Notes under the pieces: generated by a model
What the model saw: the letters and a program-made list of their open reading frames with translations, nothing else
The model's database searches: none
What the model was told of the DNA's origin: nothing
Source: an uncultured Acidobacteriota bacterium
GTDB taxonomy: Bacteria > Acidobacteriota > Blastocatellia > Pyrinomonadales > Pyrinomonadaceae
Reading direction: 5' to 3'
Assembly (NCBI GenBank): GCA_937873515.1
Contig: CALMYB010000007.1
Span: 124,001-188,000, forward strand
Length of the DNA: 64,000 bases
Translations under genes and position numbers: made by a program
Shown: positions 1-64,000 of the stretch, one piece after another
Position numbering within the stretch: the stretch's first letter is position 1
Layout: every line of letters starts with the position of its first letter

Positions 1-477
1 GGTCTTGTCCTTTTTCGGGATATTTGGGGACATCGCTCCCATTATCGGCGGTGGAGCGGTCTTCTTTATCGGGGTTGGGGTTGGCGTTGAGATCGGCCTC
101 ATCTCGCCGACCATTGCCGGTTCGCTCCGTTTGGTGAAGATCGTAACTGCGAAGACGCCTGCGATCAAGGTCGCAAAGAGTGACGCCATCGCGGTCGCCA
201 TTCTGCGCGTGCGCCGTTTGAATTTTTCCCAGCCGACAGGGCAATCCTGCGTGATGACCGTACCGTCGGGCCGTGCAAAAAAACGTACGCATACGCGGCC
301 TTCGGCTGCGGTCACAAAATTCTCAGCCTCTTCGCGGGACATCGCGGAAAGATTGTAAACATTGAGTTTACAGTCGCCGCAGAATCTCTTTCGTTCGTCG
401 CCGAACATCTGTTCCCAGTCTGCCGAACACGGACTTGCGATACGTACATTCCCAAGCGGATTATCGAATTTACTCAT
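1..477 (-). CDS. CxxC-containing single-pass membrane protein, partial
   Basis: An open frame starts at ATG 477-475 and runs off the left edge without a stop. The visible protein begins MSKFDNPLGNVRIASPC. It has a cysteine-rich N-terminal domain with CGDCK near residue 38 and more cysteines around RVCVRF and QDCPVG, followed by a basic stretch (KRRTRR) and a hydrophobic segment, then a Pro/Thr-rich tail. I recall similar short cysteine motif domains in hypothetical proteins of Acidobacteriota and Bacteroidota, but no function is established. The cysteine spacing would allow metal binding or a disulfide; this is inference. The start is supported by GGAG five bases upstream, which lies inside an unusual hairpin (480-536). 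The C-terminus is not in the window. Confidence 0.7.
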   Translation of the reverse strand, partial: MSKFDNPLGNVRIASPCSADWEQMFGDERKRFCGDCKLNVYNLSAMSREEAENFVTAAEGRVCVRFFARPDGTVITQDCPVGWEKFKRRTRRMATAMASLFATLIAGVFAVTIFTKRSEPAMVGEMRPISTPTPTPIKKTAPPPIMGAMSPNIPKKDKT

Positions 478-479
478 AA

Positions 480-536
480 AAGCTCCGTTTCATTTAGTAA
501 AAGGCTCTTGCCCTCATGCCTAAATGAACGGAGCTT
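480..536 (-). promoter_or_regulatory. Inverted repeat hiding the ribosome binding site
   Basis: Bases 480-497 and 520-536 are complementary over 17 positions with one bulged base, separated by a 22-base loop. Read on the minus strand, the second arm contains the GGAG ribosome binding site of the 477-1 gene and ends two bases before its ATG. The arm is followed by a short U run, so it could be a terminator of the SIMPL gene, an attenuator, or a structure that masks the Shine-Dalgarno site. Confidence 0.6.
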
Positions 537-559
537 CCCGGAGCTTCTTGCAGGAAAAT

Positions 560-1333
560 CTATTGGATCTCAAATTTGGCAGCGATCACGAATCGCACCT
601 TCGTCGCCGTGAATCCAAGCGATGCGGAGTCGTCCGCTGAGGAGCCGCCATCCGATGAATCGTCCTTCGATCCGGACCTTCCAATAAGCTTGAACGGAAT
701 GCTATTGTTGGAGTTAAGGACGCCGCTGCGAAAGTTGCTCACTTCCTGGCCGTCGATCACCCACGAATTTGTGGATTCTTCACCTTCCTTGATGCTGATG
801 GCCTTTCCGACCTTTTCACCAATGGCATTCAGCAGGTAATCAGCTTTTGCCTTTGCGGCCTTTATCGCCTCGATCTTAACTTCGCGACGTATTTCGGTCA
901 TCCGCGAATTGTCGGTCGCAATAAGGTCGAGTTTAGAAACATTTAGGCGATCCACAATATCCTGTAGCGGCAAGATCTTATTAAGATCTCGAACCTTCAG
1001 TCGATAATCTTTAGTTGCAAGGACATCCTTGAGTTTCTTCTGGCGAAAGAAGGTCGCTGAAATATCGAAGACCGAAAGATCTTTGGCAACATCGATACCG
1101 AGCTTTCGGAGTTCATCACGAAGCGCCGCTTCTTGGGCCTCGATCGTGATCTTTTCCTTCTTTTCGAGCCGCTCGGCAAGCGTGATCTTGAAAGTAAACT
1201 CGTCCGGTATGACCATCTGCTCGGCCGAGCCCGACACTTCGATCACACGGGGTTCGGGCTGGTTTGTTGTTTGAGCAAATACACCGCCCGCGAACAGGCA
1301 AAGTAGTATCGACAGGGATTGCAGGGTTCTCAT
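560..1333 (-). CDS. SIMPL-domain (DUF541) exported protein
   Basis: The 257-residue protein begins with a Sec signal peptide (MRTLQSLSILLCLFAGGVFA, cleavage after AQ). The mature part carries the DUF541/SIMPL fold, recognised from EVSGSAEQMVIPDEFTFKITL near residue 33, and from the later blocks around FRQKKLKDVLATKDYRL and AIKAAKAKADYLLNAIGEKVGKAI. The family includes E. coli YggE and Brucella BP26, periplasmic proteins linked to oxidative stress or channel-like assemblies; the biochemical role is unsettled. An insertion near residues 200-235 is rich in Ser/Asp (SSDGGSSADDS) and is not typical of the family. The gene lies upstream of the partial CxxC protein in the same direction, with a hairpin between them. 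Confidence 0.85.
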   Translation of the reverse strand: MRTLQSLSILLCLFAGGVFAQTTNQPEPRVIEVSGSAEQMVIPDEFTFKITLAERLEKKEKITIEAQEAALRDELRKLGIDVAKDLSVFDISATFFRQKKLKDVLATKDYRLKVRDLNKILPLQDIVDRLNVSKLDLIATDNSRMTEIRREVKIEAIKAAKAKADYLLNAIGEKVGKAISIKEGEESTNSWVIDGQEVSNFRSGVLNSNNSIPFKLIGRSGSKDDSSDGGSSADDSASLGFTATKVRFVIAAKFEIQ

Positions 1334-1457
1334 AGTATATTCTCCAGGATCTGGGTCAGTTTTTGCTTTAGTTGCGTACAGCCCCCGGTCGGATGCCTGA
1401 GTCGAGATGATCGATCAATTCACATGCTTTCGTCGGGTGAGTTCGCCGTCCCTCATC

Positions 1458-1497
1458 AATATATTCAGTTGTCGAAACCGAGGAAGAAACTTTCGTC
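1458..1497 (-). repeat. Rhs core remnant at the 3' end of the array
   Basis: Read on the minus strand this stretch encodes TKVSSSVSTTEY, which is the same as an internal core segment of the complete units (compare 10698-10733). It is out of frame with the last Rhs unit, which enters it and stops inside it. Homology ends right after the TTEY codons. It is a recombination scar, showing that the array was once longer. Confidence 0.7.
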
Positions 1498-2610
1498 TGC
1501 CCTCATTGAAGTTAATGTTTCATTAGACGCTCCGGAATTATTGGGATCTCTCCGGCGGAATGGTCTCTCGGGACTCAATCCTAAGGAATCGATGAATCCC
1601 GTGGGCGAGTTCCTGACATAACTATATCGATTGAACATTTGGGAATCTCTAAGCGGAGCGTTCGCTCGCAAAGGGTCAACCGAAGCAAACCGCCCGAGGT
1701 GGTTTGCATACATCCTTGCCTGGGCGAAGTCGAGGTCGGTTTCGGGGTCGCGTTCGTAGCCGGTGAATTGTTTTCTTACGGAATCGGCAGAGTAATTTAA
1801 TCCGGTTGTTCGCTGTGCAGTAAAAATTTCTTCGCCGAATGGGTGGTAATCGTGGCGGGCGATGACGGCGCCGGTTTGATCCGTATTGATTCTTGGGCTT
1901 CCGAGATGGTCGGATGTAAGATAGGCGACTTTTGCGTCTTGTGGTGCGGCGACGATAGTTGAATATTCGCCGATAGGTTTTCCACCCGCGTCATAGACAA
2001 AGATCGTGGTTTCGCCAGTTCCGGGGACGTATTTCTTGATGCGTTTTCCGTCACCGTCGTAAGAATATTGGCCGATCGTGCTGTTGCTGTTAGATGCTGA
2101 GACCATCTTGTTCTCGGCGTCGTAAACGTAGGTTTGGCCATTCGCGTCTGCCGTGGTATTGCCGCTCGCGTCGTAGGAATATCCCTGCGACGTGAGACGA
2201 TTATTCGAAGCGCCGATCGTCGGGTTCGTTATCGCCGGGTTCACAAATGACGAAGGCATTGTCGTGTTGGCTTCATCAAAACGTCGATTGCCGTATCGGT
2301 CGAACGTGAACGTCTGCTTCCAAGATTGCGAAGCCGTGCCGCCCGCGGGCGTGACGTTCTCGACCGAACTCTTTAGACGATTGAGCTCATCGTAAGTGTA
2401 ATTCTGCACCGCAGTAAACCCTGTGTTGCTCCCGACGGTCGGAACGGTGATCGTTTGTGATTTCACGTTTCCGTTGTTGTCTATGGTGCCGTACGTGTAA
2501 TCTAGTTTCAGCTTGTCAGTGGCGTTTTGGACGGTGCCGAGGCCGATCTGTGTCGGTTGCAGACGCGAGTTGAACTGCGTCGTCTCCCAGCGGCCGTTGC
2601 CAAGCTGCAT
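1465..2610 (-). CDS. Rhs unit 1, truncated at both ends
   Basis: The frame encodes the last ~380 residues of an Rhs core with repeated YD motifs (YDASGNTT, YDAENKM, YSYDGDGKRIKK) and the Rhs-associated core box around ETDLDFAQARMYANHLGRF. Core homology extends upstream to about 2645, where an in-frame TGA ends it, 30 bases behind the stop of the TonB-C-like gene. After the DSLGL boundary, where the polymorphic tip normally begins, only ~37 residues remain. The last ones are read out of frame through a remnant of another Rhs core. There is no toxin domain and no partner gene behind it. It is almost certainly a decayed cassette; the annotated start (2610) is only an internal Met. Confidence 0.75.
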   Translation of the reverse strand: MQLGNGRWETTQFNSRLQPTQIGLGTVQNATDKLKLDYTYGTIDNNGNVKSQTITVPTVGSNTGFTAVQNYTYDELNRLKSSVENVTPAGGTASQSWKQTFTFDRYGNRRFDEANTTMPSSFVNPAITNPTIGASNNRLTSQGYSYDASGNTTADANGQTYVYDAENKMVSASNSNSTIGQYSYDGDGKRIKKYVPGTGETTIFVYDAGGKPIGEYSTIVAAPQDAKVAYLTSDHLGSPRINTDQTGAVIARHDYHPFGEEIFTAQRTTGLNYSADSVRKQFTGYERDPETDLDFAQARMYANHLGRFASVDPLRANAPLRDSQMFNRYSYVRNSPTGFIDSLGLSPERPFRRRDPNNSGASNETLTSMRADESFFLGFDN

Positions 2611-2674
2611 CGAAGCGACCGCTCCGGCGGCTGTGTACGTAAGCGTTCGCGTAAGTGTGCATCATGCCCGCCGG

Positions 2675-3115
2675 TCAGGGTTCGATTTCTACCATTCGAG
2701 CTCTAATCTCGATGATATTTGGGAGCGTGAAAATAATCTGGGCGTCTTCTGGGGAAGCATTCGACGATAGCAAAGTGAATTTGAACTTCACCAAATAAGC
2801 TCTATGCGAAGGCTTATCTGTCTGACGAAATTTCCACTTCAGGGCTGCACGCTTCGCCACTTGAAAGAAAAGTTTACTTCCTTCTTCGAGTGTGGCGGTC
2901 GATACAGTTCCAGACGTGTTAATTTGCAGCTTAAGCGTTACATCCCCCGATTTCAACCCATGCAACAGAAGTAGGGGGTAGGCCGGAGATACGACCTTAA
3001 TTGGAGCCTCTTGACTCTGGCCAATTCCAGCCACGGTTGTCAAGCCTATCAGCGTCAAGATGCCGATGGCGGCAACCACCCAAGTTCTACTTCTTCGTGT
3101 TATAGCTTTCAGCAT
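2675..3115 (-). CDS. Membrane-anchored TonB-C-like partner of Rhs unit A
   Basis: The 146-residue protein has a basic N-terminus and one hydrophobic segment (residues ~12-32), then a domain resembling the TonB C-terminal fold: P-A-Y-P-L-L-L followed by GDVTLKLQINTSGTVSTATL and AALKWKF. In TonB-family energy transducers this domain contacts outer-membrane receptors, but here there is no proline-rich spacer. Its start overlaps the end of Rhs unit A by 29 bases and is backed by a strong ribosome binding site (GGGAGA, six bases before ATG). Position and export signal suggest an envelope-located immunity or accessory protein for the unit A metallopeptidase-like tip. This role is inferred. Confidence 0.65.
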   Translation of the reverse strand: MLKAITRRSRTWVVAAIGILTLIGLTTVAGIGQSQEAPIKVVSPAYPLLLLHGLKSGDVTLKLQINTSGTVSTATLEEGSKLFFQVAKRAALKWKFRQTDKPSHRAYLVKFKFTLLSSNASPEDAQIIFTLPNIIEIRARMVEIEP

Positions 3116-5555
3116 AGATTCTCCCTTTCAGGTCAAGACTGCGTACTTTATTAGCGATTAGTGTTTTTCTGTCCGACTCTGATATTCCACGCTTCCAAAC
3201 CTCTGAAGCACTATCATTTGTCATTTGCGCGATCGCCGAACTCACCCCATAGGCCCTAGTCTCACTCTCCTTAAGCGTTATATTCTCTGGGAGCTTAGTT
3301 GGATCCGAGTCCGTAGATGTGCCAGCAATAAGCTCTTGGATCCGTTTGTTGTAACCGGTAATATAATCGTTCCGATCCGCCGCGTGACTCCCTTCATGCA
3401 TCACCTTGCCAATTGTTATTGACCCTTCAAATGTAACAACAATATTCGGAGTTGCAATACTATTCTCGTCGGAAGTCCAGGCTACTGTCTTACCGTCTCC
3501 ATTCGTTCCCCATTTAGTCTCGGCTTCACCCTCTTTCACCTTGCCGACCTCTACCGTAACGCCGGCCTGACCAAAACTTCCGTAGGCTTTTGTTGCACGG
3601 TTCAGGGCGTCGGCCTGCTCTTTGGTAATGGTGCCTTTTTTGAGAGCCTCGGACACCATTGCGTCCATCCCGTTGATTATGGCCTTAATTTTATTTCGCT
3701 TCTCAACAATTGCAGCCCCGGCCGCGGTCTTGTTGAGATCATCGTCCGAGGCATCCCCGCCGAGCGACTTTCCCCAAACATACATTCCGGTTGGATCGAC
3801 AAACAAGAATGGGTTGTCACAGGCATACAGATAACGATTCCAGGATATTGGATCAACAAGAGTGCCGGAAGATAGCAAGGGGTCAACAGAATTAAATCTG
3901 CCGAGGTGGTTGGCGTACATACGGGCTTGGGCAAAATCGAGGTCGGTTTCTTCGTCCCTCTGGTAGCCGGTGAATTGTTTTCTTACAGAATCGGCAGAAT
4001 AATTTAATCCGGTTGTTCGCTGTGCAGTAAAAATTTCTTCGCCGAATGGGTGGTAATCGTGGCGGGCGATGACGGCGCCGGTTGCGTCGGTGTTGATTCG
4101 CGGAGAACCTAAATGATCCGAGGTTAGATAATTTACTTTTGCGTCGTTCGTTGAAGCCAGAACAGTTGAATACTCACCAATAAGCTTACCGGCGGCATCA
4201 TAAACAAAGATCGTGACCTCTCCCGCATCTGGAACTATTTTCTTGATACGTTTTCCGTCTCCGTCGTAAGAATATTGGCCGATCGTGCTGTTGCTGTTAG
4301 ATGCTGAGATCATCTTGTTCTCAGCGTCGTAAACGTAGGTTTGGCCGCCTGCGTCTGCAGTCGTATTGCCGCTCGCGTCGTAGGAATATCCCGGCGACGT
4401 GAGACGATTATTCGAAGTGCTGATCGTCGGGTTCGTTATCGCCGGGTTCACAAATGACGAAGGCATCGTCGTATTCGCCTCATCAAAACGCCGATTGCCG
4501 TAGCGGTCATAAACGAAAGTTTGTTTCCACGACTGCGAGGCCGAGCCGCCCACGGGCGTGACGTTCTCTGTCGCATCTTTCAAACGATTGAGCTCATCGT
4601 AGTTGTATGTCTGAACCGCAGTAAACCCGTTGTTGCTCCCGACGGTCGGAACGGTGATCGTTTGGCTTAAGACATTGCCGTTATTTGCCGTCGTTCCGTA
4701 TGAATAATCGAGCTTCAGTTTGTCGGTGGCGTTTTGAACGGTGCCGAGGCCGATCTGTGTCGGTTGCAGACGCGAGTTGAACTGCGTAGATTCCCAGCGG
4801 CCGTTGCCAAGCTGCATCGAAGTTATAGCCCCCGAAGCGTTGTATGTGAAGCTCTTCGCGTAGCTGAAATAGCCTTGCGGATCGCTGCACGTCGCCGTCA
4901 CGCCATTCACCACCCCGCAGCGTGCACTCTGCACCAACGCGAGTTCGCCGTCATTGTCGAGCACGTTCTTGACCTTGCGGCCGCTTGGATACGTCTCTTC
5001 GATCAAGGCTCCCGACAGGTTGTAAGTATAGCCCGTCGAATACCCCGCCGCATCGCCGCCGTCGGTTGTCTGCTTCGCCGCCAACACTCTCCCTAAGATG
5101 TCAAAACTCGTGTATTCCGTTGTCGAAACGCTCGAAGAAACTTTCGTCAACCGCCCCTTCGCATTCGGCAGGTTGTCGTAGAAGTAAGACACGTTTGGAG
5201 TCGTGTAGCCGGTTTCGCCCGTGTAAGCCCTTGTCAGGACGCGGTTTAGGGCGTCGTATGTGTAGGCCGTCACCACCCCGCGTGCGTCCGCTTTTCTCGT
5301 GAGATTGCCGCTCGCGTCGTAGCTGTACTGGATCGTGCCGGATTCCGGATTCTGTGCCGAAACGAGCCTCGAAAGCGAATTGTACGCGAAATTCCGCGTC
5401 TGCACACCCTGATCCACCGTCGTGAGGTTGTTCAGCGTGTCGTAGGTGTAGAACGTCGCCTGCGTCGGACTCGAAGCATCGCCAAGCTGCCCGCCCGCGT
5501 CCGGCTCGTCAACCCTTATCAGCTGCCCCAACGCATTCGTCACCGAACGCCGCAC
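3087..5555 (-). CDS. Rhs unit A with zincin-like C-terminal tip, 5'-truncated
   Basis: The 822-residue frame is Rhs core up to the DPTG boundary near residue 590. A 232-residue unique tip follows. The tip has HEGSHAAD at about residues 720-727, an HExxH zinc site, and a later ESETRAYG that could supply the third ligand Glu, so a metallopeptidase-type toxin is likely. Core sequence begins at 5579, directly after the TAG of the preceding lipoprotein gene and in its frame, encoding TVTDQAGKVRRSVTN. The only starts are an internal GTG (5555) and later Mets, with no ribosome binding site. The piece is probably silent unless recombined with a full-length rhs or translated by read-through. Confidence 0.75.
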   Translation of the reverse strand: MRRSVTNALGQLIRVDEPDAGGQLGDASSPTQATFYTYDTLNNLTTVDQGVQTRNFAYNSLSRLVSAQNPESGTIQYSYDASGNLTRKADARGVVTAYTYDALNRVLTRAYTGETGYTTPNVSYFYDNLPNAKGRLTKVSSSVSTTEYTSFDILGRVLAAKQTTDGGDAAGYSTGYTYNLSGALIEETYPSGRKVKNVLDNDGELALVQSARCGVVNGVTATCSDPQGYFSYAKSFTYNASGAITSMQLGNGRWESTQFNSRLQPTQIGLGTVQNATDKLKLDYSYGTTANNGNVLSQTITVPTVGSNNGFTAVQTYNYDELNRLKDATENVTPVGGSASQSWKQTFVYDRYGNRRFDEANTTMPSSFVNPAITNPTISTSNNRLTSPGYSYDASGNTTADAGGQTYVYDAENKMISASNSNSTIGQYSYDGDGKRIKKIVPDAGEVTIFVYDAAGKLIGEYSTVLASTNDAKVNYLTSDHLGSPRINTDATGAVIARHDYHPFGEEIFTAQRTTGLNYSADSVRKQFTGYQRDEETDLDFAQARMYANHLGRFNSVDPLLSSGTLVDPISWNRYLYACDNPFLFVDPTGMYVWGKSLGGDASDDDLNKTAAGAAIVEKRNKIKAIINGMDAMVSEALKKGTITKEQADALNRATKAYGSFGQAGVTVEVGKVKEGEAETKWGTNGDGKTVAWTSDENSIATPNIVVTFEGSITIGKVMHEGSHAADRNDYITGYNKRIQELIAGTSTDSDPTKLPENITLKESETRAYGVSSAIAQMTNDSASEVWKRGISESDRKTLIANKVRSLDLKGRIYAESYNTKK

Positions 5556-5579
5556 CTTCCCCGCCTGATCCGTAACCGT

Positions 5580-6155
5580 CTAATAATTACTAGGTTCAGG
5601 GTTTGGTTGAGAAAGGCGTTTCTCATGAAAACTAATAAATGCTTGCCTCATAAATTCAACGAGATCGTCCGCTTCATAATCGGTCAGTGCTCGTTCGCCA
5701 AAGGGCGTTCTTACGTGAGTTTCACGAACCGACGCTAGGGTTCTTAAGTATTCATCGTTGAGTTTCTGTAGTCTATTGCCTTCAAGCTCGCGAACGTTCA
5801 AGAGGAAATGCCAATAGTTATCCAACAGCTTTTCTGCGTCGGGCGAAAGGTCAACCCTGACGGCCTTCTCAGAATAAGTATTGCCTTCGCCTTGGACCGA
5901 ATACTCAAGCCAGACATTTGGTCGGCTAATACTCTTATTACCGTCCGAGTCGACAACTAATTTTGCCGATCCACCGACGACGTGGCCATCGTGCGGGTCG
6001 CGGGGCGCAACAGAAGCCGCACCCATCGACTGATCAATCGGGGTCGGGCTTGGGACGCCTAAATCCGAATTCTCTCCAGCTCTGGTCTGAGTACAGCCGG
6101 TCATGGCGAGTATGGTAAGGAAAAGCAGGAATAATAAGGAAAAGATGGTACGCAT
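5580..6155 (-). CDS. Lipoprotein partner of Rhs unit B
   Basis: The 191-residue protein starts with a lipoprotein signal (hydrophobic residues 3-18, lipobox LAMTGC with Cys at ~21). A Ser/Pro/Thr linker follows, then a mixed domain with no family I recognise; the second half is helical and acidic (YEADDLVEFMRQAF). ATG 6155 is preceded by a near-perfect ribosome binding site (GGAGGGG). It sits 104 bases behind Rhs unit B. The TAG stop is abutted without a spacer by the core of Rhs unit A. By position it could be an envelope immunity or accessory lipoprotein for the unit B tip; the sequence gives no independent evidence. Confidence 0.65.
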   Translation of the reverse strand: MRTIFSLLFLLFLTILAMTGCTQTRAGENSDLGVPSPTPIDQSMGAASVAPRDPHDGHVVGGSAKLVVDSDGNKSISRPNVWLEYSVQGEGNTYSEKAVRVDLSPDAEKLLDNYWHFLLNVRELEGNRLQKLNDEYLRTLASVRETHVRTPFGERALTDYEADDLVEFMRQAFISFHEKRLSQPNPEPSNY

Positions 6156-6258
6156 AATTAACCCCTCCGTTGCGAAATATCAATTTCTTCAAGCGACTCA
6201 TAAAGTTCGCGCTACAGCCTATCACGAATAAATTAGATCCGAGTGCACCTAAACTATT

Positions 6259-8226
6259 TCATTCACGTGGTAAGGTTTTTTCAGCCTCCTTCGCTAAACG
6301 CTCGACCTCCTTGTTCTTGTCGAGATCCTTTTCCACTTGTGACACTGCGACCGCGTTCGCACCGGCTAGCAGGCCATTTATTTCGTCTGTGGTGAGTGCC
6401 ACGGGAACGTCGGGCGAAGCCGTTGTCACCGTAGGCGTGTTTTCGAGCGCGATCCTCGCGCTAGATCTAAGAGCGTCATTTGCATTGTCGCCCTGAATCC
6501 GAATGTCCGCCGTATTTGTTATGTCTAAGGTTACACTAAGCCCAGTCGTAATGTTGACACTCCCAGTCTTATTCGTGTCTCCACTCCCGCCCACACTGGT
6601 GCTAAGCGTGGCACTTGAAAGATCAGCCAGCCCTTTGTTTTCTTCCGTGTTTCGAATCGCGCTCCTGACCGTATGTTCATTCTGGTACACTTTGCCAGCA
6701 TAGTCGGAAAGGATATTGTTTACTGCATCATTAGTCTTGACAACGTTTAACTCTCGTCCGGAAGGAACTGTTTCGCTCTTGTATCCCGTCACGACTATGC
6801 CACCTCCTACACCTGACGTTATCGGAATTCGGACTACCATGGTTCCGGGAACGAAGGTTCTGCCTACAATTTGGAAGGTCCGCCTAGGTGTCTCGCTTTG
6901 GACAGGAGGCTTGCCCGCCTGTAGGCCCTTAGCATCCGTCAGGATCAGCGGGCGGTTCATTGTGTAGGCGTAGCGGTTGAAGGTTTGGGGGTTGGCGGAT
7001 TTTCCTGATGCGAGGAGTGGATCGACAGCGGTGAAGCGGCCGTGGTCGTTGTAGTAGTATCTGGCTTCGGCGAAGTCGAGATCGGTTTCCTCGTCTCGCT
7101 GATAGCCCGTGAACTTCTGTCGAACGCCGTCTGAAATCCCGTATTTCAGAGCGGCTGAACGATACGACGCGTCGGGGGTGATCTCTTCGCCGAACGGCAT
7201 AAAGTCGCGCCGTGAGACCACCTCGCCCTGCTTATTCGTTATCACTCTTGGACTCCCCAAAGGGTCGGTCGCCGTGTAATTCACCGTCGGACTCGACGCC
7301 TGCTCGGTCGAATACTCCGCGATCAATTTCCCAAACCCATCATACACAAACACCGTCGTCTCGCCCGTTGATTGCACAACCTTCTTGACGCGTTTTCCAT
7401 TCCCGTCGAAATAGTACTGACCAATCGTTGAACTACCCGAGTTTCTGACCTCGATCTGTTTATTTTCACCATCGTAAGTGAAAGTGCGGCCTTCGGCGTC
7501 GGTGATGACATTTCCGGCAGCATCATACGTGTAGCCTTGTCCCGACGTGAAGCGATTGTTCGCGGCATCAACCGAAGGGTCGGTAACGTTGGGATTTGCA
7601 AACGACGCGGGCTGCGTTGTGTTTGCTCGATCAAAGTTTCGGTTTCCGTATCTGTCGAATACGAAGGTTTGCTTCCAATTCGTCGTTGTTCCGGTCTTTT
7701 CTTCGGCCATCTTCAATCGGTTGAGCGAATCGTAGGTGTAAGTCTGGTCGAAAACCATATCCGTCTGCCCGCTACGTGCGACCGTAATTTTCTGACTTAG
7801 AACGTTTCCGTTGTTGTCGGCATTTCCGGTCGTGTTGTAAGTGTAATCTAGTTTCAGCTTGTCAGTGGCGTTTTGGACGGTTCCAAGCGCGATCTGTGTC
7901 GGTTGTAAGCGGCTGTTGAATGTCGTACTTTCCCACCTGCCGTTACCAAGCTGCATCGAAGTCACGGCACCCGCGGCGTTGTATGTGAAGCTCTTCGCGT
8001 AGCTGAAATAGCCTTGCGGATCGCTGCACGTCGCCGTCACGCCATTCACCACCCCACAACGCGCACTCTGAACCATCGAGAGATCGCCGTCATTGTCGAG
8101 CACGTTCTTCACCTTGCGGCCGCTCGGATACGTCTCTTCGATCAGCGCCCCCGACAGGTTGTAAGTATAGCCCGTCGAATATCCCGCCGCATCGCCGCCT
8201 TCGGTTGTCTGCTTCGCCGCCGTCAC
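6259..8226 (-). CDS. Rhs unit B with unrecognised C-terminal tip, 5'-truncated
   Basis: The 655-residue frame begins inside the core (TAAKQTTEGGDAAGYSTGY). Core homology starts around 8255 at YTAFDILGRV, about 15 bases behind the stop of the preceding exported protein. YD repeats and the core box (ETDLDFAEARYYYNDHGRF) are intact up to DAKGL near residue 434. The 221-residue tip has a beta-rich first half with a glycine-rich segment (TSGVGGGIVV), a Ser/Thr/Asn-rich middle and a charged helical end (VEKDLDKNKEVERLAKEAEK). I do not recognise a catalytic motif. No start signal is visible. Confidence 0.7.
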   Translation of the reverse strand: MTAAKQTTEGGDAAGYSTGYTYNLSGALIEETYPSGRKVKNVLDNDGDLSMVQSARCGVVNGVTATCSDPQGYFSYAKSFTYNAAGAVTSMQLGNGRWESTTFNSRLQPTQIALGTVQNATDKLKLDYTYNTTGNADNNGNVLSQKITVARSGQTDMVFDQTYTYDSLNRLKMAEEKTGTTTNWKQTFVFDRYGNRNFDRANTTQPASFANPNVTDPSVDAANNRFTSGQGYTYDAAGNVITDAEGRTFTYDGENKQIEVRNSGSSTIGQYYFDGNGKRVKKVVQSTGETTVFVYDGFGKLIAEYSTEQASSPTVNYTATDPLGSPRVITNKQGEVVSRRDFMPFGEEITPDASYRSAALKYGISDGVRQKFTGYQRDEETDLDFAEARYYYNDHGRFTAVDPLLASGKSANPQTFNRYAYTMNRPLILTDAKGLQAGKPPVQSETPRRTFQIVGRTFVPGTMVVRIPITSGVGGGIVVTGYKSETVPSGRELNVVKTNDAVNNILSDYAGKVYQNEHTVRSAIRNTEENKGLADLSSATLSTSVGGSGDTNKTGSVNITTGLSVTLDITNTADIRIQGDNANDALRSSARIALENTPTVTTASPDVPVALTTDEINGLLAGANAVAVSQVEKDLDKNKEVERLAKEAEKTLPRE

Positions 8227-8269
8227 TCTCCCTAAGATGTCAAACGCCGTGTATTTCTTAGAAGCATAG

Positions 8270-8716
8270 CTAAAGAACGCAATCCTTTGGCTTTACCTCA
8301 TGCTTCACTTCGACCACCTTAACCTGATTCTCAAAACAGTCATAAGTTAAGAGCACTGATACATACTTATCGCTTTGCGATGCGTACGACCGTCTTACGG
8401 CCAATATGACATCGAACTTTGGAACAACTTCGATGCCGTTTACGATATAATACACCACGAGTCTGTACTTTCCTCTTGCGATGTTCTTAATCTGGAAGTC
8501 GCCGTTCTCATCGGTCTCGACGGCAGCGATTAGACTATCGGGGTGACCAAGCTTTTGGAGTTCGACTCTTGTATGCGGCAAAGGGTGGCTCCCCTGCTCG
8601 CCAGGCACAATAATTTTCCCTTGCACCTTATCGATATTCACAATCTCTAACGGGCACATTGACTGACCTAAACTTGACCCGTATCCCGCCAACACTATAA
8701 CTGACACAGTTAACAT
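8270..8716 (-). CDS. Exported CnaB/carboxypeptidase-regulatory-like partner of Rhs unit C
   Basis: The start at 8716 is chosen because AGGGGAGG lies a few bases upstream and the protein then opens with a clean signal peptide (MLTVSVIVLAGYGSSLGQS). An upstream ATG at 8752 overlaps the stop of Rhs unit C. The mature part is one beta-sandwich domain of the CnaB/carboxypeptidase-regulatory type: VQGKIIVPG, a TRVELQKLG strand, then ETDENGDFQIKNIARGKYRLVV. Two cysteines (near MCPLE and YDCFEN) could form a disulfide. Position directly behind a zincin-tipped Rhs unit suggests an envelope immunity or cofactor role, by inference only. Confidence 0.65.
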   Translation of the reverse strand: MLTVSVIVLAGYGSSLGQSMCPLEIVNIDKVQGKIIVPGEQGSHPLPHTRVELQKLGHPDSLIAAVETDENGDFQIKNIARGKYRLVVYYIVNGIEVVPKFDVILAVRRSYASQSDKYVSVLLTYDCFENQVKVVEVKHEVKPKDCVL

Positions 8717-8744
8717 GAACCTCCCCTTTTTAGCGAGTGCAACA

Positions 8745-10865
8745 TTAATCATTCTTGTCCTCCAAATATCTTATTGCTTTCTGAATTCCCGGATGCTTGT
8801 CTATCTTGCTTCCAAGACTCTGTTGAATGACCGGTACCGCGGTTCGTTCCGCTCGGTTATCGGTTTGCACAGCAAACTCGTCTATGCTGTTAACTCCGGC
8901 TTCTTTATAGACAATTTTTAGCTTTTCCTGATATTCCGACGAAACTGGTCCACGAGCCTTGAGAGTGTCCATAGCGTCCTGGAAAGCCTTCCATACATTC
9001 GGGCGTTCGTTCGCATCTTCAACATGCCCAAACTCGTGCGCTATAACGCCAGCACCTAAAATTTCAGAATCGACCCTTTCCTCTCCTAATGCTCTCTGAA
9101 GCGGATACTGTTTTTCGTCACGCATGGCGGCAGCAGATCGATGATCGATTTCGGGCCCCAACGAAATGGTAGCGCCAATGAGCTTCCCGTCGGCGAACTT
9201 GAAGTCATGTGTTAACGCGCCGTTACGCTTCTTAGGATCCATATTTACTACCAATTTGAAGTTGCGATCGTTATTGTATTTGTCCCAGAGCTTCTTGCCC
9301 TTTTTGGTCGCGAGAAACGCAGCTTTCCACTTTTGATAGTCTTCATTATCGTCAAGGCTGGAATCGTCAATAATTTGCCCAGTTGGATCAACTAGGACGA
9401 GCGGGTTGTTTCGCACATAGCCGTAGAGGTTTATGCGCTGGGGATCCAGCGGCCGGGAAGGCTCCATTAAGATAGGATCAGTCGATGAAAACCTTCCTAG
9501 TATATTTGCATACATCCTCGCTTGGGCGAAGTCGAGGTCGGTTTCGGTGTCGTTGATGTAACCTGTGAAGCCTTGGCGGACATCATCGGCGAAGTATTTG
9601 TCTGCACTTGTTCTGCCGCCGAGGGCAATTATATCTTCGCCGTAGGGCATGTAGTCGGTTCGTGAGACAACCTGCCCGTATTGGTCGGTGTTAATTCGAG
9701 GCGTACTGAGGTGGTCATTGGTTAGATATTGAACCTTCGCGTCCTGAGCAGGAACGACATTTGTGGAATATTCGGCAACCATTTTGCCACTAGCGTCGTA
9801 GACAAAAATTGTCGTTTCCCCGGATGACGGAACCACCTTCTTTACACGTTTGCCATCACCATCAAAGTAGTAAGTTCCGAGCGTCGCGTTGCTGGAGTTC
9901 TTGGCTTCTTTCTGTTTGTTTTCCGCGTCGTAAGTGAATGTGCGGCCTTCGGCATCTTCGATGACATTTCCGGCGGCGTCATACGTATAGTCTTGCTCCG
10001 AAGCCATTCTATTGTTAGCCGGATCGAGTTCCGGGTTGAATATTTTCCTGTCCGCCGCGCAAACCGTGAAGTTCGGCGATGTGCCGCAGTTCTTCGGCAG
10101 CGTCGTGGTTTCCGCTTCGTCGAAATTGCGGTTGCCGTAGCGGTCGAAAGTATATGCCTGCTTCCAATTCTGCGTTTGATCGGTCATTTCCGTCGCCGAC
10201 GTAATCCGGTTCAGCGAATCGTATGTGTATGCCTGCTCGAAAACCAGATCGCTTTGACTCGGACGTTTGACCGTGATCGTTTGGTTCAACACATTGCCGT
10301 TGTTTGCCGCGGTGCCGTAGGTGTATTCGAGTTTGAGAAGATTTTGGCTTGTTGGCCCCGATCCGAGCCCGATCATCGTCGGCTGCAGTCTTGAATTGAA
10401 CTGCGTCGATTCCCACCTGCCGTTTCCAAGTTTCATTTCAGTGACAGCACCTGCCGCATTATAGGTAAAATTCGACGCATACGGGCGATAAAAATCACTG
10501 GAGTTTTTCTTACTTTGAACGATCGAGAGGTCTCCGCTATCGTCAAGAACGTTCTTGACCTTTCTTCCGCTCGGATAAGTCTCCTCGATCAACGCTCCGC
10601 CCAGGTTGTAAGTATATCCCGTCGAATACCCCGCTGCATCGCCGCCATCGGTTGTCTGCTTGCTCGCCGTCACTCTCCCTAAGATGTCAAACGCCGTGTA
10701 TTCCGTTGTCGAAACGGAGGAAGAAACTTTCGTCAACCGCCCCTTCGCATTCGGCAGGTTGTCGTAAAGGTAAGACACGCTGGGCGAAATCATCTTGCCC
10801 CTCGAATATAATGCGAATTTCGGAGGTCGGGAGCCATATTCGGCGAGATCGATCCAATCCGACAC
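8745..10865 (-). CDS. Rhs unit C with HEFGH zincin tip, 5'-truncated
   Basis: The frame (706 residues) begins with ~28 residues unrelated to the core, then enters the core at VSYLYDNLPNAKGRLTKV. The core ends at DPTGQ near residue 497. The 210-residue tip contains AGVIAHEFGHVEDA with HEFGH at about residues 610-614, a canonical HExxH zinc site, and a downstream acidic helix (NRAERTAVPVIQQ) that could carry the third ligand. A secreted metallopeptidase toxin is the best reading. The tip differs from that of unit A apart from the zincin motif. The start codon is not a convincing one and the Rhs N-terminus is missing. Confidence 0.75.
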   Translation of the reverse strand: MSDWIDLAEYGSRPPKFALYSRGKMISPSVSYLYDNLPNAKGRLTKVSSSVSTTEYTAFDILGRVTASKQTTDGGDAAGYSTGYTYNLGGALIEETYPSGRKVKNVLDDSGDLSIVQSKKNSSDFYRPYASNFTYNAAGAVTEMKLGNGRWESTQFNSRLQPTMIGLGSGPTSQNLLKLEYTYGTAANNGNVLNQTITVKRPSQSDLVFEQAYTYDSLNRITSATEMTDQTQNWKQAYTFDRYGNRNFDEAETTTLPKNCGTSPNFTVCAADRKIFNPELDPANNRMASEQDYTYDAAGNVIEDAEGRTFTYDAENKQKEAKNSSNATLGTYYFDGDGKRVKKVVPSSGETTIFVYDASGKMVAEYSTNVVPAQDAKVQYLTNDHLSTPRINTDQYGQVVSRTDYMPYGEDIIALGGRTSADKYFADDVRQGFTGYINDTETDLDFAQARMYANILGRFSSTDPILMEPSRPLDPQRINLYGYVRNNPLVLVDPTGQIIDDSSLDDNEDYQKWKAAFLATKKGKKLWDKYNNDRNFKLVVNMDPKKRNGALTHDFKFADGKLIGATISLGPEIDHRSAAAMRDEKQYPLQRALGEERVDSEILGAGVIAHEFGHVEDANERPNVWKAFQDAMDTLKARGPVSSEYQEKLKIVYKEAGVNSIDEFAVQTDNRAERTAVPVIQQSLGSKIDKHPGIQKAIRYLEDKND

Positions 10866-10941
10866 CTTTGTTAGCCAAAGGTTTTTCGTATGAGTACCAA
10901 CGAGCTATTCGGATTTGCCGTCCTTTCGTCAGGCCAAGTAC

Positions 10942-11370
10942 TTATTGATTCGCAACCACGGAACACGTAAAGCGCGTCGATATACGCGAAATGAACGAGA
11001 GGTCGCTGGAATCCAGGTCAATGCCTGCTCCGGCATCCTCCGTCATAATCAACAGATACATGACGGCTTCAAAGCCCATTGAGTCGACAAGTGCTTTAAT
11101 TAGGTGAACTTTGCTTTCGAGAATTTCCCGAAGCCGGATGAGATGGTCGTTAAATTGAACATTTTCGCCGACGGAATAATATTCAAGAGCCCACAAACCA
11201 TGGGGAGATCTATACAATTGTCCCTGCGGCCCCTTACCGATTATCTGCCCCGCCTGAAGTGTCCGAGTGGGCTGAAGATCGAGCTTTTCGCTTACGATCA
11301 AGCAATCATGTGAAAAAGTCTTTATAGTAAAGGAGGTTTTCGTTTCACATCGAAAGTTGTCTTTTTCCAT
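10942..11370 (-). CDS. DUF4279-family protein, partner of Rhs unit D
   Basis: From ATG 11370 the protein is 142 residues and cytosolic. It follows the DUF4279 pattern: an N-terminal beta strand region (TSFTIKTFSHDCLIVSEKLD), LQPTRTLQAGQ, the G-L-W-A-L-E-Y segment, a helix with HLIRLREILESKVHLIKAL, and a final beta hairpin around AGAGIDLDSSDLSFISRI. DUF4279 genes often occur as immunity-like genes next to polymorphic toxins. The chosen start is 23 bases behind the stop of Rhs unit D, with AGG seven bases upstream; a start at 11421 would overlap unit D. It is the only partner here without an export signal, which suggests that the unit D tip acts in the cytoplasm. Confidence 0.75.
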   Translation of the reverse strand: MEKDNFRCETKTSFTIKTFSHDCLIVSEKLDLQPTRTLQAGQIIGKGPQGQLYRSPHGLWALEYYSVGENVQFNDHLIRLREILESKVHLIKALVDSMGFEAVMYLLIMTEDAGAGIDLDSSDLSFISRISTRFTCSVVANQ

Positions 11371-11392
11371 ATACCTGTAATTTCCAAGCGTC

Positions 11393-13807
11393 TTACGGAA
11401 TAAACTGGTAAATGTTACCAATCGCTTGCTTTGTGTTTGGATCGACGATATCGCCGTTCCTCATGATCTTAAAGTGGTCGTCGTTTCTTAGGCCGAGGAA
11501 GGCTTTCATACTTTCGATCGCCCGTTTACCTTGCTCTTGTGTAAGCCCTAACGCTCTCAATGTCGCTGGCCGCAGCGTGTTACCGCCCGACTGCAGTGTA
11601 TTCGAGTCGTGAACGGTTTCTTCAGTTCCAACATCGCCGGTCGGCTCGGGTTCCATCTGGTAGCAGGGCAATCCGAGATCCTCGGCAAGTTTCTCTCGGC
11701 GCCAAAAATCACGTTCATAAAATTCCTGCTCAGCTGGGGATCGTACTGGCGGTTCGTTGACGGCCGGATCGCCGAAGGCATCATCGATCTCTTTTGCTTC
11801 CCGTTCCGCCTCAGACCGTTCGGGGAATAATTCGTCGTCTATTTGCTGCGACGTACCGCCGGACGTGATGTGACGGGCTATCCACCCAAACATTCGCCTG
11901 TACCATGGTCTATGTTTTTCGCTCCCATTTACTACAACATCAAATTCACCCAAGTCATTCTTTTTCTTCTTGTTACAACCTTCCTCGCCCTGATGACCAC
12001 ATGATTCTACGCTAAGACCGCTCGGATCGCGCAGGTCTAGCGGATCGTTGAGGACATATACATATCGATTCAGAGTCTGAGGGTTCAGCTTGCGGGCGGA
12101 CGTAGATGACCGATCGACCGAATAAAAGCGACCAAGCAAGTGTGAATAATATCTGGCCTGTGCAAAGTCCAAGTCAGTCTCGCGATCTTCCTCGTAGCCT
12201 GTGAATGTCTGTCTCGCGGTGCTTGTCAGATAGACCGGGTAGCTGGTCCTTTGTGATGTCGAAATTTCGGCACCAAACGGATAATAGTCGTGCCTTGCAG
12301 CAATCTCACCGTTTTCATTGGAGTCAATTCTTGGGGTTCCCAACGGGTCGGTCGTCAAATAGTGAACATGCGGATCCGAAGGAGTTTGGTCGGCATATTC
12401 TGCGATCAGTTTTGAGAAAGCATCGTAGACAAAAATCACCGTTTCAGTGTTCGTCGTTTTCTTGACGCGGCGATTCCCCCCGTCGTAATAATACTGGCCG
12501 ATGATCTGGTTGGAGCCGTCTCTTACTTCGGTCGCTCTGTTCCGTCCATCGTATAAAAAGATCCGCCCCAGCGTGTCCTTAGTTACGTTCCCATCTGTAT
12601 CGTACGTAAAGTCATCCACACCGTCGCTGTCCTGATCCTGCTCTATTCTATTCGTCGTTGCCGAAACCGATGGGTTTTCGACCTTGCGGTCGGCGGGGCA
12701 GACTGTGAAGTTCGGGTTGGTGCCACAGGATTTTGCGAGTGTTGTAGTGTTCGCCTCATCAAACGTTCGATTCCCAAATCTATCATACACAAAGGTCTGT
12801 TTCCACGTTTGACTACCCAAGATCGCCTCGGTTGCGTCATGAAGTCGATTTACGGAATCGTAACTATAAGACTGTATCGCAACAAATCCTATGGAACTTC
12901 CCACGGTCGGTACTGTTATGGTCTGTGATCGAAGATTTCCGTTATTCTGAGTGGTTCCATAACCAAACTCCAGTTTTAGTAGGTCTGTGGCATCTTTTGT
13001 AGTGCCAAAGCCTACTTGGATCGGTTGCATACGAGAGTTGAAATGAGTTGACTCCCAATGGCCGTTTCCTAATCGGAGAAACGTCACCGCACCGACGGCA
13101 TTATATGAAAACGAGCTCGCATAATTCCAAAGGCCGCCCATTGACTTCTTGCTTTGTACGGCCGACAACCGGCCGCGGTTATCAAGAACGTTTCTTACAA
13201 CCCTTCCGCTCGGGTAGGTCTCCTCAATGAGATCTCCCGACAGATTATACTTATAGGCCGTGTCAAATGTATGGCCGTCAGTGATTTGCTGATGTGAAAG
13301 TACGCCCCCCAAAGCATCGAACTCCGTGTATTTTGTGACGGAAAAAGGGCTGGCAGGATTGCCGGATGTTATTTTAGTTAATCGTCCTTTTGAAAATACC
13401 ACGCCCGAGTCATCGTAAGTGTAATCTACTTCCGGCGTAGTGTCGGAAAAGGATTTTTGGGTAAGGCGGTTTAGGGCGTCGTATGTGTAGGCGGTCGCAA
13501 CCCCGCGTGCGTCGGTCTTTTGCGTGAGGTTGCCGCTCGCGTCGTAGCTGTACTGGATCGTGCCGGATTCAGGATTCTGGGCCGAGACGAGCCTCGAAAG
13601 CGAATTGTACGCGAAATTCCGCGTCTGCACACCCTGATTCACCGTCGTCAGATTATTGAGCGTGTCGTATGTGTAATACGTCGCCTGTGTCGGACTCGAA
13701 GCATCGCCAAGCTGCCCGGCAGCGTTCGGCTCGTCAACCCTTATCAGCTGCCCCAACGCATTCGTCACCGAACGCCGCACCTTCCCAGCCTGATCCGTCA
13801 CCGTCAA
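11393..13807 (-). CDS. Rhs unit D with unrecognised C-terminal tip, 5'-truncated
   Basis: This 804-residue frame has the longest core. It opens at TVTDQAGKVRRSVTN, the same codon at which unit A opens, although the sequences before the two are unrelated. Its central core is more divergent than the others (YSHLLGRFYSVDRSS). After DPSGL (near residue 597) comes a ~207-residue tip with a Cys pair, a Lys-rich stretch, an acidic linker and a compact end domain (LRALGLTQEQGKRAIESMKAF, then HFKIMRNGDIVDPNTKQAIG). I do not recognise the end domain. The nominal start is a TTG without a ribosome binding site; the frame is open only back to 13823. Confidence 0.7.
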   Translation of the reverse strand: MTVTDQAGKVRRSVTNALGQLIRVDEPNAAGQLGDASSPTQATYYTYDTLNNLTTVNQGVQTRNFAYNSLSRLVSAQNPESGTIQYSYDASGNLTQKTDARGVATAYTYDALNRLTQKSFSDTTPEVDYTYDDSGVVFSKGRLTKITSGNPASPFSVTKYTEFDALGGVLSHQQITDGHTFDTAYKYNLSGDLIEETYPSGRVVRNVLDNRGRLSAVQSKKSMGGLWNYASSFSYNAVGAVTFLRLGNGHWESTHFNSRMQPIQVGFGTTKDATDLLKLEFGYGTTQNNGNLRSQTITVPTVGSSIGFVAIQSYSYDSVNRLHDATEAILGSQTWKQTFVYDRFGNRTFDEANTTTLAKSCGTNPNFTVCPADRKVENPSVSATTNRIEQDQDSDGVDDFTYDTDGNVTKDTLGRIFLYDGRNRATEVRDGSNQIIGQYYYDGGNRRVKKTTNTETVIFVYDAFSKLIAEYADQTPSDPHVHYLTTDPLGTPRIDSNENGEIAARHDYYPFGAEISTSQRTSYPVYLTSTARQTFTGYEEDRETDLDFAQARYYSHLLGRFYSVDRSSTSARKLNPQTLNRYVYVLNDPLDLRDPSGLSVESCGHQGEEGCNKKKKNDLGEFDVVVNGSEKHRPWYRRMFGWIARHITSGGTSQQIDDELFPERSEAEREAKEIDDAFGDPAVNEPPVRSPAEQEFYERDFWRREKLAEDLGLPCYQMEPEPTGDVGTEETVHDSNTLQSGGNTLRPATLRALGLTQEQGKRAIESMKAFLGLRNDDHFKIMRNGDIVDPNTKQAIGNIYQFIP

Positions 13808-13864
13808 CAGAAGTGGATCCAGTTAACGCTCATTTCCTCGGAACTTATCTCCAAAAGCTGTTCG

Positions 13865-14440
13865 CTATTTCTGGCAAGCCGTCGCCTTGATACCCGTGTT
13901 CAGAGAGCCGATGTCAGCACCGCGAAAGTAAACGCGATGCTCCGGCTCCTTGCGAGTGTCACCACTTTTCGCCATTTCCCATTCATAGAAAAATTCAACA
14001 TATATCTTTAAGCCTTTCCGCAAAAGCTCAATGGGAACTGAAAAGAGTATTGAGTCATTAGACGCAAGCCACCCCCCGCCATTTGTAAAGTGATATTCAA
14101 GTTTCGGTATCTTTATCCCTTTAACGTCCTCTAACTGATCTCTTTCTGCGTAATAAAACACAGGAATTTTCTCATTGTTCGGGATGGCATATACTTTCGC
14201 ACCGTTTTGTAACTGAATAGGCTTTTTCGTGGGGAAATATGATTTGTCTACTTCAACATACACGTGCCAGATAGTGTTGTTGTTCATTCGCAAGTGGATC
14301 TTCTTCTCGTCCTGACAAACGTAACTCAAGTACACTGTTGGCTTTTCGGGATTGATGCGTGCTGTCGATTCAGTCTCTTCTCTATTCTGCGAAAAAGTGG
14401 TAGCTGCGAGGCAAAGCATCAAAATCAGTATTTTTTTCAT
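13865..14440 (-). CDS. Exported protein of unknown function, orphan cassette partner
   Basis: ATG 14440 is supported by AGAGG seven bases upstream and by the signal peptide that follows (MKKILILMLCLAATTFSQ). The mature ~170 residues are beta-rich with few conserved features: YVCQDEKKIHLRMNNNTIWHV, then YAIPNNEKIPVFYYAE and a C-terminal FFYEWEMAKSGDTRKEPEH. I recognise no family. It lies 42 bases before the Rhs core of unit D in the same direction, where the other intervals of the array hold partner genes. It may therefore be the partner of a deleted Rhs unit that once lay upstream. Confidence 0.65.
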   Translation of the reverse strand: MKKILILMLCLAATTFSQNREETESTARINPEKPTVYLSYVCQDEKKIHLRMNNNTIWHVYVEVDKSYFPTKKPIQLQNGAKVYAIPNNEKIPVFYYAERDQLEDVKGIKIPKLEYHFTNGGGWLASNDSILFSVPIELLRKGLKIYVEFFYEWEMAKSGDTRKEPEHRVYFRGADIGSLNTGIKATACQK

Positions 14441-14505
14441 AATTCCTCTCAACCTTACTGGATCGGCTTGTCTAGGCGCGGCGCATATTCCGATTTTGCC
14501 CGCGT

Positions 14506-14727
14506 TCATAGTTCGAGTTGAGCGGAGCGCCATTTCTTCCAACGCTCGGGAATTGGTTTGCCGCCGGTCTGTTCGCGGAGTTCGAGGAACTGGTAATACT
14601 GATGTTGAAGGTTTTGGAGCATCCTGATCTTTTCTTCGGGAGGAAGGGAACGAAGGTAAGCGCGCGACCTCGCCTTGCGTTCGGCCAGTACCCGTGCAGC
14701 GGGAGATGGTTGATATTCTTCGCTCAT
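14506..14727 (-). CDS. Small charged protein paired with a nucleotidyltransferase
   Basis: The start at 14727 gives a 73-residue protein and an ATGA overlap with the stop of the upstream gene; an ATG 33 bases further upstream is possible. The sequence is helical and strongly charged (SPAARVLAERKARSRAYLRS, then LPPEEKIRMLQNLQHQYY and ERWKKWRSAQ). I do not recognise the family. The tight coupling to the nucleotidyltransferase gene suggests that the two products act together, perhaps as a toxin-antitoxin-like pair. Confidence 0.6.
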   Translation of the reverse strand: MSEEYQPSPAARVLAERKARSRAYLRSLPPEEKIRMLQNLQHQYYQFLELREQTGGKPIPERWKKWRSAQLEL

Positions 14728-15254
14728 CTCGGAAAAAAGCGGTTTCTCACCTTGTCCCATTCTAATGCCAAGCCGTATCGCTCAACAACCGAAAAATCTT
14801 CCTCGGTGACCAGTCCGGCATCCACGAACCTGGCGATCTTCTCGAAGTCTTTCGACCGGCCCGCCGAGAGCCACATCAAAACTAGAAAATGCGGCTCGAT
14901 AACGGGTACTGACGTGTTTCCGACGGGAATAAGCCGAGGCGAACCAATCGCATCGAGCCATAACGGATCCGTTCCACTCTCTACGAATTGTACCAACCAC
15001 CCGTGGATCTTTATGAACTCATGATCGAATGCGAACCCTTGCTCCCGTGCGAAATCATAGATCGGCGTCATATCGAGTACCAGACTTGAGCTTTCCTTCG
15101 AGAACACAAAGAAAATATCAACGTCAGCCGTCGCGATCGGTTCATCGAGCAGGGTGGCAGCAAATGCACCGCCGATAGCGTACTCACCTATGATGTCGGC
15201 GTTCCGCATCTGCTCACAGACAGCAATCAACTGATCGATGGTGCCAACGTTCAT
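14724..15254 (-). CDS. Nucleotidyltransferase-fold protein (AbiEii/DUF6036-like)
   Basis: The 176-residue protein shows the minimal nucleotidyltransferase pattern: GGAFAATLLDEPIATADVDIFF, with a GG/A motif followed by T-x-D-x-D for metal binding near residues 42-45, and a C-terminal helical region (VLMWLSAGRSKDFEKIARFVDAG) typical of AbiEii/AbiGii or DUF6036-type proteins. Such domains occur as toxins that modify RNA or proteins and as kanamycin nucleotidyltransferase relatives. The ATG overlaps the stop of nadE (ATGA) and the stop overlaps the start of the small downstream gene. The coupling to nadE may simply be transcriptional. Confidence 0.7.
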   Translation of the reverse strand: MNVGTIDQLIAVCEQMRNADIIGEYAIGGAFAATLLDEPIATADVDIFFVFSKESSSLVLDMTPIYDFAREQGFAFDHEFIKIHGWLVQFVESGTDPLWLDAIGSPRLIPVGNTSVPVIEPHFLVLMWLSAGRSKDFEKIARFVDAGLVTEEDFSVVERYGLALEWDKVRNRFFPR

Positions 15255-16918
15255 TTGATGCTCCGTTTGTACTTATGCGTTATGGGTCGGCGGCGGCCGA
15301 CGCCGATGGCGTTTTTTGAGACGATGATCGTTGGCGGGAGCTGTTGTCGTTTGAATTCGTTCGCGGGATGCTCGACCTTGTTGAGGATCCAATAGACGCG
15401 ATCGCGATCATGGCCTGCGGCGACGATCTCTTCGGGCGAAGCCTTTTGCTCGAAATACATCTCGAGGATCGGATCCATCAAGGGATAAGGCGGCAGGCTG
15501 TCCTCGTCCTTTTGGTTCGGCGCGAGTTCGGCGGATGGCGGCTTTTCGATAATGCGGTTCGGGATGATCTCGCGTCCGGCACGCGCGTTCAGTTCGCGTG
15601 CGATCGCCCAAACTTCCGTCTTTAACACGTCGCCGAGTACGGCAAGGCCGCCATTCGTGTCGCCGTAAAGCGTGCAGTAACCGACGGCAAGTTCGCTTTT
15701 GTTGCCCGTCGAGAGCAGCAGACGCTTTTCCGCGTTCGAGATCGCCATCAGGATAAGTCCGCGAAGGCGCGACTGCATATTCTCGGCTGCGAGTGATTCG
15801 CCGCCTCGCGTCGGCTTGTCGAGCCGAAGCTGTTTTGCAAGCTGTTCGAAGGTGTCGGAGATCGGTTCAGTTCGAGACTCGCAGCCTAGATTTGCGACGA
15901 GCTCGACGCTGTCCGAGATGCTGCCTTCCGAGGAATACGGCGAAGGCATCATAACGCAGAGCACATTCTCGGGGCCGAGAGCCTCGGTTGCGAGTGCCGC
16001 GACGAGAGCCGAATCCATTCCGCCGGAGAGGCCGAGCAGAGCCTTCTCAAAGCCATTCTTGCGGGCGTAATCGCGTATGCCGAGCACCAACGCATTGTGG
16101 ATCGAGCTTATCTCGCCGCCCGTAATACCGCGTGCGTCGGGCTTGCGGACATCGAGTTCGACCGTCTCGACGAATTCTTCGAACGCCGGAGCCTGCAGGA
16201 TGATGTCGCCTTCTTCGTCAGCGATGAGACTGGCTCCGTCAAAGACGATCCCGTCGTTGCCGCCGACGAGATTCACAAAAACGATCGGGATCTTTTGCAG
16301 CTTCGCACGGTGCGCGACCATGTCGCAGCGAAGCCGGATCTTGCCCTTGTTGTATGGTGAGGCGTTTATCGAGACGAGAACTTCGGCGCCGAGCGAGATC
16401 ACTTCGTCGGTCGGATCGGTCTCGTATAGGCGATCTTTCCAAAATGTCTTGTCGTTCCAAAAATCTTCGCAGACAACGACGCCGATCTTTTTGCCATTCA
16501 CGTTGAAAAGCCGATGCGTGCCCGCATCCGCAGGCTCGAACCAACGCGGATCGTCGAAGACGTCGTATTCCGGCAGGAGCGACTTGTCAGCGAACCCAAG
16601 CAGCCTGCCATTCGAGATGACGGCGGCGGAGTTGTAAAGCCGTCGCCCGTCGTTGTCCTCGTTCTGGCGAACTGTTCCGACGATCGCCGTGATTCCTGCC
16701 GTCACAGGAATGATCTCGGCGAGAGGTTCGCCGACACGAGCAACGATGTCGCGATCCTGGAACCAATCCTGCGATGTGTAGCCGTGCGTTGCGACCTCAG
16801 GAAAGACGATGAGGTCCGAACCCTGCACCTTCGCTTTCTCGATCGCCGCGACGATCTTCGCGGTGTTGCCCGCGACATCGCCGTTCGTCGTATTGATCTG
16901 CGCGATAGTGACTTTCAT
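15251..16918 (-). CDS. nadE: Glutamine-dependent NAD+ synthetase
   Basis: The 555-residue enzyme amidates nicotinic acid adenine dinucleotide to NAD+ with glutamine and ATP, the last step of NAD synthesis. Residues 1-260 are a nitrilase-type glutaminase with the triad E41, K112 (ADKSLLPEYDVF) and C150 (VVVCEDFW). Residues ~270-555 are the synthetase domain with the PP-loop SGGMDS at 298-303 and later GNKSELAVGYCTLYGD. Length and domain order match the two-domain bacterial family. It overlaps by four bases both with the AbrB-like gene before it and with the nucleotidyltransferase gene after it, so the cluster is probably one operon. Confidence 0.95.
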   Translation of the reverse strand: MKVTIAQINTTNGDVAGNTAKIVAAIEKAKVQGSDLIVFPEVATHGYTSQDWFQDRDIVARVGEPLAEIIPVTAGITAIVGTVRQNEDNDGRRLYNSAAVISNGRLLGFADKSLLPEYDVFDDPRWFEPADAGTHRLFNVNGKKIGVVVCEDFWNDKTFWKDRLYETDPTDEVISLGAEVLVSINASPYNKGKIRLRCDMVAHRAKLQKIPIVFVNLVGGNDGIVFDGASLIADEEGDIILQAPAFEEFVETVELDVRKPDARGITGGEISSIHNALVLGIRDYARKNGFEKALLGLSGGMDSALVAALATEALGPENVLCVMMPSPYSSEGSISDSVELVANLGCESRTEPISDTFEQLAKQLRLDKPTRGGESLAAENMQSRLRGLILMAISNAEKRLLLSTGNKSELAVGYCTLYGDTNGGLAVLGDVLKTEVWAIARELNARAGREIIPNRIIEKPPSAELAPNQKDEDSLPPYPLMDPILEMYFEQKASPEEIVAAGHDRDRVYWILNKVEHPANEFKRQQLPPTIIVSKNAIGVGRRRPITHKYKRSIK

Positions 16919-17085
16919 GTCGAAGACATCTCATCCGAACCGCTGTCATCCTTGCGGATAACAAGTTGTCTGTAAATTTCTTCGATTACGACCGTGCCGC
17001 CGTCTTCAAGGCCCATCGCGGCAAGGACTTCAGGCGGAACTACGATCCCGCCGTCTTCCTCCATCGTCAGTATATAGCGTCCCAT
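16915..17085 (-). CDS. Small AbrB/SpoVT-like (MazE-type) protein
   Basis: A 56-residue frame reads MGRYILTMEEDGG, IVVPPEVLAAMGL, EDGGTVVIEEI and YRQLVIRKDD. This is the swapped-hairpin AbrB/MazE pattern: a strand, I-V-V-P-P-E-V-L, then G-L-x-D-G. The family binds DNA, often as the antitoxin or as a transition-state regulator. Its TGA overlaps the ATG of nadE and it begins three bases after the stop of the receiver/ATPase gene. No toxin gene of the MazF or VapC type is next to it. It may regulate this operon. Confidence 0.75.
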   Translation of the reverse strand: MGRYILTMEEDGGIVVPPEVLAAMGLEDGGTVVIEEIYRQLVIRKDDSGSDEMSST

Positions 17086-17088
17086 ATA

Positions 17089-17895
17089 TTAAGTTGCCGC
17101 ATCCGGCGGATCTGCCGCCTTTTTTACCATTGTCAGTCGGTTGCCGCGGTCGTTGTATTTGACCTCGTCCATTATGTTGTAGATGAAAAGGACGCCGCGG
17201 CCGCTGGTCTTGAAGAGGTTTTCAGGGTCGAGCGGGTCGGGAATGGAGTTCACGTCAAAGCCGTCGCCTTGATCCTCGATAGTGAATTTTGCCTCAAGCG
17301 GCGAGATCTCGGCCACGATACGGACAGTCTTTGTTGTGTCGAATTTGTTGCCGTGCTTTACGGCGTTCACAAAGGCCTCGTCGAGGGCGACGAAAAGATT
17401 AGACTGCTCGGGCTTAACAACGCCGAGCATCTCGACACGCTTCATCAAGTATTCGAGGACGATGTGCATCAGCGAGATAACGCTCGGCAGTTCGAATTCA
17501 ATATGCTCGATGAGATGCTGCACATCATCTTCTTTATCGACAAAGCGGATCTTGTAATCGAGTACGGTCGCTACGATCTGACGGAGTTCTTCCTCGACGA
17601 ATTCTTCCTGGCGATACATCGCCGCACATAGTTTGAAGGCCTTTAGCTTGTCATGCTCGTCAATGAGCGAGATGTGCGGAAGGCACGTATCCATACCTTC
17701 GCAAGGAGCAAGATCGGCGGCGGACTCAACATCAAGGTCAGAAATAACAATATCAAAGCTGTCCAAGTGGCCCAGACTGATCGCGTCTGCACGGCTCTCA
17801 AGAATGCGAACCTCGTGGCCAACATGCGAAAAGACCTCGCCGAGAGCACTCGCGAGATCGTCGTGGTCGTCGATGATAAGTATCCGTCGCTGCAT
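17089..17895 (-). CDS. Receiver domain fused to anti-sigma-type histidine-kinase-like ATPase
   Basis: Residues 1-~110 form a response regulator receiver (RRILIIDDHDDLASAL with the acidic pair, and DIVISDLDVES with the phospho-acceptor Asp). The rest is a HATPase_c_2 domain of the RsbW type: ALDEAFVNAVKHGNK (N box), EDQGDGFD (G1) and SGRGVLFIYNIMDEV (G2). RsbW-like ATPases phosphorylate anti-anti-sigma factors and hold sigma factors, so this protein may link phosphorelay input to a partner-switching system. No sigma factor or anti-anti-sigma gene is adjacent. ATG 17895 is chosen over an upstream TTG. It is the first gene of the tight group running to 14506. Confidence 0.85.
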   Translation of the reverse strand: MQRRILIIDDHDDLASALGEVFSHVGHEVRILESRADAISLGHLDSFDIVISDLDVESAADLAPCEGMDTCLPHISLIDEHDKLKAFKLCAAMYRQEEFVEEELRQIVATVLDYKIRFVDKEDDVQHLIEHIEFELPSVISLMHIVLEYLMKRVEMLGVVKPEQSNLFVALDEAFVNAVKHGNKFDTTKTVRIVAEISPLEAKFTIEDQGDGFDVNSIPDPLDPENLFKTSGRGVLFIYNIMDEVKYNDRGNRLTMVKKAADPPDAAT

Positions 17896-17949
17896 AAAGA
17901 TCAAGGAGCGTAGGGCGAGACCCCGCAGGGAAGCTCAGGCAATAATGCT

Positions 17950-18924
17950 TTACGTTGCTTCGAGCACCCTTGTTGCAGATTTTAGCGTAACCGCCTGCGG
18001 CGACAAAGTGTTTGCGGCGAGCATTACGAAGCTGATCCAAATTAGATCCGCAAGGAGCAAATGCCCGATCTGCATGAGGATCGGCATGTGAGTCAGCAAA
18101 GTAAGGGATCCAAAGAAGAATTGGACGATGGCGAGCCAAGCCAGTATCTTTGCCCAACGCGCCACATTCTGATCCTTGGAAAAGGCTCGTTTGAACCAAT
18201 CGGCCGCAAAAATGAGGAAAATGATCGTCCCGATCGAGATCAGCGGATGGAGCGGACGAAGGAGAACGAGAACGTTCGAATCTGATGAAAAATCCTGCTC
18301 TAGGCCGCCAAGCAAACTCTTGCTCGGAAAAAGCATATTTGCGAGAGCAGCGACCGAACCGCTCGTTCCGACCACGAGTATTCCCGTAAGGCACAGGCCG
18401 AGCATCAACAGCGGCTTTGTTCCGACACTAAAGCTTAACTGTGAGCCACCTGCCGCTCGGCGGGCTGCAAGGGCAAGAAAGCCGAGCAAGATGAACGTAT
18501 TTATCAGGTGTCCCGCCATCCAAAAAGGACGTGCGGCCGTCAGATTCTCCGCTGTGTTGCCGGTAAGCACCAGGCCGGCGCCGACAAGGGCTTCGGTAAT
18601 AACAAAGAACATTCCGCCGGCCGTCAAAAAGAATGTCGAGCGTGCCTGCTCGGTCCGGTTCTGTCGCCAAAGCACCAACGCCCACACGAAAAGCGCGAGT
18701 ACCACAATGCCGTCTATCGCACTCATCATTCGATGCGAATACTCGATCACGGCCTTCAATTCCGGCGCGCTCGGAATGACCTCGCCGTTACAGGTAAGCC
18801 AATGCTGGCCGCATCCGTCGCCCGATTTCGACGCACGCAAAAAGACGCCCCACAGAATGACAAGGACGTTGTATCCGAGCGTAAACCACGCGTATCGAAC
18901 AAATGCTAAGGGCGAGCGCTCCAT
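17950..18924 (-). CDS. ctaA: Heme A synthase, CtaA/Cox15 family
   Basis: The 324-residue polytopic membrane protein hydroxylates heme O to heme A for aa3-type cytochrome oxidase. The N-terminal helix contains GVFLRASKSGDGCGQHWLTC with the paired cysteines known in this family. Two conserved histidine helices are visible (AVIEYSHRMMSAIDG and WMAGHLINTFILLG), and more histidines follow in the second half (LLRPLHPLISIG and LLTHMPILMQIGHLL). About eight transmembrane segments can be counted. ATG 18924 is preceded by TAGGA. The usual partners (ctaB, cox genes) are not in the window. Confidence 0.9.
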   Translation of the reverse strand: MERSPLAFVRYAWFTLGYNVLVILWGVFLRASKSGDGCGQHWLTCNGEVIPSAPELKAVIEYSHRMMSAIDGIVVLALFVWALVLWRQNRTEQARSTFFLTAGGMFFVITEALVGAGLVLTGNTAENLTAARPFWMAGHLINTFILLGFLALAARRAAGGSQLSFSVGTKPLLMLGLCLTGILVVGTSGSVAALANMLFPSKSLLGGLEQDFSSDSNVLVLLRPLHPLISIGTIIFLIFAADWFKRAFSKDQNVARWAKILAWLAIVQFFFGSLTLLTHMPILMQIGHLLLADLIWISFVMLAANTLSPQAVTLKSATRVLEAT

Positions 18925-19001
18925 TTCCTAACGTTAAATTTATCACGCCGCCTCGCTTGATACGAAAGTTGCGATAGAATTCCCTTAGGTGCCGACATCT
19001 G

Positions 19002-19772
19002 ATGCTGAAGGAAAGGATAGACATTCTGCTTACCGAACGCGGCCTTGCCGATTCGCGGACGAAGGCTCAGGCCCTTGTGATGGCAGGCGTCGTGCTCGCA
19101 AACGACCGAAGGGTCGAAAAGCCGTCTGAAAAGGTCGCCTCCGACGCCGTCATCCGTCTTAAAGAGGCTGCAAGTATGCGTTATGTCGGCCGCGGCGGAT
19201 TGAAACTCGAGGCAGCACTCACGCACTTTGAGATCGAACCAAAAGGCTGGAATTGCCTTGATATCGGCTCTTCGACCGGCGGATTTACCGATTGTCTTTT
19301 GCAGAATGGAGCGTCGAGGGTAGTTGCTGTGGACAGCGGGACGAATCAGCTGGATTGGAGCCTTCGCAGCGACGAACGTGTCTCCGTGTTCGAGAATACC
19401 AATGCCCGCAGTCTCACTCTCTCGGATATCGGCGGAAAGGCATTCGACCTGATCGTTATGGACGTGTCGTTCATCTCGGCGACAAAGATCCTTCCAGTCT
19501 TCCCGCGGCTGCTAAAGCCGGGCGGACAAGCGATCGTACTCATAAAACCGCAATTCGAGGTCGGAAGGGGCGAGGTCGGCAAAGGCGGTATCGTGCGCGA
19601 AGCCGACAAGCACGAGCGGGTCGTTAATAAGGTGAATTCGTTCGCTGTCGGCCTTGGGCTACGGACAGTCGGGGTAATGCCGTCGCCGATACTCGGTGCG
19701 GAGGGAAACAAGGAGTTTCTTGCCTGCTATCGGATTAAAACTCGCGAGGCAGCTGCAGATCAGAGCAGATAA
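19002..19772 (+). CDS. tlyA: TlyA-family rRNA 2'-O-methyltransferase
   Basis: The 256-residue protein has an N-terminal S4 RNA-binding domain (ERIDILLTERGLADSRTKAQ, VLANDRRVEKPSEKV) and an FtsJ-like Rossmann methyltransferase domain with the SAM loop CLDIGSSTGGFTDCLLQ near residue 87 and the catalytic-region strand DLIVMDVSFISATKI. TlyA methylates 2'-hydroxyls in 16S and 23S rRNA and governs capreomycin sensitivity; older annotations call it hemolysin. The final 13 bases overlap the convergent ArsR gene. Confidence 0.92.
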   Translation: MLKERIDILLTERGLADSRTKAQALVMAGVVLANDRRVEKPSEKVASDAVIRLKEAASMRYVGRGGLKLEAALTHFEIEPKGWNCLDIGSSTGGFTDCLLQNGASRVVAVDSGTNQLDWSLRSDERVSVFENTNARSLTLSDIGGKAFDLIVMDVSFISATKILPVFPRLLKPGGQAIVLIKPQFEVGRGEVGKGGIVREADKHERVVNKVNSFAVGLGLRTVGVMPSPILGAEGNKEFLACYRIKTREAAADQSR

Positions 19773-20137
19773 ACAGGAAGTTCAGGATCATCGATATATG
19801 TGGATATCCGGATGTGTTCTGTCGAAGGAACCGGTTCGGCGTTCGGTCTCTGCGGCGGGTGGTGTCCGACGATCGCCGAAAGGATGACATTTGTCGGCTC
19901 GGACGCCTCGTTAATGCGGTAGTAGATGTGTTTCCCATCGCGGCGCGTCGTTACCACATCGTGTTCGCGTAAGAACGCGAGATGCCGAGAGACCTTGGGC
20001 TGACTTTCGCCCAGCTGCTCAGCCAGGTAGCCGACGGACCGTTCGTAGGCTGCCAACAAACGAAGTAGCCTAAGCCGTGTAGGATCCGAAAGGCTAAGGA
20101 AAAGGGAACAAAGTGCATCATCGTTGCTGCTTGTCAT
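19760..20137 (-). CDS. ArsR-family transcriptional regulator
   Basis: The 125-residue protein is a winged helix of the ArsR/SmtB type: LFLSLSDPTRLRLLRLLAAYERSVGYLAEQLG, the recognition helix QPKVSRHLAFLREH, and the wing VTTRRDGKHIYYRI. The metal-binding ELCVCDL motif of the arsenic and zinc sensors is absent (ERSVGYL instead), so a small-molecule signal is more likely. The gene is divergent from a trans-sulfuration PLP enzyme, with a long inverted repeat between them, which suggests that it controls that enzyme and itself in response to a sulfur amino acid metabolite. ArsR regulators of this kind (for example SahR) are known; the ligand here is inferred. Confidence 0.85.
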   Translation of the reverse strand: MTSSNDDALCSLFLSLSDPTRLRLLRLLAAYERSVGYLAEQLGESQPKVSRHLAFLREHDVVTTRRDGKHIYYRINEASEPTNVILSAIVGHHPPQRPNAEPVPSTEHIRISTYIDDPELPVYLL

Positions 20138-20151
20138 TGGCGTTGAGCCTC

Positions 20152-20190
20152 CATTTCACACACATATTACGTTAGGCATATGTGTGAATG
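20152..20190. promoter_or_regulatory. Inverted repeat, likely ArsR operator
   Basis: The divergent intergenic region holds two arms, CATTTCACACACATAT and ATATGTGTGAATG, that are reverse complements apart from a two-base and a one-base insertion in the left arm. They lie 15 bases upstream of the ArsR start and 21 bases upstream of the PLP enzyme start, a position suited to repression of both genes. Confidence 0.6.
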
Positions 20191-20210
20191 CAACTAGAAT
20201 ATTCATTGCT

Positions 20211-21395
20211 ATGAAAGATATCTCAATATTCACAAAAGCAGTTTATGCGGGATTGGATCGAAAAGAAAATCACGGAGCACTCTCCGTTCCTGTATATAAC
20301 GCGTCTGTCTTCGCATTTTCGAACGCGAACGAAGCCGCTGAGATACACAACGAGATCAAGCCCGGATTCTATTACGGAAGGATCGGGAACCCGACTACGG
20401 CCGCACTCGAGAAGGCTATCGCGGAGCTTGAGAATGCCGGTGAAGGGCTGGCCTTTGCCTCAGGGATGGCAGCGATCTCGGCCGCGATCCTGACCAATGT
20501 GAAGACGGGCGAGAGCCTTGTTGCACCGAGGTCAGGATATTCGACAACTCAGCATCTGCTGAGCTTTCTGCAGTCCGAGTTCGGTGTCGAGACCATCTTT
20601 GTTGATGCCGCTGACGCGTCTGCGTACGAGAATGCGGCCAAGAGCAACACCAAGCTCTTTCTGCTCGAGACACCATCAAACCCGATACTTCAGATAACGG
20701 ACCTGGCCGCCGTGGCCGAGGCGGCAAGGCGCCGCGGAATCGTTACGCTCGCCGACAATACATTTGCTACGCCTTTTAACCAGCGGCCGCTCGATCTTGG
20801 GATTGATATCGTTGCTCACAGTGCAACAAAGTATATTGGCGGGCACAGTGACCTGACGGCCGGGCTTTTGGCTGGAAGGTCGGATCTGATGGAAGCGGCT
20901 CGGCAGAAAGGTGCTCGACTCTTTGGCGGAAACATAGCCCCCCAAGTTGCCTGGCTTGCCCTACGCGGGATAAGAACGTTCGCCCTAAGGATGGAGAGGC
21001 ATAATTCTAACGCATATGCTATAGCGGATATGTTGGAGAGCGACGAACGCGTAAGAAAGGTCCATTATCCCGGCCTCGCCTCCCATCGAAACCATGAGAT
21101 CGCGAAACGGCAGATGTCGCCGGGATTTGGCGGAATGATCTCGTTCGACCTTGGCACGATGGAACGCGGCCGCTCGTTCGTCAACTCGGTGAAACTGTGC
21201 TCATTGGCAACCTCGCTCGGCGGTGTCGAGTCGATAGTTCAACATTCGGCCTCGATGACCCATGCGACGCTGTCGCCTGAAGAACGAAAGGCGGCCGGCA
21301 TCGGCGACGGATTGATACGCTTCTCGGTCGGGGTCGAGGGTCTCGAGGATATCAGGTCTGACATCCGGTCCGCTTTGGACGCGATCGACCTGTAA
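20211..21395 (+). CDS. Trans-sulfuration family PLP enzyme (cystathionine/methionine gamma-lyase type)
   Basis: From ATG 20211 the enzyme is 394 residues and belongs to the Cys/Met metabolism PLP family. It shows the N-terminal arm (TKAVYAGLDRKENHGALSVPVYNAS), the phosphate-binding YGRIGNPTTAALEKAIAELE, the FASGMAAISA segment, and the PLP lysine in IVAHSATKYIGGHSDLTAGLL. The C-terminal half has SLGGVESIVQHSASMTHATLS, which is typical of gamma-lyases and O-acylhomoserine sulfhydrylases. Whether it makes or degrades cystathionine or methionine cannot be decided from sequence. An ArsR regulator is divergent from it. Confidence 0.85.
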   Translation: MKDISIFTKAVYAGLDRKENHGALSVPVYNASVFAFSNANEAAEIHNEIKPGFYYGRIGNPTTAALEKAIAELENAGEGLAFASGMAAISAAILTNVKTGESLVAPRSGYSTTQHLLSFLQSEFGVETIFVDAADASAYENAAKSNTKLFLLETPSNPILQITDLAAVAEAARRRGIVTLADNTFATPFNQRPLDLGIDIVAHSATKYIGGHSDLTAGLLAGRSDLMEAARQKGARLFGGNIAPQVAWLALRGIRTFALRMERHNSNAYAIADMLESDERVRKVHYPGLASHRNHEIAKRQMSPGFGGMISFDLGTMERGRSFVNSVKLCSLATSLGGVESIVQHSASMTHATLSPEERKAAGIGDGLIRFSVGVEGLEDIRSDIRSALDAIDL

Positions 21396-21410
21396 ATGGC
21401 CCTGAGAGCA

Positions 21411-21437
21411 ACATATGCGGTATAGCGTATGTGAATG
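21411..21437. promoter_or_regulatory. Second operator-like palindrome after the PLP enzyme
   Basis: Bases 21411-21437 contain ACATATGC and GCGTATGTGAATG around a short centre. The right part resembles the ATATGTGTGAATG arm of the 20152-20190 repeat. It lies in the convergent gap between the PLP enzyme and the AAA+ gene. It could be an extra ArsR site or a chance similarity. Confidence 0.35.
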
Positions 21438-21510
21438 TAAGGGCCGAAAAATGGCGGCTTGTTTCGGAGCCGCCTACTGCCTGGTCGGAGAGAAGTCTAA
21501 AACTTAAAGG

Positions 21511-22728
21511 CTACGCTTCCTGCGTATCATCACCGTCCTTTGACCGGCTCATCTGCGGTGCTGCCGCTACCGACGGAATGGGGATTCCGACGCCATCGGC
21601 GCTTACGAGCGGTGTGAGGTCAATGTCCCGCTCTTCTTCCGGTTCGGCGATGATCATCTTGCCCGACTGCTTCGTAAAGATCAGTCCGGCCTTCTCGGCA
21701 TCAAAGTCGACCAACACCAGGTCGCCCGTTTCCACCTGTTCGGTCGCAACAAGATTCGAAAGCGGATATACGAGATAGCGTTCGATCGCACGCTTGAGGT
21801 GGCGTGCGCCGTACTTAAGGTCGATGCCTTCGTTGAGCAAGAACTCTTTCGCCTTCTCCGAGCACTCGAAGATGAACTTCGTGCCGGCCGATTCTGTGAT
21901 GCGGTCTTGGACGGCGGCGAGCTCGATGTCGAGGATCTGACGCAGATGATGTTCTTTCAAGCTTCGGAAGACTACGACCTTATCTATGCGGTTCATGAAC
22001 TCGGGCGAAAATTTTCGTTTCGCGGCCTCGAGCGCCGTCCGGTAGATCTTTGTGTCGATCTCGTTGTCTTCTTTCGCCTTGTCCTGTTTCGTCGGAGCAA
22101 AGCCGATGCCTCCGGAGATCATCTCGGACATTTCACGCGCACCGAGATTCGACGTCATTATGACAACGGTCTTTGAAAAATCTACGCGGCGATTATCGCC
22201 CAGCGTTAAGGTTGCCTTGTCCAGTATGCCGAGCAAAAGCTGCCAGAGCGAATCGGACGCCTTCTCGATCTCGTCAAAGAGGACGAAGGTGAGCTTATTC
22301 TCTTCCGTATGAGCCTTATCGATATTCTCCTGCGTGAGCATCGGCGAAGTTTCGCGATGGCCGAGATATCCCGGAGGCGAACCGATGAGCTTTGCGATCT
22401 CGTGAGAGTGTTGGAACTCAGCACAATCGATCTTTACGACGGCGTGCGGATCGTTGAAGAGCACTTCCGCCGCAGCCTCGACGACGCGCGTTTTACCGGA
22501 ACCTGTCGGCCCCAAGAAAAGCATAGTGCCGATCGGCCTCGACGGGTTATTCATTCCGGCGAGATAGATCTGGAAAAGCCCGCTCATACGCCTTACAGCC
22601 CTTTCCTGGCCCACGATAAGACGTGAGAGGCGATCCTCGAAGTCCGCAGCTTTCGGACTCTTGCGATCGGGGTCAAGTAAGACGCCCTTTTCCTCCGTGT
22701 TCTTCTTTTTGGCTGCTTCCTTGTTCAT
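21511..22728 (-). CDS. AAA+ ATPase, single ClpA/B D2-like module
   Basis: The 405-residue protein is a stand-alone ClpB/ClpA second-module ATPase (AAA_2 plus the C-terminal D2-small domain). Walker A is GPTGSGKT at residues 73-80, Walker B is VLFDEIEKA, sensor 1 is MTSNLGA, the arginine-finger region is FSPEFMNRIDKVVVF, and sensor 2 is KYGARHLKRAIE. There is no zinc-binding ClpX N-domain or Clp repeat domain. The pore loop reads GSPPGYLGHRE, of the ClpB type. The C-terminal ~60 residues are Glu/Asp/Pro-rich and unique. It is likely an unfoldase or remodelling factor, of unknown substrate. Confidence 0.85.
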   Translation of the reverse strand: MNKEAAKKKNTEEKGVLLDPDRKSPKAADFEDRLSRLIVGQERAVRRMSGLFQIYLAGMNNPSRPIGTMLFLGPTGSGKTRVVEAAAEVLFNDPHAVVKIDCAEFQHSHEIAKLIGSPPGYLGHRETSPMLTQENIDKAHTEENKLTFVLFDEIEKASDSLWQLLLGILDKATLTLGDNRRVDFSKTVVIMTSNLGAREMSEMISGGIGFAPTKQDKAKEDNEIDTKIYRTALEAAKRKFSPEFMNRIDKVVVFRSLKEHHLRQILDIELAAVQDRITESAGTKFIFECSEKAKEFLLNEGIDLKYGARHLKRAIERYLVYPLSNLVATEQVETGDLVLVDFDAEKAGLIFTKQSGKMIIAEPEEERDIDLTPLVSADGVGIPIPSVAAAPQMSRSKDGDDTQEA

Positions 22729-22793
22729 TTTGCTTTAGCTCCACAATGCCTGACCGGCTATAGAGGTCCGAAGTCCCTCACATTCCGCGAAAG

Positions 22794-22976
22794 TCATCTC
22801 ACTGCATCCGACGCGTGAGACGTTTCCGTCGTCTCTAAAGATGATTTCAATTTGTAATTAGTTTGCTGAATCTCGCAGAGCGGGCACCCCACGCGATCAA
22901 AAGAGTTTTGTGAAGCAGGCATGAAGACCCGCTCCATTCCTAGAATTACCATACAACCTAAAATCAGCGCAAGCAT
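22794..22976 (-). CDS. Possible small exported peptide
   Basis: A 60-residue frame starts with a hydrophobic segment (MLALILGCMVILGM) and contains a CPLC motif near residue 31. There is no ribosome binding site. It is the only candidate gene in the 305-base gap between the AAA+ gene and the inositol phosphate synthase, and it could equally be non-coding. Confidence 0.25.
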   Translation of the reverse strand: MLALILGCMVILGMERVFMPASQNSFDRVGCPLCEIQQTNYKLKSSLETTETSHASDAVR

Positions 22977-23033
22977 CTTGCGTGATTTTTGTGGAAAAGG
23001 GAGAGTGATAGTTCTATAGCGGACCGATCCGCA

Positions 23034-24350
<1,317 letters not shown>

Positions 24351-24437
24351 GAATATCTCCTAACCGTCTAAAAAAATGATATAGCTCGCAAAAACGTAAG
24401 GCAAGGCAGGCAAACTAAAACACCCTGCAAAGGAACG

Positions 24438-26045
24438 CTAGCGTGAGCGATACACGCGGAAATCGACCTCTTCAAAGATGTTGTCGCGGTCCGCGATCTC
24501 GTCAAAAAGTTCGTTGTCGATGTTTCCGGATTCGATCATATCGGCGAGCAAATTGAACCGCTGGATGTGTGACTCGAATCGGCGCGTGGAATATTGCACG
24601 GTCGTGCCCTGATAGATCTGAAACGCCCAGTCCGAGGATTGGGCAAGCAGAAGTTCGCGTGCCATTTGGTCGAGTATCTGCGTTTGCTGCTCCGAGATAG
24701 ACGCGTCGTCGCCGAACCGATTCGCTAGTGCGGTCATTCGCTTTTCGGCATCGTGTTGGTACGGGTACATCCACGAATTTCCTTCGTTGAGCCAAACTTT
24801 GTAATACCCGGATTCTCCCCAAGACGATGCAATAGGTTCCTGAACTTGGATCGGCAGGTCGGAATCGAGAAAGTCGCCGGGCGTGATGCATCGGATGTCA
24901 TCCTGATCGAAATAAAGTTTCTTGAAGAAAAAATCGAGAAACTGCGGGCCCTCGTACCACCAATGTCCGTAGAGTTCGGCATCGTATGGTGAGACGACGA
25001 GCGGCGGATGGCCTTCGAAAGTTTCGCGAAGTTTCCTCGCCTGGTCGATCCGTTTGCCGATGAAATCCGCGGCGTCGCTTGCCGCCCGCTGTCGGGCGAG
25101 CGAAGGGATGTAGGGAAGCTTTCGATCCTGCGGCGTGCCCTTTGGTGAAATGCGGTGGTATTTTAGCCCCAAATGCCGGCGTCCGCCATCGGAATGAAGA
25201 TGCGGCAAAAGATATTCGAGCGGTGCGTCCCAGCCGATGTCTCGGTAAAATTCGCGATAGAGTTCGTTGCCGGGATAGCCGCTTTCCGCCGACCAGACCT
25301 GTTGGCTTGTATCGACGTCGCGTGCAAAGACCGCGACGCCATTCGGGCAAACGACCGGTGCATGAACGCCATATTTCGGGCGTGGATCGCCGTAAAGGAT
25401 CGCGTGTGTGTCGGAGACAAAGTATTCGATCCCGTGTGCCTTTAGAAGATTCTCAGCACCTTTCTCATACGCACATTCGGCGAGCCAAATGCCCCGCGGC
25501 TGGCGTCCAAAGTGCTTGCGGTAATTTTTGACCGCGATCTCGATCTGCGCATTCTTTGCTTCCGGCGTCGAGATCAGCGGCAAGAAGCCGTGGGTTGCGG
25601 CGCAGGTAATGATCTCGATGACGCCTTCATCGTTCAGCTCACGAAATGCGTTGAGTAGATTGCGGCCGTAGCGGTCATTCCACAACGCGTGCGACGCGGT
25701 GAGATTCTCAACATACATCTGAGCGACATCGTGAAACTCCGCGGCTTCGTCTCGAGTTCGTATTTCTTCCTTTTTCGCGAGCTCGATGAGGTTTTCGAGA
25801 TGGGCAGTGTATCGCGTCTGGAGCAGTTCGTCTGCCAGCATTTCGCAAAGCGGCGGCGAGATGTTTATGGCAAGACGCGGGCTCGCACCGCTTTCGTGAA
25901 GAGATTGGAATATGAAGATCAGCGGAAGATAGACCTCCGTGATCGCCTCGTAGAGCCAATCTTCTTCAAGGAATTCGGGATATTCCGGATGCCGCACAAA
26001 TGGAAGGTGCGCGTGCAGGATCAGGCTGAAATATCCAAGCGGCAT
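24438..26045 (-). CDS. GH57 alpha-glucan branching enzyme-like protein
   Basis: The 535-residue protein is a glycoside hydrolase family 57 enzyme with a C-terminal DUF1957-type region. The opening LILHAHLPFVRHPEYPEFLEEDWLYEA is characteristic of the 1,4-alpha-glucan branching enzyme subgroup. The nucleophile region reads WLAECAYEKGAE and the acid region SPYDAELYGHWWYEGPQFLDFF. Members build branches in glycogen, though some are reported to be mainly hydrolytic. The DUF4912 gene ends 12 bases upstream, so the two are probably co-transcribed. Confidence 0.88.
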   Translation of the reverse strand: MPLGYFSLILHAHLPFVRHPEYPEFLEEDWLYEAITEVYLPLIFIFQSLHESGASPRLAINISPPLCEMLADELLQTRYTAHLENLIELAKKEEIRTRDEAAEFHDVAQMYVENLTASHALWNDRYGRNLLNAFRELNDEGVIEIITCAATHGFLPLISTPEAKNAQIEIAVKNYRKHFGRQPRGIWLAECAYEKGAENLLKAHGIEYFVSDTHAILYGDPRPKYGVHAPVVCPNGVAVFARDVDTSQQVWSAESGYPGNELYREFYRDIGWDAPLEYLLPHLHSDGGRRHLGLKYHRISPKGTPQDRKLPYIPSLARQRAASDAADFIGKRIDQARKLRETFEGHPPLVVSPYDAELYGHWWYEGPQFLDFFFKKLYFDQDDIRCITPGDFLDSDLPIQVQEPIASSWGESGYYKVWLNEGNSWMYPYQHDAEKRMTALANRFGDDASISEQQTQILDQMARELLLAQSSDWAFQIYQGTTVQYSTRRFESHIQRFNLLADMIESGNIDNELFDEIADRDNIFEEVDFRVYRSR

Positions 26046-26057
26046 AAAATGCGAGCT

Positions 26058-27401
26058 TTAGCGAAGAGCGAAAGAACTCACCGGATTGTATCGCGGCGAA
26101 TACGCCGGCAAACGTCGGGCTCGCAGCCGCTTTGGAAAGTTCACGCGGCTGCCGCCAAGCGACGTGAATTCCGGTTCTTCCTCGGCCCAGTCGGTCTCGT
26201 CGACCTCAAAATGCTCAGAGAGAGCGGCCCGAGCAGCATCCGGTTCGAGATCTGTGCCGCTCGCGGATAGAAGGTTGAACAGGGCGCTCCCGACACGGTC
26301 TTTAAGCTGTTTGACCGGCGTCCCTGTCGCGAGAGAAAGCAGCGCATAACGAATGTCTTCCGGCGAGATGCCATTGAACGAGAGGTCTGTTTTCCCGATC
26401 AAGCCCGCTAACGCACGTTCGCTGCGATCCATTGCCCCGAAGTGGTCATCGCCGACCATCGCGACATCAAAGGCATCACGCTGAAAACCGGAAACGTCCA
26501 GCACTTGAGCGAATTTATTCGCCGAGATGCGCCAATCCGCGTCGCGTGCAGGCTGCAGGCTCGGGCCGCGTCGCGGCGTTGCGATCTGATTTGAATAGAC
26601 AACGCGAAAATACGGACGACTTGGCGAATAGAAACCGATCTCGGCCGTATATTTGCCATCGGGCTCGACCTCGAACCACCAATTGCCTTCGCGTTCGACA
26701 CGGTGCATCTCTTCAACGTCGCGAGCAAGATCTTTGAGCTTTAGGACAAGCATATAGCCCGCCGAACCGTGTTCACCGAAGGCCTTATGAAGCTGCTGCC
26801 AAGGGTCTTCGCGCAGCGACCAATAGAAATAGAGCTTGGTCGGTGACTGCATCAAGAGTCTTGCTCGATTCTGTCGTGGCCGTTTTGGAAGCTCGACGTC
26901 CGCGAGAATGTTGAACGCACGCGAACGTTCGACCTCGATCGGTGCTTCGGCAGCTAACGGTGCGACGATAGGTTCGGCGGCGGTGTCAATCGCGGGTTTC
27001 TTCTTCTGCGATTTTGATCTCTTAGCGGTCGCAGCCTTTGCCTTAACAGGCTTTTCGGTCTTCTTTGAAGCTGCGGCCTTCACAGGCTTCTTTGCGGCCG
27101 CGGCCTTCTTCACCTTTTGTAATGCCGGTGCCTCGGCAGCTTCGACCGTTTCCTGAACGATCTCCGGCGTGCGGTCTTTTGCTTTTATGACCTTGATCTT
27201 TCGGACCTGCTCGACGGTTTTTTCCGCCGTTTCAGCGAACGCGCCCTCGGCTTTTGCAGGCTTTGCGGCCTTTGCAACCCTTGGTTTACGCGGTGCAGCA
27301 GCCTTTTTGCGGGCTGCGGGTGCATCGACGATCGATTCAAACGGATCGACAGTAGTCAGCGCAGAAACTTCGGCTTTCGGTTTTTCGACTTTCTTCGACA
27401 T
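26058..27401 (-). CDS. DUF4912 protein with Lys/Ala-rich N-terminus
   Basis: Of the 447 residues, the first ~165 are a low-complexity Lys/Ala/Pro tail (AAARK, VKAAASKKTEKPVKAKAA), similar to histone H1-like or nucleic-acid-binding tails. Residues ~175-300 form the DUF4912 domain (LLMQSPTKLYFYWSLREDPW, then WWFEVEPDGKYTAEIGFYSP). The remaining part is helical and acidic. DUF4912 proteins often accompany GH57 branching enzymes, as here; their role is unknown. The basic tail could interact with polyanions or a polysaccharide. Confidence 0.8.
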   Translation of the reverse strand: MSKKVEKPKAEVSALTTVDPFESIVDAPAARKKAAAPRKPRVAKAAKPAKAEGAFAETAEKTVEQVRKIKVIKAKDRTPEIVQETVEAAEAPALQKVKKAAAAKKPVKAAASKKTEKPVKAKAATAKRSKSQKKKPAIDTAAEPIVAPLAAEAPIEVERSRAFNILADVELPKRPRQNRARLLMQSPTKLYFYWSLREDPWQQLHKAFGEHGSAGYMLVLKLKDLARDVEEMHRVEREGNWWFEVEPDGKYTAEIGFYSPSRPYFRVVYSNQIATPRRGPSLQPARDADWRISANKFAQVLDVSGFQRDAFDVAMVGDDHFGAMDRSERALAGLIGKTDLSFNGISPEDIRYALLSLATGTPVKQLKDRVGSALFNLLSASGTDLEPDAARAALSEHFEVDETDWAEEEPEFTSLGGSRVNFPKRLRARRLPAYSPRYNPVSSFALR

Positions 27402-27470
27402 ACGAACGACAAAAAAACAGTATGCGGTTCTTTACGCCGAGATTCAAGAAAGGTGCGGGATTTTGGGAAA

Positions 27471-28256
27471 TCAGTCGTCTTTCGGATCTTGGATTCGTAT
27501 ATCGAATTTGCCGTATCTGAATTTTACGACGGCTCGGACGGGCGTTCGCTGCGGGGTGTCGGCAAACCAGATCGACATGCTGCCTTCGCCCTCGATAAGC
27601 CGGTTGGTACCGAAGATCCCTGGGTCAACGCGATAGCACCAGATCTTCCCGAGTTCGGTCTTTTGCCTTTCGCGTTTGACGACCGTTACCGGTATCGAAT
27701 AGATCAGGCCGGAATCGCTCACCTCTACATTGAACTTGTCGCCGACCTTCAGCGGCATCATTCTGATGCGATAGGCCGCCGAAACAAGGTCGTTCATCGG
27801 CGAACTGAGGTCAGAGGCGATGCGGCGGGGCGGACGCGTCGGATTATTCGGGTCGTTCTCGATGAACGTTACGCGCTTTTCGGCATAGTTGAAGTCGGCA
27901 ATGCTGTCGCGGATCCTTTCGCGTTGGACGTCGTGTTTCTTGGTCGCGATCACATTGAATGTTGCGGGATCGACGGTCGTCTCATAATCCTGAAGAAATG
28001 TGAAACGAAAAAGGCGCGCCAGGGTGCCTTTCGACTTCGCTTGTGATCGGATCAGGTAGTTGTCGCCCGACCGTTCGAATGAGAAAGTGATGTCCGCGAC
28101 CGCTATGCCCTGGATGATCTTGCTGACCTTTCCCTCAAACAGCAGCTTTTCGCCTACAAAAGATTCTGCAGTGGGAAGCTCCTGTGCCGCGGCAAATCCG
28201 CACGCAACGGCCGCGATCAAGAGGCCGAGCGCCAGTCTCGCAATTGGTCTGTTCAT
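27471..28256 (-). CDS. DUF3108 exported protein
   Basis: From ATG 28256 (AAAGGAA upstream) the protein is 261 residues with a signal peptide (MNRPIARLALGLLIAAVACGFA, then AAQE). The mature part fits DUF3108: GEKLLFEGKVSKIIQGIAVADITFSFE, then FLQDYETTVDPATF and the block DLSSPMNDLVSAAYRIRMMPLKVGD, ending with VKFRYGKFDIRI. The domain is a beta-barrel-like fold found in periplasmic or outer-membrane-associated proteins of unknown function. It follows the heptosyltransferase gene in the same direction, so a cell-envelope role is plausible. Confidence 0.82.
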   Translation of the reverse strand: MNRPIARLALGLLIAAVACGFAAAQELPTAESFVGEKLLFEGKVSKIIQGIAVADITFSFERSGDNYLIRSQAKSKGTLARLFRFTFLQDYETTVDPATFNVIATKKHDVQRERIRDSIADFNYAEKRVTFIENDPNNPTRPPRRIASDLSSPMNDLVSAAYRIRMMPLKVGDKFNVEVSDSGLIYSIPVTVVKRERQKTELGKIWCYRVDPGIFGTNRLIEGEGSMSIWFADTPQRTPVRAVVKFRYGKFDIRIQDPKDD

Positions 28257-28375
28257 GCAGCAAAAATTCCTTTGGGGCAAAATTCTGACAGTTGCAATAA
28301 AGAGTATAGCGGATTTCGTCCGCTTTTTGCTTCAATGTTTATTGACGCTATGTCGGGCCGTTTAGTTGCTTTTGA

Positions 28376-29407
28376 TCAGGCATCGATCCGCTTCCTTACG
28401 GCGTCGAACACAGCGTCCACAGGGATATCCATACAGATCCAATTGGAGCAGGTGCGGCGATGGCAATCGATGCGGCAATCGATGTCCGTACGTTCAACAC
28501 AAAGATCCTCCGGATCGAGGCTTCCATTGCGCCACCATTCGGTCGGCCCGAATATACCCACGACAGGTGCTGACGCCGCGATCGCAAGATGAGTCGGGCC
28601 GGTGTCGCCGCCGACATAGACGGTCGCCGCCTTTGCAAGCTCGTAAAAGCCCTTCAAGCTCGGTTGGGCAAAGATGATGCGTTCAGAGCCGGAGTTCGCT
28701 CGAACGATGTCGGCAAGGTCATTCTCGTTAGGGCCGGTTACGACGATCGGAGTAAGCCCAAGCTCATTGTCGAGTCGGTCAGCAAGTTTACCGAAGTCTG
28801 CCGCCCGCCAAAGTTTTGTGACCCAGCCGCCGGCCGGATTCAAGATCGCGAACTTTCGGCCATTTGTTTTGGCGATCAACTCGTTAGCTTCCGCGCGGTG
28901 TTGTTCTTCCGTCGAGATCGGGAACTCGATCGTGACGGATGCGTCAAAGCCGATCGCTGCAGCGGCAAGGGCCAGGTTCTTTCTGATTACGTGGATCTTT
29001 GGCTCTATCTTTACCGTGTCGGTGTAGAAGATGCGTCCGGCGGGTTCGCGCATCCCGTTTTTATCGAAGCCCCAACGCCGCTTTGCGGCCGACACCTGAG
29101 TTGCTACCGCCGACTTGATAAGTCCCTGCAGGTCGATCGCGATGTCGTATTTAGACCGGCGGATGTCGCGTGCCTGCCGTGACATCTCGATCAGGATATC
29201 TTCGATCCTCCGTCCGCCTTTGAAGGCTCGCGTGTTGACCTCGATAAGGTCATCGATCATCGGATTGCCGCGGAGTATCTCCGCAGAACGCTGTTCAGCT
29301 ACCCAAGAGACGTGAGCGTCCGGCAGATGCCGTTTTATTGCGGCAAGGACGGGCAGGGAATGAATTATATCGCCGATCGCGCTTAGGCGGACGATGAGAA
29401 TATTCAC
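28376..29407 (-). CDS. ADP-heptose:LPS heptosyltransferase, GT9
   Basis: The 343-residue enzyme is a glycosyltransferase family 9 member of the WaaC/WaaF type. It starts MNILIVRLSAIGDIIHSLPVLAAI and has DIAIDLQGLIKSA, ILNPAGGWVTKLWRAADFGKLA, and the nucleotide-sugar site YVGGDTGPTHLAIAASAPVVGIFGPT. The C-terminal cysteine cluster (DCRIDCHRRTCSNWICM) is typical of the family. It would add a heptose to the lipid A-Kdo core on the inner face of the cytoplasmic membrane, which implies a diderm envelope. Confidence 0.88.
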   Translation of the reverse strand: MNILIVRLSAIGDIIHSLPVLAAIKRHLPDAHVSWVAEQRSAEILRGNPMIDDLIEVNTRAFKGGRRIEDILIEMSRQARDIRRSKYDIAIDLQGLIKSAVATQVSAAKRRWGFDKNGMREPAGRIFYTDTVKIEPKIHVIRKNLALAAAAIGFDASVTIEFPISTEEQHRAEANELIAKTNGRKFAILNPAGGWVTKLWRAADFGKLADRLDNELGLTPIVVTGPNENDLADIVRANSGSERIIFAQPSLKGFYELAKAATVYVGGDTGPTHLAIAASAPVVGIFGPTEWWRNGSLDPEDLCVERTDIDCRIDCHRRTCSNWICMDIPVDAVFDAVRKRIDA

Positions 29408-29457
29408 GATCTATATCGTAGTTCGAAAGTGTGAAAAATGCACCGCCGGACGTCGAT

Positions 29458-29889
29458 CTAGCTTGTGTGGTCGAGCGTGATGCGCCAGCCTTCCTTGAAT
29501 TTTCTAAAGACAAGTGTGAATTTGCCGTGAGGGGCATCTTTGGCACGCTGCAGATGCCAAGAACCGAGTACGATGGCCGCATCCTTTGAAAGGATCGTCA
29601 TCTCAAGATCGGAAAAGGTCAACGAGCCCATTTTCTCGCGCGTGTCGTAGCCCTTCTTATAGCGGTCGAGCGTGGCTTGCCAGCCTCGTGTGACCGTATC
29701 ACCAGAAACAAAAGTGAGCTTTTCGGAGACCCAATAGCCTCTCATATAGCCCTCAATGTCGCCCTTGTTCCAAGCCGCGGCCTGGTCATCCATCACCTTC
29801 AGGATCGCCGTCTCGGCGTTCGACTCTTGCGCAAACGAAGCGCCTGCCAAAAGGAGAATTATCGTTGTTCCAAATAGCAGACGCTTCAT
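29458..29889 (-). CDS. Exported NTF2-like (SnoaL/DUF4440) protein
   Basis: The 143-residue protein has a signal peptide (MKRLLFGTTIILLLAGASFA) and one NTF2-like domain of the DUF4440 type: ILKVMDDQAAAWNKGDIEGYMRGYW, then GDTVTRGWQATLDRYKKGYDT and the strand pair VLGSWHLQRAK and GKFTLVFRKFKEGWRITLDHTS. These folds bind small molecules or act as enzymes; no catalytic residues can be assigned. It stands between the heptosyltransferase and the peptidoglycan-binding protein on the same strand. Confidence 0.8.
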   Translation of the reverse strand: MKRLLFGTTIILLLAGASFAQESNAETAILKVMDDQAAAWNKGDIEGYMRGYWVSEKLTFVSGDTVTRGWQATLDRYKKGYDTREKMGSLTFSDLEMTILSKDAAIVLGSWHLQRAKDAPHGKFTLVFRKFKEGWRITLDHTS

Positions 29890-29908
29890 AATTGTTGTTC
29901 CTCGCAGG

Positions 29909-30580
29909 CTAGTCTTTCTTCGAGTCTTTCGATTCGTTATAGACCTTCATCGCCTCAACGTTCGCCTTTTGCTCGTCTGTAAGGGCGATGCCCATTTTTT
30001 CGAGCGTTGCGGCATTCAGCGTTTTTGATTCGCCGAGGCCGTTCGCCTTTTTATATTCACCGAGAGCGTTGCGAAAGGCATCGCTGAACTTGCCGTCGAT
30101 CTCGCCGGTGAAGAGCTTCTGGTCTTGTAGGATCTTCTGTGCGGCCTTGATCTGATCGGCGTTTGCTCGGAATGGGGCGGGCCGCTTGTGGCCATCATGA
30201 GATGAGGTTGCGTCCTCCGCCTTCTTTTCAGTCGCTTTTCCGAGCTGGTGGTCGGTCAGCGGGATGTTCATCTTTTCAAGCGTTGCTTTGTCGAACTTTC
30301 CATTCACGTCGAGGCTGTTCGCCTTCTGATAGCTGCGGATCGCCTCGCGTGTCTCATTCGTGTACTTGCCCGTAGCTTCGCCGACCAGCAGTTTTGCGTC
30401 GATCAGAACCTGCTGGCCGCTCTTTACCTGTGCGGCCGTAGGCCTAAAGACGGGGCCGCGCGGCTTCGACTTACTTGTTTTGGCCGTGGAAGCAGCAGCC
30501 GTGGAAGATCCCGTTTCCTGAGCCGAAATGCCGATGGCGAACAGCAACAAGACGGATAGTAGCAAACCAATTTTTTTCAT
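29909..30580 (-). CDS. Exported protein with two peptidoglycan-binding-like domains
   Basis: The 223-residue protein has a signal peptide (MKKIGLLLSVLLLFAIGISA), a basic low-complexity linker, and two PGBD-1-like domains. The first contains GQQVLIDAKLLVGEATGKYTNETREAIRSYQKAN; the second contains AQKILQDQKLFTGEIDGKF and ALGEYKKANGLGES. Each ends in a TLEKMGI-type motif. The domains usually anchor proteins to peptidoglycan. No catalytic domain is attached, so it is probably a structural or adaptor protein of the periplasm. Confidence 0.8.
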   Translation of the reverse strand: MKKIGLLLSVLLLFAIGISAQETGSSTAAASTAKTSKSKPRGPVFRPTAAQVKSGQQVLIDAKLLVGEATGKYTNETREAIRSYQKANSLDVNGKFDKATLEKMNIPLTDHQLGKATEKKAEDATSSHDGHKRPAPFRANADQIKAAQKILQDQKLFTGEIDGKFSDAFRNALGEYKKANGLGESKTLNAATLEKMGIALTDEQKANVEAMKVYNESKDSKKD

Positions 30581-30648
30581 AATTTGTTTTTCAGCCTATT
30601 TTGAGATCGTGTGATGCGAGAAAAGTATCTATCGCGTTCGGCGATAAG

Positions 30649-31530
30649 TCAAGATTTCCGAGCACTGCGGCTCGCCGCGGCCGGCCAGAGCCCTGAGTAA
30701 ACGAATTCCGCGCTTCCGGTGATGACGACCTCATCGTCAGCAGTGCGCCAGTCGACCTTTGTAATGCCGCCAGGCGAATGGACATCGACCTTCCGTTCGG
30801 TCTTGAGCTGAAGAGCGGACAAGACAGCGGCTCCGACGGAACAAGTGCCCGATGCTGACGTTTCTCCGGCACCGCGTTCCCAAATACGGATCTCGACATT
30901 ATGACGATCGACAACACGGACAAATACCATGTTAACCCTACTCGGGAAACGCTCGTGGCTTTCGATCCGCGGCCCGATCGCACGCCAATCGAGTTCGAAA
31001 TCCGGCACGAACATACAGGCGACCGGATTGCCGACGTTGACCGCAGATATCGTTAGCGTAGAATCGCCGACCAAGATAGGTTCGTTGACCACGGCATCAA
31101 CTTCTCTTGCCGTGATCATCGGGATCTCGCTGCTGGAAAACTTCGGTCTGCCGATCTCGGACGCAAAATCAAATTTGACATCGTTGTCGTTCTTCAAGAG
31201 AACAAAGCTCTTGATGCCGGACCTAGTTCTAAGACGCAGATTCTCGCCCGTGGATCGGCCGGCCTTGACCAAATGTGCGGCGGCGCAACGAGTGCCGTTG
31301 CCGGAAAACGTTGCGATCGAACCGTCGGGATTTATGATCTCGCAGTCATAGTCGGCGATGTCGCCGTCAAGCTTCGACAAAAGGGCGACACCGTCAGCAC
31401 CGGCTCCGGTGTGACGATCGCATATCGCCCTTACGAATTGCGATGTATCTTTCCCGATCGCGGGAGTACGTTCAAGGACGATGTAATCGTTCTCAAAACC
31501 GTGAAATTTGGTAAAAGGGATATCCGTCAT
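30649..31530 (-). CDS. DapF-family protein lacking both catalytic cysteines
   Basis: From ATG 31530 the protein is 293 residues and aligns along the diaminopimelate epimerase family: FTKFHGFENDYIVLE at the N-terminus, NPDGSIATFSGNGTRCAAAHL, NVGNPVACMFV and WERGAGETSASGTCSVGAA. In authentic DapF the first catalytic cysteine precedes GNG (QCGNG) and the second sits in ACG[ST]G. Here both positions are serine (FSGNG and ASGT); a cysteine occurs three residues after the second site. The reading is clear on the DNA (TCC and TCG codons). DapF converts LL- to meso-diaminopimelate for lysine and peptidoglycan. This homologue may have another reaction, as Cys/Ser changes in the related proline racemase family alter activity. 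An upstream TTG start is unlikely. Confidence 0.8.
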   Translation of the reverse strand: MTDIPFTKFHGFENDYIVLERTPAIGKDTSQFVRAICDRHTGAGADGVALLSKLDGDIADYDCEIINPDGSIATFSGNGTRCAAAHLVKAGRSTGENLRLRTRSGIKSFVLLKNDNDVKFDFASEIGRPKFSSSEIPMITAREVDAVVNEPILVGDSTLTISAVNVGNPVACMFVPDFELDWRAIGPRIESHERFPSRVNMVFVRVVDRHNVEIRIWERGAGETSASGTCSVGAAVLSALQLKTERKVDVHSPGGITKVDWRTADDEVVITGSAEFVYSGLWPAAASRSARKS

Positions 31531-31592
31531 CCTTTTGTTGGGAAAAATACCCGCCTGATCATTTTGCTTAATATTTGTGGCCTGAACCGCGG

Positions 31593-32639
31593 CTAATCGA
31601 CCCAATCCGCAATGAACACATTCGTGTCGCCGGGGTGAGCCGCATTGCGATTCGAACCAAAGACGAGTTTCTTGCCGTCGGGTGAGAACATCGGGAATCC
31701 GTCGAACGAATCGTTGAACGTAACGCGTTCGAGGCCGGTTCCGTCGATGTTGATCACAGCTAGGTCAAAATTCCGCTTCTTCGGGTCGGTAGCGAAGTAA
31801 TTCGTGCAAAAGATGATCCGCTTGCCGTCCGGCGTGAAATACGGAGCAAAACTTGCAACTCCAAGGTTTGTGACCTGGCGTTTGTTCGAGCCGTCCGCAT
31901 TCATTACCCAGACCTCAAAGACCATTGGCACGATGAGGTGTTCTTTCAGATACTGCTTGTCACGCTCGATGAGTTTCGGGTCGGTCGGGTGCGAACCGCG
32001 ATAGACGATCATTTTGCTGTCCGGCGAAAAGAACGCACCGCCGTCGTAGCCTGGTTCGTGCGTAAGGCGTTTTACGTTCTTGCCGTTCGTGTCCATCGAG
32101 TACAGCTCGAGGTCGCCATCACGTTCAGACGTGAATACGATCTTCTTGCCGTTGGGGCTTATCGTTGCTTCGGCGTCATAGCCGGGCGTATCGGTCAGCT
32201 TCTTCAGACCGCTGCCGTCCGCGTTCGCGGTATAGATGTCGTAATCAGGATAGACGGCCCAAACGTAGCCTTTCGAGAAATCGGGGTTTGGCGGACAATC
32301 CTTCGAGCCCCCGCGGGTCGAGGCATAGAGGATCTTCTTTCCGCCCTTGAAGAAATACGAACACGTCGTCCGGCCTTCTCCATCGGAGACCTGTTTTACG
32401 TTCGAACCATCGACATTCATCGTATAGATCTGATCGCATTTGTGCTCGTCGCGTTTTGACTGAAAGATCAAACGCTTGCCGTCAGACGAGAAGTAAGCTT
32501 CCGCATTTTCACCTCCGAACGTCAGCTGCTTGATGTTGGCGAGGTGCTTTTCGCCCTCGACCTTTAGGGAGGTGTTTTGAGCTGCGAAATTGACGCTAAG
32601 AACAAGTATAGAAACGAATAACAAGACTGAATACTTCAT
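31593..32639 (-). CDS. Exported TolB-like beta-propeller (PD40) protein
   Basis: The 348-residue protein has a signal peptide (MKYSVLLFVSILVLSVNFAA) and about six PD40/WD40-like repeats of the TolB type. Examples are AEAYFSSDGKRLIFQSKRD, AEATISPNGKKIVFTSERDG, GGAFFSPDSKMIVYRGSH and PYFTPDGKRIIFCTNY, each followed by an I/V-x-x-M-N-x-DG block. Such propellers mediate protein contacts in the periplasm. It is not adjacent to tol-pal genes, so it is a TolB-like protein of unknown partner rather than TolB itself. Confidence 0.85.
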   Translation of the reverse strand: MKYSVLLFVSILVLSVNFAAQNTSLKVEGEKHLANIKQLTFGGENAEAYFSSDGKRLIFQSKRDEHKCDQIYTMNVDGSNVKQVSDGEGRTTCSYFFKGGKKILYASTRGGSKDCPPNPDFSKGYVWAVYPDYDIYTANADGSGLKKLTDTPGYDAEATISPNGKKIVFTSERDGDLELYSMDTNGKNVKRLTHEPGYDGGAFFSPDSKMIVYRGSHPTDPKLIERDKQYLKEHLIVPMVFEVWVMNADGSNKRQVTNLGVASFAPYFTPDGKRIIFCTNYFATDPKKRNFDLAVINIDGTGLERVTFNDSFDGFPMFSPDGKKLVFGSNRNAAHPGDTNVFIADWVD

Positions 32640-32748
32640 ATACCCTTGAATATAGCATTCCGACCATTGCGGACGTGAAACCGAAATCAGTATTTTGGCG
32701 AATTCTGGTTATAAGCAGAAGCCTCGTTTCGGTTTCTAGCGGCAGCTT

Positions 32749-33606
32749 ATGACACTTAAAACAAAGAAAGACGTCCTTGATTGGTACGAAGCTCAGCCCT
32801 CAAGCCTTACTCCGGGCTTTTTGTCGGGCATCCGGTGGGCCGAAGTGCGGCGGCATCGCTTCCCAAAGGAACTTGTTCCGGTGCTTTTCTATATGCGGGA
32901 CGTCGAGAGCCTGACGGATATGTATTATCGCGAACTTCGGCGAACGCCGACCGGCCGCGACCCGCATATTTCCAAGTTTATGGAACGTTGGGGCGAAGAA
33001 GAACTCGTACACGGTCAACTGTTGAATCGTTTCCTGAACGAGTTGGGCTACGAAACTGACGGTGCGTGGCAAGACAGCGTTCGGGCCTCAGTGGGCCGGT
33101 TTTACAAGGCCCATACTTACGCAATCACAACTCTAACGAATCTTATCGGCAAGCAATTCGCCGGGACACATATGATGTTCGGAGCGATCAACGAATTGAC
33201 GACGGGTCAAGGGTATCGGCGATTGATGGCAAAGGCGGATCATCCGGTGCTTACGCCAATTCTTCGGGCGATCCTTCGCGAAGAGTCGCTGCACACCCAC
33301 TTCTACTCGAGATGTGCCCGCATCGAGCTTCGGGATCGCCCGATCTCCCGCAAGCTCGCTCGGTTCGTGATCGACCATTTTTGGGAACCGGTCGGCGGCA
33401 GTGCCCTTGGACAGGACCGCTCAAACTACACGATCGCGCAGCTCTTTGGCGATGATGAGGGACGGCGAGTGATCGATTCCACCGTTACGCAGCGGTTGAG
33501 GAACTTTCCAGGGTTCTCAGGCATTACGGCAATAAATACGGCCGCGGAGAACTGCATACGAGCGGGACAACTTGTTCCTTCCTCGGCGATCTATTCCGCC
33601 TTGTAG
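32749..33606 (+). CDS. Ferritin-like di-iron protein, acyl-ACP desaturase-like
   Basis: The 285-residue helical protein shows the four-helix di-iron ligand pattern: Glu at ~53 (DVESLTDMYY), ExxH at ~85-88 (EEELVHGQLL), Glu at ~148 (FGAINELTTGQGY) and ExxH at ~179-182 (EESLHTHFY). The order E, ExxH, E, ExxH is that of soluble acyl-ACP desaturases and related oxygenases. A lipid desaturase or another O2-dependent oxidation is therefore likely; the substrate cannot be told. It overlaps the convergent MBL gene by 16 bases. Confidence 0.75.
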   Translation: MTLKTKKDVLDWYEAQPSSLTPGFLSGIRWAEVRRHRFPKELVPVLFYMRDVESLTDMYYRELRRTPTGRDPHISKFMERWGEEELVHGQLLNRFLNELGYETDGAWQDSVRASVGRFYKAHTYAITTLTNLIGKQFAGTHMMFGAINELTTGQGYRRLMAKADHPVLTPILRAILREESLHTHFYSRCARIELRDRPISRKLARFVIDHFWEPVGGSALGQDRSNYTIAQLFGDDEGRRVIDSTVTQRLRNFPGFSGITAINTAAENCIRAGQLVPSSAIYSAL

Positions 33607-34583
33607 ATCTCGATGCCACCGCTAGACTCGACCGAAACGCGGCCGTTTCCGTGAGCATAATCGAGATGCGCTATCGCTTCGGATATTGCCAGAAACCGAT
33701 GAACGCCGTGGTCGAAAGAGTCTGGAAACAGCCTCTTTGCCACCTCAAAGGCCGTTGAACCACCGCCGACGAGCGATATCACCTTCTTTTGGCGTTCGTC
33801 GATCGAGCGGACATAGCGATGAAAGATCTCGTCGAAGTCGGTTATCGATCCGCCGTGTCCGCCATAGGCAAGCGTCGGCGAAAGTGAACGGATCCGTGCG
33901 AGCGAGACGAGATATTCAGCAAGGGCGGGGAATCGCTTCGTCCGATCGTGCGGATCGGGGGCGAGCATCGGATTGGGGGTTATTCGCTTCAGGACACAGT
34001 CACCGCAGATGATCGTCCGATCCGCAGCACGAAGAAACGAACACGAACCGGGCGTGTGTCCGGGTGTGTGGAGTACGGTCAGCGACCCGCCGTCGAACTC
34101 GAGTTCCATCTCGTCCTGCAGATGTTCGTATTCGCTTTCGCTAAGCGAATCCGTCAAAAGGCTGATCTCGGAATAAAGCCCCTGCATCTCGTCGAAAATG
34201 CGGGCCGGGACACCGCTGCGCAGCAGGAGATCGCGATGCTCGTCCTGCGCGAGGCGGCCGAAAAGATGGCCGGTCTCCCATTCGTGAACGAATACCTCTG
34301 CGTTCAAGGCCTGGTCGCGGACCTTTTTTGCGAGGCCGCAATGATCTTCGTGCGAATGTGTAAGGACGATCCGTCGAATGTCTTTGAAGGATAATCCTTC
34401 GCGTCCGAGGCCTTCAGACAGAGCCTTTTCGGCTTCCGCGGTCTTAGGACCAACATCAATGAGCGTTATCGGATCCTCGCGGATCAGATAAACATTGACA
34501 TCTCCGACATAGAACGGCGTCGGGATAGAGATCGGAATGATTTGCATAAGATGAGCAGGCGTTACGACCTCAATTCCGAACAT
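33591..34583 (-). CDS. MBL-fold metallo-hydrolase
   Basis: The 330-residue protein (or 318 residues from Met at 34547) is a metallo-beta-lactamase-fold hydrolase. The metal motif is LTHSHEDHCG, followed by the distal His in VLHTPGHTPGSCSF, the Asp in IICGDCVLK and the final His in LAYGGHGG. A C-terminal winged-helix-like segment (AFEVAKRLFPDSFDHGVHRFLAISEAIAHLDYAHGNGRV) is the LACTB2/BLACT-WH type. Substrates of this group include nucleic acids and thioesters, so the substrate is open. Neither start has a clear ribosome binding site. Confidence 0.85.
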   Translation of the reverse strand: MFGIEVVTPAHLMQIIPISIPTPFYVGDVNVYLIREDPITLIDVGPKTAEAEKALSEGLGREGLSFKDIRRIVLTHSHEDHCGLAKKVRDQALNAEVFVHEWETGHLFGRLAQDEHRDLLLRSGVPARIFDEMQGLYSEISLLTDSLSESEYEHLQDEMELEFDGGSLTVLHTPGHTPGSCSFLRAADRTIICGDCVLKRITPNPMLAPDPHDRTKRFPALAEYLVSLARIRSLSPTLAYGGHGGSITDFDEIFHRYVRSIDERQKKVISLVGGGSTAFEVAKRLFPDSFDHGVHRFLAISEAIAHLDYAHGNGRVSVESSGGIEIYKAE

Positions 34584-34648
34584 ATTGTACGGCGAGTTGC
34601 TGCATCTGCTAAGCCTCGTGAATTCTTTTCGCGAAATTCTCTAAAAAC

Positions 34649-34696
34649 CGAAGATTTTTACTTGCTTAAATCACTCATTTAGAGTAAAACTTCGGA
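34649..34696. promoter_or_regulatory. Long inverted repeat in the divergent MBL/Oar gap
   Basis: The arms CCGAAGATTTTTACT and AGTAAAACTTCGG pair over 13 positions with a two-base bulge, and the loop can pair further (CTTAAAT with ATTTAG). It lies 66 bases before the MBL gene and about 190 before the Oar receptor. It could be an operator, or an mRNA hairpin. Nothing else is seen in the 299-base gap 34584-34882 apart from an AAGGAG-like site before ATG 34883. Confidence 0.45.
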
Positions 34697-34882
34697 AGTT
34701 AATCTTTCTTTTCAAAACTGTGGCAGCAAACAGGTTCCGTGCAAGATGAAGGTCATCTTTGGAACTAACGCTTATCCGGCCATCTCTACGTATGGTGCAG
34801 CCTAAAATGGCTTGCTAAAACCGGCATCCCAAACAGGTTTGAAGCCCAAAAATTTCTGAGGTACATAAGGAGAATCGCTCAA

Positions 34883-37800
34883 ATGACCCCATATCCGTCC
34901 AGAGTTTTTCAGACGGCGGCACGTATTCTTGTCGCTGCGTTTGCGGTCTGCCTGCTTGCGGCCGCTGTATTTTCACAGGCGCAATCGACTGCCGCCGACC
35001 TTTCGGGCACGGTCGTCGATCCGAACGGAGCAGTCGTCGCCGGAGCGACCGTCTCGGCCAAGCAGACCGCTACCGGTGCGACGAGAACAACGGTCAGCAA
35101 ATCTGACGGCACGTACCAGTTGATCGGCCTGCCGGCCGGGCAATATGAGATCACCGCCGAGGCGCCAAGTTTCAAGAAGGTCGTTATTTCGCCGGTCAGG
35201 CTTACTGTCGGCCAGAGCGCGGATCTTACGGTCAAGCTCGAGATCGGAACGCCTGATGCTGTGGTTACTGTTTCCGGCAGCGACGCCGAACTTGTCGAAA
35301 CGACCAGAACAACGGTATCGAATACCATCGAACAGGTTCGTATCGAAAATCTCCCGATCAACGAGCGCAGCGCAACAGGTTTTGCTTTGACGATCTCGAC
35401 GGTGGGCCGCGATAATGGCCGCCCGATCGGGCCGGCGCCAACTTCGGGGTTGAATATTGGCGGCCAACGCGGGCGCTCGACCCTCGTGCAGGTTGATGGT
35501 GCAGACTTTACGGATAATTCCATTAACGCGGCCCGGACGACCGTCTCGATGGAGGCCGTTCAGGAATATCAGGTAACGACGAATTCCTATATGCCTGAGT
35601 TCGGACGTGCGACGGGCGGTATCGTGAACGTCGTTACAAAGCGCGGCGGCAATAACTTCCACGGGAATGTCTTCGGCTTCATTCGTGACAAGAGCATACA
35701 GGCACGCAATGCTTTCGCACCGGTCATTGACGGCGATCCGAATAAGAAGCCTGCCTATACGCGTACGCAATATGGCGGCACATTCGGCGGCCCGATCGCA
35801 CGCGATCGCTCATTCTTTTTCTTTTCCGTCGAGCGTCGCTCCCGCCACGAATCCGGATTCTTTACCGGTGACATAGTTGGCGGTGCAACGTCGAGCGTGA
35901 TCATCGGTGCTCCATATCTTCCCATGTCGCAGACATTCAACGGGCTGACGGCGGCACAGGCGGCTTTCATTCAGTCAACGCTCACAACGAATCCTTCACA
36001 AGCGATCGCTTACGCACAGCTCGCCTCGACGGGCACGCAGACCGCGCTTTACGGCGGAAGCACCCTGATCAACTTCCTTCCCGGACTCGGCGTACCGCAA
36101 GGTTCGGTGATCGGTCCAAGATTCATCCTTTCGGGTACGCCTATTCCCCTTACGCGCAATACGGCCGGACAATTCGTGGCCTTCCGTCCGCTGAGCCAGC
36201 TTCAGCGTGTATTTCCTGTCTCAGAAGGCTCGATCTTCACATCGCTTCGGTTTGACCAGGTTTTGAACGACAACAACAACCTGAGCGTACGTCTTGGATA
36301 CAATCCCGGGACACTGACCGGTATTCAGGATGAGTCGCAGAACCAGACGATGGGACAGAACGATTATTCGCGCACGGGAATTCAGAAGATCAAAGACTTT
36401 TCATTCGGCGCGTCGCTTACGAGCGTTTGGCCGAGGAATATGCTCAATGAGCTTTACGTCAACTTCGGCCGCCGCGATGCAAAGTTCGATTCGGCCGTAC
36501 CTAGCGTCGCTCACCAGATAGCCGGTACGGGTTTTGTCGGATCGAATCCTTTCTCGCCTGTCGATCGTCGTGAGAATCGTATCCAGGTTCGCGACAATGT
36601 TACGTGGGCTCCGAAAGATCATACAGTGAAATTTGGTGTCGATCTTGGCACGATCTATGGCAACGCGAAATTCGAGTTGAATTTCCCGGGGCTTTTCAAT
36701 TTCGGCCAGCAGTCTTGCTCCACCTTGATCACCGGGTGTACGGGACCGGCCTTCACTCCGATCCAAACGTACGGCCTCGGTTTTCCGTCGGTGTTCCTTC
36801 AGGGCTTTGGCGATCCGAACAGTTCGCTGAGCAACAAACCGATGGCTTTCTTTGGCCAGGATACGTGGCGTATCAGACGAAATCTAACGTTCAATTACGG
36901 CGTTAGATACGATATTGAGTTCACGAAGGAATATGCGCCTTCGGGCTTTAGAGATCCGCTCACCGGTATCTCGCTGACGCCCGGAGATATTCAGGTAGCT
37001 CAGGACGCGTTGAATGTAACGCAAGGGTTCCCGCGGGATAAGAATAACTGGGCTCCGCGCTTCGGATTTGCGTGGGATATTTGGGGAAGCGGTAAGACGG
37101 TGGTTCGCGGAGCACTTGGCCTCTTCTACGATCACCCGCTTCTGGCCGTTGCATTCAACTCGAATATTGGTGACGGCTCGCAGCAGCAGCAGGCGACACT
37201 TTTGCCGATCGGCGGGCCTTCGCCGACGGGATTGTTCAATGCTTTTCAGGTGTTTCAGGGAACGGTCTGCGGCGTGCAGGGATCTGTTCCGGGGATCTGC
37301 GGCCCTGCGATAACTCCGGGCGTTGCCTCCTCGGCACAGTATCTCTACGGTTATCAGAGATTCAATCCGGGAACATTTACCGGCTTTGGCCCGATCCTGC
37401 CGTTTACGCTCAATGTTTCGAAGGATTTCCAATATCCGGAAGCCGTTCAGGCCAACCTTTCGGTCGAGCATATGATCGGCAAGAATATGAGCCTTTCGGC
37501 AAGCTACATCATGGTGAATGCCCACCATCTTGGCCATCCGCAGGATGTCAATACTGTGAGCACGGCCAATATGCGGGAGAATTTCCGCCGTTTTGCAGTT
37601 AACAACCCGGCATTCCCGGGCTGCACGACCGCAACACCGAACGCACCATCGTGTTTTCCGACGAGCCTTTCAATGGCTGCTTTCTTCCCGATGCCGACCG
37701 CGAGCAACGCTCTCTTCACTGTCGTTATACCGGGCCTGATCGCGGTCAACAACACGACAGGCGAGCGCTTCGTAAGCCCGATCGCCGCGGATTATTTCCG

Positions 37801-38659
37801 ACGCCTCGGTCCGAACTACTTCTTCGTTGCGTCGGTAACCGGCGGACTCGTCAACAAGGCGATCTTCGATGCGCAGTTGGCCGGAACCGTGAGAGCACCG
37901 GGCCCGATCAATCCGTACGCGGACGTTAACGCACAGCTTTCCGACGGCAATTCGTCGTACAACGCATTGAACATCGAGATGAAGAAACGCTTTTCGACCG
38001 GAATGCAGTTCTACGCGAGCTATACCTGGTCGCACTCGATCGACGATTCGTCGGATCTTCAGACCTTGCTGAAACCGCAGGACAACACGAACTTCCGTGC
38101 TGAGCGTTCGGATTCTCTATTTGATCAGCGGCATCGATTCGTTTTCAGCGGTGTTTTCTCGACGCCTGATAACTGGCGTTCGCAGGGCGGCTTTAAGAGA
38201 TTCATGCATGGATTCACTTTTTCGCCGATCTTCGAATTCAGTTCGGGACGTCCGTTCAATATCATCGCTCCGGGCGATTCGAACGGTGATTTCCAGAGCA
38301 CGAACGAAAGGCCTACGGTTCGTCCAGACGGCAGTCTTTGTGCAACGGCCATCGATGCGAACTGTTTGCAGGGCGTATTCCCGGCCAACGGTAACCTCGG
38401 CCGCAATATGGGCGTTACGCACAACTACATGTCGTTCGATGCTCGCATTACGCGTCGCATTCGCTTTAACGAACGCTTTAACATAGAACTGATCGCGGAG
38501 GGCTTTAACCTCTTCAACCGGTTCAACGAAGCGGCGGCCAATCCTTTCTATACGGCGGTCAACGCGTTTGGTCAGAAGAAGGGCGGCAAGTATTACAGCT
38601 CGCCGACCGCGGCGTATGATCCGCGACAATTCCAGTTTGGCATCAAGCTGAACTTCTAG
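34883..38659 (+). CDS. Oar-like TonB-dependent outer-membrane receptor
   Basis: The 1258-residue protein has a signal peptide (residues 1-~33), a carboxypeptidase-regulatory beta-sandwich (ADLSGTVVDPNGAVVAGATV through YQLIGLPAGQYEI), a plug domain (IGGQRGRSTLVQVDGADFTD, then EYQVTTNSYMPEFGRATGG) and a long beta barrel ending in RQFQFGIKLNF with the terminal aromatic residue expected for outer-membrane insertion. Oar-like receptors are abundant in Acidobacteriota and take up large substrates or act in secretion; the substrate is unknown. AAGGAG lies before ATG, and a strong terminator follows. Confidence 0.92.
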   Translation: MTPYPSRVFQTAARILVAAFAVCLLAAAVFSQAQSTAADLSGTVVDPNGAVVAGATVSAKQTATGATRTTVSKSDGTYQLIGLPAGQYEITAEAPSFKKVVISPVRLTVGQSADLTVKLEIGTPDAVVTVSGSDAELVETTRTTVSNTIEQVRIENLPINERSATGFALTISTVGRDNGRPIGPAPTSGLNIGGQRGRSTLVQVDGADFTDNSINAARTTVSMEAVQEYQVTTNSYMPEFGRATGGIVNVVTKRGGNNFHGNVFGFIRDKSIQARNAFAPVIDGDPNKKPAYTRTQYGGTFGGPIARDRSFFFFSVERRSRHESGFFTGDIVGGATSSVIIGAPYLPMSQTFNGLTAAQAAFIQSTLTTNPSQAIAYAQLASTGTQTALYGGSTLINFLPGLGVPQGSVIGPRFILSGTPIPLTRNTAGQFVAFRPLSQLQRVFPVSEGSIFTSLRFDQVLNDNNNLSVRLGYNPGTLTGIQDESQNQTMGQNDYSRTGIQKIKDFSFGASLTSVWPRNMLNELYVNFGRRDAKFDSAVPSVAHQIAGTGFVGSNPFSPVDRRENRIQVRDNVTWAPKDHTVKFGVDLGTIYGNAKFELNFPGLFNFGQQSCSTLITGCTGPAFTPIQTYGLGFPSVFLQGFGDPNSSLSNKPMAFFGQDTWRIRRNLTFNYGVRYDIEFTKEYAPSGFRDPLTGISLTPGDIQVAQDALNVTQGFPRDKNNWAPRFGFAWDIWGSGKTVVRGALGLFYDHPLLAVAFNSNIGDGSQQQQATLLPIGGPSPTGLFNAFQVFQGTVCGVQGSVPGICGPAITPGVASSAQYLYGYQRFNPGTFTGFGPILPFTLNVSKDFQYPEAVQANLSVEHMIGKNMSLSASYIMVNAHHLGHPQDVNTVSTANMRENFRRFAVNNPAFPGCTTATPNAPSCFPTSLSMAAFFPMPTASNALFTVVIPGLIAVNNTTGERFVSPIAADYFRRLGPNYFFVASVTGGLVNKAIFDAQLAGTVRAPGPINPYADVNAQLSDGNSSYNALNIEMKKRFSTGMQFYASYTWSHSIDDSSDLQTLLKPQDNTNFRAERSDSLFDQRHRFVFSGVFSTPDNWRSQGGFKRFMHGFTFSPIFEFSSGRPFNIIAPGDSNGDFQSTNERPTVRPDGSLCATAIDANCLQGVFPANGNLGRNMGVTHNYMSFDARITRRIRFNERFNIELIAEGFNLFNRFNEAAANPFYTAVNAFGQKKGGKYYSSPTAAYDPRQFQFGIKLNF

Positions 38660-38694
38660 CCTTTCTTAGGGCGTTGACGCCTTATAAAAGCATC

Positions 38695-38741
38695 GTACGG
38701 GTTCGGAAGGCGACTTGCTCTCCGAGCCCGTACTTCTTTTG
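38695..38741 (+). terminator. Rho-independent terminator after the Oar receptor
   Basis: GTACGGGTTCGGA (38695-38707) and TCCGAGCCCGTAC (38721-38733) form a 13-pair stem with one G-U pair, followed by TTCTTTT. It lies 36 bases after the receptor stop and 22 bases before queG. Confidence 0.85.
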
Positions 38742-38762
38742 GTTATGCGATACTTTGGATCT

Positions 38763-39713
38763 ATGGACCTGACCTCTCAAAAGATCAAGGCTCTCGCTCT
38801 CCAATGCGGCATCGACCGTGTCGGCATCGTGCGGGCCGAAAAGCTTTCTGCCGAAGAAGGGCGATTTCGCAAATGGCTTGCCGACGGATTTCAGGCGTCG
38901 ATGGCGTGGATGGAGCGCGAACCGGAGAAACGCGCCGATCCGCAGATCCTCTTTCCGGGCGCGCGTTCGGTCATCGTCGCGGCCTTGAATTACTACACTC
39001 CGCACACGCACGAGCACGACCCCTCAAAGGGAAAGATCTCTCGGTATGCGTGGGGCGATGACTATCACGACGTTTTTCGCGAAAAACTAAAGGATCTCGT
39101 CGAGAAAATGCGGGAGATATCACCCGACATCCAAACGAAGATCTGCGTCGATACGACGCCGTTCATGGACAAGGCGTGGGCCGTCCGGGCGGGGATCGGT
39201 TGGCTTGGGAAAAGCTCGAATGTCATCACGATGGATCTCGGCTCATGGGTCTTCCTTGGAGCGGTCCTCGTCGATGCCGCTCTCGAATATGACGACGATG
39301 TCGTCGCGGATTATTGCGGTTCGTGCACCGCCTGCATCGACGCGTGTCCGACCGGTGCGATAACCGAACCTTATGTCGTGGATGCCTCAAAATGCATATC
39401 GTACGCGACCATCGAGCTTCGGGACGAAGAGATGCCGCAGCCGATCGCCGAGCATCTCGAAGGCTGGATCTACGGCTGCGACATCTGCCAGGATGTCTGT
39501 CCTTGGAACCGTTTCGAGAAGCCGACGACGGAAGCGCGTTTCGAGCCGCGGGAACTCGAAACGTCGCTCGACCTCGATGCGATCGCGAACATCGAACACG
39601 AAGACTACGTCGCGCGCTTCCGTAAGAGTGCGATAAAACGCGCGAAGCTATCGGGCCTTAAACGCAACGCGCGTGCTGTCGCGACTAACACTACTCCGCG
39701 GCAAACGCTATGA
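38763..39713 (+). CDS. queG: Epoxyqueuosine reductase
   Basis: From ATG 38763 the protein is 316 residues. QueG reduces epoxyqueuosine to queuosine in tRNA wobble position 34, using cobalamin and two 4Fe-4S clusters. The cluster motifs are YCGSCTACIDACPTG and YGCDICQDVCPWN. Family blocks include ARSVIVAALNYYTP, ISRYAWGDDYHDV and the active-site region VDTTPFMDKAWAVRAGIGWLGKS. An upstream start at 38715 would lie inside the terminator loop and is rejected. moaA follows seven bases after the stop. Confidence 0.93.
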   Translation: MDLTSQKIKALALQCGIDRVGIVRAEKLSAEEGRFRKWLADGFQASMAWMEREPEKRADPQILFPGARSVIVAALNYYTPHTHEHDPSKGKISRYAWGDDYHDVFREKLKDLVEKMREISPDIQTKICVDTTPFMDKAWAVRAGIGWLGKSSNVITMDLGSWVFLGAVLVDAALEYDDDVVADYCGSCTACIDACPTGAITEPYVVDASKCISYATIELRDEEMPQPIAEHLEGWIYGCDICQDVCPWNRFEKPTTEARFEPRELETSLDLDAIANIEHEDYVARFRKSAIKRAKLSGLKRNARAVATNTTPRQTL

Positions 39714-39720
39714 TTGAGTT

Positions 39721-40713
39721 ATGGCTTTGAGCGATAAATACGGGCGAACGATCCGCGATCTGAGACTGTCGCTGACCGATCGCTGTAATTTTCGCTGCTT
39801 CTATTGTCTGCCAAGCGGAAAGCCCGCACTCGCACGCAAAGACACGATCCTTTCGTTCGAAGAGATATTTCATATTTCGCGCATCTTCGTGTCACTCGGT
39901 ATCGAAAAGATACGTCTAACCGGCGGCGAACCGCTGATCCGCCGCGACGTTCCGCTGCTTGTTGAAAAGCTCTCACTGCTGAAGCCGCAGCTCAAGGACC
40001 TTGCGTTGACGACCAACGGATTTGATTTTCCGCGATATGCCGAGGCGTTAAAGCATGCGGGCCTTGATCGCGTAACATTGAGCCTTGACAGCCTACAACG
40101 CGAGCGATTCAAGGAGATCACAGGTGTTGATGCGCTTGACCGTGCGCTTGCCGCAATTGATGCGGCCAAAGACCTGGGTTTTGATCCCGTAAAGGTAAAT
40201 GCGGTCATTGTTCGTGGCAGAAATGATGACGAGTTGGTAGGGTTTGCCCGGTTTGCACGCAAGAAGAACATCACGATGCGATTTATCGAGTTTATGCCGC
40301 TCGATTCCGACCAGAATTGGACCCGAGAGGCTATGGTGTCCGGAGCAGAAATGCGGGACAGGATCAACGAGGTATTTCCGCTGACGTTAAAAGAAACGAA
40401 ACGCGGTGCCGGCACGTCGTGGAAATACACATTTGCCGACGGCTCCCCCGGTGAGATCGGCATAATCGCACCCGTAACGGATATGTTCTGCGGGCAATGC
40501 TCGCGTGTGCGCCTGACCGCCGACGGCCAGATCCGCACCTGCCTTTTCTCAGAACGCGAACACGACCTTCGCTCGCTCTTACGCTCCGACGCCACGGATG
40601 AGCAAATTGCGGCGTTCATCGAAAGCTGCGTTTACCAAAAAGAAGCCAGCCACCACATCAACGACAAGGATTTCGTCCAACCGTCTCGGACAATGAGCTT
40701 TATTGGGGGGTAG
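39721..40713 (+). CDS. moaA: GTP 3',8-cyclase, molybdenum cofactor biosynthesis
   Basis: The 330-residue radical-SAM enzyme starts molybdopterin synthesis by rearranging GTP. The SAM cluster motif is C22-x3-C26-x2-C29 (DRCNFRCFYCLP). The GE motif is LTGGEPLIRRD, and the second cluster lies in MFCGQCSRVRLTADGQIRTCLF. The protein ends SFIGG, matching the conserved C-terminal GG required for activity. queG precedes it closely. No other moa or moe gene is in the window. Confidence 0.95.
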   Translation: MALSDKYGRTIRDLRLSLTDRCNFRCFYCLPSGKPALARKDTILSFEEIFHISRIFVSLGIEKIRLTGGEPLIRRDVPLLVEKLSLLKPQLKDLALTTNGFDFPRYAEALKHAGLDRVTLSLDSLQRERFKEITGVDALDRALAAIDAAKDLGFDPVKVNAVIVRGRNDDELVGFARFARKKNITMRFIEFMPLDSDQNWTREAMVSGAEMRDRINEVFPLTLKETKRGAGTSWKYTFADGSPGEIGIIAPVTDMFCGQCSRVRLTADGQIRTCLFSEREHDLRSLLRSDATDEQIAAFIESCVYQKEASHHINDKDFVQPSRTMSFIGG

Positions 40714-40716
40714 GAA

Positions 40717-40917
40717 TCAATTTACGAGCCATTTGCCCAATTTTTTCTCTACTTGTTCGTGAGTTAGTCCGCCGTCGCGTTCGATAGATTCGAGTCCTTT
40801 ATGCACCTTGTCGATCACATACAGGTGATATTGAACATCCTCGATCGTAGCGTTAGCCGGAAGGCGTTCGAGCAAGGACGCGATCTCCTCTTTTACCGGT
40901 GTTAAAGTCTTATCCAT
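40717..40917 (-). CDS. Small antitoxin-like protein without partner
   Basis: The 66-residue acidic protein reads like the short helical proteins that accompany RelE/ParE-type toxins: KEEIASLLERLPANATIEDVQ, HLYVIDKVHKGLESIERDGG, and LTHEQVEKKLGKWLVN. A paired toxin gene would be expected just downstream (below 40717), but moaA ends there on the other strand. It is thus an orphan, or it has another function. Confidence 0.6.
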   Translation of the reverse strand: MDKTLTPVKEEIASLLERLPANATIEDVQYHLYVIDKVHKGLESIERDGGLTHEQVEKKLGKWLVN

Positions 40918-40981
40918 CTTGAGAGTAAATCTAGCAGTCTTTGGTGCGTAGGGAAAGAAATCTATAGGTCAGGCGGCGCAT

Positions 40982-42121
40982 CTAACTCTGCTTTCTTCCT
41001 GCCATATCGAGGCCGACGGCGATGACGAGGATCGATCCCTTGATGATGTCCTGCATAAAATCTCGAACGCCGACGAGCGACATCCCATTGTCGAGGCTCG
41101 CCATTATCAACGCCCCGAGACATGCTCCGAAAACGGTCCCTCGGCCGCCGACGAGCGACGCACCGCCAATTACGCACGCGGCGATCGCGTCGAGTTCCTT
41201 GAGTGTGCCGGCGTCGGGAAGTGCGCTGCCGACGCGTGCTGTAAAGATCAAAGCCGCAATCCCCGTCAGGGCACCTAGTACGCCAAAAACTTTGAGCACG
41301 TTCCAACGGTTGTTTATACCCGAAAGCCGGGCGGCATCCGCATTCCCGCCGATCGCATAGAGGTATCGCCCAAAGACCGTCGAATTCGTGATGAACGCTC
41401 CCAAAAATGCGACACAGAGAAAGATCACGACAGGAACAGGCACGCCTTGCCACGCGTTCATTATCGCTATGAACGCGACGATCGCTGCGGCCGGAAACGC
41501 CGCCTTAAGGAGTTCACGCGAAAGGCCGCTGCCGTTCTCGCCTGTTTCCGAGGTCGCGCGTCGATAAGCGCCATAGACGACGATCGCGACAGCGGCCGCC
41601 GCGACGATCCAACCGTATTCGACCGGAAGGTTGGCGTTGCCTATGCCCTTGAAAATTTCGTCCGAGACCGGGATCGTGTTCCCGCCGAGCAGCCATTTCG
41701 CGGCGCCGCGCCATGCGAGGAGACCGCCGAGCGTGACGATGAAGGACGGAATATTCACGTACGCGGTCAACGCACCCTGAAAGAGCCCGATAGCGGTTCC
41801 CATAGCGACGGCGGCGATGATGGCGACCGTCATCGAGAAGCCCATTTCCGTCATCACATAGGCTGAAACTCCGCCGGCAAAGCCGATGATCGAGCCGACC
41901 GAAAGATCTATCTGGCCGGAGACGATAACCATCAACATTCCGACCGCGATCACACCAGTGACAGCGGTTTGCGTCATCAGGTTCGAGAGATTTCGCGGGG
42001 TCAAAAACGTGTGCCCGGGCGTAATGATGTGAAACAGGATCCAGATCGCCGCGAGCACGCCGATCATCGCATAGGCACGCAGTGCCGCACGGTTGGTGAG
42101 TATGCTTTTTGAGTCGCTCAT
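40982..42121 (-). CDS. Sugar ABC transporter permease, XylH/RbsC type
   Basis: The 379-residue polytopic membrane protein belongs to the BPD_transp_2 family. It has ~10 hydrophobic segments, the start AMIGVLAAIWILFHIITPGHTFLTPRNLSNL, VSGQIDLSVGSIIGF, the permease motif IPSFIVTLGGLLAWRGAAK, and the C-terminal block AIAACVIGGASLVGGRGTVFG. The overall length and extra segments match XylH (xylose permease). It overlaps the ATPase gene by four bases (ATGA). No periplasmic sugar-binding protein gene is present on either side. Confidence 0.88.
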   Translation of the reverse strand: MSDSKSILTNRAALRAYAMIGVLAAIWILFHIITPGHTFLTPRNLSNLMTQTAVTGVIAVGMLMVIVSGQIDLSVGSIIGFAGGVSAYVMTEMGFSMTVAIIAAVAMGTAIGLFQGALTAYVNIPSFIVTLGGLLAWRGAAKWLLGGNTIPVSDEIFKGIGNANLPVEYGWIVAAAAVAIVVYGAYRRATSETGENGSGLSRELLKAAFPAAAIVAFIAIMNAWQGVPVPVVIFLCVAFLGAFITNSTVFGRYLYAIGGNADAARLSGINNRWNVLKVFGVLGALTGIAALIFTARVGSALPDAGTLKELDAIAACVIGGASLVGGRGTVFGACLGALIMASLDNGMSLVGVRDFMQDIIKGSILVIAVGLDMAGRKQS

Positions 42122-43650
42122 TTTGTAAACGCAGTATCGGTCGCGTGTCCTGTGGCCGCGGCCATAACGCGGGTCGCAGTGGCATCCGCCTTTGAAAATT
42201 CACCCGTCAATTTGCCTTCGTGCAGAACGATCACTCGGTCGGCGAGTCCGAGAACCTCAGGTAGTTCGCTCGAGACGAGGACGATCGCAAGGCCGGTCGC
42301 GGCAAGCTTGTTTATTTCGTTGTAGATCTCCTGCTTTGCGCCGACATCGATGCCGCGCGTAGGTTCATCCAGGAAGAGAACTTTGGGCTTGGTCAGCAGC
42401 CATTTGCCGAGGACGACCTTTTGCTGATTGCCGCCTGAGAGCGTGCCGGCGACGGTCTCGACCGAAGGAGCCTTTATTCGCAGCGAACGCATCGGTTCGA
42501 CGGCCGCACGACGTTCTTTCGTTCGGCTTGTGAGAACACGGCCTGAGACCCGCTTGAGCGCGGCCAGAGTCATATTGTCGAGGATCGTCTGTTCGAGGAC
42601 CAGGCCGTAGCGCTTGCGGTCCTCGGTAACGAATCCGATCCCCGAACGTATCGCGTCACGCGGCGTTCTGATCGTTGTCGGGTCACCGGAAAGTTCAAGC
42701 TTCAGCGAATGTTTGCCTTGCCATGAGCCGAAGATCGCGGCAAGAAGTTCACTTCGCCCCGCACCCATGAGGCCCGCGATGCCGAGAACTTCTCCAGCCC
42801 GAACGCAGAAGGAAACGCCGTCAACTATCTTCTTGTCCGGTTCATCGGCCGAATAGACCTCAACATTTTCGGCCTTCAGGACCACTTCGCCGAGATCGTG
42901 TCTTGTTTCGGGGAAGATGTCAGTGACTTCGCGACCGACCATCTCGGCAATGATGCCGTCTTTCGTCGTTTCTGCGGCCGGGTGCGTTGCGACGGTGCGG
43001 CCATCGCGCAAGACGGTGATGCGGTCGCTCATACGAAAAACTTCGTCGAGCCGGTGCGAGATGTAGATCATTCCGACGCCGCGAGTTTTCAGATCGTGCA
43101 GGATCGCAAAAAGCGTTTCGACCTCGGTATCTGTGAGTGCTGCGGTCGGTTCGTCAAGGACAAGAATTCTGGCCTTTCGCGAAAGAGCCTTTGCGATCTC
43201 GACAAGCTGCTGCTGGCCGATGCCCAAGGAGCCGACCTTTGCCCGCGGGTCGATGGATAGGCCGAGTTCACCAAGCAATCTCGACGCCTGCCTGTAAAGC
43301 TCTGTCCAGTCGATCACGCCCATTCGGGAAGGCGCACGCCCAAGGAAAATGTTCTCGCCGACGCTCAGTTCCTTAACGAGCGAGAGTTCCTGGAAGATGA
43401 TCGCGATACCGGCGTTCTCAGAATCCCGTATGCCGGAAAATGAGAGGTCGCGGCCATCGATCACGATCCGGCCGTCGAATTCGCCTGCCGGATAAACACC
43501 GGAGAGAACCTTCATCAGGGTCGATTTTCCGGCTCCGTTCTCGCCGACAAGGGCGTGGAATTCTCCGGCTTCGAGTGTGAATGTCACACCGTCGAGCGCA
43601 CGAACACCGGGAAATTCCTTTTGAATGTCGTGCATTTCAAGAAGCGGCAT
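42118..43650 (-). CDS. Sugar ABC transporter ATP-binding protein, XylG/RbsA type
   Basis: The 510-residue protein carries two ABC ATPase modules. The first has Walker A GENGAGKSTLMKVL, signature LGIGQQQLVEIAKAL and Walker B ILVLDEPTAAL. The second has signature LSGGNQQKVVLGKWL and Walker B VLFLDEPTRGIDVGA; its Walker A is degenerate (GLMGAGRSE), as normal in this family. It would energise uptake of a monosaccharide such as xylose through the permease encoded next. It starts 110 bases from the divergent acs gene. Confidence 0.9.
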   Translation of the reverse strand: MPLLEMHDIQKEFPGVRALDGVTFTLEAGEFHALVGENGAGKSTLMKVLSGVYPAGEFDGRIVIDGRDLSFSGIRDSENAGIAIIFQELSLVKELSVGENIFLGRAPSRMGVIDWTELYRQASRLLGELGLSIDPRAKVGSLGIGQQQLVEIAKALSRKARILVLDEPTAALTDTEVETLFAILHDLKTRGVGMIYISHRLDEVFRMSDRITVLRDGRTVATHPAAETTKDGIIAEMVGREVTDIFPETRHDLGEVVLKAENVEVYSADEPDKKIVDGVSFCVRAGEVLGIAGLMGAGRSELLAAIFGSWQGKHSLKLELSGDPTTIRTPRDAIRSGIGFVTEDRKRYGLVLEQTILDNMTLAALKRVSGRVLTSRTKERRAAVEPMRSLRIKAPSVETVAGTLSGGNQQKVVLGKWLLTKPKVLFLDEPTRGIDVGAKQEIYNEINKLAATGLAIVLVSSELPEVLGLADRVIVLHEGKLTGEFSKADATATRVMAAATGHATDTAFTK

Positions 43651-43714
43651 AGTTTTTCGGCGGCTAAACAGGGAACGGATAAAGAGTATGGCATCAACGA
43701 AATTTGTGCAAAAG

Positions 43715-43750
43715 CGGCTTAGGCAAAAGCCGTGTAAAATGTTCTATAAT
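43715..43750 (+). promoter_or_regulatory. acs promoter region with small inverted repeat
   Basis: A perfect TATAAT (43745-43750) lies ten bases before the ATG of acs, so the mRNA leader would be very short. No clear -35 box is seen; instead an inverted repeat CGGCTT-N6-AAGCCG (43715-43732) occupies that place and could bind an activator or repressor. Confidence 0.4.
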
Positions 43751-43760
43751 CTAGTCTTAT

Positions 43761-45710
43761 ATGGCTGACAAACCGACGATCGAATCCGTTCTTACCGAAG
43801 AACGCACCTTTCCGCCATCCGCAGAATTTGCCGCAAATGCATACGTCAAGAGCTTCCAGGATTACGAGAAAATGTATGCCGAGGCCGAGGCCGATCTGCC
43901 GGCATTCTGGGCAAAGCAGGCTGAATCTCTCGATTGGTTCGCGCCGTGGGAGAAAGTGCTTGATTGGGAACCGCCGCACGCGAAGTGGTTTTCGGGCGGG
44001 AAGATAAATGCTTCGTACAACTGTCTCGACCGCCATCTCGAAACGAACGGCGACAAAACGGCTCTTATTTGGGAAGGTGAACCGGGCGAAGAACGCCGGC
44101 TTTCATATCGGGAACTCCATGCGGAAGTCTCGAAATTCGCGAACGTCCTGAAACACCTCGGTGTCGAAAAGGGCGATCGTGTCGCGGTGTATATGCCGCT
44201 TGTTCCCGAATTGGCCGTCGCGATCCTTGCGTGTTCGCGGATCGGAGCGCCGCACACGGTAATTTTCGGCGGGTTCTCAGCAGATTCGATACGAGACCGC
44301 GTAAATGACTGCGGCTGCAAGGCGATCATCACAGCAGATGGCGGCTATCGACGCGGCCGCGAAATTCGGCTAAAGCCGATCGTTGATGAGGCGATCGCGG
44401 ATTGTCCGACGATCGAGAGCGTGGTCGTTTTCCGACGAACGGGAACCGAGATCGACATGCAGCAAGGCCGCGATCACTGGTGGCACGATCTTGTGAAGGA
44501 GGCGAGAGCCGATTGTCCGCCCGAGCACCTCGATGCCGAGCATCCGCTCTACATCCTTTACACGTCGGGAACGACCGGCAAACCAAAGGGCATTTTGCAT
44601 ACAACGGGCGGCTATCTAACGCAAGCCGCGTATTCGACAAAGCTCGTCTTTGATCTCAAAGAGGACGATATTTACTGGTGTACGGCCGACATTGGGTGGG
44701 TAACGGGACATTCGTATGTTGTGTATGGACCGCTCGCGAATGCGGCGACGGTCCTGATGTATGAAGGCGCTCCGAATCACCCGGACTTCGACCGTTTTTG
44801 GGACATCATCGAGCGGCACAAGGTTACGATCCTCTACACTGCGCCGACCGCGATCCGAGCCTTTATTCGCTGGGGACGCGAATATCCGGACAAGCACGAC
44901 CTAACTTCGCTCCGGGTGATCGGGACGGTCGGCGAACCGATAAATCCCGAGGCCTGGATGTGGTATCACAAGGTGATCGGCGGTGAAAGATGTCCGATCG
45001 TCGATACATGGTGGCAGACCGAAACCGGCACGATAATGATCTCGCCGCTTCCGGGAGCGACACCGACGGTGCCCGGTTCGGCGACGCGTCCTCTGCCGGG
45101 GATTGTTGTCGATATAATGGCAAAGGATGGGCGTTCGGCATCGGTCGATGAAGGCGGCTACCTGGTCGTAAAACAGCCTTGGCCTTCGATGCTCAGAACG
45201 CTTTGGGGTGACGACAACCGCTACAAACTCGCGTATTGGTCAGAGATCGAAGGCGTCTATTTCGCGGGCGATGGTGCACGTCGCGACAAGCGTGGATATT
45301 ACTGGGTAATGGGCCGCATAGACGACGTGATAAACGTCAGCGGCCATCGCCTTGGAACGGCGGAGATCGAATCCGCACTCGTCTCTCACGCTTCGGTCGC
45401 TGAGGCTGCTGTCGTCGGGCGTCCCGACGAGATAAAAGGGCAGGCTATCGCGGCATTCGTCACCCTTGAAGGCGGAAAGGAAGGCTCTGACGAGCTTAAG
45501 GCGGAGCTTCGCGAGCATGTGGCAAAAGAGATCGGGGCATTGGCAAGGCCGGACGATATTCGCTTCACGGATGCGCTTCCGAAGACGCGTTCAGGTAAAA
45601 TAATGCGAAGGCTTCTGCGCGAACTCGCAACGAGCGGTGTGGTCGCGGGCGATGTAACGACACTCGAAGATCTTGGCGTTCTAGACAAGCTTCGCGAGGA
45701 AGAAGAATAA
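43761..45710 (+). CDS. acs: Acetyl-CoA synthetase
   Basis: The 649-residue enzyme makes acetyl-CoA from acetate, ATP and CoA. Features seen: ACAS_N region ([20 protein letters not shown]), the P-loop [15 protein letters not shown], the binding block [10 protein letters not shown], the hinge region [12 protein letters not shown], and the acetylation-regulated lysine in [13 protein letters not shown]. Length fits the family (about 650). mtnB-like and msrA genes follow within 11 bases and 1 base, so an operon is likely. It may also recycle acetyl units from beta-oxidation products, though those genes are 6 kb away. Confidence 0.95.
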
Positions 45711-45720
45711 CGACTGGCAA

Positions 45721-46353
45721 ATGGCCGAACCTACTCAAAAACCAGCAAGTCCCGTCGAGCTGCTCTCGGCAACGGCGAAGGAGTTCTACCGACGAGGCTG
45801 GGCACGCGGCGGGAGCGGCAACTACAGCGCACTGCTTGCACGCAGGCCGATGCGTCTTTGCATTACTGCGGCAGGTGATGAGATCGCGACGCTTGATGAC
45901 ACAAATTTCCTCGAGCTCGATGACGACGCTGAGATAATTCAGGGTTTTGGACGTCCGGCGGACGAAACGCTTCTGCATCTTGCGATCTATCGGCATCGTC
46001 CAAAAGCGAGATGCATTCTCTATACGCAGACAGTTCCCGGGCTGCTCCTTGCGGATCGATGTTTTGTTGACGGCGGCCTGATGCTCAAGGATTACGAGGC
46101 CCTAAAGGGGATCGAGGGCGCAAATAGTGCGGCCCGCGTCGAAAAGATACCGATTGTCGAGAATTCGGCCGATCAGGTCGCGTTATCCCACGTCATTGCG
46201 AATGTCCTGATCGACAATGAATCGTCCAACGCGGTGCTGATCCGCAGGCATGGGCTTTACGTTTGGGGTGAGACGATCGAGCAGGCAAGGCGGCATGCCG
46301 AGATCTTCGAGTTTCTTTTTGAGCTGACCGATCGTCAGCAAGGTGCGAAGTAA
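45721..46353 (+). CDS. MtnB-like class II aldolase-fold protein with altered metal site
   Basis: The 210-residue protein aligns with methylthioribulose-1-phosphate dehydratase: AKEFYRRGWARGGSGNYSALL, DDTNFLELDDDAEI, DETLLHLAIYRHRPKARCILYTQT, and IRRHGLYVWGETIEQARRH. In MtnB the zinc is held by two histidines in the block LHTHS and a third in the HGLYVWG block. Here the first block reads LYTQT, so two of three ligands are lost while the third remains. Methionine salvage dehydration would normally need this zinc. The gene may be inactive, bind another metal or have another role. It is tightly placed between acs and msrA, not with other mtn genes. Confidence 0.8.
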   Translation: MAEPTQKPASPVELLSATAKEFYRRGWARGGSGNYSALLARRPMRLCITAAGDEIATLDDTNFLELDDDAEIIQGFGRPADETLLHLAIYRHRPKARCILYTQTVPGLLLADRCFVDGGLMLKDYEALKGIEGANSAARVEKIPIVENSADQVALSHVIANVLIDNESSNAVLIRRHGLYVWGETIEQARRHAEIFEFLFELTDRQQGAK

Positions 46354-46354
46354 G

Positions 46355-46894
46355 ATGGCGACACTTGAACGAGCGACTCTCGCAGGCGGATGTTTTTGGT
46401 GCACGGAGTCGGTCTTTGACGAGCTTCGCGGCGTCGAAAGCGTTGTATCAGGTTATTCCGGCGGGCATAAAGATTCGCCGACCTACCAGGAAGTCTGCAC
46501 GGGCACGACAGGGCACGCCGAGGTGATCCAGATAGAATTCGATCCCGCGGAGATCGATTTCCCGGACATCCTGCGCGTATTTTTTACTGTCCACGATCCG
46601 ACGACCCTTAACCGGCAAGGCGGCGATATCGGCACACAGTATCGTTCATCGGTCTTTTATCATTCGGAAGCCCAAAAACAGGTAGCCGAGGCCGTCATCC
46701 GCGAGATCGACGAAGCGGGAGTCTATGAAAGGCCTATCGTTACCGAGGTCGTCCCATTTGAGAAGTTCTGGCCTGCGGAAGACTATCATCAAGAGTATTT
46801 CGTCAACAATCCCAACCAACCATACTGCTCGGCCGTTATAGCCCCGAAGGTCGCAAAATTCAGGAAAATGTACGCCGAACGCCTCAAACGCTAG
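46355..46894 (+). CDS. msrA: Peptide-methionine (S)-S-oxide reductase
   Basis: The 179-residue enzyme reduces the S-epimer of methionine sulfoxide in proteins. The catalytic cysteine is C13 in AGGCFWCTE. Family blocks include GVESVVSGYSGGHKDSPTY, TGTTGHAEVIQIEFDPAEI, LRVFFTVHDPTTLNRQGGDIGTQYRS and the C-terminal EDYHQEYFVNNPNQPYC. ATG 46355 lies one base after the stop of the MtnB-like gene, which indicates coupled translation. Confidence 0.94.
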   Translation: MATLERATLAGGCFWCTESVFDELRGVESVVSGYSGGHKDSPTYQEVCTGTTGHAEVIQIEFDPAEIDFPDILRVFFTVHDPTTLNRQGGDIGTQYRSSVFYHSEAQKQVAEAVIREIDEAGVYERPIVTEVVPFEKFWPAEDYHQEYFVNNPNQPYCSAVIAPKVAKFRKMYAERLKR

Positions 46895-46927
46895 TGGAGA
46901 GTCGGAATTTCTTGGTGTTTTTTCCTG

Positions 46928-46957
46928 TTGACGTTCCTTAAACACCTCTGCTAAATT
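46928..46957 (+). promoter_or_regulatory. Sigma-70-like promoter of the SdrD-type gene
   Basis: TTGACG (46928-46933) and TAAATT (46952-46957) are separated by 18 bases. The deduced leader to ATG 47126 is about 160 bases and contains GC-rich inverted segments (around 46980-47010), so some leader control is possible. A strong TGAGGA ribosome binding site lies before the ATG. Confidence 0.5.
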
Positions 46958-47125
46958 ATTTTTGGTGGTTCGCGTACCGAATGCGCTTGGAACGCGGCCT
47001 GCCGCCTCACCAGAAAATTTAGATCCCCGAACATTGAACGGTTAACGCCAAAACTCTCAGTGTTTTACTTGGAGTTTACTGTTTGATCGTTGCTTCTGTA
47101 TTCCGACGCATCCCTGAGGAAAATT

Positions 47126-49798
47126 ATGGCCAAGACCTACTTTACCGCTAGAACTGTACTCGGTTCGCTCGTCTTTTGTTCAGCTATCGCTGTGGCGGCC
47201 CTGCTTTCGACCCATTCCGGTGCACAATCTGCTCGGTCCGACGACGATAAACAGCTCGCCCCGCAAGCCGGAACTTATTCCGGCCGTGTGTTCAAAGATT
47301 TTAATCAGAACGGGCTTTATGATACGTCCGGCGGGACCGCCGCGGCACCAAGGTCCGTGGATGTCGGTGTCCAAGGGGTCACAGTTACGCTGTATGATGC
47401 GGCGGGAACTGCCCGCGGAACCGCAACCTCGGCAGCGAACGGAACGTACAGCATCGCTTCGGCAGGAACCGGGCCTTATCGTATTGAGTTTACGGGTCTT
47501 CCTACAGGCTATACGCCCTCGGCTCGGAGCCGTACGTCGGGTTCGGGAACCGGGGCACTTCCGACATTAACGACAAATGCCGGTGCGACCGTCCAGTTTG
47601 TTCCGAACAACGGGAGCACAAACGTAAACCTTGCTTTGAGCGGTCCGACGGATTATTGCCAGGACAACCCGGACATCGTGTCGCAGCTTTATTCGTACGG
47701 AGCTAACAATGGGCCGGATGCCCTGATGTCAGTCCCGTATAGCGCCGGCAGTACGAGAACGGGCACAGAAAATGGAGCTTTTCCGGCTGCGTTTACCGAT
47801 TTCACGGCCCCCGGATACACAAATCTTGCGAGCGCGGCCGAGATCGGCACGACCTTTGGCCTTGCGTATGACAGGGTCAATAAGATGATCTATGTCTCTG
47901 CCTTTATGAAGCGGCATGCAAACTATGGCCCGAACGGCACAGGAGCGATCTACAAGGTCGATCCCGCAAGCAGCACGGCATCGCTTTATGTCGATCTCAA
48001 TACTGTCTTCGGCGCTAACACCGCCGGTGCCAATGCACACGATACGTCTAATTGGTACACGGATAACGGCAACGTTGCCTGGGATGCGGTCGGCAAGACC
48101 TCGCTTGGCGGGATGGCAATGTCTGACGATCGAGCCAATCTGTTCGTGATGAACCTTGCAGATCGCAGGCTCTATAAGATTCCAACCTCGGGAACGCTGA
48201 ACAACACGACAATTACGAGGGTCGATTTTCCGACGCCGACGGATAGCAATAGATGCAGGAACGTTGACTACTACCGGCCTTTCGCCGTTTCTTATCATGA
48301 GGGAAAGGTGTATGTTGGTGCGGTTTGCAGCAATGGCAGTAACGCAAATCGCGGTCGTTGGGCTTATGTTTTTGAGGTCGATCCGACCACGCTGACCTAT
48401 ACCCAGAATCCGGTCCTCTCGTTTAGCCTTCGGTATCCGCGTGGCCAAGCTGATCCGGGAAATCCCGGAGCTTGGCGTAGCTGGTCGACGGTCTTTGATG
48501 CAGAGAACCCTGGAGGTGCTTGGACGTACCCTCAGCCTATGTTCACGGATATTGATTTCGATAATGGCAATTTGATCATGTCATTTCGCGACCGGATGGG
48601 TGACCAGACCGGGTACAACACCGCCAGCAACCCGAACGACACAGGCATTGAATCAAAGGGCATCACCGCAGGCGATATCTTGCGTGCTTGTGGTGATCCA
48701 ACGAATGGCTGGACGCTTGAGAGCAATGGCCGCTGCGGTGGAATCGGCTCCGCACCCCAGAACACGAATGAAGGGCCTGGAGGTGCTGAGTACTATTATC
48801 AGGAGAACTACCACCCCAACAGCACGCCGCACGCTGAAGTTGCCCTTGGCACGGCGGCTCAGATCCCCGGCCACAACGAATTTGTCGCGGGCATCTTCGA
48901 TCCCATCTATCTCGCCGGTACGAACGTTTACGATTCGCAGGGATATCGATGGTTCCTAAACTCCGGAGCATCTGCCGGTCAACAAAATCGGGGTTACTAT
49001 GCAAACGGCTTCAACCCAACTTTCGGTAAGGCAAATGGACTTGGCAATGTCCTTCCGCTTTGTGAGGCGGCGCCGATCGAGTTGGGGAATCGGGTTTGGC
49101 GTGATTCCAACGATAACGGCGTTCAGGATCCGGGTGAGCCGGGCATTGCAGGAGTGACGGTTCATCTATATGATTCGAACAATGTGCTTGTCGCAACGGC
49201 AGTAACGGATGCGAACGGTGAATATTATTTCGTCTCGAGCACTGTCGCCGACCCGGATCAGAACGACAACATCGGCCAGGTGAACGGCGGCATCAAGTTC
49301 AATTCGAACTACACGATCAAACTCGACCGACCGCAGGATTCGGCGAACGGCGGCCCGCTTTTCGGCCTCCGCAAGACGGTGCTGGATCAGACCTCGCAGA
49401 ACGGTTTTGACGAAGGTTCGGACTCGGACGGCGATTATGACAGCTCGGGCAACTACCTCCAGATACCGGTTACGACGGGCAATCCGGGCGACAACAACCA
49501 CAATTACGATTTCGGTTTCGTCCTCGCTCCCTCAGCAGCACCTGTTTCGGTTACGGGCCGTATCACGACGGCGAACGGCAACGGCATCCGCAATGTCCGC
49601 GTGATGCTGACGGAAGAAGACGGCACGATGCATTATGCGATCACCGGATCGTTCGGCTACTTCGCGTTCGAGAATATCGAATCGGGCCAGGGCGTCGTCG
49701 TTTCGGTTTCGGCCAAACGATATACGTTCGCCCAGCCGTCGCGATTTATCTCGCTCGAAGATAATATTTCCGATGCGGATTGGGTTTCTGAACAATAA
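47126..49798 (+). CDS. Large exported SdrD_B-domain surface protein
   Basis: From ATG 47126 (TGAGGA upstream) the protein is 890 residues. It has a signal peptide (MAKTYFTARTVLGSLVFCSA), a first SdrD_B-like domain (YSGRVFKDFNQNGLYDTSGG), a ~450-residue propeller-like middle region with FGLAYDRVNKMIYVSAFMKR and FTDIDFDNGNLIMSFRDRMG, a second SdrD_B domain (IELGNRVWRDSNDNGVQDPG) and a C-terminal carboxypeptidase-regulatory domain (VSVTGRITTANGNGIRNVRV). SdrD_B domains bind calcium through D-x-N-x-N-G loops. The architecture suggests a cell-surface or secreted adhesion/structural protein. It has no LPXTG motif or outer-membrane barrel of its own. Confidence 0.85.
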   Translation: MAKTYFTARTVLGSLVFCSAIAVAALLSTHSGAQSARSDDDKQLAPQAGTYSGRVFKDFNQNGLYDTSGGTAAAPRSVDVGVQGVTVTLYDAAGTARGTATSAANGTYSIASAGTGPYRIEFTGLPTGYTPSARSRTSGSGTGALPTLTTNAGATVQFVPNNGSTNVNLALSGPTDYCQDNPDIVSQLYSYGANNGPDALMSVPYSAGSTRTGTENGAFPAAFTDFTAPGYTNLASAAEIGTTFGLAYDRVNKMIYVSAFMKRHANYGPNGTGAIYKVDPASSTASLYVDLNTVFGANTAGANAHDTSNWYTDNGNVAWDAVGKTSLGGMAMSDDRANLFVMNLADRRLYKIPTSGTLNNTTITRVDFPTPTDSNRCRNVDYYRPFAVSYHEGKVYVGAVCSNGSNANRGRWAYVFEVDPTTLTYTQNPVLSFSLRYPRGQADPGNPGAWRSWSTVFDAENPGGAWTYPQPMFTDIDFDNGNLIMSFRDRMGDQTGYNTASNPNDTGIESKGITAGDILRACGDPTNGWTLESNGRCGGIGSAPQNTNEGPGGAEYYYQENYHPNSTPHAEVALGTAAQIPGHNEFVAGIFDPIYLAGTNVYDSQGYRWFLNSGASAGQQNRGYYANGFNPTFGKANGLGNVLPLCEAAPIELGNRVWRDSNDNGVQDPGEPGIAGVTVHLYDSNNVLVATAVTDANGEYYFVSSTVADPDQNDNIGQVNGGIKFNSNYTIKLDRPQDSANGGPLFGLRKTVLDQTSQNGFDEGSDSDGDYDSSGNYLQIPVTTGNPGDNNHNYDFGFVLAPSAAPVSVTGRITTANGNGIRNVRVMLTEEDGTMHYAITGSFGYFAFENIESGQGVVVSVSAKRYTFAQPSRFISLEDNISDADWVSEQ

Positions 49799-49821
49799 AA
49801 GCCACCCGATCGGTTAGGACA

Positions 49822-49853
49822 AAAGCGGCAGGAGCGATCCCGCCGCTTTTTTT
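49822..49853 (+). terminator. Rho-independent terminator after the SdrD-type gene
   Basis: AAAGCGGC (49822-49829) and GCCGCTTT (49842-49849) form a stem closed by an internal GGA/TCC pairing, followed by a run of seven T. It is 24 bases after the stop. Confidence 0.85.
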
Positions 49854-49937
49854 GTTGGGATTGTTGGTGGGTTTTCTCTCTGCCGATCTGGTCTGTCGCC
49901 CGCTATGCGGGCTCCAGTTGGCTGTATGGCATCGACG

Positions 49938-50106
49938 GTCGGGCACGCCCGACCGCACTGCCAAAGGGCAAGCCCAACTTCGACTGCCAAAGGGCACGCC
50001 CGACGGCGCACTGCCTGTGCACTTTGTGCACTTTGATACATTCTGTGCATTTCGTGCAAATCGTGCACTTTGATACATTTTGTGCGGTTTGATACGTTTT
50101 GTGAAA
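49938..50106. repeat. Degenerate short tandem repeats in an intergenic region
   Basis: The 478-base gap 49799-50276 has no gene. After a palindrome (GTCGGGCACGCCCGAC, 49938-49953), units beginning ACTGCC occur at 49957, 49983 and 50010, a period of 26-27 bases (ACTGCCAAAGGGCA in the first two). Then a run of GTGCACTTTG, GATACATT and TTTGTGC elements follows to about 50106. There are no unique spacers, so this is not CRISPR. It may be a remnant of a larger repetitive element. Confidence 0.6.
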
Positions 50107-50188
50107 TCTGTGCTTCTAAGACGTGTGCAGGTTGTTTATCATCGCTTATGTTGGGCAGCCGAAAAGGTCCAACGTAGTCCCGACAGCC

Positions 50189-50217
50189 TTGCTGAATGAA
50201 TGCTCATTCAGTATAAT
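50189..50217 (+). promoter_or_regulatory. fadN promoter with FadR-type operator
   Basis: TTGCTG (50189-50194) and TATAAT (50212-50217) are spaced by 17 bases. The palindrome TGAATGAATGCTCATTCA (50193-50210) fills the spacer and differs by one base from the B. subtilis FadR (TetR family) consensus TGAATGAMTANTCATTCA. Binding there would block RNA polymerase. Release by long-chain acyl-CoA, as in Bacillus, is inferred. Confidence 0.75.
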
Positions 50218-50276
50218 TGCGAGTGCTGCGACGCCAAGCTTTTCCGATGCCAATGGGCGCCGAGCCATTTCGAACT

Positions 50277-52682
50277 ATGCTGATAAAAAAAGCCGCCGTA
50301 CTGGGTGCGGGAACAATGGGTGCCGCGATCGCTGCACATCTTTCGAACGCGGGTGTCGAAACCTTGCTGTTAGACATCGCTCCGAAGGAGCTGCTGCCGG
50401 ACGAAGAAAAGCGAGGACTCGCGCTGGAGGATGCGGCGGTACGGAACCGCATCGTGAACTCGCTTTTTGCGGCTGCGAAAAAGCTCAAGCCTGCGCCTTT
50501 TATGTCGCTTGCGAACGCAAACCTCATCACCTTGGGCAACTTCGCGGACGATCTCGCTAAGCTTGGCGAATGTGATCTCGTGATCGAGGCAGTTGTCGAG
50601 AACCTTGAGATCAAGCACAAACTTTTTGCCGAGGTGGACAAGTTTCGTAAGCCGACGGCCGTGATCGCTTCGAACACGAGCGGCCTGCCGGTTGACGCGA
50701 TAGCTGAGCCATTCTCAGATGATTTCAAGGCTCATTTCGTCGGGATACATTTTTTCAACCCGCCGCGATATATGAAGCTCGTCGAGCTGATACCGGGCAA
50801 GCATACGAGCGGCGAGATCTCGTGCGGCATCGCGGGTTTCCTCGATCAGCGGCTAGGAAAGGGCGTTGTTCCAGCAAAGGACAGGCCGAATTTCATCGCG
50901 AACCGCATCGGTACTTTCGGGATGATGGCAACCGTGCACGAAATGATCGCGATGGGCTTTACGCCGACCGCGGTCGATCAGATGACCGGCAAGGCGATCG
51001 GCCATGCGAAGTCTGCGACGTTCCGCACGTCGGATCTTGTCGGCCTCGACGTGCTCGCACACGTCAACAACAATCTCTATCCGGCCATTCCGGAGGACGA
51101 GGACCGCGAAGTTTTCAGGCTGCCGGGCGTGATCGAAAAGATGCTTGCGGCAAAAATTCTAGGTGATAAGACGGGCGGCGGTTTCTTCAAAAAATCGAAG
51201 GATGCGGAAGGGAATCGCACGATCCTCGAACTCGACCTTTCGACCTTCGAATACAAACCACAGCAGAAGGCGAAGTTCCCCTCGATCGACGGTGCAAAGC
51301 AGATCGACGACCTGCCGAAACGCATCAGCACGCTCGTATGGGGCGAGGACCGCGTAGGCGAATTCCTCTGGAAAACGATCTCGCGGATGTCGCGATACTC
51401 TGCGAACCGCATCCCTGAGATCGCGGACACGATCGTCGAGATCGACAACGCGATCAAGTGGGGTTTCGGCTGGGAGATCGGTGTTTTCGAGACGTGGGAT
51501 GCGATCGGGCTTGAGCGTTCCATCGAGCGTATGCGAAAGGAAGGTGCAGCGATACCGGCGAATATCGAGAAGATGCTCGCGGCGGGGGCGACCGCCTTCT
51601 ACAAACGTGAGAACGGCCAGACGGAATTCTACGACCTCGTGAACGGCGGCTACAAAAAGGTGCCGGCTCGTCCAGGCGTGGTTGTGCTCAAAGACGTAAA
51701 GGACCGCACAGGCGTCATCAAGTCGAATGCAGGAGCGTCGCTCATCGACATCGGTGACGGCGTCGCGTGCCTCGAATTCCACTCGAAGATGAACTCGCTC
51801 GGCGGCGATACCATCGCCATGATCAACGCTGCGATCGACGAGGTGGAAAAGAATTTTGCGGGCCTTGTGATCGGCAATCAGGGCGGAAATTTCTCGGCCG
51901 GTGCGAATATCATGATGCTCCTTCTTGCCGCACAGGAAGAAGAGTGGGACGACATCGAGATGATGATCCGCGGTCTGCAGAAGGCCGTAATGCGGATGCG
52001 ATATTCGGCAAAGCCCGTCGTTACGGCGCCGTACGGACTGACGCTCGGCGGCGGGTGTGAGATCACGCTGCACGGCAATCGCGTGCGTGCCGCGGCGGAA
52101 ACTTACATCGGGCTTGTCGAGGTTGGCATCGGCGTGATCCCTGCGGGCGGCGGCACGAAGGAAATGGCGATGCGTGCGGGCGATGCGTGGGCAAAGGCGC
52201 CTGATGCCGACCCGATCGCTTTTCTCAAGAAGACGTTCGAGACGATCGGCACGGGCAAGGTCGCAACTTCCGCTCAAGAAGCGCGCGAGCTCGGATTCCT
52301 CGCAGCTTGTGATTCGATCTCGATGAACGGCGACCGGCTCATTCAGGACGCGAAGCAAGAGGTCCTGAACCTTGCGTCGAGCGGGTTTGTCGCTCCCGTC
52401 GAGCGGAAGGATGTTACGGTTTTTGGCGAATCCGCCGAGTCCGCAATGAAGCTTGCGATCCATATGATGAACCGAGGCGGTTTCATTTCCGAACATGATA
52501 AAGTTATCGGCGGCAAGTTAGCGCACATTCTCGCCGGCGGCACGATCAACCATCGTGCCGAAGTTTCGGAACAGTATCTTCTCGATCTCGAACGCGAGGC
52601 CTTCCTCTCGCTTTGCGGTATGCGAAAAACTCAGGAGCGGATCGCCGCGATGCTAAAGACAGGCAAACCGCTGCGAAACTGA
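50277..52682 (+). CDS. fadN: 3-Hydroxyacyl-CoA dehydrogenase/enoyl-CoA hydratase
   Basis: The ~801-residue bifunctional enzyme hydrates enoyl-CoA and oxidises 3-hydroxyacyl-CoA in fatty acid beta-oxidation. The order is dehydrogenase first: NAD loop KKAAVLGAGTMGAAIAAHLSNAG, then VIASNTSGLPVDAIAE, HFFNPPRYMKLVELIPG, and RPNFIANRIGTFGMM. The hydratase/isomerase domain is C-terminal (NFSAGANIMMLL, YGLTLGGGCEITLHG, EVGIGVIPAGGGTKE). This order matches Bacillus FadN, not E. coli FadB. ATG 50277 is chosen because the family starts at the KKAAVLGAG strand; ATGs at 50247 and 50253 are possible. The operator at 50193-50210 ties it to fadA and fadE below. Confidence 0.92.
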   Translation: MLIKKAAVLGAGTMGAAIAAHLSNAGVETLLLDIAPKELLPDEEKRGLALEDAAVRNRIVNSLFAAAKKLKPAPFMSLANANLITLGNFADDLAKLGECDLVIEAVVENLEIKHKLFAEVDKFRKPTAVIASNTSGLPVDAIAEPFSDDFKAHFVGIHFFNPPRYMKLVELIPGKHTSGEISCGIAGFLDQRLGKGVVPAKDRPNFIANRIGTFGMMATVHEMIAMGFTPTAVDQMTGKAIGHAKSATFRTSDLVGLDVLAHVNNNLYPAIPEDEDREVFRLPGVIEKMLAAKILGDKTGGGFFKKSKDAEGNRTILELDLSTFEYKPQQKAKFPSIDGAKQIDDLPKRISTLVWGEDRVGEFLWKTISRMSRYSANRIPEIADTIVEIDNAIKWGFGWEIGVFETWDAIGLERSIERMRKEGAAIPANIEKMLAAGATAFYKRENGQTEFYDLVNGGYKKVPARPGVVVLKDVKDRTGVIKSNAGASLIDIGDGVACLEFHSKMNSLGGDTIAMINAAIDEVEKNFAGLVIGNQGGNFSAGANIMMLLLAAQEEEWDDIEMMIRGLQKAVMRMRYSAKPVVTAPYGLTLGGGCEITLHGNRVRAAAETYIGLVEVGIGVIPAGGGTKEMAMRAGDAWAKAPDADPIAFLKKTFETIGTGKVATSAQEARELGFLAACDSISMNGDRLIQDAKQEVLNLASSGFVAPVERKDVTVFGESAESAMKLAIHMMNRGGFISEHDKVIGGKLAHILAGGTINHRAEVSEQYLLDLEREAFLSLCGMRKTQERIAAMLKTGKPLRN

Positions 52683-52854
52683 GAATTGAGAATTGAGAAT
52701 GGAGAACGCCGGTCAGAAGATCGGTTTACCACAGAGGACACGGAGAGCACAGAGGTTTGTCGAAGGCTAGCACGGTAAGAGGACGGTGGCGTTGAACTGC
52801 ATCGGAGGAAAAGTTCCCCGCAAAGGGAGACGAGAATTGAGGGCGTTACCTAAG

Positions 52855-53001
52855 CAGCTCCGTTAGGAGCGAAAGGTTTGTAGAACGACGAATGCAACAA
52901 AAGTATCAAGCCCCGTTAGGGGCGAAATGACGAATGTCGCTCCTTCGGAGCTTCGAGTGTTGTTGAGATGCGTGCTACAAACATTTCGCTCCTACGGAGC
53001 T
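52855..53001. repeat. Inverted cluster of GC-rich REP-like elements
   Basis: The gap 52683-53009 has no gene. AGCTCCGTTAGGAGCGAAAG with GTTTGTAG follows at 52856-52882. It reappears inverted at 52974-53001 (CTACAAACATTTCGCTCC, TACGGAGCT). Shorter versions lie between: CCCCGTTAGGGGCGAAATG (52910-52928) and GTCGCTCCTTCGGAGC (52936-52951). Upstream are GAGAATTGAGAATTGAG runs. The pattern is that of REP-type palindromes. Confidence 0.65.
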
Positions 53002-53009
53002 ATCGGAAA

Positions 53010-53780
53010 ATGGAAGAGTATTCAATTGTTCGGGTCATTAAGATCAATGAACCCGCCCGCCTTTTCGACGGTACAGAAGGCGTGAAGCGATATCCGCGAA
53101 TTGGGGACATCGGAACGGTTGTTCACAAGGCTGATACCGGGTGTATTGTAGAGTTCGTTGGTCGCGACGGGATGACAGTTTGGCTGGCAGACTTCACGTA
53201 TGAGGAGATCGAGGAAATGGACGAACGGATCAACATCATCATTTCGGAATTAAAGAATACTGCCGAAGACGTACGCGGTTCCTTCGGTTCATTATCCGTG
53301 GAGCAGCTTAATTGGAAGCCGGCGGCGGAAAGCTGGAGCGTCGCGCAGTGCCTGGATCATTTGATACTGACGAACGAACAGTTCTATCCTGAGTTCGAGA
53401 AACTTGCGAGCGGCAACCGCAAGAACACATTTTGGCAAAATAATTCGCCGCTCACCGGATTCTTCGGACGGTTTCTGATCAAGGCCGTTACCGAGGATTC
53501 CAAGAAGGCAAAGGCTCCGTCGAAGACGATAGTACCGCCGAGCGATCTGCCTTCAGACATCGTGGAGAAATTCGCGGCGAACATCGCCGAAGTGTGCGGT
53601 AAGATCTCGGCAGTTGCTTCCGCTGACCGCCAAAAAGTGGTCGTTACGTCGCCGTTCCTCTCGTTGATGACATACAAGCTCGACGACGCATATACGGTTC
53701 TTGTCGAGCATACAAAACGCCATATTCGGCAGGCGAAACGAGTATTGGAGACAGCCGGTTTCCCGCACGGCGAGGAGTGA
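53010..53780 (+). CDS. DUF4926-like domain fused to a DinB-like domain
   Basis: From ATG 53010 the protein is 256 residues. Residues ~1-68 match small DUF4926-type proteins: YSIVRVIKINEPARLFDG, YPRIGDIGTVVHKADTG, VEFVGRDGMTVWLADF. Residues ~75-256 are a DinB_2-like four-helix bundle: VEQLNWKPAAESWSVAQCLDHL, and a C-terminal VEHTKRHIRQAKRVLE, with His residues in the metal positions. DinB-fold proteins include thiol transferases and stress-induced proteins. A separate DinB protein could start at Met 53218, but there is no stop between the domains. The start lies nine bases after a REP-like element. The next gene has a strong GGAG site four bases on. Confidence 0.7.
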   Translation: MEEYSIVRVIKINEPARLFDGTEGVKRYPRIGDIGTVVHKADTGCIVEFVGRDGMTVWLADFTYEEIEEMDERINIIISELKNTAEDVRGSFGSLSVEQLNWKPAAESWSVAQCLDHLILTNEQFYPEFEKLASGNRKNTFWQNNSPLTGFFGRFLIKAVTEDSKKAKAPSKTIVPPSDLPSDIVEKFAANIAEVCGKISAVASADRQKVVVTSPFLSLMTYKLDDAYTVLVEHTKRHIRQAKRVLETAGFPHGEE

Positions 53781-53783
53781 AAA

Positions 53784-54230
53784 ATGAAGGTGAGAATATT
53801 CTTGATGGTCGCGCTTGCGGCGACTATTGCGGGCTGTGCAGTAAAGGGTGAGCCCGTCGAGATGTCGAAGGCTTGCGACGCCGGGCAAGACGGTAAGACG
53901 CTCGAAGTGAAAGGCGTCCTTGCCGATGACGGCAGCGTTTTTTGCTCGAACATTGGCGGCGGGCGGCTCAATTGCGGGTTCGTACTGCTTGAGTCTCTAG
54001 GCAGCGACAAAAAGATGCGTGTCGATATCGAAGAAGGTACAGGGGCAGACACGGTCAGCAAGCTGGAGAGCGGATATAAGAAGGAGGACATCAAGGTTCG
54101 CGACGACGCAGGGAGCCAGATCGCCCTCAACAAAGATGTCGTGCGAGCGACGGGAAAGATGTCCATTGTGCCGGCGTTCAAAGAAAATCCGCAAGTTTGC
54201 ACGATGGAGGTCTATAAGCTCGAACGCTAA
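53784..54230 (+). CDS. Small exported lipoprotein of unknown function
   Basis: The 148-residue protein begins with a lipobox signal (MKVRIFLMVALAATIAGC). The mature part holds about 130 residues with two further cysteines close to VFCSNI and LNCGFV and another near VCTMEV, and an OB-like beta pattern (KTLEVKGVLADDG). I do not recognise the family. The ribosome binding site GGAGTGAAAA overlaps the stop of the DinB-like gene, so the two are translated as a unit. Confidence 0.75.
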   Translation: MKVRIFLMVALAATIAGCAVKGEPVEMSKACDAGQDGKTLEVKGVLADDGSVFCSNIGGGRLNCGFVLLESLGSDKKMRVDIEEGTGADTVSKLESGYKKEDIKVRDDAGSQIALNKDVVRATGKMSIVPAFKENPQVCTMEVYKLER

Positions 54231-54238
54231 ATTCCTCT

Positions 54239-54811
54239 ATGAAACGCTGCGGCTGGGCGAGGAACGAACTGAATATTCCGTATCACGACGCCGAGTGGGG
54301 CGTGCCGGTGCGTGACGACCGGCTGTTCTTCGAGTTCTTGATCCTCGAAGGTGCGCAGGCGGGTCTGAGTTGGGACACCGTCCTCGCAAAACGCGAGAAC
54401 TATCGGCGACTCTTTGCGAATTTCGAACCGGCGAAGGTAGCACGTTTTTCGGACGCAAGGATCGAAAAGCTGCTGCTCGATCCGGGCATCATCCGCAACC
54501 GTTTGAAGGTGAATTCCGCGGTCGCAAATGCAAAGGCTTTCTTGAAAGTGCAGAGGGAATTCGGTTCGTTCGACAGATACGTTTGGGATTTTGTCGGCGG
54601 CAAACCGATCGACGGAGAACGCAAGATCCTCACGGACGTTCCTGCAAAGACTGACATCTCGGATGCACTTTCGAAAGACCTGCGTAAACGCGGATTCAAC
54701 TTCGTCGGCTCGACGATAATGTACGCATTTATGCAGGCGACGGGCCTCGTCAACGACCACCTGACGACGTGTTTTCGGTATAAAGAGATCAGGCGGAAAC
54801 CCGACCGGTAA
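54239..54811 (+). CDS. tag: DNA-3-methyladenine glycosylase I
   Basis: The 190-residue enzyme excises 3-methyladenine from alkylated DNA. It begins MKRCGWARNELNIPYHDAEWGVP, with the Zn ligands C4 and H17 of the Tag family, followed by FFEFLILEGAQAGLSWDTVLAKRENYR with the catalytic pocket residues. The other two Zn ligands are in LVNDHLTTCFRYKE near the end. Length and motifs fit the family well. It is nine bases after the lipoprotein gene. Confidence 0.95.
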   Translation: MKRCGWARNELNIPYHDAEWGVPVRDDRLFFEFLILEGAQAGLSWDTVLAKRENYRRLFANFEPAKVARFSDARIEKLLLDPGIIRNRLKVNSAVANAKAFLKVQREFGSFDRYVWDFVGGKPIDGERKILTDVPAKTDISDALSKDLRKRGFNFVGSTIMYAFMQATGLVNDHLTTCFRYKEIRRKPDR

Positions 54812-54883
54812 GGAGGGTGTTCTGATCGCGCAGGTCAATGTTTCAACACACTCGCTACCGCTCGTGTTTCCGCCTCCAACGAT

Positions 54884-55357
54884 ATGCACTATCCGATCAC
54901 GCCGGCCGTTAGGTTTTTGCGAGAGAAAGCGGTCGAGTTCGCGCCTCATCTATACGATTACGTCGAAAAAGGCGGGACGCGCGAGTCGGCAAGGCAGTTG
55001 GGTGTTGATGAACACGCGGTCATCAAAACGCTGGTCTTTGAAACGAACGAGAAAAAGCCGCTGATCGTCCTGATGCACGGCGACCGCGAGGTTTCGACCA
55101 AGACGCTGGCACGCCTGCTCGGCGTAAAGTCGGTCGAGCCCGCAACCGCCGAAAGCGCATCAAAGTGGACAGGTTATCAGTTCGGCGGCACGTCGCCTTT
55201 CGGGACTCGGACCGCACTGCCAGTCTATGTTGAGAAGACGATCCTTTCGCTCGAAAAGATCTACATAAACGGCGGCAAACGCGGGTTTTTGATCGAGATC
55301 GATCCCGACGGACTGATGAAGACGCTGAACCCCAACTCAATAAATGTGAGTTTCTGA
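54884..55357 (+). CDS. ybaK: YbaK/EbsC-type aminoacyl-tRNA deacylase
   Basis: The 157-residue protein is a YbaK/ProX-family editing enzyme that hydrolyses misacylated Cys-tRNA(Pro). Signature blocks are AVRFLREKAVEFAPHLYDY, the catalytic lysine region DEHAVIKTLVFETNEKKPLIVLMHGDREVS, AKSVEPATAESASKWTGYQFGGTSPFG and ILSLEKIYINGGKRGFLIEI. It has the size of a stand-alone editing protein. Confidence 0.9.
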   Translation: MHYPITPAVRFLREKAVEFAPHLYDYVEKGGTRESARQLGVDEHAVIKTLVFETNEKKPLIVLMHGDREVSTKTLARLLGVKSVEPATAESASKWTGYQFGGTSPFGTRTALPVYVEKTILSLEKIYINGGKRGFLIEIDPDGLMKTLNPNSINVSF

Positions 55358-55377
55358 AAATTGCCTGGATCTTAAAC

Positions 55378-56742
55378 CTAGTTCAGGCTCTTGAGGCCAT
55401 TGGCGGCCTTGATGTTTTTTGGGTCTTCCTTTAACGCGGCCTCGAATGCGATCTTTGCCTCGGCCTTCTTGCCTTGAGCGGCATAGATCACGCCACGCTG
55501 AGCATAGATCTCGGCCTTCGACGCATATTCACTTTTCTCTGCTGTCGCAAGATCTGCCATCGCCAGGCCGAATTTCTTCAACCCTGTGTAGGCGACCGCA
55601 CGCTCGGTGAGCGCAATATCCGAAATAATGAAACTTTTTTCGTCGATGGCCACCGTGCAGTCTGCGACCGCAGCGGAAAAGTTTTTGGCTTCCACGTAAA
55701 ACCGACATCGCGAAAGTCTATTGCTTGCGTCTTTGGGAGCGACCTCGATCGCCTTGTTTAGATCTGCCAGGGCTTTTGTCCTATCGTTTTGCCGCAGATG
55801 ATAGCTTGCCCTCAAGGAGTACCCAAATGCCTCGTTAGGGCGCACCTCGATCATATAATTCAGATCCTGAAGCGCCTTTTCCTTTTGGCCTGACTTTTCA
55901 TATGCATCGGCCCTTGCGGAGTAGTAATTGCTTGTATACCCCAAGCCCTCAAAGTTGATCTGGATCGCAGTAGAAAAATCTGCGATGGCCATCTGGTAAT
56001 TCTTCATCTCCGCGTATAGTTCGCCGCGGGAAAAGATGGTTGGCGCAGACTTTGGGTCGACGGCAATTGCCTTTGTATATTCAATGAGGGCCTTTGCCCG
56101 TTGATTTTGAGCTTTATAAAAACTCGCTCGGGATGAATATGCGTGCGAATTGAATTTGTTTATTCGGATAGCCTCGTTGAGTTTTTCGACGATCTGTCGA
56201 TCAAGGGCATCGATCACTTCTTTGGGTTCCTTATTCGTCTTTTTCAAGGCCCGTTGAATAAGCAAACTGTTGGCAGTAAGCGAAACTTCGAGAGACCGCT
56301 TTTCAACGTTGACGGGCACTTTTTTTACGGGCAGCAAGCTCGCTATCTCGCGGGCGGCATCCGTCATCTCTTTTGCACGGGCGCCGATCCGCGGATCGAG
56401 CGAACTTGCGCGCGACAGATCTTCATAGGCGGCCTTATAATTTCCTGCCAGGAAATTTGCGTTCCCGCGATAAAAATAAAGCTCAGATGCATTACCGCGA
56501 GCGTCGAGCGCCGCCGAAAATGCCGCGATCGCATTTTGCCATTCCAGCAAACCAAGCGATGCGAGACCCAGACCCATTTGTCCAAGAGCCGGATTCGACT
56601 TTACCGCTGCGGCACACGTCAGTTTCGCCGCCTCAAATCTTTTTGTCTTTACCTGCATTTGGCAAAGGGCCACAGGATCTTGACCGTTAGCAAAGATCGA
56701 GAATGTAAAGATGATGACCAACGAGAGAATTGGTGTCTTCAT
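55378..56742 (-). CDS. Exported TPR protein
   Basis: From ATG 56742 the protein has 454 residues, a signal peptide (MKTPILSLVIIFTFSIFANG) and about ten tetratricopeptide repeats, such as ELYFYRGNANFLAGNYKAAYE, AYSSRASFYKAQNQRAKALIE and TIFSRGELYAEMKNYQMAIAD, ending with AKIAFEAALKEDPKNIKAANG. TPR arrays serve as protein scaffolds; no catalytic domain is attached. It is convergent with the ybaK gene and divergent from fadA. Confidence 0.85.
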   Translation of the reverse strand: MKTPILSLVIIFTFSIFANGQDPVALCQMQVKTKRFEAAKLTCAAAVKSNPALGQMGLGLASLGLLEWQNAIAAFSAALDARGNASELYFYRGNANFLAGNYKAAYEDLSRASSLDPRIGARAKEMTDAAREIASLLPVKKVPVNVEKRSLEVSLTANSLLIQRALKKTNKEPKEVIDALDRQIVEKLNEAIRINKFNSHAYSSRASFYKAQNQRAKALIEYTKAIAVDPKSAPTIFSRGELYAEMKNYQMAIADFSTAIQINFEGLGYTSNYYSARADAYEKSGQKEKALQDLNYMIEVRPNEAFGYSLRASYHLRQNDRTKALADLNKAIEVAPKDASNRLSRCRFYVEAKNFSAAVADCTVAIDEKSFIISDIALTERAVAYTGLKKFGLAMADLATAEKSEYASKAEIYAQRGVIYAAQGKKAEAKIAFEAALKEDPKNIKAANGLKSLN

Positions 56743-56924
56743 AGGAGTCGAAAGTTCTGATCGAAAAAAAGGCAGTTCTGGGTGCAACCGCAATTATTTT
56801 GGCAGATTTATTTGGGGTTTTTCAAGCTTAGGTGAAGTGATCATCTGTACGGAACGGTCTCTGGGACTTTTGTCCGGGCGGTTGTTGTTTCTCGCTTGTC
56901 GATTTAGGTGCTTTAGTGCGAAAA

Positions 56925-56942
56925 TGAATGAGCGTTCACTCA
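56925..56942 (+). promoter_or_regulatory. FadR-type operator upstream of fadA
   Basis: TGAATGAGCGTTCACTCA is the third member of the palindrome family found before fadN and fadE. It keeps the TGAATGA half and differs in the centre and at one base of the right half. It ends 23 bases before ATG. A -10 box is weak here (TGAATG in the matching position). Confidence 0.65.
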
Positions 56943-56965
56943 GTGAATGCGGGTGATAGAAATTT

Positions 56966-58144
56966 ATGAAAGAAGCAGTCATTGTTTCGGCCGTGCGGAC
57001 GGCTGTGGGGAAGGCGCCGAAGGGGACTTTGAAAAATACCCGCTCGGACGAGATGGCGGCGGTGGCTATTAGGGAAGCTGTTTCGCGGGCCGGTGTTGAT
57101 GCGTCGCTGATAGATGACGTCATCATGGGCTGTGCGTTTCCCGAGGCGTCTCAGGGGATGAACGTTGCACGGACGGCTTCGATACTTGCGGGTCTGCCGG
57201 TTGAGGCTTCGGCGATGACGGTCAACCGGTATTGCTCGTCGGGGCTGCAGACGATCGCTCTTGCGGCGGATCGCATCGCGACCGGCGGTGCCGATGCGAT
57301 CGTTGCGGGCGGGCTGGAATCGATGACTGCGATCCCGATGGGCGGCAACTCGTTTCGGCCCAATCCGGGCCTTGCGGACACGTATCCGGACTATTATCTG
57401 AACATGGGCCTGACCGCGGAGAACCTCGCTAAAAAATACGAGATCACTCGCGAGCAGGCTGACGAATTCTCCCTTCAGTCGCATCAGAAGGCCGCGGCGG
57501 CGATCAAGGCCGGGAATTTCAAGGACGAGATCGTGCCGATGACCGTTCGCATTGATGAGTTCGACGAAAAAGGCCGCGTGCGTCGCAAAGAAGTTGTTTT
57601 CGAAACGGATGAAGGCGTGCGTTACGACGCTTCCGCCGAGGGCTTTGCGAAACTCAAACCAGTTTTCCATGCAAAAGGCACGGTAACCGCAGGAAATTCT
57701 TCGCAAATGTCCGATGGTGCTGCGGCGGCCGTCGTGATGTCCGCGGAGAAGGCAAAGGAATTGGGTTTGACGCCGCTTGCACGATTCTTGTCATTCGCAA
57801 CCGCCGGTTGCCTGCCCGAAGAAATGGGCATCGGGCCGGTCTATGCGATCCCAAAGGCCCTGAAACTTGCCGGGCTCACACTCGATCAGATCGATGTGAT
57901 CGAACTAAACGAAGCCTTCGCCGCACAAGGCCTGTCGGTGATGAAAGTCCTCGAAATGGATCCTTCGAAGGTCAACGTAAACGGCGGTGCCGTCGCTCTC
58001 GGCCATCCGCTGGGCTGCACCGGAGCCAAACTGACCGCGACGATTCTTCAAGAGCTGAAACGCCGCAACGCCCGCTACGGAATGGTAACGATGTGCGTCG
58101 GCGGCGGAATGGGCGCCGCCGGGATCTTCGAGCGGATTGGCTAA
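56966..58144 (+). CDS. fadA: Acetyl-CoA acyltransferase (thiolase)
   Basis: The 392-residue thiolase cleaves 3-ketoacyl-CoA in the last step of beta-oxidation. The nucleophilic cysteine is C90 in [11 protein letters not shown]. The GHP motif appears in [16 protein letters not shown] and the proton-donor cysteine in [16 protein letters not shown] near the C-terminus. The last ~25 codons are repeated about 600 bases downstream (58741-58817) beyond a higBA module, as if the gene was cut and rebuilt by an insertion. The upstream operator links it to fadN and fadE. Confidence 0.94.
58062..58138 (+). repeat. Direct repeat copy 1: 3' end of fadA
   Basis: These 77 bases encode [18 protein letters not shown], then AGIFERI. 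They are nearly the same as 58741-58817, with two differences in the first 58 bases and clustered, mostly synonymous differences at the end. The two copies flank the higBA module. Confidence 0.85.
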
Positions 58145-58149
58145 GGCGA

Positions 58150-58427
58150 ATGATAGTTTCATTCCGACACAAAGGGCTGCGGCAATTGTTCGAGACTGGA
58201 AAGTCAAAGCAAGTCCAGCAGACTTTTCTGCTAAACTAATACGTCAGATGGACGCCTTACATCAGGCGGATGAGGCGGCTCAACTTTCGTTTCCCGGATA
58301 TGGCTTGCACGAGCTGAAAGGTGAAAGAGCCGGAACTTGGGCGATGAAAGTAAACAAGAACTGGCGGCTTACTTTCCGGTTTCAGGACGGAAACGCAAGT
58401 GAAGTTGATCTGGAGGACTATCATTAG
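58150..58427 (+). pseudogene. higB: HigB-type toxin, frameshifted
   Basis: ATG 58150 opens a frame that reads MIVSFRHKGLRQLFETGKSK, the typical HigB/RelE-like N-terminus, but runs into a stop at 58239. The rest of the toxin (SAKLIRQMDALHQA, GYGLHELKGERAGTWAMKVN, NWRLTFRFQDG, VDLEDYH) is intact in the -1 frame and ends at 58427. The shift lies near 58214-58225. A one-base deletion, a sequencing error or programmed frameshifting are possible; no canonical slippery heptamer is seen. Intact HigB is a ribosome-dependent mRNA endonuclease. The antitoxin gene follows in order higB-higA. Confidence 0.8.
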
Positions 58428-58441
58428 GTCCTAGGTGCAGT

Positions 58442-58741
58442 ATGAAGATTGACCAAAACCGAAAACCGACCCATCCGGGAGCAATTCTCCGAGAAGATAC
58501 GCTTCCTGAGTTAGGTCTGTCGCAGGTAGAATTCGCCAAGATCATTGGAGTCTCGCCCAGAACGGTCGGAGACCTTCTTCGGGAGCGCTCAAGGCTAACA
58601 GTCGATCTCGCCCAAAGGATCGCGATCGCGCTTGGTATGGAGCCGGAGATCTGGCTTCGCCTTCAGCAAGCGGTCGATCTTTACGAGCTTCGGATCAAGA
58701 ATGATCGCGTCTATCGTCGGATTCACCAGATCGCGGCGTAG
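58442..58741 (+). CDS. higA: HigA-family antitoxin
   Basis: The 99-residue protein is a HigA-type XRE helix-turn-helix antitoxin: KPTHPGAILREDTLPELGLS, QVEFAKIIGVSPRTVGDLLR, RSRLTVDLAQRIAIALGMEP, and WLRLQQAVDLYEL. It starts 14 bases after the toxin stop. It would neutralise HigB and repress the operon. It ends with TAG, whose last base is the first base of the repeated fadA end. Confidence 0.93.
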   Translation: MKIDQNRKPTHPGAILREDTLPELGLSQVEFAKIIGVSPRTVGDLLRERSRLTVDLAQRIAIALGMEPEIWLRLQQAVDLYELRIKNDRVYRRIHQIAA

Positions 58742-58817
58742 CCGCAACGCCCGCTACGGCATGGTCACGATGTGCGTCGGCGGCGGAATGGGCGCCGCAG
58801 GAATCTTTGAAAGGATA
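58741..58817 (+). repeat. Direct repeat copy 2: displaced thiolase 3' end
   Basis: This copy encodes the same thiolase C-terminus as copy 1 and ends in its own stop (TAA, 58818-58820) right after the codons for ERI. It is not connected to a start. It is either the original end of fadA, displaced by the insertion, or a second end brought in by the element. Confidence 0.8.
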
Positions 58818-58860
58818 TAACCATCGGAATAATTTTATTGTAAATGCTTGTTTTTAATAT

Positions 58861-59358
58861 ATGAAACCAGCCTTGATGATCATTGACATGCAGAAGGCCT
58901 ATTGCTCGGGCGGTTCGGTCGAGCAGATGTCGGCTGCGGCAGAGTATATTAACTATGTGATCCCGCAGTTTCGATCGAAGGGGCTTCCAATTATCTGGGT
59001 TTACAATGTTGATGAAGAAGACGGAGCCGTGCCGGGCACGGAAGGTTTCGAATTCATCGACGAGTTGAAACCTGCCGAAGACGATGTGAAGATCCATAAA
59101 ACGTACGGCAACAGCTTTAATAAGACGGATGTTGACGAGATCCTAAAAGAACACGGAACCGACACACTCGTGCTGACGGGTTTTTGCGCCGAATACTGCG
59201 TCCTCTCGACCTATCGCGGTGCGAAAGACCTAGATTATTTCCCCATCCTTCTAAAAAATGGCATTGCCAGCGTGAAAGAAGAAAATAAGCAATTCGTCGA
59301 AAACATCAGCGAGACCATCACTGCGGGTACGCTGATGAAAATTCTTGGTGATTGCTAA
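58861..59358 (+). CDS. Isochorismatase-family cysteine hydrolase
   Basis: The 165-residue protein matches the isochorismatase/nicotinamidase-like fold: ALMIIDMQKAYCSGG with the catalytic Asp, KTYGNSFNKTDVDEIL with the Lys position (HKTYG), and TLVLTGFCAEYCVLSTYRGAKDL with the nucleophilic Cys in GFCAEYCV. Members hydrolyse nicotinamide, isochorismate, N-carbamoylsarcosine and similar substrates; the one here is unknown. The ATG is 40 bases after the displaced thiolase end, with weak upstream signals. Confidence 0.85.
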   Translation: MKPALMIIDMQKAYCSGGSVEQMSAAAEYINYVIPQFRSKGLPIIWVYNVDEEDGAVPGTEGFEFIDELKPAEDDVKIHKTYGNSFNKTDVDEILKEHGTDTLVLTGFCAEYCVLSTYRGAKDLDYFPILLKNGIASVKEENKQFVENISETITAGTLMKILGDC

Positions 59359-59466
59359 GTTCAAGGACGAGCGGCGTGTGCCACCGTTGCCAAGGCGGTC
59401 TCATGGTTAGGGTTTGAACTTCAGCGGTGGGAAGACGATCCACATCCGATTCGCGGGTCAGTTGGA

Positions 59467-60420
59467 TCAGCGAGGCTCCGGGAAGCCGATCTTTGCCATC
59501 AGAGCTTTGTAGCGTGGATCATCGCGGAGAGGGTCAAGCATCGGTTCACGGGCCGCCGTAACTAGCATAATGGCCCGTCGCTCGCACATATCATCCAAGA
59601 TCTCGAAGGCTTTGTCTTTTTCGCCGAGCTGCGCGTAGATCCCGGCCGGCAGCATTGATCGTGTCCCAAAGTTGTCGGCGATGTGTCGAAGGACCTCATT
59701 CCATCCAGACTTTTCGAATATTTCCCGAACGGACCTTATCTCGTCCGCAGAAGCTCCGGATCTTTCAAGAGATTGAATGTAAACTTCGAACCCATCCTTT
59801 TGATCCTGCTTCATATGATAGCAGCGTAAAAGCCAAAAGGCGGTTTCAGTGAAAAGCGGGTCGGTCCTGGAAACCTGTCGGAACTGGTCGAGCGCCGCAT
59901 CGTAGTCGCGTGAAAGATAGAGCAAAACGCCGCGAGAGCGTTTATTGAAAGACGTCGGGGCGATGGCTATTGCCTTGTTCATCGTTTGCAGAGCTTCGGC
60001 ATATCGGCCTAGTGAACCCAACAGGAAGGCTAACTCTCTTTGAGAGCCCTCGTTTTCCGGATCGAGTTCGACAGCCTTGCGACACTCCTTTTCCGCTTCA
60101 CCGCGATCCCAGTCGTATGTGGCAAGGATCCGACAGTCGATCGTGAGCGCATAGACATTCTTCGGATCCAGCTCGATCGCTTTTCGAACCGCCGTTCGCG
60201 CCTCGCTAACATCCGTGTGTGATCCTGATCTCACAAATAGGATGAATTTTGCGTCGGCACGTCCGGCATATGCGTTCGCATAATTCGGGTCGAGCTCTAT
60301 TGCCTTATCGAATTCTGCGAGAGCGGTCTCATCATCGCCATTGTGCTTTCGCTCGATGAGCATCCGGCCATTTGTAAAATGCTGATAAGCCTCTCCGTTG
60401 AGAGTTTCGGGCCCGAACAT
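59467..60420 (-). CDS. TPR protein resembling the C-terminal half of larger regulators
   Basis: The 317-residue protein has about six TPR motifs (ALAEFDKAIELDPNYANAYAGRAD, EAEKECRKAVELDPENEGSQ, and AYEALQTMNKAIAIAPTS-like blocks). It ends with MLDPLRDDPRYKALMAKIGFPE, a close shared ending of winged-helix/adenylate-cyclase-linked TPR proteins in Acidobacteriota. The opening LNGEAYQHFTNGRMLIERKHNG also resembles the point where that module begins, but no DNA-binding domain precedes it. The frame stays open for ~56 codons upstream without a good start. It is either a stand-alone TPR protein or the remnant of a longer gene. Confidence 0.7.
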   Translation of the reverse strand: MFGPETLNGEAYQHFTNGRMLIERKHNGDDETALAEFDKAIELDPNYANAYAGRADAKFILFVRSGSHTDVSEARTAVRKAIELDPKNVYALTIDCRILATYDWDRGEAEKECRKAVELDPENEGSQRELAFLLGSLGRYAEALQTMNKAIAIAPTSFNKRSRGVLLYLSRDYDAALDQFRQVSRTDPLFTETAFWLLRCYHMKQDQKDGFEVYIQSLERSGASADEIRSVREIFEKSGWNEVLRHIADNFGTRSMLPAGIYAQLGEKDKAFEILDDMCERRAIMLVTAAREPMLDPLRDDPRYKALMAKIGFPEPR

Positions 60421-60697
60421 CGCTATGTCCGAGCCTTTTGAGCCGATGAAGGCTCGGTTGGAACAAACAATCGAACGACGATCGAATTGCAGGGCATTAC
60501 GCGATCGGTTGATAGGGTCATCGGTGAGAACAGCCTGCCTGTAGAACCGGCAGGGACCAATTCCGTGACGATTCTCCGTTAGGCATCACATAGATAAAAG
60601 CAACAAAGCTTTTGGCACTCGACAAGGTCCGTTCGATCGACGAGCGGGCCTTGCCGCGTTCGGACTTGAGCCGGGGACGCCCGAGACCGCGACATTC

Positions 60698-60727
60698 TTG
60701 ACTGAATGAATATTCATTCAGTATAAT
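60698..60727 (+). promoter_or_regulatory. fadE promoter with perfect FadR-type palindrome
   Basis: TTGACT (60698-60703) and TATAAT (60722-60727) are spaced by 18 bases. The spacer is filled by TGAATGAATATTCATTCA (60703-60720), which matches the B. subtilis FadR consensus TGAATGAMTANTCATTCA exactly and is a perfect palindrome. The gap 60421-60762 otherwise holds only a weak hairpin (60623-60653). Confidence 0.82.
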
Positions 60728-60762
60728 ATCCGAACGGCACCGATCAGGGGAGCAAGACCACT

Positions 60763-62541
60763 ATGGATGCGAAAATGGAAAGAGAGTATTTGAAGGGCGG
60801 GGAGTTCTTGATCGCGGAGCAGACTGCGGGCGAGGTGTTCACGCCGGAGCAGTTTTCGGAAGAGCAGCGGATGATCGGCGACACGACGCGTGAGTTCGTC
60901 GATAGCGAGGTGCGTCCGAACCTGGAAGCTCTCGAACAGCACAAATGGGAAACTGCGCGCGAGCTGCTCAAGAAAGGCGGCGAACTGGGCATTCTCGGTG
61001 CGACGATTCCAGAGGAATACGGCGGCCTCGGGCTCGACCAGACTTCCGGAGCGTTGATCGCGGAGATGATGGGACGCGGCGGCGGCTTCGGTACGACATA
61101 CGGTGCACAGACCTCGATCGGCGTGCTTCCGCTGCTTTATTTTGCTTCTGAAGAATTAAAGAAAGCGTGGATCCCGAAGATCATCTCCGGCGAGGTCGTT
61201 ACTGCCTACTGTCTGACCGAAAGCGGTTCGGGTTCCGACGCCCTCGGTGCAAAGACCACTGCGAAGCTCACCGAAGACGGCAAGCATTACGTCCTGAACG
61301 GCGAGAAGATGTTCATCACGAACGGCAGCTTCGCCGACGTATATATCGTCTTTGCGAAGGTCGATGGCGAGAAGGAAAAGTTCTCCGCGTTCGTTGTCGA
61401 ACGCAGCGAGAACTGCCGTCCCGGTGCCGAAGAGCACAAGATGGGCATCAAGGCGTCATCGACCACGCCGCTCATTTTGTCTGATGCGAAGATCCCTGTT
61501 TCGAATCTTGTTGGAGAGGTCGGCGACGGTGCGAAGATCGCGTTCAACATACTGAACGTCGGGCGTTTCAAGCTCGGTGCTTCGGTCGTCGGCGGTGCAA
61601 AACTTGCGATCCACGACGCCGTTCGATACTCGAACGAACGCGAGCAATTCAAACAGAAGATCTCGTCATTCGGTGCGATCCAGCACAAGCTTGCCGAGAT
61701 GGCGATACGCACTTGGGTCGCGGAATCGATCACATACCGTACGGTTGGCCTGATCGACGCGCTTATCGGCGACGGTGCCGACAACGAGAAGAAGTTGCAG
61801 TCGATCGAGGAATACGCTGTCGAATGTTCGATCAACAAAGTTGCATGCAGCGAAGCGCTCGATTACGTCGTTGACGAAATGGTCCAGATCTACGGCGGTT
61901 ACGGCTATTCGGCTGATTATCCGGCGGAGAAAGCTTATCGCGATTCGCGCATCAACCGCATCTTCGAGGGCACGAACGAGATCAATCGTATGCTCATTCC
62001 CGGCCAACTCGTAAAGCGTGCGATGAAGGGCAAACTCGGCCTTCTTCCGGCGGCGATGGCTCTGCAAAAGGAGATCCTTGAACCGCAGATGTCATTCGAT
62101 GAGGACGATTCACCGCTCGCACGCGAAGCAAAGCTTGCTGCGAATGCCAAGAAGGTTGCGTTAATGGTGCTCGGCACCGCTGCTCAAAAGTTTATGGCGT
62201 CGCTCAAGGACGAGCAGGAGATATTGCTAAGTTCTGCCGACATCATCATCGAGGCGTATCAAATGGAATCTGCTGTGCTGCGTGCGAAGAAACTCGCCGA
62301 GAAAGGCGGGCTTGCGGGAGCACGTGCGGCGGATATCGCCGCGGTTTTCTGCAACGATGCGATACAGCGGGTTGATATGAAGGCTCGCAACACGATCGCG
62401 GCATTGGCTGAGGGCGATGACGCGCGTGTTCTTCTTACCGCATTGAAGCGTTTCACAAAGAACAATTCGCCGCTCAATACAATAGAAGCTCGCCGCCGTA
62501 TCGCAAAGGTTTTGATCGACGCGAACACATACGCGTTCTAG
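60763..62541 (+). CDS. fadE: Acyl-CoA dehydrogenase, FadE type
   Basis: The 592-residue flavoprotein catalyses the first step of beta-oxidation, oxidising acyl-CoA to trans-2-enoyl-CoA. It has the N-terminal helical domain (FSEEQRMIGDTTREFVDSEV), the beta domain with CLTESGSGSDALGAKTTA and KMFITNGSFADVYIV, and the C-terminal domain with YGGYGYSADYPAEKAYRDSR and the catalytic Glu in FEGTNEINR. The extra C-terminal ~170 residues are those of the Bacillus FadE/long family, so length matches. ATG 60763 follows GGGGAG at moderate distance. It probably works with fadN and fadA under the same regulator. Confidence 0.94.
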   Translation: MDAKMEREYLKGGEFLIAEQTAGEVFTPEQFSEEQRMIGDTTREFVDSEVRPNLEALEQHKWETARELLKKGGELGILGATIPEEYGGLGLDQTSGALIAEMMGRGGGFGTTYGAQTSIGVLPLLYFASEELKKAWIPKIISGEVVTAYCLTESGSGSDALGAKTTAKLTEDGKHYVLNGEKMFITNGSFADVYIVFAKVDGEKEKFSAFVVERSENCRPGAEEHKMGIKASSTTPLILSDAKIPVSNLVGEVGDGAKIAFNILNVGRFKLGASVVGGAKLAIHDAVRYSNEREQFKQKISSFGAIQHKLAEMAIRTWVAESITYRTVGLIDALIGDGADNEKKLQSIEEYAVECSINKVACSEALDYVVDEMVQIYGGYGYSADYPAEKAYRDSRINRIFEGTNEINRMLIPGQLVKRAMKGKLGLLPAAMALQKEILEPQMSFDEDDSPLAREAKLAANAKKVALMVLGTAAQKFMASLKDEQEILLSSADIIIEAYQMESAVLRAKKLAEKGGLAGARAADIAAVFCNDAIQRVDMKARNTIAALAEGDDARVLLTALKRFTKNNSPLNTIEARRRIAKVLIDANTYAF

Positions 62542-62570
62542 CGGCCGATCTCTATCGCCGCCTGAATAAA

Positions 62571-62613
62571 AAAGGCCGCAAGCCGGAGAGTCTTTCCGCT
62601 TGCGGCCTTTCTC
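62571..62613. terminator. Bidirectional terminator between fadE and the glycine-zipper gene
   Basis: AAAGGCCGCAAGC (62571-62583) and GCTTGCGGCCTTT (62598-62610) form a perfect 13-pair stem, with T on the + side and A on the other side. It serves the convergent genes fadE and 62645-62974. Confidence 0.88.
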
Positions 62614-62644
62614 AATTTGATCCGCGGATCAATGAGATGCGTTT

Positions 62645-62974
62645 CTATCTCTGATAGTACTGCGAATAGTAGCGACGTTTTTTCGGGTTGATCTTGTAGG
62701 TGTAGAGAGCCGAACCGCCGGCACCTGCCGCGGCACCGATCAACGCTCCTTTCTTGCCGCCGATAAGGCCTCCAAGCAGTGCACCGGCACCGGTGCCGAT
62801 ACCGATGTTGATGAGATTGCGGTGACGGCGATAGAAGCTGGGCTTTTTATACGTGTAAGAAGTTGTTCGCCGCGGCGTGTAGCGTCTCGTCTGTGCCGAA
62901 GCGCTTCCTGCGAGCATGGGCACCGAGATCGCCATCATTGATATCATCACGAATGTCGAAATATACTTTTTCAT
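62645..62974 (-). CDS. Exported glycine-zipper protein
   Basis: The 109-residue protein has a signal peptide (MKKYISTFVMISMMAISVPM, ending in ASA-Q), a basic Tyr/Arg stretch (RRYTPRRTTSYTYKK) and a glycine-zipper segment (IGIGTGAGALLGGLIGGKKG, then GAAAGAGGSALY), which forms a helical hairpin in membranes. The tail is basic and Tyr-rich. Similar YMGG-type proteins of unknown role are common in this phylum. It could be a membrane-inserting structural or envelope protein. Confidence 0.75.
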   Translation of the reverse strand: MKKYISTFVMISMMAISVPMLAGSASAQTRRYTPRRTTSYTYKKPSFYRRHRNLINIGIGTGAGALLGGLIGGKKGALIGAAAGAGGSALYTYKINPKKRRYYSQYYQR

Positions 62975-63215
62975 TGCTTTGTGTCTCCCTTATGTTTTCG
63001 AGCGAAGCCGGGGCGACCTCATCCCTTTCGCTAAGGTAGAGAGCAAGCCCCGTGCCATTGATGGGAAGTCGTTGAAAACACAGTGTTAACGGTAATACCG
63101 CGGACCTTTGCGATCCTCAAGCTAAACGATTTCGTAGCCGAAGCCCGCCCGAAATGGTATGACTGGAAGGGTGCAAGGCCGCGGTGATATTCTGCTAACC
63201 TATCTGAGAAACGAT

Positions 63216-63653
63216 ATGCCTTACAAAGTAGAAAAATGGAAACGTCCGTATCCGCCGAGCCCCGCCAAGATGCGGATGGAACTCGCGGCCGAAGGCTACG
63301 AGGTGTTTCATTGGTCCGACCGGCCGGAGAGCTTTTACGCAAGACACAAACATCCTGATGACCAATGTCATTGGATCATTTCCGGGTCGCTTGAGATAAC
63401 CGTCGAGCCCGGCGGCACGTTTATTTTGCAAGCGGGCGATCGCGATCTAATGCCGGCCGGGACCTTTCACACGGCTCGTGTGCTGGGCGATGAACCGGTA
63501 TGTTATCTAGTCGGAACCAAGGAATGCGTTTCAGTTCAGGCGTCGGGGCCGGACGATTTTGAAATGCTCTTGGCGTTCGCAGAAATGGCGAAGGCAAGCG
63601 AAGCTTCGCAGGACGCTGGAGAAGATGCGGCCGGACCGGAATGTGAACCTTAG
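63216..63653 (+). CDS. Cupin-domain protein
   Basis: From ATG 63216 the protein is 145 residues with a single cupin barrel. Motif 1 appears around ARHKHPDDQCHWIISGSLEITV and motif 2 around LMPAGTFHTARVLGDEPV, giving His residues for metal binding (HKHP and FHTA). The C-terminal tail is acidic and Ala-rich. Cupins of this size bind metals and may be enzymes or small-molecule sensors. A longer frame from 63159 is possible but starts in an unlikely place. Confidence 0.78.
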   Translation: MPYKVEKWKRPYPPSPAKMRMELAAEGYEVFHWSDRPESFYARHKHPDDQCHWIISGSLEITVEPGGTFILQAGDRDLMPAGTFHTARVLGDEPVCYLVGTKECVSVQASGPDDFEMLLAFAEMAKASEASQDAGEDAAGPECEP

Positions 63654-63747
63654 ACCTCGCGCGCCGCGGCTGTTATAGTATTTCCTAACCGCCGCGAAGA
63701 AATGTTTCGACGGCAGTCCAATAGAAAAGGAAGCCTCCCGCAGATAA

Positions 63748-64000
63748 ATGCTGAAGAACGACATTCCAGAACTTTGTCTATATTTTGACCTTGAATGGGT
63801 GCCGGATGCCGAAGGTGCACGACGTCTTTTCGATCTGCCGCCGGAGACGACGGAACTTGAGGCGATGCAGGCATTGTGGGAACATTCGCCGCAATATAAT
63901 GCGGAGACGAACCCGCGGCCGTTCTTGAAATATATGTTCTCGAAGGTCGTCTCGATCGCGTTCCTCGCACGCCGCGTCGTATATCGGGATGAGGGCCGCA
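63748..64000 (+). CDS. DnaQ-like 3'-5' exonuclease of the PolB type, partial
   Basis: The frame from ATG 63748 runs off the right edge. The first 84 residues read LCLYFDLEWVPDAEGARRLF, then LPPETTELEAMQALWEHSPQ and RPFLKYMFSKVVSIAFLARR. The D-x-E of YFDLEW and the VVSIAF strand fit the predicted PolB-like 3'-5' exonuclease (DNA_pol_B_exo2) family. Such enzymes act on DNA or RNA 3' ends. The catalytic remainder is outside the window. Confidence 0.7.
   Translation, partial: MLKNDIPELCLYFDLEWVPDAEGARRLFDLPPETTELEAMQALWEHSPQYNAETNPRPFLKYMFSKVVSIAFLARRVVYRDEGR

Follow-up and report, generated by a model that had tools for sequence, protein, structure and literature searches.

The locus described here raises the question of what a row of five headless Rhs cores, most of them followed by a small partner gene, may do for its host, and how its cassettes came to be there. 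It lies in a window of 64,000 nucleotides (the whole stretch of DNA analysed, G000:C7:124001-188000) within a 348-kb contig of an uncultured member of the Pyrinomonadaceae, whose assembly (G000) comprises 3.56 Mb in 27 contigs and is 97.5% complete. As detailed below, the array is probably a headless stack of displaced Rhs cassettes at an ectopic site, and its likeliest role is that of an immunity store and a shared cassette pool.

On the minus strand, the order of genes from 5' to 3' is nadE, two small ORFs, G0, E, pE, D, pD, C, pC, B, pB, A and the SIMPL gene (Table 1). An earlier note on this DNA had described five headless cores in a row, and five 5'-truncated minus-strand Rhs ORFs are indeed present: all of them match YD-repeat and/or Rhs_assc_core models (Pfam, NCBIfam), and the Rhs_assc_core end of the core (TIGR03696) scores above cut-off in 5/5 units. 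The first four, E, D, C and B, are each followed by a different small gene of their own, as that note had also stated. No full-length rhs gene was found near the array, no integrase was recognised by eye beside it among the ORFs of 560-16918, and inverted repeats of at least 60 nt are absent from positions 1-20000 of the window. The two small ORFs between nadE and the array have no significant Pfam match and are missing from the corresponding sites of G018 and G028; they occupy this position in G000 only and are possibly toxin-antitoxin-like.

Table 1. Features of the array and its flanks in the window, and further headless sites in G000 and its relatives
Feature	Location	Strand	Remarks
nadE (NAD synthase), left flank of the insertion site	15251..16918	-	Pfam NAD_synthase and CN_hydrolase
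Two small overlapping ORFs (176 aa and 84 aa), nadE-array interval	14506..15254	-	176-aa product nucleotidyltransferase-like by eye
G0, orphan partner-type gene, exported-looking, no preceding toxin	13865..14440	-	ATG at 14440, start of the array
Unit E	11393..13807	-	core fragment 12008-13807 and tip E 11393-12007
pE, partner of tip E	10942..11421	-	DUF4279 (PF14106, E 1.7e-8); without signal peptide
Unit D	8745..10865	-	core fragment 9372-10865 and tip D 8745-9371; HEFGH, zincin-like
pD, partner of tip D, exported-looking	8270..8752	-	transthyretin/carboxypeptidase-regulatory-like, sub-threshold in Pfam
Unit C	6259..8226	-	core fragment 6922-8226 and tip C 6259-6921
pC, partner of tip C, lipoprotein-like	5580..6155	-	
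Unit B	3087..5555	-	core fragment 3783-5555 and tip B 3087-3782; HEGSH motif
pB, partner of tip B, membrane/periplasmic	2675..3115	-	TonB_C-like, PF03544 above cut-off
Unit A, shortest core fragment, 34-aa truncated tip, no partner	1465..2610	-	decayed end of the array
SIMPL (DUF541) gene, right flank of the insertion site	560..1333	-	Pfam SIMPL
Headless site beside AlbA_2-like gene	G018 C16, G028 C3		
Headless site near rho	G000 C1, G018 C33		
Headless site accA-ssb	G018, G028		
Headless site by DUF4139-like gene	G000 C3, G028 C1		

None of the five cores has an attached head, an export signal or a convincing translation start, in agreement with the earlier description; weak in-frame starts with partial Shine-Dalgarno matches occur in E (13312), D (10793), A (2610) and B (5084). 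Full-length relatives are about 1,480-1,800 residues long with a hydrophobic N-terminus, and on such a protein the cores start at about residue 933 (E and B), 1063 (D), 1104 (C) and 1178 (A). The clustering of these starts partly reflects the beginning of alignments in conserved stretches, and we do not claim a recombination hot spot from it. The cores had been called near-identical, which is an overstatement. Aligned cores share 51-67% of their amino acids, with A and B reaching 83.5%, and near-identity is limited to short stretches of DNA, the longest exact match being 84 nt (A/B).

Four of the tips are long, open and mutually unrelated, except for a 15-residue match at an E-value of about 1, and to this extent the claim of five different tips holds; the tip of unit A is reduced to 34 aa. 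The partners do not match one another either, and four of the small genes (G0, pB, pC and pD) encode hydrophobic export-type N-termini, as read from the sequence. Strong ribosome-binding sites, ascribed earlier to most of the small genes, are seen in front of pD and pC, with 5/6 matching bases in a run. Those of pB and G0 are moderate (4/6; G0 has an SD-like GAGAGG upstream of its ATG), and that of pE, whose listed start is TTG with an ATG possible at 11370, is poor. Pairing of tips with partners as putative cognate immunity genes is drawn from adjacency and co-occurrence (D/pD, B/pB).

Two of the tips carry a metallopeptidase-type motif, HExxH, which is invariant in 9 members of the tip-D family and 7 of the tip-B family. 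An AlphaFold2 model of tip D, built from three sequences, reached a pLDDT of 83; its best VIA matches were zincins (zinc metallopeptidases) with middling Z scores of up to 7.0, and a plain Foldseek search of the model gave no significant match. The tip B model, built from one sequence, was unusable (pLDDT 38), and homology between tips B and D was not retained, profile comparison aligning the HExxH stretch alone. Tips C and E have no relatives in other genomes among the 119 of the family and no meaningful Pfam or NCBIfam match, and tip E has none among PDB sequences. The tip-D profile, run against named genomes, returned only two distant acidobacterial relatives. The same domain occurs in exported-looking HExGH proteins, about 300 residues long, which many members of the family encode in single copy (L082, L087, L101, L110, L111), so that a resident peptidase-like protein may be the origin of this toxin type, with the single-copy proteins as a possible cellular source of tip D. 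Among the partner-type genes, G0 is weakly related (25-26%) to genes of other Rhs arrays, one such gene directly following a full-length Rhs in G033, and TonB_C-type partners like pB recur at several additional headless sites.

The insertion site can be followed through related genomes. It is empty in G024, G020 and G008, where nadE and the SIMPL gene are adjacent at a distance of about 60-80 bp, and the two genes are directly adjacent in others too. The interval measures 2.2 kb in G018 and contains core scraps and one lipoprotein-type gene. In G028 each flank sits close to a contig end (C4 and C6), and short-core Rhs cassettes fill both of these ends. In G018 as in G028, the final codons of nadE run directly into a core fragment, and the junction is the same. 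Thus, headless Rhs material occupies this site in three species, and its content differs between them. The flanking genes themselves diverge unequally from G018, with dS of about 0.15-0.18 for SIMPL vs 0.66 for nadE, which suggests past recombination around the site.

Evidence on how the cassettes travel comes first from unit D. Tip D and pD are found in G018 elsewhere on the chromosome, beside folK/panB-type genes (named by eye), and DNA identity is mostly 92-100% over about 1.3 kb, from about position 9550 to about 8200 of the window. This block takes in the first ~80 bp of the next core, and upstream of it, inside the core of D, identity drops to 57-62%. The G018 counterpart of pD is 96% identical, and dS amounts to 0.079 for tip D and 0.039 for pD compared with about 0.18-0.95 for genes around the site, which points to a recent transfer or exchange. 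The G018 copy of the tip is frameshifted near its end; its pD is intact.

A second set of junctions was found in G003, where the core end of a head gene is 82-98% identical to that of unit C. There, another tip and another partner follow the C-like core, and then comes pC (82% amino acid identity). Behind it, the stop-to-core junction is unchanged and about 0.6 kb of the unit B core follows at 81-99% identity, after which the tip is a different one. The conserved C-core end, and pC with the start of the B core, have dS values of 0.29-0.46 vs 0.875 for nadE. Survival of pC behind another toxin is the pattern expected of a putative immunity gene left in place after tip replacement. A window tip joined to a complete Rhs, which the earlier note had suggested looking for, does exist in a relative: tip B ends a 1762-aa full-length Rhs frame in G024 (74%), as well as a 408-aa orphan in G008 (73%), and pB relatives that are 49% and 42% identical stand behind the related tips. 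Weaker relatives of tip B occur on heads in G033 and G038, and one of tip D on a second G024 head. On the evidence of these alignments, cassettes have been swapped between species and between chromosomal sites by recombination within the shared core.

Heads that would fit the window units are found in other species. In G000, there are 30 Rhs_assc_core matches, representing about six heads and about 23 orphans, and the seven sister genomes range from one head without orphans up to about three heads and 20 orphans. Between the window units and the six own heads and other compared arrays of G000, no exact match of at least 25 nt was detected, the maximum being 20 nt. The core of unit C (7403-8244) matches a full-length head of G018 at 96.6% over 842 nt, of which 446 nt are exact, and units of G003 and G024 share exact matches of up to 203 nt with one window unit or another. 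The link between cores and full-length rhs genes that the earlier note proposed to seek at the DNA level is present in a relative and missing from the own heads. Since the best match of the G018 head among the heads of G000 is 61%, this core lineage is represented in the assembly by the headless array alone. The loci of G018 and G003 are orthologues that adjoin a type I restriction gene, and stretches of the G018 head core reappear as orphan core in G003. In headed arrays of relatives, orphans and their own head share exact matches of at most 85 nt. A 1110-aa orphan on contig C20 of G000 (L010:8466-11798) and a head on C9 (L012:2-5350) have an exact match of 347 nt, so that loading onto an own head may work for another core lineage in this genome. 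Four G000 contigs (C20, C27, C9 and C13; L010, L011, L012 and L014) begin inside full-length rhs genes. This points to assembly breaks in shared rhs 5' regions, and further heads may be unassembled. The assemblies of G000, G018, G003 and G028 are drafts, in which mis-binned single contigs or an unassembled head are possible.

The nadE-SIMPL site is one of several. Headless groups also stand on contigs C1, C3 and C10 of G000. When orthologous headless sites are compared among sister species, the flanks are conserved (79-96%; the genes at these extra sites were named by eye) and the content differs. At one such site shared by G018 and G028, the left junction is the same and the tips differ. A common left end, CTCACACCCAAACCTGCGTAAACTTTTATCTGTGGACGG, occurs with a few changes at the AlbA_2-like, rho, accA-ssb and DUF4139-like sites, where it precedes the first core scrap or partner gene; at some sites a partner gene follows this 45-nt sequence directly. 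The 45-nt sequence was noted at L062:10634, L063:6497, L064:4042, L094:9418, L142 and L145, and it adjoins a dispersed repeat (gtgcggtttgatacattttgtgcggtttgtgctatc) with more than 20 matches in each of G000, G018 and G028. We rejected the left end as a feature specific to Rhs arrays: the dispersed repeat, which recurs in many other locations, makes up the upstream half of it, and two more partial copies are not followed by Rhs sequence. A right-end junction is likewise common to different sites, namely the nadE site of G018 and contig C3 of G000. Core scraps at different sites of G018 and G028 end near the same codon (..NERG) and pass into the same dispersed repeat (..TTAGTCCCCGTAGGGGACGCGAGATAATAGCCCAGGGTAAGGCC; L051, L053, L143, L146). 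Either end junctions have spread from site to site by copying, or this spot is a target of the repeat. Partner genes and core scraps with no intact tip make up the nadE and rho sites of G018 and the accA-ssb sites of G018 and G028. This persistence of partners at several sister sites devoid of tips favours an immunity store over a toxin bank. More tentatively, and with doubt prevailing, the headless cassettes of the subclade may form a dispersed, chromosome-wide banking system, with fixed sites (nadE-SIMPL and the four others named above, these four with the same left end by a lineage-specific dispersed repeat) that would be refilled with different cassettes in each species by homologous recombination via core scraps and repeats, and that would serve mainly as an expressed immunity library.

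Several other explanations of the array were considered. That several rhs genes were collapsed in assembly is barely credible: other rhs loci of G000 do sit at contig ends, whereas the array lies inside its contig with syntenic flanks, its units are just 51-84% identical in protein sequence, and Rhs cassettes or remnants occupy the same site in sister species; the artefact that the earlier note had named as a danger is dismissed on these grounds. It is also highly improbable that translation of the orphans begins at internal starts and that they work as intracellular toxin-antitoxin pairs, as has been claimed for an orphan RHS element of Salmonella (PMC7043789). The few in-frame starts with partial Shine-Dalgarno matches would be in its favour, but these matches are weak, and most partners have export-type N-termini, which suit toxins encountered in the envelope better than a pair acting in the cytosol. 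A further reading is a bank whose tips are recombined through the core onto full-length rhs genes of the same genome, as shown for Salmonella; the earlier note had proposed recombination onto a full-length rhs located elsewhere. Its idea of displaced cassettes exchanged inside a shared core is borne out; loading onto own heads is not, and appears improbable for the window. Six heads are available, and the C20/C9 match indicates that such exchange may occur for another core lineage, yet the window units share no more than 20 nt exactly with these heads, compared with a shared region of 522 bp at 95% in Salmonella (PMC3967940).

The most serious competitor, although itself rather unlikely, is that the array is debris of a lost Rhs locus without present function. 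In keeping with this, unit A is truncated and partnerless, no head is left, the site in G018 has degenerated, and the few changes in pD (its dN/dS rests on just 11) do not reject neutrality. Against it, four long frames and five partners are intact, the exchange of the D cassette was recent (dS 0.04-0.08), and constraint is seen on pC (w 0.36) and the cores (w 0.17-0.19), part of which may predate the headless state. Moreover, the content of headless sites differs between sister species, from which we infer that the sites are being refilled.

The preferred explanation, a headless stack serving as immunity store and cassette pool, can be put as a sequence of steps. The comparisons show that a tip and its partner are exchanged as one unit, by crossing over in the conserved core that borders them at both ends, between species and with headless sites included. 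The array may once have had a head, lost together with its tip so that partner G0 was left in front; the offset ends, G0 without a toxin before it and A without a partner behind it, are what such a loss upstream of G0 would leave. Alternatively, it may have been imported already headless. With no head, signal or good start, the cores are presumably not made or exported as toxins in G000, and as the assembly seems to hold no recombination-competent head, the tips could hardly be loaded onto its heads, which lack matching DNA. Immediately usable would be the partner genes, several with their own ribosome-binding sites and, to judge from these, probably expressed, as immunity against neighbours bearing these tips. 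The silent tips would form a pool, to be activated if recombination places a cassette on a head of the same core lineage in a relative. Against this explanation, 4/5 window tips are open and two have an intact HExxH, so that no decay of toxin function is visible here.

The general kind of event, C-terminal displacement, is already known, and the present arrays are a headless, multi-site variant of it. As far as our searches reach, what is new is that headless arrays of several units occupy recurrent sites, their compatible heads being in other species; none of the papers searched combines rhs, orphan and Acidobacteri-, and cassette arrays and acidobacterial polymorphic toxins are included in the survey of Zhang et al. 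2012 (PMC3482391). Core-mediated exchange of polymorphic-toxin cassettes is thereby seen outside Proteobacteria, at junction resolution and at loci without any toxin head, which makes it testable whether orphan modules persist for their toxins or for their immunity genes.

In Enterobacteriaceae, dissociated rhs tips arise by C-terminal displacement with core-driven exchange (Jackson et al. 2009, PMC2935791). The likeness extends to core fragments of varying length, unrelated tips that mostly lack a translation start, exchange confined to one core lineage and the lateral supply of tips. However, the enterobacterial fragments are preceded by an intact rhs whose core is almost the same as theirs, whereas here the assembly contains no attached or matching head and cores within one array differ by 16-49%. 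The orphan rhs-CT/rhsI of Salmonella Typhimurium, which is activated via recombination (Koskiniemi et al. 2014, PMC3967940), similarly combines a silent tip and an immunity gene, no start or export signal and recombination in the core; it is a single orphan by its head (522 bp at 95%), in contrast to five units and no compatible head. Bee-gut Snodgrassella belongs to the same known context (PMC5727410). As in orphan cdiA-CT/cdiI arrays (Poole et al. 2011, PMC3150448), the exchange unit starts at a conserved boundary motif and ends at the boundary of the following orphan, and immunity genes retain expression signals; CdiA is a two-partner secretion system with orphans attached to cdiBAI, unlike the Rhs described here, whose heads have a hydrophobic, Sec-like N-terminus (by eye). 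For a comparison with integrons, it is relevant that the exchange junctions sit in the Rhs core. Finally, immunity genes outlast displaced toxins in the T6SS orphan immunity arrays of V. cholerae (Kirchberger et al. 2017, PMC5361080) and in polyimmunity loci (Zhang et al. 2012, PMC3482391), as they do at the sister headless sites, but those loci consist of immunity genes only, while the window alternates toxin tips and partners.

Follow-up and report, generated by a model that had tools for sequence, protein, structure and literature searches.

A stretch of 64,000 nucleotides of Acidobacteriota DNA (the window; its genome is designated G000) encodes a homologue of the diaminopimelate (DAP) epimerase DapF in which both catalytic cysteines are replaced by serine. 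DapF supplies a building block of the bacterial cell wall and ordinarily relies on its cysteine pair. This Ser/Ser DapF is a real, phylum-scale variant, for which neither a description nor an assay of the natural form was found in print among openly licensed PMC papers. From sequence comparison and a structural model, we predict that the window protein is the LL/meso-DAP epimerase of the cell, with Ser76 and Ser227 acting as the bases instead of two Cys residues, and we put the probability of this reading at about 60%. The catalysis of cofactor-independent racemases is ascribed to cysteine thiolates. The present analysis suggests that serine is able to do chemistry thought to need sulphur.

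A DapF homologue with two active-site serines

The gene is an open reading frame on the minus strand, with an ATG start codon at 31530. The gene and its motifs are located in the window as follows.

30649..31530, minus strand: dapF homologue of 293 aa, Ser/Ser form, identified by its TIGR00652 and PF01678 scores, its model and its PDB fold matches
31294..31308, minus strand: first catalytic motif FSGNG, residues 75-79 (F75-S76-G77-N78-G79), in which Ser76 replaces the catalytic Cys
30859..30879, minus strand: ERGAGET block, residues 218-224, intact; in the alignment, Glu218 and Arg219 correspond to the residues binding DAP's distal amino acid
30841..30855, minus strand: second catalytic motif ASGTC, residues 226-230 (A226-S227-G228-T229-C230), in which Ser227 replaces the catalytic Cys

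In profile searches, the protein scored 205 bits with the DapF model TIGR00652, whose cut-off is 114.65, and 146 bits with PF01678 (DAP_epimerase) of Pfam. Scores were under the cut-off with the model of the histidine racemase CntK (12.5 bits; cut-off 300) and with bifunc_DapF, the model of the bifunctional DapF/glutamate racemase of the Chlamydia type (58.9 bits; cut-off 350). The proline racemase family proper (t3HypD-like dehydratase) was rejected, since Pfam gave DAP_epimerase alone at E <= 1 and proline racemase structures ranked under the DapFs. A phmmer alignment placed the catalytic Cys residues of solved DapFs on S76 and S227. The codon of Ser76 is TCC (31303-31305), and that of Ser227 is TCG (30850-30852), which is two substitutions away from any Cys codon. 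The window protein therefore lacks the two catalytic cysteines expected of a DapF. Because both were looked for and are absent, and activity is only predicted, we do not class the Ser/Ser protein as a proven DAP epimerase.

The original prediction stated that both catalytic cysteines had become serine and that the remaining active site, including the ERGAGET block, was kept, and both statements were confirmed. It had named Cys codons as a finding that would overturn it; the codons read as Ser, and related genomes agree. An assembly or sequencing error was rejected, since the same Ser pair occurs across many independent genomes, and for the same reason the pair is not due to chance.

An AlphaFold model of the window protein had a mean pLDDT of 94.6. 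Its best PDB match was 9mro_A (TM 0.84/0.88), with the DapF fold of two pseudo-symmetric domains, and its best 26 PDB matches were all DapF or O-ureidoserine racemase. In the model, Ser76 directly precedes helix 77-89, and Ser227 directly precedes helix 228-240. The available part of a report on Anabaena DapF (PMC12039745) describes residues that contact DAP and hold both of its ends. By alignment, Asn13, Asn66, Asn164, Asn197, Glu215 and Arg216 of that enzyme correspond to N14, N67, N168, N200, E218 and R219 of the window protein, and Gly76, Asn77, Gly225 and Thr226 to G77, N78, G228 and T229. These residues are kept well beyond the window's own order. In the Ser/Ser set from beyond this order, N14, N67, G77, N78, N200, E218, R219 and G228 were present in 100% and N168 in 99%, and residue 229 was Thr or Ser.

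Two second-shell positions shift together with the serine pair. Residue 85 changes from Lys/Arg to Ala (90% of the Ser/Ser sequences from beyond the order), and residue 216 changes from Val/Thr to mostly Phe/Ile. Other polar gains were Ser226 and Ser231, and outside the order also Thr252. The conservation comparison found no replacement base (His, Lys, Asp, Glu or Tyr) gained by the Ser/Ser set.

Spread and evolution of the Ser/Ser form

We found a DapF match in 108 of the 119 genomes of the window's order. Matches from 5 of these 108 genomes were left out of the reading, and the other 103 gave 105 loci, of which 102 had Ser at both sites and 3 were fragments with Ser at the sole site that they held. 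Elsewhere in the class, DapF was matched in 41 of 43 genomes, and every locus read was Ser/Ser (38/38). A phylum-wide sample gave a DapF match in 386 of 395 genomes. The family counts of this sample rest on 252 rows read and 71 family codes, and of these 71 families, 43 had the Ser/Ser form only, 22 Cys/Cys only and 4 Cys/Ser only, and 2 were mixed. A comparison of 301 distinct sequences comprised 211 Ser/Ser, 82 Cys/Cys and 8 Cys/Ser sequences, with no Ser/Cys DapF among them. The Ser/Ser relatives place in Acidobacteriota (Pyrinomonadaceae, Blastocatellia, Aminicenantes and Bryobacterales). Hydrogenedentota, Poribacteria and Zixibacteria had Cys/Ser DapF, and the other phyla named in the relatives' records had Cys/Cys; three sequences from records without a phylum (L172, L175 and L197) were Ser/Ser.

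The natural Cys/Ser DapFs, with Cys at the first site and Ser at the second, were L181, L209, L205, L196, L264, L279, L286 and L293. Besides the three phyla above, this form also occurred in four families of the sampled phylum. Family f33 was split, with Cys/Cys in some genomes and Ser/Ser in others (L144, L149, L153, L157 and L161 versus L320 and L321).

Both sites were Ser in all 103 sequences of the set drawn from the window's family and order. Within the order, the codons at Ser76 and at Ser227 each included all four TCN codons and AGC. Since both codons vary only synonymously while Ser is found at both sites in 103/103 sequences, codon usage shows purifying selection holding Ser at both sites, and serine is actively kept. 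Nothing was found in favour of a decaying pseudogene or of an error in assembly or sequencing. The related genomes refute such a reading: open reading frames with the Ser pair occur in 211 distinct sequences, single-contig genomes are among those with such frames, and Ser is kept by synonymous codons. We give this explanation practically no weight.

A tree built from 73 sequences requires 4 changes to explain the Ser/Ser state, gains and losses counted together, and well-supported branches force at least 3 of them. A single clade for all Ser/Ser sequences was rejected by the AU test (p-AU 0.008), a result compatible with repeated gains as well as with a single gain followed by reversals. In the best tree, a branch with support 54/73 separated the 37 Ser/Ser rows of the main set from all others, which fits one origin of this set and also several. 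Ser/Ser L197 grouped with Cys/Ser L196 (support 100/99), and Ser/Ser L278 grouped with Cys/Ser L279 and L286 (support 94/83). Because a Ser/Ser sequence twice neighbours Cys/Ser ones on the tree, we infer that the second Cys was lost first.

Genomes of family f28 carry the Cys/Cys form, the Ser/Ser form or both. The DapF loci of this family were L315/L388 and L408 (G447), L390 and L409 (G329), and L392 (G408). Where the Ser/Ser form co-occurs, the Cys/Cys homologue is divergent, and the f28 Ser/Ser form is a separate lineage on the tree. This pattern fits the replacement of one form by the other and also two functions, so the forms need not always be interchangeable.

The DAP pathway and gene neighbourhoods

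DapL produces LL-DAP, so that DapF is still required after it, and only Ddh bypasses DapF. The original prediction called for a search for a second dapF or ddh. In G000, we found a single DapF match at E <= 10 and no Ddh match at E <= 0.001. The prediction had also offered dapL as another DAP route, and from general pathway knowledge it would not bypass DapF. A gene cluster of G000 encodes DapB (147 bits), DapA (328 bits) and a DapD-like succinyltransferase (PRK11830, 299 bits), each over its cut-off. Within this cluster (L369:7539-12483), dapB and dapA are separated by a TrpF-like gene, and the dapD-like gene is preceded by one that looks P1-peptidase-like by eye. A deacylase of the ArgE/DapE family near the cluster scored 145 bits, under the cut-off of 217.6, and is assigned at the family level only.

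LysA acts on meso-DAP. The LysA-like protein of G000 (L368:7135-8529) scored 327 bits with the LysA model (cut-off 297.9) and 354 bits with the ornithine/lysine decarboxylase model DokD, whose cut-off is 700. Because it scores higher with DokD, we are less confident of lysine synthesis in G000 than of DAP synthesis. LysA was over the cut-off in 31 of 37 Ser/Ser genomes. Ddh was over the cut-off in none of these 37, versus 1 of the 3 Cys/Cys genomes tested. MurE was over the cut-off in all 40 genomes, and the 36 MurE loci read from them, G000 included, all had TSDNPR. According to the accessible excerpt of PMC3681970, the DNPR MurE of Verrucomicrobium spinosum prefers meso-DAP over LL-DAP by >100-fold. 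The pathway context of a DapF, namely DapA, DapB, an LL-DAP branch, a DAP-type MurE and the lack of Ddh, was thus found in G000. As judged from its genes, LL-DAP can be made in this genome, and meso-DAP is probably needed there. Since DapA, DapB, a DapD-like enzyme and a DNPR MurE are present and no second DapF or Ddh was found, no protein other than the Ser/Ser one is visible as a candidate for converting LL-DAP to meso-DAP.

Not all Ser/Ser genomes gave so complete a pathway. Of the 37, 27 had DapB over the cut-off, 1 had a weak match and 9 had no match at E <= 1e-5. In seven Ser/Ser genomes besides the Chloracidobacterium-like ones (G132, G154, G222, G333, G166, G475 and G444), no DapB match was seen and the DapA-family matches were all under the DapA cut-off, which hints at an unrecognised DapB or another source of DAP. 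Three Chloracidobacterium-like genomes (G119, G124 and G125) had no match to DapA (E <= 1e-20) or DapB_C (E <= 0.01). The Ser/Ser DapF is kept in them (L128, L131 and L113, respectively); this observation on the Chloracidobacterium-like genomes also draws on the loci L371, L372 and L373. The genome of C. validum (G125) has LysA at 406 bits together with the Ser/Ser DapF and a DNPR MurE, and the MurE of G119 is also DNPR. The available part of PMC12816986 describes C. validum as an auxotroph that requires lysine. Searches of openly licensed PMC papers gave no measured wall diamino acid for Acidobacteriota, nor did the accessible portions of PMC5900883, PMC3570800, PMC4148992, PMC3174227, PMC4644332, PMC12935467 or PMC7203096.

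We also surveyed the genes next to dapF. The cultured heterotroph Terriglobus saanensis (G481) has DapA and DapB, and its sole DapF is Ser/Ser; the gene touches that of an S66 LD-carboxypeptidase. In G192, dapF overlaps an LD-carboxypeptidase gene, which is followed in the same row by Mpl (417 bits; cut-off 388.7). Mpl is the ligase that recycles the meso-DAP tripeptide. In the wider survey, 10 of 49 loci were dropped (DapF frame unrecognised), and 64 of the 78 immediate neighbours were scanned. These 64 included 4 LD-carboxypeptidases and 2 S13 D-Ala-D-Ala carboxypeptidases; PfkB kinases (6) and trypsin/PDZ proteases (6) were commoner. A wall-gene context is thus real in some lineages and is not general, and the window's own neighbours give no hint of the function of its dapF. 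The neighbourhoods of L388 and L392 in family f28 had no Pfam match, and none of the aminotransferases beside L196 and L197 passed the cut-off of an LL-DAP aminotransferase model.

Proposed catalysis by a serine pair and alternative readings

In the mechanism that we propose, LL-DAP would bind where the two domains meet. Asn67, Asn168, Asn200, Glu218 and Arg219 would hold its distal L-amino acid, and the two central helices would bind its proximal carboxylate with their N-termini. With the pocket closed and desolvated, main-chain NH groups and the helix dipole would lower the pKa of one Ser hydroxyl. This Ser would abstract the alpha-proton, and the other would protonate the opposite face, giving meso-DAP. 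The available part of PMC12039745 attributes the lowered thiol pKa in DapF to helix dipoles and main-chain NH groups, and both would be expected to remain in the Ser/Ser form. It also states that Cys-to-Ser DapF mutants are made because catalysis is hindered. The DapF of C. glutamicum is inactivated by a disulfide between its two cysteines, as described in the accessible part of PMC5296763. By analogy, a thiol-free pair would be immune to such inactivation, which may be a selective reason for it.

An alternative reading is that a DAP-like compound is the substrate of the Ser/Ser protein but undergoes another reaction, such as an elimination, a one-sided exchange or the epimerisation of another bis-amino acid (e.g. 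lanthionine), with meso-DAP made by an unknown route or unused. The original prediction leaned this way, holding that Cys/Ser or Cys/Thr changes in the proline racemase family turn epimerases into dehydratases. In the portion of PMC4113996 available, Ser/Thr (trans-3-hydroxyproline) and Cys/Thr members are indeed dehydratases, but the Ser/Cys 4-hydroxyproline 2-epimerase works, so Ser alone does not predict dehydration. Because Ser serves at one position in both an epimerase and a dehydratase of this superfamily, we infer that a two-base Ser/Ser epimerase would be unusual but chemically continuous with known enzymes. Another reaction would agree with the eliminations carried out by Cys-to-Ser glutamate racemases (PMC8142540), with the Chloracidobacterium-like genomes that hold a Ser/Ser DapF without DapA/DapB, even where LysA and a DNPR MurE are present (G125), and with the ability of f28 genomes to hold both forms. 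However, the whole DAP pocket is conserved, distal-centre contacts included, and the protein is the sole DapF candidate of G000, where DapA, DapB and a DapD-like enzyme are also present and no Ddh was found. In T. saanensis and G192, the gene has a muropeptide-recycling gene as its neighbour, and the Ser/Ser pair prevails in most of the families read in the phylum sample. The step from a Ser pair to another reaction was thus not supported, and we consider this reading unlikely.

Peptidoglycan might also be built directly from LL-DAP. In that case, the Ser/Ser protein would have no catalytic activity and would be retained for binding or regulation. LL-DAP walls occur in other bacteria, and E. 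coli DapF has a non-enzymatic partner, seen in the RppH-DapF complexes in the PDB. In the accessible part of PMC11602996, engineered Cys-to-Ser mutants of a histidine racemase with the DapF fold had greatly reduced turnover. However, the near-exact conservation of the substrate contacts and of both Ser residues is unexpected in a dead enzyme, most Ser/Ser genomes have LysA, a user of meso-DAP, and the DNPR MurE discriminated strongly against LL-DAP in the excerpt of PMC3681970 cited above. This reading appears quite improbable to us. If another residue, e.g. Cys230 or Cys82, had taken over catalysis, the enzyme would still be thiol-based. Cys230 is near Ser227 in the window protein, three residues past it, and Cys82 is frequent in the Ser/Ser set. 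However, Cys230 was present in 80% of the window's family and in 1% of Ser/Ser sequences outside that family, and Cys82 and Cys37 are frequent in Cys/Cys enzymes too. A substitute catalytic cysteine was ruled out by these conservation patterns, and we hold a takeover to be highly improbable. The points that count against a working epimerase are the crippled Cys-to-Ser mutants, the lack of a newly gained base, the Ser/Ser genomes with a weak DapB match or none, the Chloracidobacterium-like genomes that keep the gene without DapA/DapB, and the f28 genomes that hold both forms.

The reading of the Ser/Ser protein as a DAP epimerase can be drawn more broadly. It may be a thiol-free, two-base, cofactor-independent epimerase with a Ser pair in place of the thiol-thiolate. 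Such an enzyme would dominate among the DapFs of most Acidobacteriota families read and would have arisen more than once by way of Cys/Cys, Cys/Ser and Ser/Ser, with residues 85 and 216 retuned; it may also benefit from being immune to thiol oxidation. We regard this broader picture as evenly poised between right and wrong. If the Ser/Ser DapF works across much of a major soil phylum, the fold, not sulphur, would carry most of the catalysis. The thiolate requirement would then be directly testable, and insensitivity to thiol-directed DapF inhibitors would be predicted; covalent inhibitors such as aziridino-DAP react with the catalytic thiols. If the protein does something else, then an unknown enzyme makes the meso-DAP of many of these bacteria. 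In either case, automatic DapF annotations in these bacteria rest on a residue pair for which openly licensed PMC papers gave no assay.

Compared with DapF (TIGR00652; 9mro, 3ejx and 1gqz), the window protein has the same fold, length, profile score, DAP contacts and catalytic positions at helix ends, whereas its pair is Ser/Ser and residues 85 and 216 are changed in the Ser/Ser set. The C73S and C217S mutants of DapF (PDB 2q9h and 2q9j), which we take to be those of H. influenzae DapF, carry the identical substitutions one at a time. They are single mutants made in the laboratory, whereas the natural Ser/Ser form has both together and is the norm of many families. O-ureidoserine racemase and PddB are presumably DapF-fold racemases with a Cys/Cys pair. 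As far as the available part of PMC4113996 describes them, the Ser/Cys 4-hydroxyproline 2-epimerase and the Ser/Thr dehydratase share with the window protein a natural Ser at the first catalytic position and a related fold, but have Cys or Thr at the second position and act on other substrates. HisR and CntK, in the accessible part of PMC11602996, have the same fold and two-base layout, but with a Cys/Cys pair and other substrates.
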